Notes: generated by a model from the letters alone, not told the origin. Shown: positions 1-37,679, counted from the first letter of the stretch. The stretch is 37,679 nucleotides of DNA from Deltaproteobacteria bacterium (GCA_026388335.1 JAPLJZ010000098.1:1-37679); one strand, 5' to 3'. Translations and numbers: made by a program.

Positions 1-1558
1 ACAACTACATTCGTATAATCCAGATGCATCAGGAGATCGGAACGTCCCCTGAGTTCGGATACGCTTCTCAAGCCCAACCGACGGAGAATACTGACGATTT
101 CGTTTCTCCAGGCATTATAGGTGTTAATCAATCGCTGGGCTCCCCATTCAAGATCTATTTTGGATGCCAGCATCTTATCTGTCGTTGCGATACAGCGGGG
201 ACACCCACGACCCGTCGAACAGCGATTGCATCTGACACATCCCAAGGCCACCATTTCCACCGTACCGATGACAACGCCGTCGGCGCCGAGGGCGATGGCC
301 TTGGCGACATCGTAGGGGTTGCGTATCCCGCCGCTGGCCATTAGCGTCACCTGCTCCCGCGCGCCTTCAGCCACAAGGAAATTATGCACCCTGGGAACGG
401 CATGGCGATATTTTTCTTGGCAATGTCCGGTGCGGCGCCCGTACCGCCGTAACCGCCGTCCAGGTGAATTATATGCGTTCCCGCGGAGTAGCTTCCCACG
501 GCAACCATGTCCACATCGTTGGGCGTCGATACCTTGGTCGAGATCAGCGCCCGCCTGTTGATATGCTTGACCCAGTCGATATGTTTCTGATGGTCTTCGA
601 TGGAATAGACGCTGTGGAACGGAAAGGGGGAGAACAAGGATATCCCGACGACGGTCTCGCGCATCTTGGCGACGGCCTGGGTATTTTTATCTCCCAGCAG
701 GTGCCCTCCCAAGCCCGGTTTAGCGCCCTGGGCGTATTTAAATTCCACAATAGGAACGCGTTGGATGGTTTCTTCCCGGACGCCAAAAAGGCCCGTGGCG
801 ACCTGGGTGATCATATGATCGTCGTAAGGCCTCATCCGTTCCATGAAACCGCCCTCGCCCGTGCACGAGAAGGTATTCCACGCCACGGCCGCCCGTGCCT
901 TGGAAAGCTGGGTCGTATTGCTGACGGAGCCGAAGGACATGCCGCCGCCATACCACGGGACATCGATCCTGATCCTGGCACGTCCGTCGTGGCGGCGATT
1001 CAGTTCAATACTCGTATCTATTTCTTCTTCTCTAAGTTCGATGGGCGGTCGGTCCGGAAATTTAAACCGGAGGCGGTCGAATCCTCCCTCTGATTTTCCC
1101 GTCTCGAATTCATACCCGTAATCTTCGGAAGGGCATTCACCGTTTTCCGCCATCTTCCAGGTGGCGAGAATCATCTCGGCAGGCCAACGGTAATCGCCAA
1201 GGGCTTTCATCATCGGGTTTTCCTGGATGCGCAACGCGCCCTGAGGACATGCCGTAATGCAATAGCATCCTTTTTTCTCACACACCGGGCCAAAACAGAG
1301 ATGACTCTTCGGCTGGGCAAAATATTTATACCCAGGACTTTTCACATGCACGCCCTGGGGACATATTTCAACGCATTTGCCGCATTTGAGACATAGTTCT
1401 TCGTTTCTCAGGATAATATATTTGGAGATCTCATTCCGGTATCGGGGCGGAGCCGGCCGTATCGTACGCGCCTGTTTGAATTGAGGCGTACGGGTCTTCC
1501 GCGTTTTTTCCGGAATAATATCTTCAAGCTTGCAATCTATTTCCAAAAAGTCTGCCAA
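1..1558 (-). CDS. Ferredoxin-fused FMN-binding glutamate synthase-like protein, frameshifted and cut by window edge
   Basis: This is the last visible gene of the mvhD-metF operon. The N-terminal part carries a CxxCxxCxxxC 4Fe-4S motif and a second cysteine-rich ferredoxin-like stretch. A glutamate synthase FMN domain follows (GGMSFGSVS, GQGAKPG-type KYAQGAKPGLGG, HLDGGYGGTGAAPD). I chose the TTG at 1558 as start because AGGAGG lies six bases upstream; an upstream TTG at 1582 is in frame but has no such site. The start overlaps the end of the preceding gene by about 35 bases. Near 393-397 the frame breaks and the conceptual product ends at 347. One base deeper, the frame continues without stop to position 1 and encodes the expected family C-terminus (PRVHNFLVAEGAREQV, LMASGGIRNPYDVAKA, then a CVRCNRC cysteine motif). 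No glutaminase domain is attached, so ordinary glutamate synthesis is not assured. It may be a true frameshift or a missing C in a CCC run. Confidence 0.85.
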
Positions 1559-2930
1559 AAGCTTCCTCCTCGAGTTGCTCAAAAAACATGGCCCGTCCTA
1601 CGTCCCCTCTCAGACGCCGGGCATCACGCATACCCATGGCGCCCATCAATTCAACCAACTGGTCATGCCAGGCGCTGATTAAATTGGTCATTCTTCCGAC
1701 GCCGTAACTTGGATTGATTTCCTGAATTTTAGCAGGACAGGCATGGCTATCCCCGCATTGATGGCACAGGTGACATTCAAGTCCCACCAGCAGGGGCAGG
1801 TCAATCGATACAAGATCGGCGCCGCACAGAACACCTTTTGCCATATGTTCCGGAAGGGCGATGCCGCCTCCGGCGATGATGGTAACGTCATCTCTCCGGC
1901 CGTTTTCGATCAGGGACTTGTGCACCTTACGGATCATATCCTTAATGAACATGGGGTGTTCCGATCCGATCTCCCTGCCGTTGCTATCCGCTACGATATG
2001 AATAACCTCGACGTCCTCATCGGCAAGATCGATAGCCCGTTGCATGCCGCCGGCAGTCAATTCGACGCGCACGGCAACGACAACGCCGGGATGGATCCGT
2101 TTTAGTTCCCGGATACGGCTTTTAACGTTCCCGCCGGCTTCTATTTCGGCCAACCTCGTTCTTTTCAAAATTTCCACGGGAAGCATCGCGGCGTCGGCAG
2201 CGAAATAAAAGGCGATGTGGGGCAGGCATTTGTCGGCATCAACGCCTGCGAGGGGCCATTTTTGCGCATCCACCAAGGCAATGAGATCGGTTTTGACCGC
2301 CGTTTCCACGATGATCGCATCGAGCTTCGGGAGGGTATACTTATCCGGGATTCTATCAATAACGAGGGGCATGGGAATGGACAGGATTGGAGACAGAGGC
2401 GAAACCACTTCATCACCGTTCAAGACGAGAAAAGATGATTTTTGCCCGATGTCGACGGCGGAACTGATATACTCGCGTCCGTGAATTCCGTCCCGGGTCG
2501 GCCGCACGATTTCCGACATATCGGTCCACATCGAATCAAACCCGTAACCGGAAAATTTCCCGCCATAACCTGCTCCGGAAACGGGAATTTTCGCCGTCTC
2601 CGCCTGAGCCCATGTCGTCAGAATAATCTCGGGCGTCCAGTAGCTGTTCCCGAGCTTTTCATATTCAGGATTAATTGCGAGGCATAAAAGGTTTTTGGTG
2701 CAATCCTGAACACAGGAAAAGCAGCCCATGCAATCGAAGAAAAGGGAATCCACGGTCTCGAGATCCCGGATATATTTAATCTCATCGCGGTGCCGGTCAT
2801 ACACGCAAGCCTTCTTGACGCAGTTGTGGCACCTTGCGCAATCTTCCCGCCAATCGACAATGCCGTACTTGCCGATACGCGGACGTCTGGGAGGAACAGG
2901 TTTTGTTTCTATGTGATATTTTTCTGGCAT
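1524..2930 (-). CDS. Ferredoxin-fused, partial glutamate synthase-like protein
   Basis: 468 aa. The N-terminal 90 residues hold two cysteine clusters (C31, C34, C37, C42 and C67, C70, C73, C77), so a two-cluster ferredoxin-like domain is likely. The rest resembles the C-terminal half of the glutamate synthase FMN barrel (IIAGGGIALPEHMAKGVLCGADLVSID, then a GLECHLCHQCGDSHACP cysteine motif). The N-terminal barrel signature MSFGxxS and the GQGAKPG signature seen in the downstream paralogue are missing. It may therefore be a non-catalytic or electron-transfer partner of that protein. Start ATG at 2930 has GGAGAG about nine bases upstream. It lies 23 bases after metF, and its 3' end overlaps the next gene, so the two are probably made together. 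The exact reaction is unknown. Confidence 0.85.
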   Translation of the reverse strand: MPEKYHIETKPVPPRRPRIGKYGIVDWREDCARCHNCVKKACVYDRHRDEIKYIRDLETVDSLFFDCMGCFSCVQDCTKNLLCLAINPEYEKLGNSYWTPEIILTTWAQAETAKIPVSGAGYGGKFSGYGFDSMWTDMSEIVRPTRDGIHGREYISSAVDIGQKSSFLVLNGDEVVSPLSPILSIPMPLVIDRIPDKYTLPKLDAIIVETAVKTDLIALVDAQKWPLAGVDADKCLPHIAFYFAADAAMLPVEILKRTRLAEIEAGGNVKSRIRELKRIHPGVVVAVRVELTAGGMQRAIDLADEDVEVIHIVADSNGREIGSEHPMFIKDMIRKVHKSLIENGRRDDVTIIAGGGIALPEHMAKGVLCGADLVSIDLPLLVGLECHLCHQCGDSHACPAKIQEINPSYGVGRMTNLISAWHDQLVELMGAMGMRDARRLRGDVGRAMFFEQLEEEAFGRLFGNRLQA

Positions 2931-2953
2931 AGAATCAGCTCTCCGTTGTCATA

Positions 2954-3880
2954 TTAGCGCTTGCCGGACAATCCGGAGGCTGATAAAATATCTGGTAACA
3001 TTTCTTCTTTTCCACCGGAGAGAATATGTATCCCCCGTAATCCATTCATATTTTTAAGTTTATTGATTATTTCCACGCAAATAGACAGACCCTCTTTTTT
3101 CTGGGCTTGCCTGTCTCCGGTAGATTTCAATCTTTCAATGATACCGGCAGGTATTTGGAACTCAGTGTATTTATTCAGGAGAAATTCTGCTTCCTCAGCG
3201 CTATCCAAAGGAAAGACACCGGCTATAATCGCTGTTTTTTCGGCAAGGCCGGCCTGCTTTACCGCATCAAACCAATGTTGGAACTCATCAATGTTGAATA
3301 CAGCGTGTGTCTGTATAAATTCCGCCCCAGCTGCGACTTTTTGCGTAAGCCTGATGATGTTTAAGTCAACGGGCTTCAGATAGGGATTGGCGGCGGCGCC
3401 CGTTATTACGGGGAAGGAGCCGTTTATCTTTTCACCATTCAGCAGTTCACCCTGTTCACGCATCTTTTTTATGACGTTGATCAACTGCGTAGAATCGAGG
3501 TCATATACATTCGCGGACTCGGGATTATCCGTTAAAGTCTGATGATAACCCGAAAGGCAAAGGATGTTCCTGATCCCCAAGGCCGCCGCACCCAACAAGT
3601 CGGATTGGATGGCGATACGGTTTCTGTCACGGGTAACAACCTGGTAAACAGGTTCGATTCCCGCTTGGGCGAGGATAACCGATGCCGCCAGGCTGGACAT
3701 GACAACTCCGAAAGGATTATCCGCTACATTAACCGCTGACGGCACTTCTTTTAGCGCTTGCAGGGCCGCCTTAATCGCCGCGCCCTCTGTTTCCGCCTTT
3801 GGCAGGTATTCAGCCGTAACGACGAAATCTCCACTTTTCAATTGATCATGAAACCTTTTTTCGTTTTTCACTATGCTCAC
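2954..3880 (-). CDS. metF: Methylenetetrahydrofolate reductase
   Basis: 308 aa with the MetF-family TIM-barrel layout. Visible signatures include an N-terminal TAEYLPKAETEG strand, NVADNPFGVVMSSLAAS, the RDRNRIAIQSDLLGAAALGIRNILCLSG core, and GAEFIQTHAVFNIDEF. It reduces 5,10-methylene-THF to 5-methyl-THF, or runs in reverse, in the methyl branch of the Wood-Ljungdahl pathway. In several anaerobes MetF works with an iron-sulfur MetV subunit and HdrABC/MvhD proteins. Here the upstream gene is MvhD-like, but no MetV is seen in the window. The start is uncertain: GTG at 3880, or an in-frame GTG at 3871 that is preceded by GGTGAG. It sits in the middle of a minus-strand operon with a sigma-54 promoter upstream. 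Confidence 0.92.
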   Translation of the reverse strand: MSIVKNEKRFHDQLKSGDFVVTAEYLPKAETEGAAIKAALQALKEVPSAVNVADNPFGVVMSSLAASVILAQAGIEPVYQVVTRDRNRIAIQSDLLGAAALGIRNILCLSGYHQTLTDNPESANVYDLDSTQLINVIKKMREQGELLNGEKINGSFPVITGAAANPYLKPVDLNIIRLTQKVAAGAEFIQTHAVFNIDEFQHWFDAVKQAGLAEKTAIIAGVFPLDSAEEAEFLLNKYTEFQIPAGIIERLKSTGDRQAQKKEGLSICVEIINKLKNMNGLRGIHILSGGKEEMLPDILSASGLSGKR

Positions 3881-3955
3881 CAGACTATTATGTTTTACCC
3901 GTACCCGGGCAAGATGTACTAACGGAAATCCCTTATCTATGTTGCCGGTGGCGTC

Positions 3956-4354
3956 TTACGACATACCGCGAATTTTTTCACGAAAAATTTTTAATTTTGA
4001 AACAATTCCTTCCATTCCATTACCATTCATAGGCAGGACGGTTACACGCTTGCCACCCATTCCGGCCTCTTCAAGGAGGGTATTGGCCTGTTCCGCTCTT
4101 TTAGGAGCCCGTAGATTACCTTCGAGGTAATGGCATTCATTTTTAGGGCAGGTGACTAAAGCAAGGCCGTCTGCTCCCGTCTCAAACGCCTTGAGGAAAT
4201 AAAGGAGATCTGCCTTGCCGGAACATGGCAGGCTGATTATTTTATGCTCATCCCCCTCTTCTTCGCCAAACAGGCGGCTAAGTTCATCTCCGTCGATACA
4301 ATTTGAACAGTAAAAGATATATAATTTTAAATCTTTATGATGTAGCATTTCCAT
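3956..4354 (-). CDS. mvhD: MvhD/FlpD-like hydrogenase iron-sulfur subunit
   Basis: 132 aa from the ATG at 4354, which has GAGG six bases upstream; an upstream in-frame start at 4405 lacks a site. Conserved features are FYCSNC near residues 15-19, LPCSGKADLLYFLKAFETGADGL near 42-64, and TCPKNECHYLEGNLRAPKR near 68-87. Cysteines 16, 19, 44, 69 and 74 fit the [2Fe-2S]-binding delta subunit that links heterodisulfide reductase HdrA to hydrogenase or formate dehydrogenase in methanogens, and to MetFV in some acetogens. Here it is the first gene of the operon with metF. It probably passes electrons to or from a partner complex. No HdrA gene is in view, so the partner may be encoded elsewhere or be the downstream ferredoxin/GltB-like pair. 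Confidence 0.88.
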   Translation of the reverse strand: MEMLHHKDLKLYIFYCSNCIDGDELSRLFGEEEGDEHKIISLPCSGKADLLYFLKAFETGADGLALVTCPKNECHYLEGNLRAPKRAEQANTLLEEAGMGGKRVTVLPMNGNGMEGIVSKLKIFREKIRGMS

Positions 4355-4440
4355 ATTATCCTCACTGCGATAGATAAGGGATAAGTGAATCCTTTGTTCG
4401 CACAAATCACAGAAACGTACCGAACAGTAGCGGCAATTAA

Positions 4441-4456
4441 AGCAAATATAGTGCCA
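4441..4456 (-). promoter_or_regulatory. Sigma-54 promoter of the mvhD-metF operon
   Basis: On the minus strand the sequence reads TGGCAC-TATAT-TTGC, an exact match to the TGGCAC-N5-TTGC consensus, with GG and GC exactly ten bases apart. The predicted start of transcription is near 4430, about 75 bases before the mvhD start codon. Confidence 0.85.
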
Positions 4457-4933
4457 TAACCTGTGTTAAATGCGCGAGGTATCTTGGTGATGGTTTTTGT
4501 TCTATCCGCGCTGGTTTGGCATAAAAAGTGCGTGTTGGATTTTTGAGGCACGGGGTATTTGCCTACAGCAATAAATATAGCAGTCAAGACAACCATTTCA
4601 TCTAAAAGCGCTGTCTACAACGAAATTTTCTGCTATTGTTTATTTCAACCTATTACCCGACGCCGTCCGCAATAGTGAGGCGATATAAATAAAAATAGAC
4701 GCTGCAACAATCTATTCATTATCGTGAAGAAAGGAACAAAAACGTTTTTTTGTCGATTTTTTTCAACAATAATGTGCTATGCTGAAATTATGGCACCAAT
4801 CCCACCCCGCAAAAAGTATTTATAAACATTAAAACACCTATTTACGTTGATGACGTCATCGTACTGAAATGTGACTTAGAAAGTAAAGAGGGGGGATGAT
4901 GCCCGAACAAAGATACAATTATGTGCAAAGAAG
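4457..4933. other. Intergenic region without a convincing gene
   Basis: AT-rich stretch between the sigma-54 promoter of the mvhD operon and the terminator of the GltB-like gene. It contains a perfect 12-bp palindrome, GATGACGTCATC, at 4849-4860. A sigma-54 activator for the 4441-4456 promoter would be expected to bind somewhere in 4470-4650, but I see no clear inverted repeat there. The reading frame running through 4327-4596 overlaps mvhD and has no family-like features. Confidence 0.5.
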
Positions 4934-4971
4934 CCGAAGGAGAAGGCTCTATAAAAAGCCCTCTCCTTCGG
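4934..4971 (-). terminator. Terminator hairpin after the FMN glutamate synthase-like gene
   Basis: Inverted repeat CCGAAGGAG / CTCCTTCGG, with an additional inner AGGCT/AGCC pairing and an A-rich loop. It lies about 30 bases past the stop codon of the gene ending at 5005. There is only a modest pyrimidine run after the stem, so termination strength is uncertain. Confidence 0.7.
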
Positions 4972-5004
4972 TTGTAGTAAATGGTCAGATAAGGATTTAT
5001 CGTT

Positions 5005-6594
5005 CTATTCGGTCAGAATCTTCTTTGCTTCCTTCAAATAGGCTTCCATAACATACGGAATGCCGGAGATGTCGGCCGCCTCTTTGGTCAGGGACATGAC
5101 ATCCCTGCGGGTAACCGTGGAAAGGTTGAAGTTTCGGCTGCCGGCCATGAGCTGCTGAAGCCCGATCTTGAATTTCTGACCGTATGTATAGAAACCAAGG
5201 GCGCCCAGAGGAATTTTCTCAGTTTCCTTACCGTACTTCTTCTTCAACTCCTCATAACAAACGAAAATTTCCTCTATCGTCGTACCGAAGACGGAGACGG
5301 TCTTGGGCAGATTCTTGTTTGCGATCCACTCGCCGATATTCTTGCCAACCATAGCGGGGATCATGAGAGCTCGCCCCATGCAGACGGCCTTGACGTATGG
5401 GGCGCCCATAGATAGGGCCTTGAATACTCCGTCTTCCGATGAAAAGCCGCCGGCGACGGCGATATCGGGAACCCTCAGCTTCTTCTTTTTCATCTCTTCA
5501 CAGAACTGATAGGTCAGGCTGTGGAGATAGAAGCTGGGGATGCCCCATTCGCACATCATGGGCCAGGGGCTCATGCCGGTGCCGCCCGGTGCGCCGTCAA
5601 TGGTTAAAAGATCGATCTCTGCCTCGGAACAGAAGCGGAGCGCCATGGCCAGCTCGACGGCGGAATAGGCGCCGGTCTTCAGAGTAATACGGGAGAAACC
5701 GATTTTGCGGAGACGCGCAACCTCTTTCATGAAGCCGTCTTTCGTCACAAAGCCAAGACGGGAATGGCGTTCAAACTCTTTGATGGCCCCATCCTTAAAG
5801 GCGGCCTTGATTTCAGGAAGGGTCGGATCGGGCAGAACAATATAGCCCCGTTTTTTTAATTCTATGGCCCTTTCCAGAGTCTTTACTTTGATTTCACCGC
5901 CGATGTTCTTGGCGCCCTGTCCCCATTTAAGCTCTATCGTATCTAATTTGTGCTTTTTACTTACATATTCAGCAACCCCCAGGCGTGTGTCTTCCACGTT
6001 CATCTGGACCAGGATCTCTCCATATCCTTCATTATAGCGATTGTAAGTCTCGATGCGACGGTCCATTTCAGGAGATTTTTTCACCTTGCCCTTGCTGTCC
6101 AATTCCAGGCCGGGATCGATACCGCATACATTTTCACCGCATACGAGTGTGACGCCGGAAATGGCTGCACCAGCGGCGAAGTGTTCCCAGTTCCGACGGG
6201 CAATCTCCGTGGAACCCAGGGCGCCTGTGAAGATGGGCATGCGCATTTTGACCTTTTTATTCCAGCCATATGCAGTTTCCGTATTCACAGATGGAAATAA
6301 TGCTGTATCCGGACCAGCCGTTACTCCTTTAGGCAAACCTTCGGCGCCAACTGCATATCCCTGAATGCTGAGATGAGAATAATCGACAGGATAGTTTTTG
6401 TCCGCCCCGGCGGTAATTTCACCAAAGCCCGTGGGATAGAGAACTTCACGGCCCCGGAATGAGGACAGCCAGATCTCGCAGCCTCCCCGACATCCATCCA
6501 CACATCGGCTGCAAATACCCGACATGGGGACAACACTTTTGGAACGGTTGAACGTTCCCGTTGACTCGTTTGCATTTGGTTGCCTAAGATTCAT
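5005..6594 (-). CDS. FMN-binding glutamate synthase-family protein (stand-alone)
   Basis: 529 aa, with a start ATG preceded by GGGAGGAG at six bases. The N-terminal segment has a compact cysteine motif (CSRCVDGCRGGCEIW, residues about 27-41). The FMN-barrel follows with MPIFTGALGSTEIA, ELKWGQGAKNIGGE, TIDGAPGGTGMSPWP and IAVAGGFSSEDGVFKALSMGA. It has neither a glutaminase (GATase) domain nor the GXGXG domain, so alone it could not take ammonia from glutamine. It may need a partner or do a related flavin reaction. It follows nrpR by 50 bases and ends at a hairpin, so nrpR and this gene look like a two-gene operon under nitrogen control. Exact activity is not predictable from sequence. Confidence 0.9.
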   Translation of the reverse strand: MNLRQPNANESTGTFNRSKSVVPMSGICSRCVDGCRGGCEIWLSSFRGREVLYPTGFGEITAGADKNYPVDYSHLSIQGYAVGAEGLPKGVTAGPDTALFPSVNTETAYGWNKKVKMRMPIFTGALGSTEIARRNWEHFAAGAAISGVTLVCGENVCGIDPGLELDSKGKVKKSPEMDRRIETYNRYNEGYGEILVQMNVEDTRLGVAEYVSKKHKLDTIELKWGQGAKNIGGEIKVKTLERAIELKKRGYIVLPDPTLPEIKAAFKDGAIKEFERHSRLGFVTKDGFMKEVARLRKIGFSRITLKTGAYSAVELAMALRFCSEAEIDLLTIDGAPGGTGMSPWPMMCEWGIPSFYLHSLTYQFCEEMKKKKLRVPDIAVAGGFSSEDGVFKALSMGAPYVKAVCMGRALMIPAMVGKNIGEWIANKNLPKTVSVFGTTIEEIFVCYEELKKKYGKETEKIPLGALGFYTYGQKFKIGLQQLMAGSRNFNLSTVTRRDVMSLTKEAADISGIPYVMEAYLKEAKKILTE

Positions 6595-6644
6595 AAAATT
6601 CTCCTCCCTTTGTAGAAATTTTCTGGTTTATCTGTTTTTTCTCT

Positions 6645-7649
6645 TTAAATTGACATCTCTTCATATACTTCCGTGAATGGCCTGAGATCACCATATTCAA
6701 GCATTGTAGACATGGCATGATTTTCAATCGGGATGCCAGCCTCGTGGACGGCGGCCGTCGGATTGAGGCCACCGATGAGGATCATGCCTACCTTATGAAT
6801 ATCCACAGGTATCTGGCATACGGCTTCTCCGATTTCCCCGGTAACTAAAACGCCATTCATCCCCGCCCTCCTGAGATTGCTGACGATTTCCCTTACTTTG
6901 TCCATACATGGCGCGGGAATTTCTCTAAAATTCGCCAATATCTTTCCCTCCCCGTTGGCAATGGCTTCTCGGACCGATGTCATTTTACCACGAATAAAAG
7001 CCTCTGACGGGTCAAGGGAAGAACCGGAATAGTAAATCAGTTCCACAAAACGGAGGGGACGTCCCTTTCTCATCTGCAGGATTCCTCCGAACTTGGAATC
7101 CATGGGAATCCCGTTTTTCAGCATGACTCCGTTTGTAACGATGCTGCATACGGTGGCAAACCCTACCCTACCTGCCGGGACTAAGGCATCCCCAATACGC
7201 TGCCCCTCATGGGCTACTGCGACAAGGTCGCTGACCTTCAGGTTTGCTTCAAAAACAGCAGCCATAACCTTTAAGGCCTCAGAAAGGTTTTCCCGGGGCA
7301 AAAAGGAGATATTCATCGGAATGAGTCCCTGCCGCCGGACAGGATCGAAGGTGGTACGGAAGGAGAGAATTTCAATGCGGGAGATGACAAAGCCGATTTT
7401 ATCGCGGACCATGGCATGCTGAATTTCCTCGATGCCCATGTTGGTGATGGTGCGCCCATCGAGTTTCCCAATGAGTTCCGTAAGACCGCGTTCGTCCATA
7501 AAACGAAGATGATAACGGACGGCCCTTTCGCTCAGAGTGATTCCATAATCCTGAAGACGACGGGAAATTACCCGAGCCCCGACAGGCGCCACAGAGTCGC
7601 GGACAATTTTCAGGATAAGGAGTGTCTTCCGTTCTATTTCCTGAGACAT
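6645..7649 (-). CDS. nrpR: NrpR-type nitrogen regulator (winged helix + DUF128 domain)
   Basis: 334 aa from the ATG at 7649, which has AAAAGG nine bases upstream; a GTG at 7703 is a longer alternative. Residues about 5-75 form a winged helix (LLILKIVRDSVAPVGARVISRRLQDYGITLSERAVRYHLRFMDERGLTE, GRTITNMGIEEI). The rest is one NrpR/DUF128 domain, including VGRVGFATVCSIVTNGVMLKNGIPMDSKFGGIL and GMNGVLVTGEIGEAVCQIPVDIHKVGMILIGGLNP. In Methanococcus, NrpR is a repressor of nif and glnA that is released by 2-oxoglutarate. Here one sensor domain is present, whereas the M. maripaludis protein has two. It is co-directional with a GltB-like gene and divergent from the DUF3141 gene. A nearby palindrome is shared with the amtB upstream region, suggesting autoregulation. 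Confidence 0.9.
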   Translation of the reverse strand: MSQEIERKTLLILKIVRDSVAPVGARVISRRLQDYGITLSERAVRYHLRFMDERGLTELIGKLDGRTITNMGIEEIQHAMVRDKIGFVISRIEILSFRTTFDPVRRQGLIPMNISFLPRENLSEALKVMAAVFEANLKVSDLVAVAHEGQRIGDALVPAGRVGFATVCSIVTNGVMLKNGIPMDSKFGGILQMRKGRPLRFVELIYYSGSSLDPSEAFIRGKMTSVREAIANGEGKILANFREIPAPCMDKVREIVSNLRRAGMNGVLVTGEIGEAVCQIPVDIHKVGMILIGGLNPTAAVHEAGIPIENHAMSTMLEYGDLRPFTEVYEEMSI

Positions 7650-7695
7650 GGGCAATACCTTTTTATTAGGCAGGCGGTAATCTATTGCCGACCCC

Positions 7696-7724
7696 TCTAT
7701 CACCGAGGAAAGACCCTGTCAAGC
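7696..7724 (-). promoter_or_regulatory. Probable sigma-70 type promoter of nrpR
   Basis: On the minus strand TTGACA (7719-7724) is followed 17 bases later by TAGAGG, which is a weak -10. It lies directly downstream of the GTACAAATATGTAC palindrome and about 50 bases before the nrpR start codon. The -35 is perfect and the -10 is poor. Confidence 0.45.
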
Positions 7725-7731
7725 ACAAAAT

Positions 7732-7745
7732 GTACAAATATGTAC
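7732..7745. promoter_or_regulatory. Candidate operator GTACAAATATGTAC
   Basis: An imperfect palindrome (GTACA-N4-TGTAC) in the nrpR/DUF3141 intergenic region, just upstream of the nrpR -35. Twelve of its bases, ACAAATATGTAC, recur exactly in a perfect palindrome upstream of amtB, and its ACAAAT half recurs upstream of the glutamate synthase operon. It could bind NrpR or the sigma-54 activator encoded at 30422. Confidence 0.6.
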
Positions 7746-7995
7746 GAATTACACGTGATATTGGTTCAAAAAAGTTACTTTGGTCTTTGTAACGTAATGG
7801 CTGCTATAGGCAATATTTAACGGGCAGGAGGGGAGTCACCAATCGCAAGGGATGCATGTTACATGTCGTAAATATTGACAAATTAGTAAAAAGTAATTTT
7901 GAATTATGTCGTGTCTCAAGAGAAATATTTTTATTGACACTGGCACGTCTATGCCCTATGTTTCCGGCGGTTTATCAGAAAAGGAGACAGATATT

Positions 7996-10194
7996 ATGGA
8001 GAATTCTAATTTACAATCTACAAAAATAACCCCGACCTGGGACGCTGTCGGGCATTTGGTTGAGTATACGACGGACGCCTTGCAACGCTCCGTCCTTTAT
8101 GCCGATACCATGCGCAGAAGGGGCAACACCTACATCGAACATCTTAAAAACGGCCAGCCCCCCGTGTTGGTTTTCAAATATGAAATGATTCTCGATGGGC
8201 GGGAATTCAAGAAGCCCGTCAATTATTCTCTGGTCCGGATCACCGACCGGAGGGCCAAGAAGCGCACCCCGGAAGAAAAAGAAACCGCTCGCCTTAAAGA
8301 ACTCAGGGGAAAGACGGAGCTGCTGCCCAAACGCCCGATCGTCATTATCGATCCCCGGGCCGGTCATGGACCGGGGATCGGCGGTTCCAAAAGAAACTCG
8401 GAAATCGGAATGGCCCTCGAACGTGGCTATCCTGTCTATTTTATTCTTTTCTATACAGAGCCGATGCCCGGCCAGACCCTGAGTGACGTAGAGGCAGCGG
8501 AAGCACGGTTCATCGAGGAGATTGTCAATCTTCACCCCTACGCCGACGCCCCAGCGATCATGGGCAACTGTCAGGCGGGCTGGGCCGCAGCCCTCCTGTG
8601 CGCCGACCGTCCCGACATTACCGGTCCCCTGATTCTCAACGGGGCGCCCCTGTCCTACTGGGCAGGCGTGGAAGGGACCAATCCCATGCGCTACAAGGGA
8701 GGTCTCAACGGCGGATCATGGATGGTATCGCTATTGAGCGACCTCGGAAACGGCAAATTTGACGGCGCCAACCTGGTTTCCAACTTTGAGGGCCTGAACC
8801 CGGCCAATACCATCTGGACCAAGCAGTATAACGTCTATAAAAATATCGACGAGGAGGTGGAGCGCTACCTCAATTTCGAAAAATGGTGGGGCGGTTTCTT
8901 CCTCATGAATACGGAAGAGATAGAATTCATTGTGAACAATTTATTTGTGGGCAACAAGCTGGAAAAAGGGGAGTTGGAAATCCGCCCGGGAACGAAGATC
9001 AATCTCCGTAACATCGAGAGCCCCATCATCGTCTTTGCCTCCCGGGGTGATAATATTACACCCCCTCAGCAAGCCCTCAACTGGATCACCAAAGTTCATC
9101 CGACCACGGAAGATATTAAAAAGGCCGGACAGGTGATCATTTACATCATCCACGAGGATATTGGTCATCTGGGCATCTTTGTCTCGGGAGGTGTGGCCCA
9201 AAAGGAGCACAAGGAGATCCTCGCGAGTTTCGACATGATCGACTACCTCCCGCCGGGGCTCTACGAAATGATCATCGAGGGCGACATCAAGAGCGGCGAT
9301 ATTGACACCCGCTTCGAAGAGCGAACTATCGACGACATCTTGGCCATGGATGACGGCGTCCAGGATGAAGAAGACTTCTGCACCGTCAACACGATGTCTG
9401 AGTTGCTTGATAATCACTATAAAATGTATTGTCGCCCCTGGGTCCGGTTATTGTCCTCGGAACTGACCGGCGAAATCAGCCGCCTCCTCCATCCGCTGCG
9501 TTTAAAGCGTTATCTGCTATCGGACATCAATCCTTTCCTTCGTCCCCTCAAATATGTCGCCTCCTCCGTGAAGGCAAACCGTAAGCCCGTAAAGCCGGAT
9601 AATCCCTTTGTTGAACTTGAATACAGCTTTTCTGATTTTATGATCAAATGGCTAAACCAATACCGCGATGCGAGGGATAGTCGTATCGAACGGAAGTTCC
9701 GGGCCATTTATGAAAATCCCCTTATGCAGTTCTTCTGCACGCCCGTACCCGGTGCGGAGGAAAACGGCGCAATTCCGGCAGCAGGTGATGGCGGAAGCGA
9801 GGACAAGCGCTGGACGGCCCTTGAGGAAGGAGGGGTTGCCGAAGGATTGGTCAGGATTATCATGGCCGTCGCCCGGAAGAATCACATCATTAAACGAAGG
9901 CTGTTTGAAGTCGCACAGGAAATAGCCAAGACCCATAAAGTCTTGAGCAAGATAAGACCGGCCGAGTTTAAAAAGATTGTGCGCCGCCAGGCGCAGATCC
10001 TTCAGGCCGATGAGGATGCCGCCCTCAAGGCCTTGGGCAAGCTCATCAAAACGAAAGAGGACCGGGCAGAGGCCCTTTCCATCGCCAAACGTATCGCCCT
10101 GGCCGACGGGAAGTATGAGGATGAAGAAAAAACGGTGATCGATAAAATTCAGAAAGGCCTTGAGTTAAACAATTTGAAGTCACCCACCCGTTAA
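7996..10194 (+). CDS. DUF3141 protein: PhaC-like alpha/beta hydrolase with TerB-like tail
   Basis: 732 aa from the ATG at 7996, which has GGAG eight bases upstream; an earlier in-frame start at 7906 has no site. The first 450 residues match the DUF3141/poly(3-hydroxyalkanoate) synthase-like alpha/beta hydrolase family. They include RPIVIIDPRAGHGPGIGG, the nucleophile elbow MGNCQAGWAA (Cys192), PIIVFASRGDNITPPQQALNW and a C-terminal GHLGIFVSGG histidine. The last 70 residues or so (VRRQAQILQADEDAALKALGKLI, ALSIAKRIALADGKYEDEEKTVIDKI) resemble a TerB/tellurite-resistance-like helical domain. The biochemical role of DUF3141 proteins is not established; PHA-like acyl chemistry is a guess from the Cys-box. 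It is divergently transcribed from nrpR and is the last chromosomal gene before the integrated element. Confidence 0.88.
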   Translation: MENSNLQSTKITPTWDAVGHLVEYTTDALQRSVLYADTMRRRGNTYIEHLKNGQPPVLVFKYEMILDGREFKKPVNYSLVRITDRRAKKRTPEEKETARLKELRGKTELLPKRPIVIIDPRAGHGPGIGGSKRNSEIGMALERGYPVYFILFYTEPMPGQTLSDVEAAEARFIEEIVNLHPYADAPAIMGNCQAGWAAALLCADRPDITGPLILNGAPLSYWAGVEGTNPMRYKGGLNGGSWMVSLLSDLGNGKFDGANLVSNFEGLNPANTIWTKQYNVYKNIDEEVERYLNFEKWWGGFFLMNTEEIEFIVNNLFVGNKLEKGELEIRPGTKINLRNIESPIIVFASRGDNITPPQQALNWITKVHPTTEDIKKAGQVIIYIIHEDIGHLGIFVSGGVAQKEHKEILASFDMIDYLPPGLYEMIIEGDIKSGDIDTRFEERTIDDILAMDDGVQDEEDFCTVNTMSELLDNHYKMYCRPWVRLLSSELTGEISRLLHPLRLKRYLLSDINPFLRPLKYVASSVKANRKPVKPDNPFVELEYSFSDFMIKWLNQYRDARDSRIERKFRAIYENPLMQFFCTPVPGAEENGAIPAAGDGGSEDKRWTALEEGGVAEGLVRIIMAVARKNHIIKRRLFEVAQEIAKTHKVLSKIRPAEFKKIVRRQAQILQADEDAALKALGKLIKTKEDRAEALSIAKRIALADGKYEDEEKTVIDKIQKGLELNNLKSPTR

Positions 10195-10262
10195 ATAGGT
10201 GAAGTGTCCCTATATTAAAAGCATGGCCTGAGTATTCGTCAACGCCGATGCGGTAATCCATA

Positions 10263-10279
10263 ATATGGCTGAGGGGCGA
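10263..10279 (+). repeat. Left attachment site (att) repeat
   Basis: The 17 bases ATATGGCTGAGGGGCGA are identical to 25618-25634, where they form the 3' end of tRNA-Gln plus three flanking bases. This marks the far end of the integrated element. Confidence 0.9.
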
Positions 10280-10345
10280 ACTATCACATACACGGTCTAT
10301 CTATTTGCATTTCTTAAGATTACAAGAGAAAGAAATTCCGGGATG

Positions 10346-10366
10346 CCCCCAAATCCACCCCCAAAA
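10346..10366 (+). repeat. Paired CCCCCAAA motifs, possible integrase arm sites
   Basis: CCCCCAAA at 10346-10353 and CCCCCAAAA at 10358-10366, 67-87 bases inside the left att core. The same motif occurs three times (two inverted, one direct) inside the right end near 25456-25513. Symmetric placement at both ends suggests binding sites for integrase or an excision factor. Confidence 0.5.
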
Positions 10367-10435
10367 CGACAACCACTCATGAAAAAATAAACCCCATGAC
10401 TTCCATGTCGGATCTTGATATTTGCATGTGAGGCT

Positions 10436-10780
10436 TCAGGCGTATGCCCCGGAAACGGCCTTCTCCAGGGCATCCTTTATGAAGGCGTTCAAAGTCTTGC
10501 CCTCGTCCATGGCGTGGGCAACAAGTCGCTGGTGCAGAGAGGGATCAAGCCGGATGTTGAATGTACCCTTGAAAGGTGTTTCCGGCTTCTTCCCGGCCTC
10601 TTCACAAAGATCCAAGTAATCATCTACGGCTTCCTCAAAAGCAGCTCGCAGCGAAAGAACATCTGTACCTTCATAGCTTACCAAGGCGCGGATGAATTCT
10701 AATTTCCCGTAGAAAATCTTGTCATCGTCATTGTAATGGACAGAGCCGAAATAGCCCTTGTATGTCATCGTATCCTTCAT
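10436..10780 (-). CDS. hicB: HicB-family antitoxin
   Basis: 114 aa. The N-terminal half is the degenerate RNase-H-like HicB fold (YKGYFGSVHYNDDDKIFYGKLEFIRALVSYEGTDVLSLRAAFEEAVDDYLDLCEEAGKKP). The C-terminal part is a ribbon-helix-helix (FNIRLDPSLHQRLVAHAMDEGKTLNAFIKDALEKAV). It overlaps the HicA gene by four bases, so translation is coupled. It would neutralise HicA and repress the pair's own promoter. It sits at the outer, att-proximal end of the element, where stabilisation modules are common. Confidence 0.92.
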   Translation of the reverse strand: MKDTMTYKGYFGSVHYNDDDKIFYGKLEFIRALVSYEGTDVLSLRAAFEEAVDDYLDLCEEAGKKPETPFKGTFNIRLDPSLHQRLVAHAMDEGKTLNAFIKDALEKAVSGAYA

Positions 10781-11046
10781 AAGAGGTCTCCTTTCCTCAA
10801 AGTCTCTTCAACCTGTTCAAGTTGGTATCGCTTCAACACCGGCGTTGGGTGTGGCCGATGCAGGATGATCGGTTCCGATGTCTCATGAATAAAACGCACG
10901 CGAGAGCCCCCGGTTTTTCCTGCTTTTGCCGGAACATATCCGAAACCAGCCAACAGCGCCGTCAATTCATCCCATGTGAAATCAGTTGGACGCTGCAGAA
11001 ATCGCTTTATCAGCTTGTCATGTTTGCTCATCTTGTCAACGATCAT
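10777..11046 (-). CDS. hicA: HicA-family mRNA interferase toxin
   Basis: 89 aa from the ATG at 11046, preceded by AGGAAGGTGG; the frame is open further upstream. The dsRBD-like HicA fold is recognisable: DELTALLAGFGYVPAKAGKTGGSRVRFIHETSEPIILHRPHPTPVLKRYQLEQVEETL. It belongs to the subgroup with GSRV in place of the GSH motif and with a conserved LHRPHP segment. It is the upstream partner of hicB. The predicted action is translation-independent mRNA cleavage when the antitoxin is lost, favouring maintenance of the element. Confidence 0.9.
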   Translation of the reverse strand: MIVDKMSKHDKLIKRFLQRPTDFTWDELTALLAGFGYVPAKAGKTGGSRVRFIHETSEPIILHRPHPTPVLKRYQLEQVEETLRKGDLL

Positions 11047-11094
11047 AACACCCACCTTCCTGAAAAGCAAACTAAAAGTGGTTGCAAATATTTC

Positions 11095-11122
11095 TTGACA
11101 ATGGCCATGGGTGGTGTATGGT
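11095..11122 (+). promoter_or_regulatory. Sigma-70 promoter of the plus-strand element operon
   Basis: TTGACA at 11095-11100, a 16-base spacer, then TATGGT at 11117-11122. Transcription would start near 11129 and enter the structured leader before the gene at 11287. It diverges from hicAB. Confidence 0.65.
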
Positions 11123-11150
11123 GAAGGCGTCTAAATTCATCATCGGGAGG

Positions 11151-11268
11151 CCCATCCGTTAATGGGTTTTGCTGTTTGTACCATAAACTTAAATCTGGTC
11201 ATGGAATCCGTTACCCGTAAGGGCCGGAAGGCTTATGATGAGCCTTGACAATTCCATGGCCTTTTTTT
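11151..11268 (+). ncRNA. Structured leader RNA: hairpin plus three-way junction ending in a U-run
   Basis: A small hairpin CCCAT-CCGTTA-ATGGG (11151-11166) is followed by a compact three-way junction. P1 pairs 11197-11207 with 11251-11261 (11 bp, one G-U). P2 (11208-11227) has stems CCG/CGG and CCC/GGG capped by a GUAA tetraloop. P3 (11228-11246) is AAGGC/GCCTT with a nine-base loop. Only GACA separates P3 from P1. Seven T's follow P1 at once, so the whole fold looks like an intrinsic terminator. It ends five bases before the ribosome site of the next gene. It resembles a phage immunity RNA (P4 CI or P1 C4 type) or an attenuator in general plan; I cannot assign it to a known family. Confidence 0.7.
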
Positions 11269-11286
11269 GTTTAAGGAGGATTGAAT

Positions 11287-11514
11287 ATGGCAAAAATTGA
11301 CAGAGAAACCATGACAATTGAGGAGTATGGCGCCCTTCCTGTAGATGGTATCCTTTGCGATGCGCGTTTTGTTCTGGAATCGGGCAACAAGGGGTGTTGT
11401 CGGGCACTTGCGGGGACCATTATGGTGTTGTCAGGTTCAATCAAGAAGTCCATGAGGCTTATGGAGCTTGAAGGCATGGAAAGGGCGCTGCGGGAAAGGG
11501 GGGGCAGAATATGA
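11287..11514 (+). CDS. Small element protein of unknown function (first gene of operon)
   Basis: 75 aa, starting at the ATG after AAGGAGGA; an in-frame TTG lies two codons upstream. The product (MAKIDRETMTIEEYGALPVDGILCDARFVL..., ending in RALRERGGRI) is soluble and has two adjacent cysteines (KGCCRAL) near the middle. I do not recognise a family. Its stop overlaps the next start (ATGA), so it is coupled to three further genes. Expression would depend on read-through of the terminator-like leader at 11197-11268. Confidence 0.75.
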   Translation: MAKIDRETMTIEEYGALPVDGILCDARFVLESGNKGCCRALAGTIMVLSGSIKKSMRLMELEGMERALRERGGRI

Positions 11515-11918
11515 CAAAGGACACGTTCATCAATCTGAATCTCCTTTACGAGGCAATTGATGGTCCCCTCGAAGAGATCCACACTAAAGGATTTTGGGCC
11601 AAACGATGGCTTGAGCCGTGCCCTGAAAATGAGTGGGTGCCGAAGCGCGTAGCGGCCAATATTGAGCGCTCAATGGAAGAGAGTGAAAAAGCCATGGAAT
11701 TGATTCGTGAAATTCAAGAAATTATTTCGGAGTTCAAAGGAAAAATCCGCCGAAAGCCAGCGAAGGTTCCCCAACAAAAAAACCGGATCACTCACCTGAA
11801 CGTCGTCAAGGGGGCGCTTTATTCGCCGCCCCAAGTGGTTGACAATGACTTCCTGTCCGACAAATTCAAGGCATGGAGGCAAGAACAAAAGACACAGAAT
11901 AGGGAGGTGCCGGCATGA
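11511..11918 (+). CDS. Element protein of unknown function
   Basis: 135 aa, start overlapping the previous stop by four bases and preceded by a G-rich site. The middle part (ANIERSMEESEKAMELIREIQEIISEFKGKIRRK, about residues 48-82) is helical and charged, consistent with a short coiled coil, and is followed by a basic linker. No signal peptide or membrane segment. No family recognised. Confidence 0.75.
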   Translation: MTKDTFINLNLLYEAIDGPLEEIHTKGFWAKRWLEPCPENEWVPKRVAANIERSMEESEKAMELIREIQEIISEFKGKIRRKPAKVPQQKNRITHLNVVKGALYSPPQVVDNDFLSDKFKAWRQEQKTQNREVPA

Positions 11919-12163
11919 AGAAAACTCCATTGGACAAAGCGGCAGCTAAAGCACGGGAAACGCTTTGGAGGAGCTTTATCAAAGCTCACGTTCTGAAAGA
12001 ATATTTTGAAAAGATTGACCACGACACTCCTCCAGAATTCGATGACTATACGGCCTGGATAGAAGGCCTGTTATTGATTCTGTCAGAAGTCATTGAGGGC
12101 GTTGAAGAAGCTCATGCATTTATTACGGAAATAGATTCTTTCAAAGTGGAGGTAACAACGTGA
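11915..12163 (+). CDS. Small acidic helical element protein, unknown function
   Basis: 82 aa, coupled to its neighbours by four-base and three-base overlaps. Mostly helix-forming and acidic, with a hydrophobic amphipathic stretch (AWIEGLLLILSEVIEGVEEAHAFI) near the C-terminus. It could be an oligomeric accessory or regulatory protein; no family recognised. Confidence 0.75.
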   Translation: MKKTPLDKAAAKARETLWRSFIKAHVLKEYFEKIDHDTPPEFDDYTAWIEGLLLILSEVIEGVEEAHAFITEIDSFKVEVTT

Positions 12164-12663
12164 AGATCCGCTATCTCAATGGGGAAAAAGTTTACGTGGA
12201 TGACCGGCGCAGTATGGGCAGTTGGTCGGGGGTCTATTCTGAATATGGAAAGATAGGGGTCTGTAAGCACAGGGATGTCATCAGGGAACTAAACAGTCTT
12301 CTTAATCGAGCAGAAAAAACGCCCGAAGAGAGGACCCATCGAGACCTGTGGTCGCTGCTATACGCCATGGATCGTTTCGGACGGAAAGGAGGACAGAAGC
12401 CTCTCTGGGAAATCATGGATGAGGAGGCCGTTTTCGATGATCCGGGGAAAGTAAGGCTGGCTAAAGAACCCAGGCCAAGCGCGGGAAAGCGGGTCAATGT
12501 GCTACAGGTTGGCGAACCGCGCATTATCGAACATGGCGACTCCCATGCTGATGAATTCCGAGCATTCCAGGCGCCCTACCGGGATGCATTGGATGGAATT
12601 TTCAAGGATTTGGCTGAGACATTCAGAAATACCGGGGGAAAGTCTGAGCGGGCGGCGCTTTAA
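12160..12663 (+). CDS. Element protein of unknown function (GTG start)
   Basis: 167 aa, GTG start with GGAGG seven bases upstream and overlapping the previous stop. Features: a Trp/Tyr-rich beginning (DDRRSMGSWSGVYSEYGKIGVCKHRDVIRELNSLL), a charged middle (RTHRDLWSLLYAMDRFGRKG) and a C-terminal helical part. Nothing identifies an activity. Last gene of the four-gene coupled set. A 140-base gap without a gene follows (12664-12804). Confidence 0.75.
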   Translation: MKIRYLNGEKVYVDDRRSMGSWSGVYSEYGKIGVCKHRDVIRELNSLLNRAEKTPEERTHRDLWSLLYAMDRFGRKGGQKPLWEIMDEEAVFDDPGKVRLAKEPRPSAGKRVNVLQVGEPRIIEHGDSHADEFRAFQAPYRDALDGIFKDLAETFRNTGGKSERAAL

Positions 12664-12804
12664 AATGCCCTGTAAACGGTTTTCTGGTTATGGCATGAGG
12701 ATTGAAAGGGCAGAAACAAACAGGACGGTGAAGGGACAAAGCGGGGCGGGTTGTTTTGGTGAAGGCCCTGCCCTTGAAATTATGTAATTGGAAGGGGTAA
12801 CAGT

Positions 12805-13098
12805 ATGGACATTGACACCCTAGAAAAGGAACTGCGGGAAACCGAAGAGGGGATCCACGCCCTTTTCCAGGCCGGGAAGATCCCGACGCCTGAAGATTAT
12901 GCCGGCGTGGACCGAATTAAGGCGGAATTGAAGGTAGCACGTCGGGTCAAGGCGATGGACGCAAAGCGGACCGATCCGAAGTTGACCCGCAAGATCAGCA
13001 TCCTCATGCCTGAAGATGAGTTCCAGGCGCTGACCAAAAAGGCGACCGATGCAGGGGTTGATATATCGAAATATATCAGGAGCTTGCTGAAAAGTTAG
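12805..13098 (+). CDS. Small protein with ribbon-helix-helix-like C-terminus
   Basis: 97 aa, ATG preceded by GGAAGGGG. The N-terminal half is a charged helix pair (LEKELRETEEGIHALFQAGKIPTPEDYAGVDRIKAELKVARRVKAM). The C-terminal half (TRKISILMPEDEFQALTKKATDAGVDISKYIRSLLKS) has the strand-helix-helix pattern of RHH DNA-binding or relaxosome-accessory proteins. It may regulate the element or help replication or transfer; the specific role is unknown. Confidence 0.75.
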   Translation: MDIDTLEKELRETEEGIHALFQAGKIPTPEDYAGVDRIKAELKVARRVKAMDAKRTDPKLTRKISILMPEDEFQALTKKATDAGVDISKYIRSLLKS

Positions 13099-13276
13099 CC
13101 CCAAAGTGGAGGATAAGCCCCGTATAGAAGGCAAAAGTGGGGATTTTTAAAATATCGGATGTCGTATAATATACATTATGTAAACTTCAAGAGGTCGGTG
13201 GAGGGAAAATAAATACGGCGTAAGCGATTGATATTCATTAATTTTCTAATAATGTCCTACTTATGGCGGTGATAAA

Positions 13277-13990
13277 ATGGAATGGCCAAGCGACGGGGGG
13301 AAACTTCACGGCACATCGGACCCTGCTGAGATTATTGCGGTGTTAAATTTGTCTGCAAAAGAAAAAGTGTCATCTGGGATTGAGTATTACCTCCTCTCAG
13401 AAAATCGTGATGTCTCTATAATTTCAAATGTTCCGCCAAGTATTTACGAAAATGAAGATTTAAAGAAATACCCAGAACCATCGAGAGAGACTAAACTTCA
13501 GACTCTTCTTATCAAGGATCTTCAGGACAATATCGACATAATGCAAAGCGAATTTGATGCAACAGACAGATACGAAAATGGAAAGATATTTCAATTGAAT
13601 CAATGCTTTTTTAATAGCCAAGGGATGTTTCACTTGGTCAATCATCTATCGAACATCGGCATCATCAAACCGAAACCCAGGATTAAAATAGTCTTGGGTT
13701 TCATGGTCAGCAGAATCCCATTTGGCACCAACATTGGTGACATTGTGATTGAAAACACTCTGTTGCTTTTGCATGATTGGCATGTTTGGAATTATGTCAA
13801 TGACATCCTTGTTGATCTGACCATTTTTAAGCATGGGAATCTCGTGGGACTGGATTGCAACGTCACGTCGTGGGGCAGTGCAAAAGATCATGTTTTTGTG
13901 CATCCTCCGCATGGAATCGAGTATTGTGGAGCTGCGTATGATGCTATGGATACTTTTGAAAAGAAGATTGCTGCGTATTTTCCACAATAA
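13277..13990 (+). CDS. Cargo protein with possible Cys-His-Asp (transglutaminase/papain-like) triad
   Basis: 237 aa, ATG with a GGCGGTG site six bases upstream. Codon use is more AT-rich than in the flanking chromosome. The first 100 residues show no motif. From residue 108 the order QCFFNSQG (Cys110), a KIVLGFMV strand, HDWHVWNYVNDILVDLTI (His169, Trp171, Asp180) follows the Cys...H-x-W...D-x-T spacing of papain- or transglutaminase-like folds found in small phage and toxin proteins. This is pattern recognition only. The gene stands alone between the plus operon and the minus-strand HNH gene, in a typical cargo position. Confidence 0.7.
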   Translation: MEWPSDGGKLHGTSDPAEIIAVLNLSAKEKVSSGIEYYLLSENRDVSIISNVPPSIYENEDLKKYPEPSRETKLQTLLIKDLQDNIDIMQSEFDATDRYENGKIFQLNQCFFNSQGMFHLVNHLSNIGIIKPKPRIKIVLGFMVSRIPFGTNIGDIVIENTLLLLHDWHVWNYVNDILVDLTIFKHGNLVGLDCNVTSWGSAKDHVFVHPPHGIEYCGAAYDAMDTFEKKIAAYFPQ

Positions 13991-14091
13991 CTGGCAGGAC
14001 GTGAAAGGCAGGGGGCCGGCGAGGGAACGACGCCCGAAAATCGCTTTTAAGCTCCTTTCTCTTCCAGCTGGCATACGGCTGATGCCTTGTC

Positions 14092-14781
14092 TTAGGAATT
14101 TTCCCTGCTGACATACTTCTCATAATAATCGAGGAAGGAGCTATAATTGCCTTGTCCGTGGGCCTTTCTGTTCTTGCCAAGGACAGTTTTGTCAATCCGC
14201 GACTGAATATATGCGCAAGCGTCTTCAAACAGATGGAGCGGGATCATGTCCCATTTGGCTCCGTAACTTCTCTTGATCGCCTGGTAAAAGATTACATATT
14301 TATAGCTTTCTCCCTTTTCAGCCTTAGCAAATTCATGGTATCGATCGATGAGGTGCTTCAAGTAATTCCGTTTTATAGCATCTGCCCCTATTGACCCTGG
14401 GGGGGTAGGCACCTGTTTCTTGCTGCTCTTCCCGTGAAAGTGAACCTCATTAGCAATAGTCCCGGTGTTGACACCGCCAATAAAATTCAGGATACGAGCC
14501 CCTACAGCCGTTTTCGCATTGGGATTGCCCTTGTATATCAAGATTCTCTTCTGCAGAACAACATCCGCTTCAGATATTTGTCCAGCCGTTATTTTCCCAT
14601 GACAGTTCTTGCAAACATAGATAAGGTTTTCTTGAGAATGCGGATCTGGGACACTCTTACCGTGAATATGATGAAACTCCAAGGTGGCCACATCGATCTC
14701 ACCGCAGAAACCGCAAAGACCAGCAGCTTCTTGGATGATAAGCTTCTTTGTTCTTAAAGGAATGTCCTTTGTTCGTATCAT
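14092..14781 (-). CDS. HNH endonuclease-like protein
   Basis: 229 aa, ATG with AAGGGGG upstream. The first 62 residues form an HNH/His-Me-finger module with zinc ligands: C23-x2-C26, LEFHHIHGK (H37, H38, H40), N52 in ENLIYVC, and C57-x2-C60-H61. The remaining 165 residues are an extension without known motif (GSIGADAIKRNYLKHLIDRYHEFAKAEKGESYKY, YQAIKRSYGAKWDMIPLHLFEDACAYIQSRID). It would cut or nick DNA. It follows the GNAT gene by 13 bases in the same direction, so the two may act together, for example in defence or in interference with a helper phage; that is inference. Confidence 0.85.
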   Translation of the reverse strand: MIRTKDIPLRTKKLIIQEAAGLCGFCGEIDVATLEFHHIHGKSVPDPHSQENLIYVCKNCHGKITAGQISEADVVLQKRILIYKGNPNAKTAVGARILNFIGGVNTGTIANEVHFHGKSSKKQVPTPPGSIGADAIKRNYLKHLIDRYHEFAKAEKGESYKYVIFYQAIKRSYGAKWDMIPLHLFEDACAYIQSRIDKTVLGKNRKAHGQGNYSSFLDYYEKYVSRENS

Positions 14782-14794
14782 CTGATTTCCCCCT

Positions 14795-15490
14795 TCAGCG
14801 ATGTCTCAGAAGCTTCTTTCTTCCACGCCCTTGGTTGTTTGACAATTTTCTGGCATGCCACAAGTCGTGGATGTGGGAGGCGTGTTGCTCAGCAGAAGCG
14901 GCTACAGAATTAAGCTTCGATGCCTCATCATCTCCGAAAGCAGTTTGAATGTCATCTCTTGCGATGCGCAGGAACGCAGCCGCTTCCCATATTCTCTGTT
15001 TGATTCTTTTCACCTGTCCGTCAGATGACGGGACAAGCTTGGGCGTGGGGGCGGAAATAGCTGGTAAGTCATCCGGTGTGATCACTGCCGCAGCATCTGT
15101 GAGAAGTCGAAATCCAACGATTTGAGCATGGTGTTTGGCCTGTTCTGTTCGAAAGGTGATTTGTTGCTCTTTTCTTCCCGATGCAAACAAAAAAGGCAAG
15201 ATAACCGAACGTAGCGCATCCGCAAGGTATCCTCTACCGCGGTGCTTTGGTTTGACAAAAATGTGGAGGTCTTGTTTCCCCATATCGAGAACAGCAGCGA
15301 CAACGGTCTTGCGCTGGTTCCGGACAAAAAACATGGTGTAGCTATTCTCATCGAACGTCCCCCCGCTTGGAAGTTTTAGCCACACCCGGCCTACGAATAC
15401 TTTGTTTGTAAGCGGCCGCAAGAATATCAGATCAGGTGCTTCAGGTATGTTAAGGGAGTCGATGATTTTTTCAAGTGTTTCATCGGTCAT
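14795..15490 (-). CDS. GNAT-family acetyltransferase-like protein
   Basis: 231 aa. Residues about 30-130 look like a GNAT fold: strands VFVGRVWLKL and YTMFFVRNQRKTVVAAVLDMG, LHIFVKPKHRGRGYLADALRSVILPFLFASG with the acetyl-CoA motif R84-G-R-G-Y, then QITFRTEQAKHHAQIVGFRLL. The last 80 residues (KRIKQRIWEAAAFLRIARDDIQTAFGDDEASKLNSVAASAEQHASHIHDLW) form a helical extension of unknown function. The substrate is not predictable. It is the promoter-proximal partner of the HNH gene. Confidence 0.75.
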   Translation of the reverse strand: MTDETLEKIIDSLNIPEAPDLIFLRPLTNKVFVGRVWLKLPSGGTFDENSYTMFFVRNQRKTVVAAVLDMGKQDLHIFVKPKHRGRGYLADALRSVILPFLFASGRKEQQITFRTEQAKHHAQIVGFRLLTDAAAVITPDDLPAISAPTPKLVPSSDGQVKRIKQRIWEAAAFLRIARDDIQTAFGDDEASKLNSVAASAEQHASHIHDLWHARKLSNNQGRGRKKLLRHR

Positions 15491-15657
15491 TTAGGAATCT
15501 CTATCCTACATAAGAGATCTTGGCTTGGAGAAAGAGCCCGATACCGAGAATACGGAGATGGATTCCAAGCGCCCGTTCCATCCACCCCCGGTGGGAATAA
15601 GAAGATCGCCTCCACAACGGAGTTACGGCCATCAAATATCACTCCACGGAGGTCATG

Positions 15658-15939
15658 TCAATAGAATGGGGTGCCCTGTTTCTCACATCGACCTCTTTTT
15701 AAGGCCTTCCGAATTCTTTCCCGGAGACCGCCCGGCTCGTAGCCCATTTCATCAGCCACAAAATCAAAGAATGGGTTGTCTCCAAAGAGAAAATCTCGAG
15801 CCCCCGGGGCATAATCACGCCCATCTTTTAGCGCGAAGAAAGCCGAGAGAAACACAGCCAACCAGAGCCGAAAGATACCGGACCGTAACGACGACTCGCC
15901 ATCAAGCAGAGCGTCTAAATCGATTTCAGTTTCAATCAT
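15658..15939 (-). CDS. Small phage-type protein, unknown
   Basis: 93 aa from the ATG at 15939; a GTG at 16038 would give 126 aa. Neither start has a strong ribosome site. The product MIETEIDLDALLDGESSLRSG... ends in a conserved-looking stretch (ALKDGRDYAPGARDFLFGDNPFFDFVADEMGYEPGGLRERIRKALKRG) of the kind found in small phage proteins whose function is unknown. It lies downstream of the tail-type genes on the same strand. The 15491-15657 gap shows no gene. Confidence 0.6.
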   Translation of the reverse strand: MIETEIDLDALLDGESSLRSGIFRLWLAVFLSAFFALKDGRDYAPGARDFLFGDNPFFDFVADEMGYEPGGLRERIRKALKRGRCEKQGTPFY

Positions 15940-16056
15940 GTGTGAAATATAAGGCCCGGGAAAAGCAAGTGGAGTCGCATCTCCCGGGCCTAGGGAAGCA
16001 AGCGATGCAGGGAAGGAGGGCTCAAACCTGCGCCGCACGCCGTTTACTGAAGGGGT

Positions 16057-16773
16057 TCATCCCCACGTCTTTGCGATGTTTTCCTTGTTGAGCATGACCT
16101 TTGTGGATATGGACAGCGTTACATCCGCCCTCACCAAATAGCCCTCCTTGGTTCTTTCCTTGTCCAGGGGGACCGACATGGACTCAATCACGCAGTTTGG
16201 AATCATCATCCGGCGCCCGATGTTAAGAATGACGGGAAGCGGGATACGCCCTAACGGTTTCGCGTTCGCGAGGAATTCCTTGATTGCACCGTCGCCTTCT
16301 TTTCCAGCCGATATGTCAGGCCCCATCATCTTTTCAAGCTCACGAAGGGGCTCCATGACCTCTCTGAAAGCGTCGTTTATGGCATAGAACGAAAGAGTCA
16401 GATTGAATGTATTCGGTCGATTTCCTTCCCATATTTGCGTTGACGAGAGCGTGGTTACGGATGTTTTTTCAGTTGTCGCCTGAAGAAGTCCGCCCGCCTT
16501 CTCGAACATCCCCCCCAGATTGCTTTGCTCAAAAGGGCTATTCCAGTTGGCCTGTAAGGACCGGGATGTCCCCTGCCCTATCAAACCAACGACTAAAACG
16601 CTTATCTTGCTTTTATCGTCCGGCTGCGCTATCCACGCCTTTAAAAATGGGCTTACCTTTGGATCGGCATTACCATATACGCTGACTTTTGCTGCCTCGT
16701 GCTTTGTCCCGGTGCCGAGTTGCGCTGCTTTTTCTTTTGCCGCTAGTTCCTTTTCTTGGGCTGAAATCGCCAT
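16057..16773 (-). CDS. Putative phage tail/baseplate-type structural protein
   Basis: 238 aa, ATG preceded by AAGGAG. The layout NTFNLTLSFYAINDAFREVMEPLRELEKMMGP ... GRIPLPVILNIGRRMMIPNCVIESMSVPLDKERTKEGYLVRADVTLSISTKVMLNKENI resembles tail-tube-initiator or baseplate cap proteins: an LNIG strand, a 'pnVvi..vsv' turn and a C-terminal beta-rich half. It directly follows the tape-measure-like gene, where such proteins are expected. The first 25 residues are charged and helical. Exact place in the virion is uncertain. Confidence 0.6.
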   Translation of the reverse strand: MAISAQEKELAAKEKAAQLGTGTKHEAAKVSVYGNADPKVSPFLKAWIAQPDDKSKISVLVVGLIGQGTSRSLQANWNSPFEQSNLGGMFEKAGGLLQATTEKTSVTTLSSTQIWEGNRPNTFNLTLSFYAINDAFREVMEPLRELEKMMGPDISAGKEGDGAIKEFLANAKPLGRIPLPVILNIGRRMMIPNCVIESMSVPLDKERTKEGYLVRADVTLSISTKVMLNKENIAKTWG

Positions 16774-16789
16774 ATATTCGTCTCCTTAC

Positions 16790-19195
16790 TTAGATTCTAT
16801 CGTATGCCATAAGGGTCAGCATGGTATCATCAAACTCGGTCCGGATCTGCTGAGCGGCAGTCCGGGTAGTTTCATCCCCACTCGATAACTTGGCCACCGT
16901 CGCGTTGAGCTTATCCAGCGCCGCCATGAAGACGCCGCCCATGTCCGGAATGACTTGATTTGATCCCCGCATCTGCTTTGCCGGTGCTCCCTCGTCAATC
17001 CTGGCCGGTTGGATCCGTTCCGGTGGGCTCGGTCGTGAAGTAGCTGACGTTGCAAGGGATGTAACGGGAGGCTGCAAGCCCGGCACTGCCTTTGCGAGGG
17101 TAGTTTCCGGATATATGCCCTCGATAACCTTTGGCGCTAAGCTACCCGCGCCCGCCGTCGCTAATCTCTCTCGGTTCCCGGCCATAATCCGTTTACGGGC
17201 ACCTGCTACTGGGGTAGCCGTCACGCTGGCCGGCGGCGCATTCGATATTTCGGCAGTAGTTGCCGTTTGGCGGACTGCCTCACCTTCCATCAGGGAGGGC
17301 TCAATGGCCTTCGCCTTTTGGGCAATGGCAGTCTTGCCGACAATGCCACCGGTTGCTGAAAGATCCTTTTCAATGGCGTTTTCTTTGTCGTACCGCCCGC
17401 CCACGCCCGCCATTTGCTTTAACTGTTTGGCCTCACCTTCGGCCTTGAGGGCACCCTTTTCGTCTCCCTTGGCTCTTAGTTTTTGGGCAGTGACCGTTTT
17501 GTTTTCTGCAACCTGGTTGACGTACTGCTTCCGGGAAGCGGTCAAGGCGTCGATCTGATCCGTTACCGGCGCCGCCTCTACGCTGCCGTATCGTCTGGAC
17601 AACTCGGCTTGCGCACCCTCGAGGATTTTCTTGTTTCCGCCCGGACCGTGGTTAACGGATTGGCTGATCAGGGCTTCCCGGACACCTACATCCTGCGAGT
17701 TGAATCCCCCCTTGACGGCCTTGGCAAGGACCGGCGCCGACATGGTTTTGGCAACATAGGCGTCCTGTTCTGCACCAAAATTCTTGTCGGAGGCTGCAAC
17801 ATCTTTCCACTTCTTGTTAAATTCGGGAGTCCCCGGCGGCAGCCCTTCAAATTCCTTTGCGTGGCTGCTCGACTTGACGAACTGAGCGACGGGAGATTTA
17901 TCTCCGCCCGCGCTGGCAAATTGTTTTTTGCCATAGGATGCCCCGCCTGCGTCATTTTTGCCCGTGCTGATGGTTCCGGCACCGCCTTTGCCCGATTCCG
18001 ACGCCGTAGCCACCGCGCCAGCCACCACTTTTCCGCTTGCATCGGTCTCGAGCTTGGGAACGAGGCCCAGCTTTTGAGCGCCTTTGCTGATAAAGTTGTC
18101 CTTTCCAGTAACGGCGCTGTACCCCGCCGCTCCAACCGCTCCTATTGCTGCTGCAGTTGCTCCTACGCCTGCTGCAATGGCACCCAAGGGCAACGCTGCC
18201 ATCGCCGCCAGCGCTGGAGCAACTTTCATTGCCATAGACGCTAAACCGTCTAACCCTAACCCACCTCCAGCAGGTCTATTGCCACCGGGAAGGGTAGCCC
18301 CAGGGAGCATGGATAAGCCACCCATTTTCCCGCCACCCTTGGGAAGCCCGGTTGTTTTGGAAACCTGCATATTCTTGCCGCCCTTTGACCGGCTGCTTCG
18401 TCGTTTTTCTGTGGATCCGGGTCCAGTTTCCCGCGGTGAAGGTAAGTCCATGCTGCGTGGGTCAGGCTTTCCGGCCCTGATAATGGCTGCAACCAGCTCC
18501 TTGTGGCGATCTTCATCGCTCTTTTCTGACTTCATCAAGGTGCCGACGATTTTGTCTAACGATTCACCGGAGGCTTCGCCCTGGGGCTTGCTCGGGGTAA
18601 TATCCGGCATGATGGTGGATTTGTCCACGATCTTGGCGTCAACTGTAGGTTCAGACGAGATTCCCGCCTTCTTTTTCGCCCATTTCGCACCCTTACCCAG
18701 GACGCTTCTTTCATCCGCCATTTCCTCTTTGATCCGGTCGCGGGCGTCTTTGATCTCCATGGCTGCCTCAAATAGCGGACCGCCTATGGCCTTGCCTATA
18801 ACCTCTTTGCCGGCATCGGATTTGACTTTGTTCGTCGCCATTTGGAAACCTCTCTGAATGACGCCAATAATCCCCTGTGAGCCTTCTTGCCGAGTACCAG
18901 GGAAGTTTCCTGATGCCGTGGTGGCGAACCTCCCGTGAGCGTCCCGGGTGGCAGTGCCGTATCCTGTCAACCTACCACGTCGTGTCATTGATCCGGGGCC
19001 GGTCCTGATCTTGCTGGGATCGGCAAGAGTCGCAATGCTGATCTTCTCCTTGGTGTTTTTCTCTATCCGCTTGAGGATTGCAGCTGTTTCCTTAGACGGT
19101 GCTTGCATCTTGCCACTGATAACGCTGGCGAATTCTTCGAACCCTAACACGGATGGCATGGCCTGACCGCTTGACTGTGGTCGCGGGGCATTCAT
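16790..19195 (-). CDS. Tape-measure-like protein with hydrophobic segment and muramidase-like domain
   Basis: 801 aa. Residues 1-290 are low-complexity, basic and helical. Residues about 313-362 are Ala/Gly-rich and hydrophobic (LAAMAALPLGAIAAGVGATAAAIGAVGAAGYS), typical of tape measures. Residues about 398-605 match the lysozyme-like domain of 'VgrG-related' phage proteins: SESGKGGAGTISTGKNDAGGASYGKKQF with likely catalytic Glu400, then GLPPGTPEFNKKWKDVAASD..FGAEQDAYV. The C-terminal 200 residues are Pro/Ala-rich. It would set tail length and/or open peptidoglycan during DNA entry. Its start overlaps the previous stop (ATGA). Alternatively it is an internal ejection protein. Confidence 0.7.
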   Translation of the reverse strand: MNAPRPQSSGQAMPSVLGFEEFASVISGKMQAPSKETAAILKRIEKNTKEKISIATLADPSKIRTGPGSMTRRGRLTGYGTATRDAHGRFATTASGNFPGTRQEGSQGIIGVIQRGFQMATNKVKSDAGKEVIGKAIGGPLFEAAMEIKDARDRIKEEMADERSVLGKGAKWAKKKAGISSEPTVDAKIVDKSTIMPDITPSKPQGEASGESLDKIVGTLMKSEKSDEDRHKELVAAIIRAGKPDPRSMDLPSPRETGPGSTEKRRSSRSKGGKNMQVSKTTGLPKGGGKMGGLSMLPGATLPGGNRPAGGGLGLDGLASMAMKVAPALAAMAALPLGAIAAGVGATAAAIGAVGAAGYSAVTGKDNFISKGAQKLGLVPKLETDASGKVVAGAVATASESGKGGAGTISTGKNDAGGASYGKKQFASAGGDKSPVAQFVKSSSHAKEFEGLPPGTPEFNKKWKDVAASDKNFGAEQDAYVAKTMSAPVLAKAVKGGFNSQDVGVREALISQSVNHGPGGNKKILEGAQAELSRRYGSVEAAPVTDQIDALTASRKQYVNQVAENKTVTAQKLRAKGDEKGALKAEGEAKQLKQMAGVGGRYDKENAIEKDLSATGGIVGKTAIAQKAKAIEPSLMEGEAVRQTATTAEISNAPPASVTATPVAGARKRIMAGNRERLATAGAGSLAPKVIEGIYPETTLAKAVPGLQPPVTSLATSATSRPSPPERIQPARIDEGAPAKQMRGSNQVIPDMGGVFMAALDKLNATVAKLSSGDETTRTAAQQIRTEFDDTMLTLMAYDRI

Positions 19196-19563
19196 TCCAC
19201 AACCCCCGTCTCACGGATCTCGGCAAGTTTCGCCCTGAATTTATCCATCATCCGCTCGTGACCGCCTTTACCACTGGCGAGGTAGGGACCGGTATATGCA
19301 GGACTATGGTCGTAGGGAAAAGGGGCCGGGCCAGGTCTCCGCGGACCGTTTTTTTCAAAGCGCCGATTCTGCTCCATAAGCGCCAATTCCTCGAGCCGTC
19401 CGCAGTTCAACTTGCCTTCAATCTCTGCAAAATCAAAGGCCGGTCTTTTCATTGCCATTTGGATGGAAAGATGTTCCGTTAGGGCACTTGCCTCAGCCCC
19501 GGTGATACTGGTTCCCAGCATCACCTTCTCTTGAAGTTCCTTGAAATTATGTAACGTTTCCAT
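19192..19563 (-). CDS. Small tail-region protein, unknown
   Basis: 123 aa from the ATG at 19563, with AAGGAG eight bases upstream. Product METLHNFKELQEKVMLGTSITGAEASALTEHLSIQMAMKRPAFDFAEIEGKLNCGRLEELALME... is helical and then basic (GPRRPGPAPFPYDHSP). It lies between a 53-aa gene and the tape-measure-like gene with overlapping ends, the usual location of tail assembly chaperones, but there is no frameshift signal and no recognisable family. Confidence 0.7.
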   Translation of the reverse strand: METLHNFKELQEKVMLGTSITGAEASALTEHLSIQMAMKRPAFDFAEIEGKLNCGRLEELALMEQNRRFEKNGPRRPGPAPFPYDHSPAYTGPYLASGKGGHERMMDKFRAKLAEIRETGVVE

Positions 19564-19564
19564 G

Positions 19565-19726
19565 TCATTGCTCCTTAAAAAAATGAAGATCATCCTCAGA
19601 GGAAGTCGTAATTCCCTCCCTGGACTCCTGGCGGGAGACCTCCCTGGTTCTGTCAGTTCGCTCCTTGACCTGGCGGTTCATCTCCTTTTGGGTCATCTCC
19701 TGATTGTTGAAAAATATCTTTGCCAT
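19565..19726 (-). CDS. Very small basic/acidic helical protein
   Basis: 53 aa (MAKIFFNNQEMTQKEMNRQVKERTDRTREVSRQESREGITTSSEDDLHFFKEQ). The ATG at 19726 was chosen over the longer 73-aa frame because the latter overlaps terS deeply. It ends one base from the next start. Highly charged and probably disordered or coiled; unknown function. Confidence 0.55.
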   Translation of the reverse strand: MAKIFFNNQEMTQKEMNRQVKERTDRTREVSRQESREGITTSSEDDLHFFKEQ

Positions 19727-19731
19727 TTCCT

Positions 19732-20445
19732 TTACTTGCCCCTTTCTTTTTTTATCCCCTCTGTTTCCTCCGGTGTCGGCCCCCAAGTATCAGCGCTGCC
19801 CTTCAGCTCATCCTTGATCGCCTGGACCTCTGCTTGGCGCTCCGGAACCCAATCTTCCTTTTGCTTATCGATCTCGGCCATCTTGCGCTGATACCCAGCT
19901 TCAAGTTCCTCATCTGATATTCCCGGGGGTAGTTCTGGAGGCGGTTCCGGTGGTGGTGGAATTTTAGAAAGCAAGATCTCTAGTGATCGTGGCAAGGGGA
20001 GGCCCTCCTTCGTAAATTGGAGGGTGGCTGTGGTGATATCGATGATCCCGGAAATTAGCTGATCTAAAATCTCTACAGCCCTCTTTGGAGGGATCTCACC
20101 GGTCCGGACCGGCGTTGCCTCGATATAGCCCCTCCCTCGCCCCTGGGTCTTCAAGAAGAAGATAATCGCCGTCGTATCTCCGCTCTGGATGTTTCGATGA
20201 AGGCAAGATTCAGCTACGTCCAGGCGTTCCTCCTTGGCATCAGCAAGCTCCTGAGAAAAGCGGCTACTTTTGCGCCACTTGTAAAAAATGGTTCTCCCAA
20301 TGCCAACTATCCGACACGCAGCGGCTACGCTGAAGCGATTCGCGATATAGGCCGTTACAAACGCCCGCTGACGGCTCCGGGTCGCCTCCCCTTTTTTTAC
20401 CGGCGAGTGTTCACTTTTGTTCACTTTTTTCGATTTCGGCTTCAT
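19732..20445 (-). CDS. Terminase small subunit-like DNA-binding protein
   Basis: 237 aa. The N-terminal 25-75 region (RQRAFVTAYIANRFSVAAACRIVGIGRTIFYKWRKSSRFSQELADAKEERLDVAESCLHRNIQSGDTTAIIFFLKTQGRGRGY) is the helix-turn-helix arrangement of phBC6A51/TerS-type small terminases. The 'GDTTAIIFFLKTQGRGRGY' tail is common in this family. The C-terminus has a Pro-rich linker (KIPPPPEPPPELPPG) and a charged helix. TerS recognises pac sites and directs packaging. No large terminase lies nearby, so it would have to work with a helper phage's TerL, as in PICI satellites, if it is functional. The start overlaps the previous gene by 35 bases. Confidence 0.78.
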   Translation of the reverse strand: MKPKSKKVNKSEHSPVKKGEATRSRQRAFVTAYIANRFSVAAACRIVGIGRTIFYKWRKSSRFSQELADAKEERLDVAESCLHRNIQSGDTTAIIFFLKTQGRGRGYIEATPVRTGEIPPKRAVEILDQLISGIIDITTATLQFTKEGLPLPRSLEILLSKIPPPPEPPPELPPGISDEELEAGYQRKMAEIDKQKEDWVPERQAEVQAIKDELKGSADTWGPTPEETEGIKKERGK

Positions 20446-20728
20446 CTTTCAACGTGATCAAATCGTCTTGTAATATCGAGCATATCAAATCCAACATCTC
20501 CCGCGACCGGGCAACCTCGGCCCGCCTCCTGGACAGTTCGGCCAGCCCTTGGAGATCATTGTCAGCCTTTTCGATGAGGCTCAGCAGGCGGGCTTTCTTC
20601 TTTTTTAATTGCGGCCCCGACTCCATATTCGATATCTCTTCGAGCATCTTCGGAAAAGTGCCGTTTTCGCCGAATAGCTTGTCTAAATTATTCAAATACT
20701 TTAAGTGGTTGCGCCATTCTTTCTTCAT
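20411..20728 (-). CDS. Small coiled-coil protein, unknown
   Basis: 105 aa from the ATG at 20728, with AAGGAGG eight bases upstream. Nearly all helical and charged (KKKKARLLSLIEKADNDLQGLAELSRRRAEVARSREMLDLICSILQDDLITLKDEAEIEKSEQK), so a coiled coil is likely. Its 3' end overlaps the terS start. Unknown function. Confidence 0.7.
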   Translation of the reverse strand: MKKEWRNHLKYLNNLDKLFGENGTFPKMLEEISNMESGPQLKKKKARLLSLIEKADNDLQGLAELSRRRAEVARSREMLDLICSILQDDLITLKDEAEIEKSEQK

Positions 20729-20763
20729 TGTTTCATCCTCCTTTTGACGACCCATTCTGTTCG

Positions 20764-21054
20764 TTAATTCAACAACGCTATATAGCCTTCAAAGCTCTCC
20801 CGGTACCCCTCCCACATGACCGCTTCCTCTCTTCCGATATCGCCATGCGAAATAATCAAATCGAGGTGATTCTTGAGGATGGTTCCGCGGTCGCGCATCA
20901 TATCCTTGAGCCGCGCGGCTTCGGTTTTATCACCTGCACCGATCGCCTTGTTGTGAGCTTGTGCCAAGTCGGTCAATTCAGTGTGAATCCTCTCCACATC
21001 CATTGCGGCGTGCATCTGCGCGACCTCCAGCGGTATTTCTTTCAAGTTTTCCAT
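20764..21054 (-). CDS. Small helical element protein, unknown
   Basis: 96 aa, ATG with AAGGAGG seven bases upstream. Product MENLKEIPLEVAQMHAAMDVERIHTELTDLAQAHNKAIGAGDKTEAARLKDMMRDRG... is soluble and helical. It lies between dnaB and the terS cluster in the same direction. No family recognised. Confidence 0.7.
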   Translation of the reverse strand: MENLKEIPLEVAQMHAAMDVERIHTELTDLAQAHNKAIGAGDKTEAARLKDMMRDRGTILKNHLDLIISHGDIGREEAVMWEGYRESFEGYIALLN

Positions 21055-21120
21055 ACTTGCCTCCTTTTTTATTTTCTAAAGCCTTGAAAATACGGCGTTT
21101 TCAGCTTGATACTCTTAGAT

Positions 21121-22476
21121 TTATGCATTGTCCGCTAAGTCCAGAAATGTCTGCGTTTTCGCGGAGAATCGAACCCTTACCGTTCCGGTGGGGCCATTCC
21201 GGTGTTTGGCAATTTCTATTTCAGCAATCCCTCTTTCAGGGTTATCCTCGTATTTGTTGTAGACCTCATCGCGATAGATGAAAGCAATGACATCGGCATC
21301 CTGTTCTATGGCGCCGGATTCCCGAAGGTCGGAAAGCATCGGGCGCTTATTGGTCCTGCCATCAACCTGCCTGTTTAGTTGTGAAAGTCCGATGACTGGA
21401 ATCTCCAGTTCCCGGGCAATTGCCTTCAGTGTCCGACTGATCTCAGCAACGGCTTGCTCCCGGGTGTCATGACGGGCAGGCACACGCATTAATTGGATGT
21501 AATCGATGATGAGAAGTCCAAGACCATGCTCAGCCTTAAGACGTCTTGCCTTCGCCCTGATCTCTGCCGGCGTGACGTCAACCTTATCGTCAATGAAAAG
21601 GGGGGCCGCGCCGATCCGGGAAGCTGCATTGACAAGCCGGGACCACTGATCATTACAGACAAATCCGCGCCGCAATTGTCTGGAATCGATGTTACTCATA
21701 CCGGCAAGAATTCTTGTCATGAGGCTTTCCGCAGGCATTTCCAAGGAGAAGAGCAGCACGGGTACACCGCTTAAGGCGGAGTGCATGGCGATATTCCCGA
21801 CCAGGGCGGTTTTACCCATACTGGGGCGCCCAGCAATGATGATCAGGTCAGCATTTTGCAGCCCCGAGGTCAGATCGTCCAAGTCACGGATCCCCGTAGG
21901 AAGTCCAATAAGCGGCCCGCCTTGCGCGTGGCGTTTCTCGATCATGGCGAAGGTACTGCAGGCAAGATCACGGGATGTGTGCATGGTCCTCTTTCCCTCC
22001 CGCGTCAACGACAAGGCAAGGATGGACCTTTGCGCCTGATTAAGGGCCTCATCCGTGTCAACCGTTGGTGAATAAGTGGCCTCTATGAGCTTGCCCGCCT
22101 CAGAGATGATATGCCGTTCGATAGCCTTGCTTTTGACGATCGCGCAGTAATGTCGGATATTGGCCGCAGAGATCGCCCCGTCTTGGACCTCGGAAACATA
22201 GACGGGACCGCCAACCTTGTCGAGAGATCCCCGGCTTCGCAGTTCATCACAGAGGGTCACCAGGTCCGCTACGGTACCCTTATCAATAAGTTTCAGGATT
22301 GCCTGGAAGATCGAGCGGTGCGCTGTGTGATAGAAGTCCTGGCCATCGGTATCAAGAATGGAAAGCACATCACTGACTGCCTGATTGTCCAGCATGAGCC
22401 CGCCGATAACGGCCCGCTCTGCATCATGATCATGGGGAAGAACCCGGCAAAGGGAAGAGTCAATATTGTTTGTCAT
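21121..22476 (-). CDS. dnaB: Replicative DNA helicase DnaB
   Basis: 451 aa from the ATG at 22476, which overlaps the preceding stop (ATGA); an upstream in-frame start adds 26 residues with no site. The DnaB N-terminal domain (PHDHDAERAVIGGLMLDNQAV) is followed by the RecA-like C-domain with Walker A GRPSMGKT (216-223), Walker B LGLLIIDYIQLM, and the SQLNRQVDGR and LRESGAIEQDADVIAFIYRDEVY motifs. It unwinds DNA at the fork. Together with the Rep-like gene just upstream it suggests the element replicates itself after excision. Confidence 0.95.
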   Translation of the reverse strand: MTNNIDSSLCRVLPHDHDAERAVIGGLMLDNQAVSDVLSILDTDGQDFYHTAHRSIFQAILKLIDKGTVADLVTLCDELRSRGSLDKVGGPVYVSEVQDGAISAANIRHYCAIVKSKAIERHIISEAGKLIEATYSPTVDTDEALNQAQRSILALSLTREGKRTMHTSRDLACSTFAMIEKRHAQGGPLIGLPTGIRDLDDLTSGLQNADLIIIAGRPSMGKTALVGNIAMHSALSGVPVLLFSLEMPAESLMTRILAGMSNIDSRQLRRGFVCNDQWSRLVNAASRIGAAPLFIDDKVDVTPAEIRAKARRLKAEHGLGLLIIDYIQLMRVPARHDTREQAVAEISRTLKAIARELEIPVIGLSQLNRQVDGRTNKRPMLSDLRESGAIEQDADVIAFIYRDEVYNKYEDNPERGIAEIEIAKHRNGPTGTVRVRFSAKTQTFLDLADNA

Positions 22477-23285
22477 GCTCTCGCCTCGCAATAGACACAG
22501 CCGTCTTTTGTCAAATCCGCTTTGACGAGAATTCGCCGGCCACATCTGGAACACTTCGAGGCTTCCTCTATGGAGGGACTCGGTGCGATTCCAGTACCGC
22601 CCCTCGTGTTTATGCCCTGCATCTTTACTTGAAGTTGATCGAACTGCTTTCGTAGCTTGGATGTTGATAAGATGTTGCCTTGCCAGAAAGAGTCATCATG
22701 CGCCCACCGAATGACTTGCCGGATGTCCTCAGGTGTGCGGCTGTCTAACCTGATCATGCTGTCAATGTCTTTGGCCCATGATTGAAGATTCGGCTTTTTG
22801 AAATTCGGATTCCTGGATAGGATTCTTTCAAGAAGTAGCTCTGAGAGTCGGATCTCGATAGAGCCCGACAAGAAGGGTTTTTTATTCTTTAATGCTTTAA
22901 TGTTTGTATGTTGTCGTTTGTTTGTCAGTGGTTTGTCGTTTTGCGTGTCGTTTTCGGTTTCGTCACCCTGATAAGTAGGCCAATTTATTATTGAAATAAC
23001 CGAATATTTGTTTGTCGTTTTGATTGTCAGATTTCCGGCCTTACTCAATGTATAGAGAATTGTTCGTATTTCCCGGATTGTGAGCCCTGTTTCCATGGAT
23101 GCCTTCTTTAATCCGAAGATAAATTGACCAGGCGTAAGGCGAACGATCTGGAGACCGACAACAGCACCAAAGTCCCTGTAGGATGCTTTCATCAGACACC
23201 AGGTCCAGAAGGCCCACAGCTTGTGATTCCGGATCCATCCGGCATCAAGGGATTTTCGCCATAGCTTGACATATCCCCGGTTCAT
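22473..23285 (-). CDS. Phage replication initiation-like protein with C-terminal zinc ribbon
   Basis: 270 aa from the ATG at 23285, coupled by ATGA to the gene before and to dnaB after. The N-terminal part (GYVKLWRKSLDAGWIRNHKLWAFWTWCLMKASYRD..., RLTPGQFIFGLKKASMETGLTIREIRTILYTLSKAGNLTIKTTNKYSVISIINW) is the winged-helix arrangement of phage replication/DnaD-like initiators. The C-terminus has a four-cysteine ribbon, CSRCGRRILVKADLTKDGCVYC. Adjacent dnaB supports a helicase-loader or origin-binding role. Confidence 0.85.
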   Translation of the reverse strand: MNRGYVKLWRKSLDAGWIRNHKLWAFWTWCLMKASYRDFGAVVGLQIVRLTPGQFIFGLKKASMETGLTIREIRTILYTLSKAGNLTIKTTNKYSVISIINWPTYQGDETENDTQNDKPLTNKRQHTNIKALKNKKPFLSGSIEIRLSELLLERILSRNPNFKKPNLQSWAKDIDSMIRLDSRTPEDIRQVIRWAHDDSFWQGNILSTSKLRKQFDQLQVKMQGINTRGGTGIAPSPSIEEASKCSRCGRRILVKADLTKDGCVYCEARA

Positions 23286-23503
23286 CGCTTCGGCCCGCCT
23301 GGTAATTGGTAAGCCTTCGGATCTTCGAACCTGGACACCATAAGCTGTTGAATCTCGGCTTCTGGACATGGCCCCAGATGGACTTCGCCGCGCTGGTTCG
23401 CAAGCTCCGTCAAGAGCAAGAAAACGTTTGCCGCCAGTGGACTATGCCGGAAGATCAGATCGTATCGGCGCCGGAAGCGGCGGTTTGGGGTGAAGGATTT
23501 CAT
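23282..23503 (-). CDS. Small protein in the replication operon
   Basis: 73 aa, ATG with GGAGGATC upstream and overlapping both neighbours by four bases. The middle (FRHSPLAANVFLLLTELANQRGEVHLGP) looks like part of a winged helix. Unknown, but its position and coupling suggest a replication-associated factor. Confidence 0.7.
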   Translation of the reverse strand: MKSFTPNRRFRRRYDLIFRHSPLAANVFLLLTELANQRGEVHLGPCPEAEIQQLMVSRFEDPKAYQLPGGPKR

Positions 23504-23652
23504 TTTGCCGGATCCTCCGCGAGAGCATCAAGCATGCGGTCGGCAAGCTCTCGAAGCCGTGTTGTTTCAACGTCTGTCTGGCCAACCGGACAGACAGAAC
23601 TCGGCCTCCAGGTGGCCGGATCGAATCTGATCAGCAGAGACGGATCCGTCAT
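23500..23652 (-). CDS. 50-aa protein in the replication operon
   Basis: A very short gene bridging the AlpA-like gene and the 73-aa gene. Its ATG (23652) overlaps the upstream stop and its TGA (23502-23500) overlaps the next ATG, so all the genes form one coupled chain. Its product begins MTDPSLLIRFDPATWRPSS and ends in a helical RLRELADRMLDALAEDPAK. Function unknown. Confidence 0.6.
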   Translation of the reverse strand: MTDPSLLIRFDPATWRPSSVCPVGQTDVETTRLRELADRMLDALAEDPAK

Positions 23653-23930
23653 GCCTCAGTCGGCCCCAGACGCTCAACCAGTGCCCGAATGTCGCTTGAT
23701 TTCCAGGCGCTGCATTTCCGCGACAGCCGCACTGGCTGCGGATATTCGCCCTGCCTGATCCCCTGATACCATCGGGACTTTGACACAGGGAATATGGGCC
23801 GGTAGAAAACTCCTTTATTTTTTTTGCCCTGCGCAGTCGCCTTTGTTCCCAGTACGTGATCAACTCGAAGGAAGGCATCGCCGGACATGTCCGCCGTCAT
23901 AATTCTCTCTTCTTTTTTGGTGTCGTCCAT
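23649..23930 (-). CDS. AlpA-family excisionase/regulator
   Basis: 93 aa, ATG with GAGGTGG six bases upstream. The C-terminal half (FYRPIFPVSKSRWYQGIRQGEYPQPVRLSRKCSAWKSSDIRALVERLG) is the MerR-like wing fold of AlpA/CP4-57 regulators, including the 'YPxPVRLsxrxxAWxxxDI' signature. Such proteins bind att or promoter regions and promote excision or integrase expression. First gene of the coupled chain to dnaB. It probably acts at the repeats at 24017-24055 just upstream. Confidence 0.88.
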   Translation of the reverse strand: MDDTKKEERIMTADMSGDAFLRVDHVLGTKATAQGKKNKGVFYRPIFPVSKSRWYQGIRQGEYPQPVRLSRKCSAWKSSDIRALVERLGPTEA

Positions 23931-24016
23931 AAAAAACCACCTCGACTTTTATTCGCCCATTCAAAAATGGTGCGTACAAGGATGATAAACGACCTATAAG
24001 CGTTTTGGGAATAGGG

Positions 24017-24055
24017 GAAAAACGAAGGTTAGTGATAGAAAAACGAAGGTTAGTG
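24017..24055 (+). repeat. Two direct 18-bp repeats (possible iterons or AlpA operator)
   Basis: GAAAAACGAAGGTTAGTG occurs exactly at 24017-24034 and 24038-24055, a 21-bp period (two helical turns). It is in the non-coding region between the AlpA-like gene and the integrase gene, about 90 bases before the AlpA start. A regulator or replication-initiator site is likely. Confidence 0.75.
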
Positions 24056-24161
24056 GGGGGTTCTTAAAAACAAGCAAGTTTTTATGGCTGAAAGGGAAAC
24101 GGGGATAGGGTTCCCTCCGCTTGTCGGACGGTCTCCATGGATTGAGGCCCGGGGCTGGTTG

Positions 24162-25442
24162 TTATTTCTGCTTTCTGAGGATAGCCTGGACGAGCGCCCG
24201 ATGGCGGATCTCATCGGTCCGATCTTCAAACGGTATGACCGTCGCCCGGGCTTTCAGCTTATCCAGATAATCAGCCCATCTCTGCATCATCTCCCGGCGT
24301 TCTGGAAGGTGCGAGGTCCGGTTGTAGGCCCGTCCATTCGGGTCCCTGACGGCATGGGCAAGCTGATGCTCAATAAGATCCGGCCTCTCTTGTAACACTT
24401 CATCAAGGATCGTCCGCGCCAAGGCGCGGAAGCCGTGGCCAGTCATAGTGTCCTTGTCATATCCCATGTATCTGAAGGCGGCGTTAATGGTGTTTTCACT
24501 CATCGGCCTTGCAAATGACCGCACGGACGGAAAGACATATTTGCTCGCCCCGGTCAATTCTTTCAGCTCTTTCAATATCTCAATGGCCTGATTGGATAGG
24601 GGTACAATGTGCGGTTGTTTCATCTTCATTTTTGTTGCCGGGATATTCCAGACAGCTTCATCAAGTGAAACCTCTGCCCATTCTGCATGTCTCAGCTCCC
24701 CAGGACGGACAAAGAATAGGGGGGAGAGCCTTAAGGCGCATTTCACGATAAAATGCCCCCGATAGCCGTCTATGATCCTGAGAAGGGGAGCGACTTCTTT
24801 CGGGTCTGTTATCGCTGCATGGTGCTTTTTCACTGGCGGTGGCAATGCTCCCTTAAGATCTACCGAAAGGTCGCGCTCCGCTCTTCCCGTTGCGACGGCA
24901 TATCGAAAAACCTGTCCCGCAATGGTCCTGACCCGGTGCGCAGTTTCAAGAACCCCACGGCTTTCTACCCTGCGCAATACCGCCAACAACTCAGGAGCCT
25001 TGATTTCCGCAATCTGCCTGTTACCTGCCCAGGGGAAAAGATCAACCTCCATTCGCCTTAAGATTGTGGCAGCATGACTGTCTGACCATGTGTTAATAAA
25101 TTTCACATGCCATTCACGGGCTATTACCTCGAAGGTTTCTGTTTCTGTAGTTTTTGCCTGTTTTTGGATCTTGCGCACGGTGCCGGGGTCGATCTCTTGG
25201 GCAACCAGCCTTCTGGCCTCATCCCTCCGTTGCCTGGCATCGGCAAGACTGATTTCAGGATAAGGGCCAAACGTCAATTTCCTCTCCTTCTTGTCGTAGC
25301 GATATTTGAAATGCCATAGCTTGCCGCCCGAGGGAGTAACCAGAAGGAAAAGGCCACCTCCATCGAAAATCTTGTACTCGCTCTTACGTGGTTTAGCGGT
25401 ACGCACCCGGACCTCGGATAGCGGTGTGACCCTTTTCGGCAT
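24162..25442 (-). CDS. int: P4-type tyrosine integrase
   Basis: 426 aa, ATG with AAAGGAGG upstream. An N-terminal DUF4102-like arm-binding domain (SEYKIFDGGGLFLLVTPSGGKLWHFKYRYDKKERKLTFGPYPEISLADARQRRDEAR) is followed by a core-binding domain and the catalytic domain. Visible active residues: Arg246 in FVRPGEL, Lys near 273, H336-x-x-R339 in TGHGFRALAR, His363, and Tyr373 in GRAYNRTSH. It sits next to tRNA-Gln, whose 3' end matches the far-end repeat. It integrates and, with the AlpA-like protein, excises the element. One CCCCCAAAA motif overlaps its ribosome site, which could let binding repress its own translation or transcription. Confidence 0.96.
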   Translation of the reverse strand: MPKRVTPLSEVRVRTAKPRKSEYKIFDGGGLFLLVTPSGGKLWHFKYRYDKKERKLTFGPYPEISLADARQRRDEARRLVAQEIDPGTVRKIQKQAKTTETETFEVIAREWHVKFINTWSDSHAATILRRMEVDLFPWAGNRQIAEIKAPELLAVLRRVESRGVLETAHRVRTIAGQVFRYAVATGRAERDLSVDLKGALPPPVKKHHAAITDPKEVAPLLRIIDGYRGHFIVKCALRLSPLFFVRPGELRHAEWAEVSLDEAVWNIPATKMKMKQPHIVPLSNQAIEILKELKELTGASKYVFPSVRSFARPMSENTINAAFRYMGYDKDTMTGHGFRALARTILDEVLQERPDLIEHQLAHAVRDPNGRAYNRTSHLPERREMMQRWADYLDKLKARATVIPFEDRTDEIRHRALVQAILRKQK

Positions 25443-25455
25443 TGGTAATACCTCC

Positions 25456-25513
25456 TTTTGGGGGCTGGCAAATTCCTTTGGGGGCCGATGACTATCAAAT
25501 CGGCCCCCAAAAA
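25456..25513. repeat. Three G5/C5-A motifs with a 13-bp inverted repeat (possible arm-type sites)
   Basis: TTTTGGGGG at 25456-25464, TTTGGGGG at 25477-25484 and inverted CCCCCAAAAA at 25504-25513. The last two are part of a 13-bp perfect inverted repeat (TTTGGGGGCCGAT / ATCGGCCCCCAAA, 25477-25489 and 25499-25511). They lie 105-160 bases inside the right att core, mirroring the CCCCCAAA pair at 10346-10366. Confidence 0.55.
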
Positions 25514-25561
25514 TTCAGGATTCTGACAAACTTCATAGCACGTCTTTGGACTAATGGCAAG

Positions 25562-25589
25562 AAAAAACCCGCTATTTACGGCGGGTTTT
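25562..25589 (-). terminator. Terminator after tRNA-Gln
   Basis: Minus-strand stem AAAACCCGC / GCGGGTTTT followed by more T's (TTTTTTC). It lies 32 bases past the tRNA 3' end and therefore ends the tRNA transcript before the integrase promoter region. Confidence 0.75.
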
Positions 25590-25617
25590 GTACTTCTCTG
25601 GACTGTCTTGGATTATC

Positions 25618-25634
25618 ATATGGCTGAGGGGCGA
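25618..25634 (+). repeat. Right attachment site (att) repeat
   Basis: ATATGGCTGAGGGGCGA, identical to 10263-10279. Bases 25621-25634 are the 3' end of tRNA-Gln including CCA, so integration keeps the tRNA intact. Confidence 0.9.
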
Positions 25635-25694
25635 GGAATCGAACCTCAATTTACAGGGCCAGAACCTGTCGTCCTACCGTTAGACGACCCCTCA
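25621..25694 (-). tRNA. tRNA-Gln (anticodon CUG)
   Basis: 74 bases including an encoded CCA. Acceptor stem TGAGGGG/CCCCTCA, anticodon stem ACAGG/CCTGT around the loop TTCTGGC giving anticodon CTG, and T-loop TTCGATT are all visible. A U1-A72 pair is typical of tRNA-Gln. The 3' end is the integration site of the element on its left. Confidence 0.95.
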
Positions 25695-25762
25695 ATGCAT
25701 AAATTACAGTCTGGCGAGGCCACGACCTAGATTGAAAAGATGACTCCCCTGCATGGGATGAC

Positions 25763-26164
25763 TCATGGCATATTGACGTCAGCCTTTGATCCGACCTTTT
25801 TTGTGTCAATATCGTCTGGATACGTCATGGCACCCTGTCCACGTTCGCGGGTTCGGACACGGATCACCTCTTCCACGGGGTATACGAAGATAATGCCGTC
25901 TCCCGGTTCTCCGGTATAGGCTGACTTTAGGATGGTTTCAATCGCATCTTCCAGATTGCGGTCGTTCAAGACAATGTTGATCTGCATTTTCGGCAGCATG
26001 TTTACCTGGTAGGTGCCGGCGCGGCCCACCAACTGGATGCCTCCCTGGCGCCCATGACCGCGGACCTCGAACATATTCAATCCCACAATGCCGATTTCGG
26101 CAAGGGCATCCTTGACATCGTTGACCTTATCTTCACGAATGATGGCTTCGATCTTTTTCAGCAT
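25763..26164 (-). CDS. glnK: Nitrogen regulatory PII protein (GlnK-type)
   Basis: 133 aa, ATG with GGAG seven bases upstream. PII signatures: IVGLNMFEVRGHGRQGG, a T-loop with the potentially modified Tyr52 (GRAGTYQVNMLPK), and the ATP/2-oxoglutarate site GEPGDGIIFVYPVEEVIRVRT. It has a C-terminal extension of about 20 residues (GAMTYPDDIDTKKVGSKADVNMP) beyond the usual 112 aa. It follows amtB by 38 bases on the same strand. It should bind AmtB and block ammonium uptake when nitrogen is plentiful. Confidence 0.95.
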   Translation of the reverse strand: MLKKIEAIIREDKVNDVKDALAEIGIVGLNMFEVRGHGRQGGIQLVGRAGTYQVNMLPKMQINIVLNDRNLEDAIETILKSAYTGEPGDGIIFVYPVEEVIRVRTRERGQGAMTYPDDIDTKKVGSKADVNMP

Positions 26165-26202
26165 GGCAAATCTCCAAGATAAAAATAGGCTTTAAAACAG
26201 GT

Positions 26203-27429
26203 TTACGAATAGGATCTCTCTCCGTGGGAACTGATATCCAGGCCTACCTCCTCTTCAATAGCGGTGACCCGCAGCCCGATACTCCAGTTCAGCAGCTTGG
26301 CTATTACATAGGTAGATCCGAAACAAAAGACAATGGTGACGATCACGGCAAAAAGCTGGATGCCGACCTGCCCGGGATTGCCGAAAAACAGGCCGTTGGC
26401 GCCATCGCTATTCACGGCAACCGTGGCAAACAGACCCGTAGCGAGCATGCCCCAGGTGCTGGCAATGCCGTGACAGGCCCAGACATCCAGCGATTCATCC
26501 AGTTTCCGTCTGTCCCGAAAACGCATGGTATAATACGACAGTGGTGCAGCAACTGCCCCAACCACCATAGACGCCAATGGTGTGATATAACCCGAAGCGG
26601 GTGTCACAGCCGCGAGACCGACTACCATTCCCGTGGCGATTCCCAGTGTGCTGGGACGTCCATCCAGCCAGGAGAGCATCATCCAGACCAGACCGGCAGT
26701 AGCGGCGGAAGTGTTGGTGGTCAACAGGGCATTCACTGCCACACCATTGGCTGCCAGGGCGCTACCGGCATTAAAACCGAACCAGCCCACCCACAGCAAT
26801 CCAGCGCCTAGGACGGTTAACGGAATATTGCTTGGTTCCATAGGACTTTTGCCATACCCCTTGCGTGGCCCGATCACTAATGCAAAGGCGAGGGCCGAAA
26901 AACCGGCGGCGATATGCACGACCGTGCCCCCGGCAAAATCCAGGACACCCATTTGCTTCAACCAGCCGCCCTGTCCCCAAACCCAGTGGCACAGCGGATC
27001 ATAGACTAACGTCGCCCAGAGGAGACTGAATATCAGAAAACTCTTAAATTTAACGCGTTCCACAAAGGCGCCCGTAATCAACGCCGGGGTGATGACCGCG
27101 AACATCATCTGAAAAGCAGCAAAAAGTCCATGGGGAATGGTCTTGCTGTAGTCTCCGTTGGGCAGAGCTCCCACCCCCGTAAACCCGAGATAATTCAGCC
27201 CGCCGACGAGGCCGTTGATGTCGGCGCCGAAGGCCAGAGAGTAACCGTATAGCACCCACTGGACCCCAATCAGGGCCATGAAAACATAACTCAAGGTTAA
27301 AGTGGAAAGAACGTTCTTCCTGCGCACCATCCCCCCATAAAAAAGCGCGAGGGCCGGCGTCATTAATAACACCAATGAACAACACACCAGTATCCAGGCT
27401 GTGTCGCCTGCGTTGATCTGATTTACCAT
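26203..27429 (-). CDS. amtB: Ammonium transporter
   Basis: 408 aa from the ATG at 27429, which has GAGGGGAG eight bases upstream. The inner-membrane channel family is clear: about 11 hydrophobic segments, the ALALFYGGMVRRKN start, GALPNGDYSKTIPHG, HVWGQGGWL, the first pore histidine in GGTVVHIAAG, and the second in WACHGIASTWG. It takes up ammonium when external levels are low. It is transcribed with glnK from a sigma-54 promoter, as is classical for nitrogen-limited expression. Confidence 0.96.
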   Translation of the reverse strand: MVNQINAGDTAWILVCCSLVLLMTPALALFYGGMVRRKNVLSTLTLSYVFMALIGVQWVLYGYSLAFGADINGLVGGLNYLGFTGVGALPNGDYSKTIPHGLFAAFQMMFAVITPALITGAFVERVKFKSFLIFSLLWATLVYDPLCHWVWGQGGWLKQMGVLDFAGGTVVHIAAGFSALAFALVIGPRKGYGKSPMEPSNIPLTVLGAGLLWVGWFGFNAGSALAANGVAVNALLTTNTSAATAGLVWMMLSWLDGRPSTLGIATGMVVGLAAVTPASGYITPLASMVVGAVAAPLSYYTMRFRDRRKLDESLDVWACHGIASTWGMLATGLFATVAVNSDGANGLFFGNPGQVGIQLFAVIVTIVFCFGSTYVIAKLLNWSIGLRVTAIEEEVGLDISSHGERSYS

Positions 27430-27480
27430 ACCATGTCTCCCCTCAGAATTTGAATCGAACGGACAAACCAATCGCGCATT

Positions 27481-27496
27481 TGCAATTACCTTGCCA
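27481..27496 (-). promoter_or_regulatory. Sigma-54 promoter of amtB-glnK
   Basis: Minus-strand TGGCAA-GGTAA-TTGCA, with GG and GC ten bases apart. One mismatch to TGGCAC-N5-TTGCA. It lies 52 bases before the amtB start codon. Confidence 0.82.
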
Positions 27497-27553
27497 TAAT
27501 ATTTACTCTAAAATTGTCTTTATTATACAACAGGTTGCATAAGACTGGCTATT

Positions 27554-27573
27554 ACAAATATGTACATATTTGT
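27554..27573. promoter_or_regulatory. 20-bp perfect palindrome upstream of amtB
   Basis: ACAAATATGTACATATTTGT is a perfect inverted repeat located 58-77 bases upstream of the -24 element. The first 12 bases recur exactly at the nrpR promoter. A binding site for the sigma-54 activator or for NrpR is likely. The rest of 27574-27726 holds only a weak GGAAGG/CCTTCC hairpin and an open 3' reading-frame tail of the next gene. Confidence 0.65.
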
Positions 27574-27726
27574 CTATTACGAGAGCGATGAGACATAATT
27601 GTTCTGATGGTAAAAGAAAGGAATTGTAGGAAGGATAGCTACTCCCTTCCCACCGGTGGCGCGTTCACGGCATTAAGAAGCTCGTCAATCTTTCTGAGGG
27701 CTTGCTGCGGGCGACCGTTCCCTTTT

Positions 27727-30321
27727 TTATTTACCGTAACAGATCAGTTTCTGGTTGACGACATCTGACAGCAACAACAATCCCCGTTCACGGACGTCGT
27801 AAACCCGGACGACTTCTTCATAGCGACTATCACGAGGTAGCAGCTCCGCCAGTATGTTGGGCATGCTCTCCATCCAGTCATGATTAAAATGGACCTCCTG
27901 CTGGTCGGGATAAATGGCCATATAGAAGATGTCCATTTCCACAAGATCCTGAAAGAAATGAGTCCCGAAAGACAGGTCGGGAATAAGAATGCCACCCTGA
28001 TAGGCGATCTCCGCGATTGCGATGATATTGTTGATCTCCGAAAAGGTCACCGGAACGCCCATGGCCGGCGTAGTAGTCCCCCAGCGGCCAGGACCGAAGA
28101 GAGCGGTCGGCGTTTCTTCACGGTTCTCGATCAGTTTGTTAAGGCGCCCCACCAAGCGGGCTACATCGTATTTTTCGGAAAGGGACAACCTCGTGTACCC
28201 TTGGGGGTCCACATAGATGATCCGGGAAAGGGGCTGGGAGACGCTACCCCCCATGAAGTTCCCTTCCTGGCGGAGGAGGATGCGATTCTTCATGATCTTT
28301 TCCGGAATGTCCACGCGGACGTTCTGTCCCTTGGTCTGAAAGGGCCGACACTGGAGTAGATTGACCTGTAAAAGCCCTTCCGAGTTGATATTTGCCGTAA
28401 ATTCTATATCTACCGGATATTGATAGACCTTTTCCAGAGTCTTGAGCATGCGGGACATAATCTCTGTGAAGGGCGTCGTTGCTAAAAGTTCATCAAAAGT
28501 GAGGATCCAGATATCTTGAGCAGCCCGTCCAGTTGACCGCAGGCGTTCCGAGGCTTCCGTATCTCTTTCGCCCACAAGGTCCATCCGCACCTCCAACCCT
28601 TCATTGATTACCTGGATCAAGGAAAGGGCATGGAAGCGGTTATCCTCAATATTCAGGACATCGACATCATGCTGGGAGAAGCGCCGTATATCCGCCATAC
28701 TCCCATGAGGCTTTACCAGCGGAGCATCGAGGGCCACAATACGGGGATAGTCATTTTCCACCCGGTTGACGGCCCGCGTCCCCAAACCAAAAACAATGCG
28801 CAGCATGCCGGCCCGGGGGTCCATACCCTGCTTCCACACAAAGGTGTTGTAGGAAAGCCCCACCCCTGCTACCTCGGGGAAGAAATAATGTTTGCGGTAA
28901 GCCCCTGATACCCGCTGCACCAGGATGGCCATCTGCTCATCCTGCTGATCGAGGCCGCGCTGGAGACGGTAGGTCAGGGCGTCCTCGTTCATGGTGCTGG
29001 CAAAAACCAGCCGGACGGATTCTTCGAAGGCTTCGTAGCGTTGCTCCGGCGTTCCCTGGTTGACACAGAAAAAACTCTCGTATTTACGGGCGAAAGCATT
29101 CCCGAAGGCATCCTCCAGGAGACTGCTGGAACGGACAATGATTGGCGACTGGCCGAAATACTCGAGCATCAACTGAAATTGTTCCTTGACCTCTTCGGGG
29201 AAAACGCCCCGGAGCATGTTGGCTTTCAACTCCTTAGCGCTCTCAAAATAACCGTCCTTGGTCTTTTGGGACATGAGGGTTTTCCACCAGCCATTCTGAA
29301 CGATATAGGAATAGAAAACATCGGAGCCGATATAGAAGGAATCGTGAAGCTCCAGGCAACCGGGCCAGTCATATTCCATGTCCCGACGGAGAATATTTCT
29401 CGCCAGGAGCATGCCAACGGATTTTCCACCAATGAAACCGGTGCCAATAAGGCGGTCCTTGATATTCAGGAGATCTTCAAGGGTGAAATAGTCACCGGCC
29501 AACGATAGCATCCGCTTCTCCCTCCCGATCATGACCCGGGAAAGTTGTTTGATCATCTCTTTTTTTTCTTCTGTGGCTTCGGGGTTTTCCAGAACTTCTC
29601 TGGCACGCAGAAAGATGCGATCCCAGTAATCGAGATTTCGCTCCGCATTGACCGAACTCTTATGGGCCAGAAAGGAGAATAGCTGGGTAGCGTCCACACT
29701 GTACATGATGGGAACATATTTATCCCCCTCCGTGATGTGGGGCAGGAACATGGTGGGCGTGTAGCGGTGCCAGGCTTTCAGGGGATGGACACAGATCTTT
29801 TCCTGATAGTTATAGACGTCAAGGAGCACCTGAGTCGTCTCCCGGATGCGGGCAACAGTCTTGAAGGAATGGCGGCCCCGTAAAATGGCGAAATAGGCTA
29901 CCGTATTGAGCTCAAAAAGATAAGGGCATGTAATAACAAAGAAATTGCCGATCATCAGGTCGGTCGCCCAGGCTAGAAGGAGATCTGAAAGGCAATCAAA
30001 TACATAGAAGACGTCCCGCCCTTCCTGGCGGATGATGTTATGGACCTGCGTGGAAAAGGATTCGAAGCCCATATCGGCGCTAAGTTTATAGATGATAACC
30101 TTACCGGTGGCTTCGAGGAGGGGCGCATGGCAGGCGAAACGCATGTAAACCACCCGTTCATTGTTTTCCAGGGCCTTATTTACGAAAGGAAGGACGAAAT
30201 GCATATAATCTTCAATATCGTCCACCTGAAGAACCACGTTGTCGCCCGTCTGCAAGTAATCTAGAACGTCGTCCAAACCCTGGATACCGGAACTGACTCG
30301 GGAAAAAGATACCATGCTCAA
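27727..30321 (-). CDS. Degenerate KaiC-like domain fused to PEP/pyruvate-binding (PPDK_N) domain
   Basis: 864 aa. Residues about 1-240 resemble a RecA/KaiC-type fold (SSGIQGLDDVL, FYVFDCLSDLL, FELNTVAYFAILRGRHSFKTVARIRETTQVLLDVY) but the P-loop region reads TGDNVVLQVDDIEDYMHF, so the Walker A lysine is absent. Residues about 320-700 form the ATP-grasp PPDK_N domain: GTGFIGGKSVGML, SPIIVRSSSLLEDAFGNAFARKYESFF, MAILVQRVSGAY, FGLGTRAV, and VNLLQCRPFQTKG. There is no phosphohistidine or PEP-binding barrel, so it is not a full PEP synthase. The role is unknown; phosphotransfer or signalling is possible. It is divergent from the NifA-like gene. Confidence 0.82.
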   Translation of the reverse strand: MSMVSFSRVSSGIQGLDDVLDYLQTGDNVVLQVDDIEDYMHFVLPFVNKALENNERVVYMRFACHAPLLEATGKVIIYKLSADMGFESFSTQVHNIIRQEGRDVFYVFDCLSDLLLAWATDLMIGNFFVITCPYLFELNTVAYFAILRGRHSFKTVARIRETTQVLLDVYNYQEKICVHPLKAWHRYTPTMFLPHITEGDKYVPIMYSVDATQLFSFLAHKSSVNAERNLDYWDRIFLRAREVLENPEATEEKKEMIKQLSRVMIGREKRMLSLAGDYFTLEDLLNIKDRLIGTGFIGGKSVGMLLARNILRRDMEYDWPGCLELHDSFYIGSDVFYSYIVQNGWWKTLMSQKTKDGYFESAKELKANMLRGVFPEEVKEQFQLMLEYFGQSPIIVRSSSLLEDAFGNAFARKYESFFCVNQGTPEQRYEAFEESVRLVFASTMNEDALTYRLQRGLDQQDEQMAILVQRVSGAYRKHYFFPEVAGVGLSYNTFVWKQGMDPRAGMLRIVFGLGTRAVNRVENDYPRIVALDAPLVKPHGSMADIRRFSQHDVDVLNIEDNRFHALSLIQVINEGLEVRMDLVGERDTEASERLRSTGRAAQDIWILTFDELLATTPFTEIMSRMLKTLEKVYQYPVDIEFTANINSEGLLQVNLLQCRPFQTKGQNVRVDIPEKIMKNRILLRQEGNFMGGSVSQPLSRIIYVDPQGYTRLSLSEKYDVARLVGRLNKLIENREETPTALFGPGRWGTTTPAMGVPVTFSEINNIIAIAEIAYQGGILIPDLSFGTHFFQDLVEMDIFYMAIYPDQQEVHFNHDWMESMPNILAELLPRDSRYEEVVRVYDVRERGLLLLSDVVNQKLICYGK

Positions 30322-30421
30322 CCTCGCTCAAACATAGTTGGTACGATATTTGATTACAAAGTGCATACCAGAAAAAATGACAAACGCCCATTGCTTTTTT
30401 TTCAACTAAATTGTATAAGAT

Positions 30422-31984
30422 ATGAAATCAGCTTATTACTGTCCATTTTTGTCCAATATGAGCATACATAATTACGAAGAATTAGCGGCTCTGCATGCCA
30501 TCGCCAAGACCCTCGCCCAGCCCTGGGAGCTGCGGGATCAGCTCGAACAGGTTCTGGGCGAGATGCACGCCCATCTGGGTATGCAGCGGGGAATGATCTC
30601 CCTGCTGGATCGAGATACAGGGGAGGCATGGCTGGAGGTGGCCCACGACATCAAACTCGATGGCGTGGAAATTACTTATCAAATAGGTGAAGGCATCACG
30701 GGAAAGGTAGCCCAGACCGGCCGTCCCATGGCCATCCCGAATCTGGGCAAGGAAACCCTTTTTCTGGACCGGACCGGGGCGCGAAGAAACCTGAACCGTA
30801 ATGAACTGGCCTTCCTGTGCGTTCCCATCATATACGATTCCCGGGTTGTAGGCATCCTTTCCGCCGACAAGGGCGCCCAAGATGTTGCGGATCTGGACCA
30901 GGAATTGTCCATGCTTTCCTCGGTAGCAGAACTTATCGCCAAAGCCGTTCACATCCTTGCTCTTGAGGAAGAAAACCGCCGCCTGCGCAGCCTCGTCAAC
31001 CAGGGCAAGTCCCCTACCATTGACATTATCGGACATTCGAAGGGCATGCAGGAGGTCTTCGGCCTGATCCGCCATGTCGCCGATTCGAGCACCACCGCCC
31101 TGATTCTTGGGGAAACCGGCACCGGCAAGGAATTGATTGCCAAGGCTATTCACATCAACAGCGCCCGCGCCAAGGGACCCCTGATCCAGGTCAACTGCGC
31201 GGCGATACCGGATACCCTTATAGAAAGTGAATTGTTCGGACACGAGCGGGGCGCTTTTACCGGTGCCATGAGACAGAATCGGGGCCGGTTTGAGGAGGCC
31301 AACAACGGCACTATTTTCCTTGACGAGGTTGCCGAGCTGTCGGCTGCGGCGCAGGCCAAACTTCTCAGGGTCCTTCAGGAAAAACAGTTCCAGCCCCTGG
31401 GCTCCCCTCGCCTCGTCAAAACGAATGCTCGCGTTATCGCCGCCACCAACCGCCGCCTGGAGGATTGTGTTTCATCAGGACAATTTCGGACAGATCTCTA
31501 TTACCGCCTTAGCGTTTTCCCCATTTACATACCTCCCCTGCGAGATAGGGGAAATGACATTATCCTTCTGGCCGATCATTTTGTTCTCAAGTATTCAAAA
31601 GAATTGAATAAACCTGTCAAGAGGATTACCACTGCCGTCATTGAGGCCTTTCTGTCCCACCATTGGCCGGGAAATGTCCGGGAACTGGAAAACTGTATCG
31701 AACGGGCAATCCTGCTGACCGAGGGTGATGCTATTGAAATGATTCATCTGCCTCCTTCCTTGCAGACAAAGGGTCGGGAAGAAGTGGAAAAGGAAGCGGG
31801 AAGGTTCAGCACCGTTATCGAAAGTCAGGAGCGGTCCCTGATTATTGAGGCACTGAAAGAGTCTCATGGCAATCAGAGCCAAGCAGCCAGAAATCTCGGT
31901 ACGACCAAACGGATTATCCAGTATAAGATCCAGAAGATGGGCATCGATCCATGGAAATTCCGGACCGCGAAAAACAGCCGGTGA
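30422..31984 (+). CDS. NifA-like GAF-AAA+-HTH sigma-54 activator
   Basis: 520 aa with the ATG at 30422; an internal ATG at 30458 is equally unsupported by a clear ribosome site. Order: GAF domain (about 35-180), AAA+ domain with Walker A GETGTGKE (230-237), the sigma-54 contact loop GAFTGA (277-282), Walker B GTIFLDEV (296-303), and a Fis-type helix-turn-helix at the end ([29 protein letters not shown]). The GAF domain and the HTH are NifA-like. It should activate the sigma-54 promoters of this window (amtB, mvhD operon, glutamate synthase operon) in response to a small molecule or PII, by inference. Confidence 0.9.
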
Positions 31985-32031
31985 GCTCACCCGTCCTTTT
32001 GGACAATAATGTAGACATGTCCTGCTCATAA

Positions 32032-32044
32032 GTACAAATTTGTC
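32032..32044. promoter_or_regulatory. ACAAATTTGT palindrome upstream of glutamate synthase operon
   Basis: GTACAAATTTGTC, containing the perfect 10-bp palindrome ACAAATTTGT. It shares GTACAAAT with the nrpR site and the ACAAAT/ATTTGT half-sites with the amtB palindrome. It lies about 105 bases upstream of the candidate sigma-54 promoter. Confidence 0.5.
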
Positions 32045-32146
32045 ATTTTATGACCTATGAGAGAGAACTATTTTGTGGCAACAAAATATTCCGTCAGCAA
32101 ATCCGGAACAAGATGGTGCAAACAAGATCTTCCCGTACATCGGTAA

Positions 32147-32162
32147 TGGCATGATCTTCGCA
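32147..32162 (+). promoter_or_regulatory. Candidate sigma-54 promoter of the glutamate synthase operon
   Basis: TGGCATGATCTTCGCA has GG and GC exactly ten bases apart. The -24 is good (TGGCAT); the -12 is TCGCA rather than TTGCA. The first gene starts 95 bases downstream. Confidence 0.6.
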
Positions 32163-32256
32163 AACTCGCAGAAGTGTAACGTATAGCGATCCAGGGAACT
32201 TTTGAAAATAATGTATCCCGGGTCAAGCCCGGATTGACAGAGAGAAAGATTGATAC

Positions 32257-33372
32257 ATGTGTCGTCTGTTTGCCATTACCAGCAAGGAACCCCTTTCCCC
32301 AATGGCGGCCATTCATGCCCTAAACGTCATGAAGGAAGGCCATGATGGGTCGGGGGTGGGCCTGTTTTTAACGGACCTCGGGGGAAGCTTCGAACGTTTC
32401 AAGGGCGCACCGATCCTTTCGGGAATCTTTTCCAACGAGGGAATCCGGGCACTGGACCGTTACATGCTGGACCTGGATTTCATGGTTAAATATAAGCTCA
32501 CTATCCGGCCGGCCAAGACGCCCCCCCCGGGAACGCCAAAACGGGACAATTATCTCGTCCGGGTTTACGACTATCCTCCGGACTGGCAGTCCCTGAGCAA
32601 GGAAGAACTTGAATACCGCCTCATGCTGACCCGGCTCAAACTACGACAGATGGGCGAGCAGGACGGGTCGATGATCATATTCAGTTTTTGGCCCGATGTG
32701 ATCATGCTCAAGGAGGTAGGAGATCCTCTTGCCCTGGCCGACTATCTGGGACTCGACCACGAGGAATTACAGGCCCGGATCATCCTCGCCCAGGGCAGGC
32801 AGAACACCAACTACGCCATCGACATCTATGCCTGCCATCCCTTTTTCATTCAGGGATTTTCCACGATGACCAATGGCGAGAACACAGCCTTTGTAACCAT
32901 CCGCGAATACCTGGCATCGCGGAATTACGCCGGCTACGTGGGCTACCAGTCCGATTCGGAGGTCTTTACCCACATCCTCCATTTTGCCCAGCAAAAGCTC
33001 GGCATGGGGCTGGATATGTACAAGCATCTCCTGACGCCCCTCAAGGATGAAGAACTCCGGCGCCACCCCCAGGGAGAAAGGTTGCGGGCCGTCAAACACG
33101 CCTGCCGTCCCCTGATCATCGACGGCCCCAATTGTGTAATCGGCTGCCTGCCGGACCGGACGCTCTTCATGGTACAGGACAGCAAAAAACTCCGTCCCGG
33201 TATCGTGGGCGGCGCCTCCGGCGTGTTCGCCTTTTCCTCCGAAATGTGCGGTCTTGATGCGGCCATTCCGGCCCGGAACAAAAGTGAAGACTTTCAGCCC
33301 ATGAAATATGACACTGTCATGGTCCCCCCACATCGACAGGAGGTGCTGCGATGGAATCAATGGGAAAGATAA
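32257..33372 (+). CDS. gltB1: Glutamate synthase GATase (glutaminase) subunit, archaeal-type split
   Basis: 371 aa, starting MCRLFAITSKEP, so Cys2 is the catalytic nucleophile of class II glutamine amidotransferases. HALNVMKEGHDGSGVGLFL, the following PF00310-like core and the C-terminal RLRAVKHACRPLIIDGPNCVIGCLPDRTLFMVQDSKKLRPGIVGG fit the stand-alone GATase subunit. It hydrolyses glutamine and passes ammonia to the FMN subunit. The ribosome site is weak (AGAGAGAAAG). It overlaps the next gene by 22 bases, so the two are co-made. Confidence 0.92.
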   Translation: MCRLFAITSKEPLSPMAAIHALNVMKEGHDGSGVGLFLTDLGGSFERFKGAPILSGIFSNEGIRALDRYMLDLDFMVKYKLTIRPAKTPPPGTPKRDNYLVRVYDYPPDWQSLSKEELEYRLMLTRLKLRQMGEQDGSMIIFSFWPDVIMLKEVGDPLALADYLGLDHEELQARIILAQGRQNTNYAIDIYACHPFFIQGFSTMTNGENTAFVTIREYLASRNYAGYVGYQSDSEVFTHILHFAQQKLGMGLDMYKHLLTPLKDEELRRHPQGERLRAVKHACRPLIIDGPNCVIGCLPDRTLFMVQDSKKLRPGIVGGASGVFAFSSEMCGLDAAIPARNKSEDFQPMKYDTVMVPPHRQEVLRWNQWER

Positions 33373-34985
33373 GCCCCTCTACCCTGAGCAAAAGCGACCT
33401 CCCCTGGCAGATTCTCTGGAATAAGGAGGCTTGCACCCTCTGTGGTCGTTGTACCGCTGTGTGCCCGGTCCGGGCCATCGAACTGGGCGTCCACCGCAAA
33501 CGCGTCGTCCAGACAGTAATCGGCCTCTCGGAGAAACCGGGCAATGTCTTTACCGTCTATCACGGTGTCGATCAGCGGACCGATCCGGCCCATGCCTGTA
33601 CCGGCTGCGGCATGTGCGATCTCGTCTGCCCCAACGCGGCTATTCGGCCCATCCGGAGCACGGACGTCGACAAACTCCGCTTCCATGTCAATCAGGGGGG
33701 GGTGCCCCGACGCCGGGGCGGTCGCCGCAACGATCCCCGCAGCGTTCTCGACGAAATAAAATTTATCCGCATCTCCATGCTCACGGACCCGGCCCTCGAT
33801 GCGGGCCGCCACGATTTTGAACTGCGGACCCTCCTGGGAAGAGTCCTGCCGGCGGAAGACCTGGTCAAGACCACAAGTGAAAATGGCTGGACCCCCCCCG
33901 TGCGCGAGATCTACCCGCTGATCATCGGAAGCATGTCCTTCGGCGCCCTGTCCCCGAATATGTGGGAAGGCCTGCAAATGGGCGTCGCCTACCTGAACGA
34001 GGAAAAAGGAATGCCCGTGCGCATCTGCACGGGCGAGGGCGGCTGCCCGCCGCGACTGCTGCGGTCCCGCTTTCTGAAGTATGTCATCCTCCAGATCGCC
34101 AGCGGTTATTTCGGGTGGGATGAAATCATCCATGCCCTGCCGGAGATGAAGGAAGATCCCTGCGCTATCGAGATCAAATACGGCCAGGGCGCGAAGCCCG
34201 GCGACGGCGGGCTCCTCATGTGGTACAAGGTGAACAGGCTTATCGCCGCCATCCGCGGCGTGCCGCAGGGAATCAGCCTCCCCAGTCCGCCGACCCACCA
34301 GACCCTGTATTCCATTGAAGAGTCGGTAGCCAAGATGATCCAGTCCGTGTCCATGGCCTGGGGATTCCGGGTGCCTGTCTATCCGAAGATATCGGCCACG
34401 AGTACGACCCTGGCGGTCCTTAACAACCTGACCCGGAATCCCTACGCCTCCGGTTTGGCCATCGACGGCGAGGACGGAGGTACGGGCGCGGCCTACAATG
34501 TCTCCATGAATCATATGGGACATCCCATTGCCAGCAACATCCGGGACGCCTATCTGAATCTCGTCAAGATCGGCAAGCAAAATGAAATCCCTCTGTTCGC
34601 CGGGGGCGGGATCGGCAAGAACGGAAATCTGGCTGCTAACGCCGCGGCCCTGATCATGCTGGGTGCCAGCGGCGTTCAGATCGGCAAATACATTCTACAG
34701 GCGGCGGCGGGTTGCCTTGGTTCCGAGAGCGATCGTTGCAACATCTGCAATATCGGCCTGTGTCCCAAGGGGATCACCTCCCAGGACGCCAGGCTATACC
34801 GGCGTCTGGACCCGGAGCAGATAGCGGAGCGCGTCGTGGATGTTTATCTGAGCTTTGACCAGGAATTTAGGAAGATCATGGCGCCCCTCGGTCGTTCGAC
34901 GTCGCTGCCCATCGGTATGTCCGACGCCCTGGGCATCACCGATGCAAACGCCGCCTCCAGGCTTCAGATTCGCCATGTTTTGTAG
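33351..34985 (+). CDS. gltB2: Glutamate synthase FMN-binding subunit with two 4Fe-4S clusters
   Basis: 544 aa, ATG with AGGAGG seven bases upstream. Residues C28-x2-C31-x2-C34-x3-C38 and C83-x2-C86-x2-C89-x3-C93 form a two-cluster ferredoxin domain. The FMN barrel follows with GSMSFGALSPNMWEGL, CTGEGGCPPRL, IEIKYGQGAKPGDGG, IDGEDGGTGAAYNVSM and FAGGGIGKNGNLAANAAALIMLGASGVQIG. A cysteine triad near CNICNIGLCPKG holds the 3Fe-4S cluster. It reduces the 2-oxoglutarate imine to glutamate. Central gene of the three-gene GOGAT operon. Confidence 0.95.
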   Translation: MESMGKISPSTLSKSDLPWQILWNKEACTLCGRCTAVCPVRAIELGVHRKRVVQTVIGLSEKPGNVFTVYHGVDQRTDPAHACTGCGMCDLVCPNAAIRPIRSTDVDKLRFHVNQGGVPRRRGGRRNDPRSVLDEIKFIRISMLTDPALDAGRHDFELRTLLGRVLPAEDLVKTTSENGWTPPVREIYPLIIGSMSFGALSPNMWEGLQMGVAYLNEEKGMPVRICTGEGGCPPRLLRSRFLKYVILQIASGYFGWDEIIHALPEMKEDPCAIEIKYGQGAKPGDGGLLMWYKVNRLIAAIRGVPQGISLPSPPTHQTLYSIEESVAKMIQSVSMAWGFRVPVYPKISATSTTLAVLNNLTRNPYASGLAIDGEDGGTGAAYNVSMNHMGHPIASNIRDAYLNLVKIGKQNEIPLFAGGGIGKNGNLAANAAALIMLGASGVQIGKYILQAAAGCLGSESDRCNICNIGLCPKGITSQDARLYRRLDPEQIAERVVDVYLSFDQEFRKIMAPLGRSTSLPIGMSDALGITDANAASRLQIRHVL

Positions 34986-34996
34986 GAGATTTATCC

Positions 34997-37339
34997 ATGC
35001 CCTATAAACCCACCATCATCATCCCGGGGATGAAAAACGGCGTCCGGGTGGACACCCGAGCCCTGGAGACGGCGGTTCAGGCGGCGGTCCGGGACGGCCA
35101 CCGCTGTATCGAAATTCACGCCTACGGGCAACACGGCATCGGCGGCCGCCTCTGGAAGGCGGGAGAAGAGGAGATTTTAATCCGTGTCCTCGGACCGGCG
35201 GGACAGCGCGTCGGTTCCATGGGGTTCCCCAATGCCGTAATTGACGTCTTCGGCCCTTGTTCCGACGATGTCGGCTGGCTCAACGCCGGCGCCCGGATCA
35301 TCGTCCGTGGCAACGCCACCAACGGCGCAGCTAATGCCATGGCTCAGGGCAAGATTTACATTGCCGGGGATATCGGCGCCCGGGGCATGACGATGACCAA
35401 GCATAACCCCCGCTTTTCCCCCCCGGAGCTCTGGGTCCTGGGCAGCGTCGGCGACTCCTTTGCCGAATTTATGGCCGGCGGCACTGCCGTGATCTGCGGA
35501 CACGACACCCCACGCCATGAAAATATCATGGGCTACCGGCCCTGTGTGGGAATGGTCAGCGGCAGGATCTTCTTCCGGGGACCCCATCAGGGCTTCAGCG
35601 AAGAAGATGCAAAACTGTCCGTCCCCGACAACGACGAATGGAAATGGCTGAAGGATAACATGGCGCTTTTTCTCAAGGCCACAGGACGAACGGAACTATA
35701 TGCCGTCCTCACCGCCGAACGCGCTGCCTGGCAGATCCTGACCGCCCGTCAACCGTACGAAAAGGTCCGCAAGCCCGTCCGAAGTCTGCACCAGTTCTGT
35801 GCAGAGGTCTGGGACAAGGAACTGGGGAAAGGCGGCCTCATCGGCGATCTGACGGATATCCCCCGAACCGCCATCGACGTAATCCCCACTGGCGAGCTGC
35901 GCCGCTATCTTCCCCTTTGGGAAAACGAAAAGCATCTTCCCCCTTGCCAGGCCTCCTGCCCAACGGGCATTCCCGTTCAGAAACGCTGGAGCCTGATCCG
36001 CAGTGGTAAAATGGATGAAGCCGTGGACCTGGCTCTTACCTATACCCCCTTCCCGGCCACGGTCTGCGGCTATCTCTGCCCTAATCTCTGTATGGCAAAT
36101 TGCACCCGCCAGATTTCACAGATGCCGCCACTGGACGTTACCGGTCTCGGCAAGGCATCTCTCACGGCCAGGACGCCGACACCCGCCCCGGCCTCGGGTA
36201 AGACAGCCGCCATCATCGGCGGCGGTCCGGCGGGGCTTTCCGCTGCCTGGCAGTTATGGATGATGGGACACGCCCCCGTCGTCTATGAGGTCCAGGATCG
36301 CCTGGGAGGAAAGATCACCGCCACGATCCCCAGGAGCCGCATCCCCGATGAGATTGTCGACCATGAACTGAAGCGGGTCCAGGATCAGATTAGTCAGGTC
36401 CAGTTGAAAAAGCCCCTCACGAAAAAGGAGTTCCAGAAGATCAAAGGGAAGCATGACATGGTGGTCATTGCGTCCGGAGCTCAAAAGCCGCGCCTGCTCC
36501 CGGTACCGGGCCAGGAACGGGTCACGGCCGCCCTGGATTTTCTCCGGATGAGCAAGATGAATCAGGTTCAGGTTGGGGAAAAGGTCGTCATCATCGGGGC
36601 CGGCAACGTCGGTTGCGACGCCGCCGCGGAAGCAGCACGCCTGGGCGCCAAGGAGATTACCCTGATCGATATCCAGGAGCCGGCCTCTTTCGGAGTGGAA
36701 AGGAAGCAAGCCGAGGCCGCCGGGGCCAAATTCCTCTGGCCGAAATTCACGAAGGCCGTTACGGAGAAGGGTGTGGAATTGACCGATGGAACATTGCTCC
36801 CCGCCGACACGGTCATTATGGCCGTCGGCGATGCCCCCGATTTGACCTTCCTTCCGGAAGAAATTCTTCTTGACCGGGGATTCATCGCCGTCAACGACCG
36901 TTATCAAACGAGCGATCCCCAGGTTTTCGCCATCGGCGATGCCGTGCGCCTCGGCCTGCTGACGGAGGCCATCGGCGCGGGCAGAATTGCCGCCCGGACG
37001 ATTGACGATATCCTGAGAGGGAGGGAGGACTCCTATGATAACCTGCCCGCCATAGAACCAGCGCGGATCCATTTGGAGTATTACGATCCCCGGGTCAACC
37101 CGGCGGGCGATCTGAATACCTGTTCGACCCAGTGCGCCTCCTGCGGCGCCTGCCGGGATTGCGGCCTCTGCGAAACCCTCTGCCCCCAGAATGCCATTTC
37201 CAGGCAGGCCCTGGCGGGGGAGGCATATGAATATATAGTGGACGGCGAAAAGTGCATCGGCTGCGGATTCTGCGCCGCCGCCTGTCCCTGCGGAATATGG
37301 GAACTCGTGGAAAATACACCTTTAGAAAAGGAAAAATGA
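34997..37339 (+). CDS. gltB3-gltD: Glutamate synthase GXGXG domain fused to GltD-type NAD(P)H oxidoreductase
   Basis: 780 aa, ATG with AGGAG upstream. Residues 1-250 are the beta-helical GXGXG domain (GQHGIGGRLWKAGEEEILIRVLGPAGQRVGSMG, DDVGWLNAGARIIVRGNATNGAANAMAQGKIYIAGDIGARGMTM). Residues about 316-371 carry the GltD cysteine pattern (CQASCPTGIPVQ..., CGYLCPNLCMANC). Two Rossmann folds follow: FAD IIGGGPAGLSAAWQL near 403 and NAD(P)H IIGAGNVGCDAAAEA near 529. A final two-cluster ferredoxin (residues about 705-765, CASCGACRDCGLCETLCP, CIGCGFCAAACP) ends the protein. In most archaeal-type systems these parts are separate genes, so the fusion is notable. It feeds electrons to the FMN subunit. 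Confidence 0.93.
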   Translation: MPYKPTIIIPGMKNGVRVDTRALETAVQAAVRDGHRCIEIHAYGQHGIGGRLWKAGEEEILIRVLGPAGQRVGSMGFPNAVIDVFGPCSDDVGWLNAGARIIVRGNATNGAANAMAQGKIYIAGDIGARGMTMTKHNPRFSPPELWVLGSVGDSFAEFMAGGTAVICGHDTPRHENIMGYRPCVGMVSGRIFFRGPHQGFSEEDAKLSVPDNDEWKWLKDNMALFLKATGRTELYAVLTAERAAWQILTARQPYEKVRKPVRSLHQFCAEVWDKELGKGGLIGDLTDIPRTAIDVIPTGELRRYLPLWENEKHLPPCQASCPTGIPVQKRWSLIRSGKMDEAVDLALTYTPFPATVCGYLCPNLCMANCTRQISQMPPLDVTGLGKASLTARTPTPAPASGKTAAIIGGGPAGLSAAWQLWMMGHAPVVYEVQDRLGGKITATIPRSRIPDEIVDHELKRVQDQISQVQLKKPLTKKEFQKIKGKHDMVVIASGAQKPRLLPVPGQERVTAALDFLRMSKMNQVQVGEKVVIIGAGNVGCDAAAEAARLGAKEITLIDIQEPASFGVERKQAEAAGAKFLWPKFTKAVTEKGVELTDGTLLPADTVIMAVGDAPDLTFLPEEILLDRGFIAVNDRYQTSDPQVFAIGDAVRLGLLTEAIGAGRIAARTIDDILRGREDSYDNLPAIEPARIHLEYYDPRVNPAGDLNTCSTQCASCGACRDCGLCETLCPQNAISRQALAGEAYEYIVDGEKCIGCGFCAAACPCGIWELVENTPLEKEK

Positions 37340-37361
37340 TTTAAAAAAATACGGAGGAATT

Positions 37362-37679
37362 ATGAAAAAGACATGCCCAACTATTGCATCGGAAAGAAAC
37401 TACGCAGCTGAAAAAGAGAAGTTTGTCCCCATTTCGGAATATTACGGCGAGGACACCTTCAACGCCAAAATCATGAAGGTCAAGCTTCCCAGGGATGTGT
37501 TCAAGAAAATCATCGAAGCCATTAATGAAGGCACTATCCTTGATATTGAAACAGCCAATATCGTGGCCCATGCCATGAAGGAATGGGCCCTCGCGAAAGG
37601 GGCGACCCATTTTGCCCACTGGTTCCAGCCTATGACGGGCATTACGGCAGAGAAGCATGATGCGTTCATCGATCCCTTC
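37362..37679 (+). CDS. glnN: Glutamine synthetase type III, N-terminal part (cut by window end)
   Basis: The first 106 codons are present; the gene continues past the window. ATG with GGAGG seven bases upstream and 22 bases after the GltB3-GltD fusion, so it belongs to the same operon. The GSIII N-terminal signature is clear: FNAKIMKVKLPRDVFKKIIEAINEGTILDIETANIVAHAMKEWALAKGATHFAHWFQPMTGITAEKHDAFI. It makes glutamine from glutamate and ammonia, completing the GS-GOGAT cycle with the three upstream genes. Confidence 0.92.
   Translation, partial: MKKTCPTIASERNYAAEKEKFVPISEYYGEDTFNAKIMKVKLPRDVFKKIIEAINEGTILDIETANIVAHAMKEWALAKGATHFAHWFQPMTGITAEKHDAFIDPF

Follow-up and report, generated by a model that had tools for sequence, protein, structure and literature searches.

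What enzyme is encoded at the start of this contig, where an mvhD gene and a metF gene are followed by two genes for ferredoxin-fused, GltB-like proteins, and which partners complete it? The window, that is, the whole stretch of DNA that was analysed, is the entire contig C55 (37,679 b) of a 98.9%-complete MAG (G000), and its position 1 is the contig end. The features at this end are collected in Table 1. As stated in the preliminary description, mvhD, metF, gltA1 and gltA2 run in one direction with small gaps (75 and 23 bases) and one overlap (59 bases), all four on the minus strand, and their assignment was confirmed by Pfam and by the coordinates. The likely ATG of mvhD is preceded by GAGG. 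Compared with three relatives, gltA2 has lost 13 bases near position 395, and the resulting frameshift splits the frame into 347–1582 and 3–389. This deletion, ~400 bases away from the contig end, may be an assembly error. That the contig is a contaminant is unlikely, as the congener G002, with an RpoB 97.3% identical to that of G000, has the same region.

Table 1. Features at the beginning of the window, with coordinates counted from its first letter.
Feature	Coordinates	Strand	Evidence or remark
Contig end	1..2	-	operon of G002 carries on beyond the corresponding point
GltA2: ferredoxin domain and catalytic GltB FMN/3Fe-4S domain	3..1582, runs off the contig	-	Glu_synthase 1.6e-51
GltA1: 2x[4Fe-4S] ferredoxin domain and degenerate GltB-type FMN barrel	1524..2930	-	partial PF01645 (Glu_synthase) 4.9e-13
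MetF-like FAD protein	2954..3880	-	PF02219 (MTHFR) 3.4e-37; model matches MTHFR structures
MvhD1/FlpD [2Fe-2S] subunit	3956..4354 (open frame 3956-4405, likely ATG 4354)	-	PF02662 1.6e-23
Sigma-54-type -24/-12 site TGGCAC-N5-TTGC, ahead of mvhD	4442..4456	-	sole exact match in the window
Terminator-like hairpin between NrpR-Glt3 unit and operon	4934..4971	-	17-bp stem, then T-rich tail
Glt3, third GltB-like FMN protein, immediate upstream neighbour	5005..6594	-	PF01645 4e-14
NrpR-type nitrogen regulator, neighbour	6645..7703	-	NRD1_2 2.5e-83 and HTH_12

The contig end at position 1 truncates the operon in the window, and of the genes of the Hdr-type MetFV-HdrABC-MvhD set only those for MvhD and MetF lie before the end. 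In G002, on a 100-kb contig, the operon was found to be complete with ten genes. Past gltA2 it continues with genes for a GATase_6 plus GXGXG protein (893 aa), HdrC, HdrB, HdrA (1494 aa), a second MvhD and MetV. MetF and GltA1 of G002 are 92–93% identical to those of the window, and MvhD is 80% identical. The earlier observation that no GATase or MetV is visible was true of the window, but it is an artefact of the contig end; biological absence was ruled out, since relatives carry both. The proposal that the GltB-like pair replaces a missing partner of MetF could not be upheld, because the operon of the relatives has MetV, HdrABC, a second MvhD and the GATase/GXGXG protein. The genes for MetF, MetV, HdrA, HdrB, HdrC and MvhD all stand in one G002 cluster, with the Glt genes interposed. 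The full set is a Moorella-type MetFV-HdrABC-MvhD module plus a complete split glutamate synthase.

To survey this arrangement, the GltA1 alignment was scanned against 84,980 species genomes. The fractions given here refer to the best 80 loci by GltA1 similarity and are thus valid for close kin of the window GltA1, and each gene was counted only over loci with room for it on the contig. It was found that metF lies immediately upstream of gltA1 in 71 of 77 testable loci and an MvhD-type gene upstream of gltA1 in 65 of 68. GltA2 follows GltA1 in 62 of 71, GATase/GXGXG follows the GltB-like pair in 51 of 56, and HdrA likewise follows in 43 of 51. The loci are distributed over Desulfobacterota, Planctomycetota, Chloroflexota, Verrucomicrobiota, Ignavibacteriota, Bacteroidota, Omnitrophota, Hydrogenedentota, Fibrobacterota, Sumerlaeota and other phyla. 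The four-gene order, for which a search in other Syntrophales had been suggested, is therefore conserved there and far beyond, and its recurrence in many phyla excludes chance adjacency. As an observation that would speak against its proposal, the preliminary description had named a GltB-like pair regularly accompanied by a GATase gene and lacking metF. The GATase indeed follows in most loci, and a 40%-identical trio without metF exists; yet metF precedes gltA1 in nearly all testable close kin.

The same gene order was observed in G053, G112, G141, G147, G146 and G074 as far as the contigs or fetched stretches extend, and in G032 an MvhD-MetV-MetF-GltA1 set adjoins GlnE. A natural GltA1-GltA2 fusion occurs in locus L175. 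An apparent MvhD-MetF-GltA1 fusion of 901 aa (L145) was rejected, as unrelated sequences are connected there through a stretch of undetermined bases. The distant version of the locus (~40% identity in GltA1) was found in about 17 genomes of the order, mostly without MetF and Hdr, with the Glt trio behind a gene for a single protein that combines FAD_binding_4 (FAD-linked oxidase) and ferredoxin domains. In G144, FAD-oxidase, GltA1, GltA2, GATase and GXGXG form a single ORF of 2539 aa, an argument for electron-input subunit and Glt parts functioning there as one enzyme. Within the order, the operon seems to have spread by horizontal transfer. RpoB identity to G000 falls from 97.3% in G002 to 82.2% in G053 and 78.5% in G112, whereas for the operon proteins other than MvhD the identities are 92.5–96.7%, 92.2–96.5% and 89.6–94.4%, respectively. 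GltA1 was absent from the other six sampled congeners. An empty insertion site, sought via Glt3 in congeners, was not found, and only a 51% paralogue was present there.

The relatives' copy of GltA2 aligns with residues 810–1170 of Azospirillum GltS, including three 3Fe-4S Cys. In counts that are not independent, as some contigs are present twice, the QGAKPG-x-GG and GEGG motifs of GltA2 were found in 80 of 80 sequences, and the nucleophile Cys, HNGD, TDTE and AHQR of the GATase, whose gene lies outside the window, in 66 of 66 relatives. GltA2 and the GATase/GXGXG protein keep the catalytic motifs of glutamate synthase, and glutamine-dependent glutamate formation is predicted from them. In GltA1, the FMN/oxoglutarate motifs (QGAKPG, GGTGA) were found in 0 of 78 sequences, and all eight ferredoxin Cys are invariant in 49 sequences. 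In its AlphaFold model (pLDDT 77, poor at residues 117–151 and at the C-terminal end), GltA1 is similar to FMN barrels, that of GltS among them. GltA1 is a probable iron-sulphur electron conduit in which the flavin/oxoglutarate motifs have been lost.

HdrA of the G002 copy is an HdrA-GltD-HdrA tandem. It carries the NAD(P) motif GGGNVA, which suggests NADP(H) by the criterion set out in PMC12054007. Glu/Lys residues serve to tell bifurcating HdrA (PMC9430772), and E698 and K751 of the G002 protein align with E356 and K409 of the bifurcating HdrA 5odc. Judged from these two residues and homology, this HdrA would be capable of bifurcation. We propose that the operon encodes a glutamate synthase that receives its electrons from an Hdr complex which oxidises NAD(P)H and probably bifurcates, with MetF and MetV repurposed, and we consider the chances of this reading to be about even. 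The products of the ten genes would form one multi-subunit iron-sulphur flavoprotein making glutamate. The GATase domain would cleave glutamine, and the ammonia would be channelled to GltA2, where 2-oxoglutarate would be reductively aminated at FMN with electrons handed over by GltA1 via ferredoxin-type clusters. These electrons would be supplied by the HdrABC-MvhD module in place of the usual GltD, with HdrA oxidising NAD(P)H at its inserted domain. If HdrA bifurcates, as its signature residues allow, exergonic glutamate synthesis would be the high-potential branch and would pay for a low-potential product, e.g. reduced ferredoxin. With NAD(P)H as reductant, the conversion of glutamine and 2-oxoglutarate to glutamate releases a large amount of free energy, which makes it plausible as such a branch. 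A bifurcating, energy-conserving glutamate synthase in the full sense, in which NAD(P)H oxidation by the HdrABC-MvhD module drives both glutamate formation and ferredoxin reduction while MetF no longer acts on methylene-THF, is put forward only tentatively. Counted against the main reading were the origin of the loci, as the titles of all best 80 name MAGs or uncultured bacteria, the second, ordinary split glutamate synthase of the host (same contig, 32–37 kb), and the retention of a canonical MetF (Asp120) beside the same Glt genes in some relatives.

Alternatively, a Moorella-type Hdr methylene-THF reductase may have acquired a glutamate synthase, so that methylene-THF reduction or methyl-THF oxidation would exchange electrons with glutamate synthesis. 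MetF, MetV, HdrABC and MvhD are all there as in the Moorella and Sporomusa clusters (PMC9430772), the predicted MetF model matches MTHFR structures with the catalytic Glu28 kept, and the MetV-MetF-GltA1 loci L173, L176–L179, L182 and L184 have Asp120 intact. In the window MetF, however, this otherwise invariant pterin anchor of MTHFR (PMC9900621, PMC11094777) has given way to Tyr, and His stands in place of Gln183. In the E. coli enzyme, Asp120Asn leaves 0.3% of kcat and raises Km >40-fold (PMC11094777). In the MetF tree, the window protein falls into a clade of 40 rows from several phyla (support 100/96) in which no member has Asp120, and a smaller Glt-associated clade lacks it as well. Canonical MetV-MetF proteins retain Asp120, and so does a Glt-linked MvhD-MetV-MetF-GltA1 clade; the Glt-linked MetFs are thus not uniformly altered. 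Two further MTHFR-type proteins of the host retain the Asp, and neither Fhs nor ACS was found in the host or in G002.

Fhs and ACS occur together in each of the seven sampled genomes that carry canonical MetVF operons. Among hosts of the window-type operon, both were found in G112, G141 and G147 and neither in G000, G002, G053, G074 and the incomplete G146, so the operon is independent of the Wood-Ljungdahl pathway. Since Fhs and ACS are missing and MetF lacks Asp120, a methyl-branch role in this organism is unlikely, and the addition of a glutamate synthase to a working methylene-THF reductase is an unlikely account of the locus. The link between C1-type and nitrogen enzymes raised earlier is real at the gene level, and the association is an unusual one. 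The MetF/MetV pair of the window version has probably taken on a new role, either as a flavin/Fe-S relay or with another pterin. A metF gene beside hdrABC is accordingly not to be taken as a Wood-Ljungdahl marker.

It might also be supposed that Hdr, MvhD and MetF are wiring to GltA2 without energy coupling, in a glutamate synthase that depends on NAD(P)H or ferredoxin and does not bifurcate. Glutamate synthases do swap their electron-input subunit, as in the F420-dependent FrhB-GltS clusters (PMC9012536), and within the order the Glt trio can be accompanied by a FAD-linked oxidase instead; but HdrA keeps the Glu/Lys bifurcation signatures, and HdrBC with two MvhD look excessive for simple wiring, so that we give this explanation little credence. 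That the substrate aminated by the Glt module is some 2-oxo acid different from 2-oxoglutarate, the operon serving specialised biosynthesis and not general nitrogen assimilation, would fit with the ordinary split glutamate synthase and the third GltB-like protein already on the contig but is improbable, as GltA2 retains the GltS motifs and several lineages have nitrogen-control genes next to the operon.

The proposed Hdr-fed glutamate synthase can be compared with several known systems. The same six genes form one cluster in the Hdr-type MetFV-HdrABC-MvhD systems of the acetate producers Moorella thermoacetica and Sporomusa ovata (PMC9430772), and Moorella HdrA has the same tandem layout with the GltD insertion and two flavin domains. 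The operon described here differs in adding GltA1, GltA2, GATase/GXGXG and a second MvhD, in a MetF without Asp120, in a host without Fhs/ACS and in its nitrogen-type surroundings. With GOGAT (bacterial GltBD and the split archaeal type) it shares the class II GATase, the FMN/3Fe-4S GltB, GXGXG and the catalytic motifs, but it is split differently (GATase fused to GXGXG), has an extra degenerate GltB copy, and carries an HdrABC-MvhD-MetFV module in the place of GltD. HdrL/type III HdrA of Desulfobacterium autotrophicum (PMC2702500) and archaea (PMC12054007) is likewise fused to a GltD-type NAD(P)H domain, and HdrL has MvhD alongside; in the parts of these two sources drawn on here, no GATase, GltB or MetF partners are described, whereas the present operon holds a complete glutamate synthase. 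The F420-dependent glutamate synthase clusters of ANME (PMC9012536) also have an exchanged electron-input subunit, but their input is FrhB/F420 and not HdrABC with MetF. The preliminary description had envisaged an undescribed complex, and no description matching the MetF/Hdr/glutamate synthase combination was found in the open-access literature searched, which speaks only weakly for novelty.

When glutamate is made with NAD(P)H, a large redox drop goes unused, a loss of consequence for organisms near the thermodynamic limit. If the proposal is true, a bifurcating Hdr-wired glutamate synthase would be a way to recover part of this drop during nitrogen assimilation. HdrABC would thereby gain a new coupling partner, and the second acceptor of Moorella-type complexes in these lineages a candidate. 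Its wide phylum spread, with signs of transfer between families, suggests a recurrent trait of uncultured (anaerobic) bacteria.

The exact TGGCAC-N5-TTGC site of the preliminary description was confirmed ~90 bases ahead of the likely mvhD ATG. An identical site was found in the same position before the operon of the congener G002 (TGGCACTAAATTTGC). No such site was found at the operon in G053, G112 and G141; it is rare outside the genus and was therefore rejected as a general operon feature. By a strict count, 6 of 59 testable loci have NrpR upstream of the operon; in several Dehalococcoidia loci it is directly upstream, and Glt3 adjoins the operon also in loci L180 and L184. Further genes on the contig code for a P-II protein, a sigma-54 activator and an Amt ammonium transporter, the last directly preceded by a near-consensus sigma-54 site. 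Together with NrpR and the second GOGAT, these surroundings point to nitrogen assimilation. The nitrogen-assimilation region of the contig is broken by a phage-like block.

A FAD_binding_4 plus ferredoxin protein (616–630 aa) of the GlcD/D-lactate-dehydrogenase type, followed by GltA1-GltA2-GATase/GXGXG, was observed at L093, L094, L095, L086, L092 and other loci in relatives. MetF was absent from these sets, which constitute another predicted glutamate synthase whose electron donor is unusual. In G144, a genome of the same order as the window, FAD-linked oxidase, ferredoxin, GltA1, GltA2, GATase and GXGXG were fused in a single 2539-aa open reading frame (L097, 4539–12158, minus strand).

It was found that the genome of the window encoded a further MetF (contig G000:C99; L034, 1315–2916), a 533-aa fusion with a MetV-like C-terminal domain, which retained the pterin-anchoring Asp120.

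Within the window, a gene for a DUF3141 protein of 762 aa that ends in a TerB-type domain (7906–10194, plus strand) was transcribed divergently from the NrpR gene; the congener G002 carried a gene of similar size in the matching position. A phage-like block spanned ∼11500–25442, and a nitrogen-assimilation region (25763–37339) also encoded a split glutamate synthase as three proteins. A sigma-54-type site with one mismatch, TGGCAAGGTAATTGC (27482–27496, minus strand), lay directly 5′ of the ammonium transporter open frame.

Features of the phage-like block and the nitrogen-assimilation region
Feature	Window position	Region	Remark
Integrase	24162–25442	phage-like	
DnaB helicase	21121–22554	phage-like	
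HNH endonuclease	14092–14781	phage-like	
Transposase-type HTH	19732–20445	phage-like	
801-aa protein		phage-like	domain resembling VgrG3 C-terminus
P-II	25763–26164	nitrogen	
Ammonium transporter	26203–27471	nitrogen	
Sigma-54 activator	30422–31984	nitrogen	GAF domain
Split glutamate synthase, part 1		nitrogen	371 aa, N-terminus MCRLFA; likely GATase
Split glutamate synthase, part 2		nitrogen	Fer4-GltB, 544 aa
Split glutamate synthase, part 3		nitrogen	GXGXG-GltD-Fer4, 780 aa
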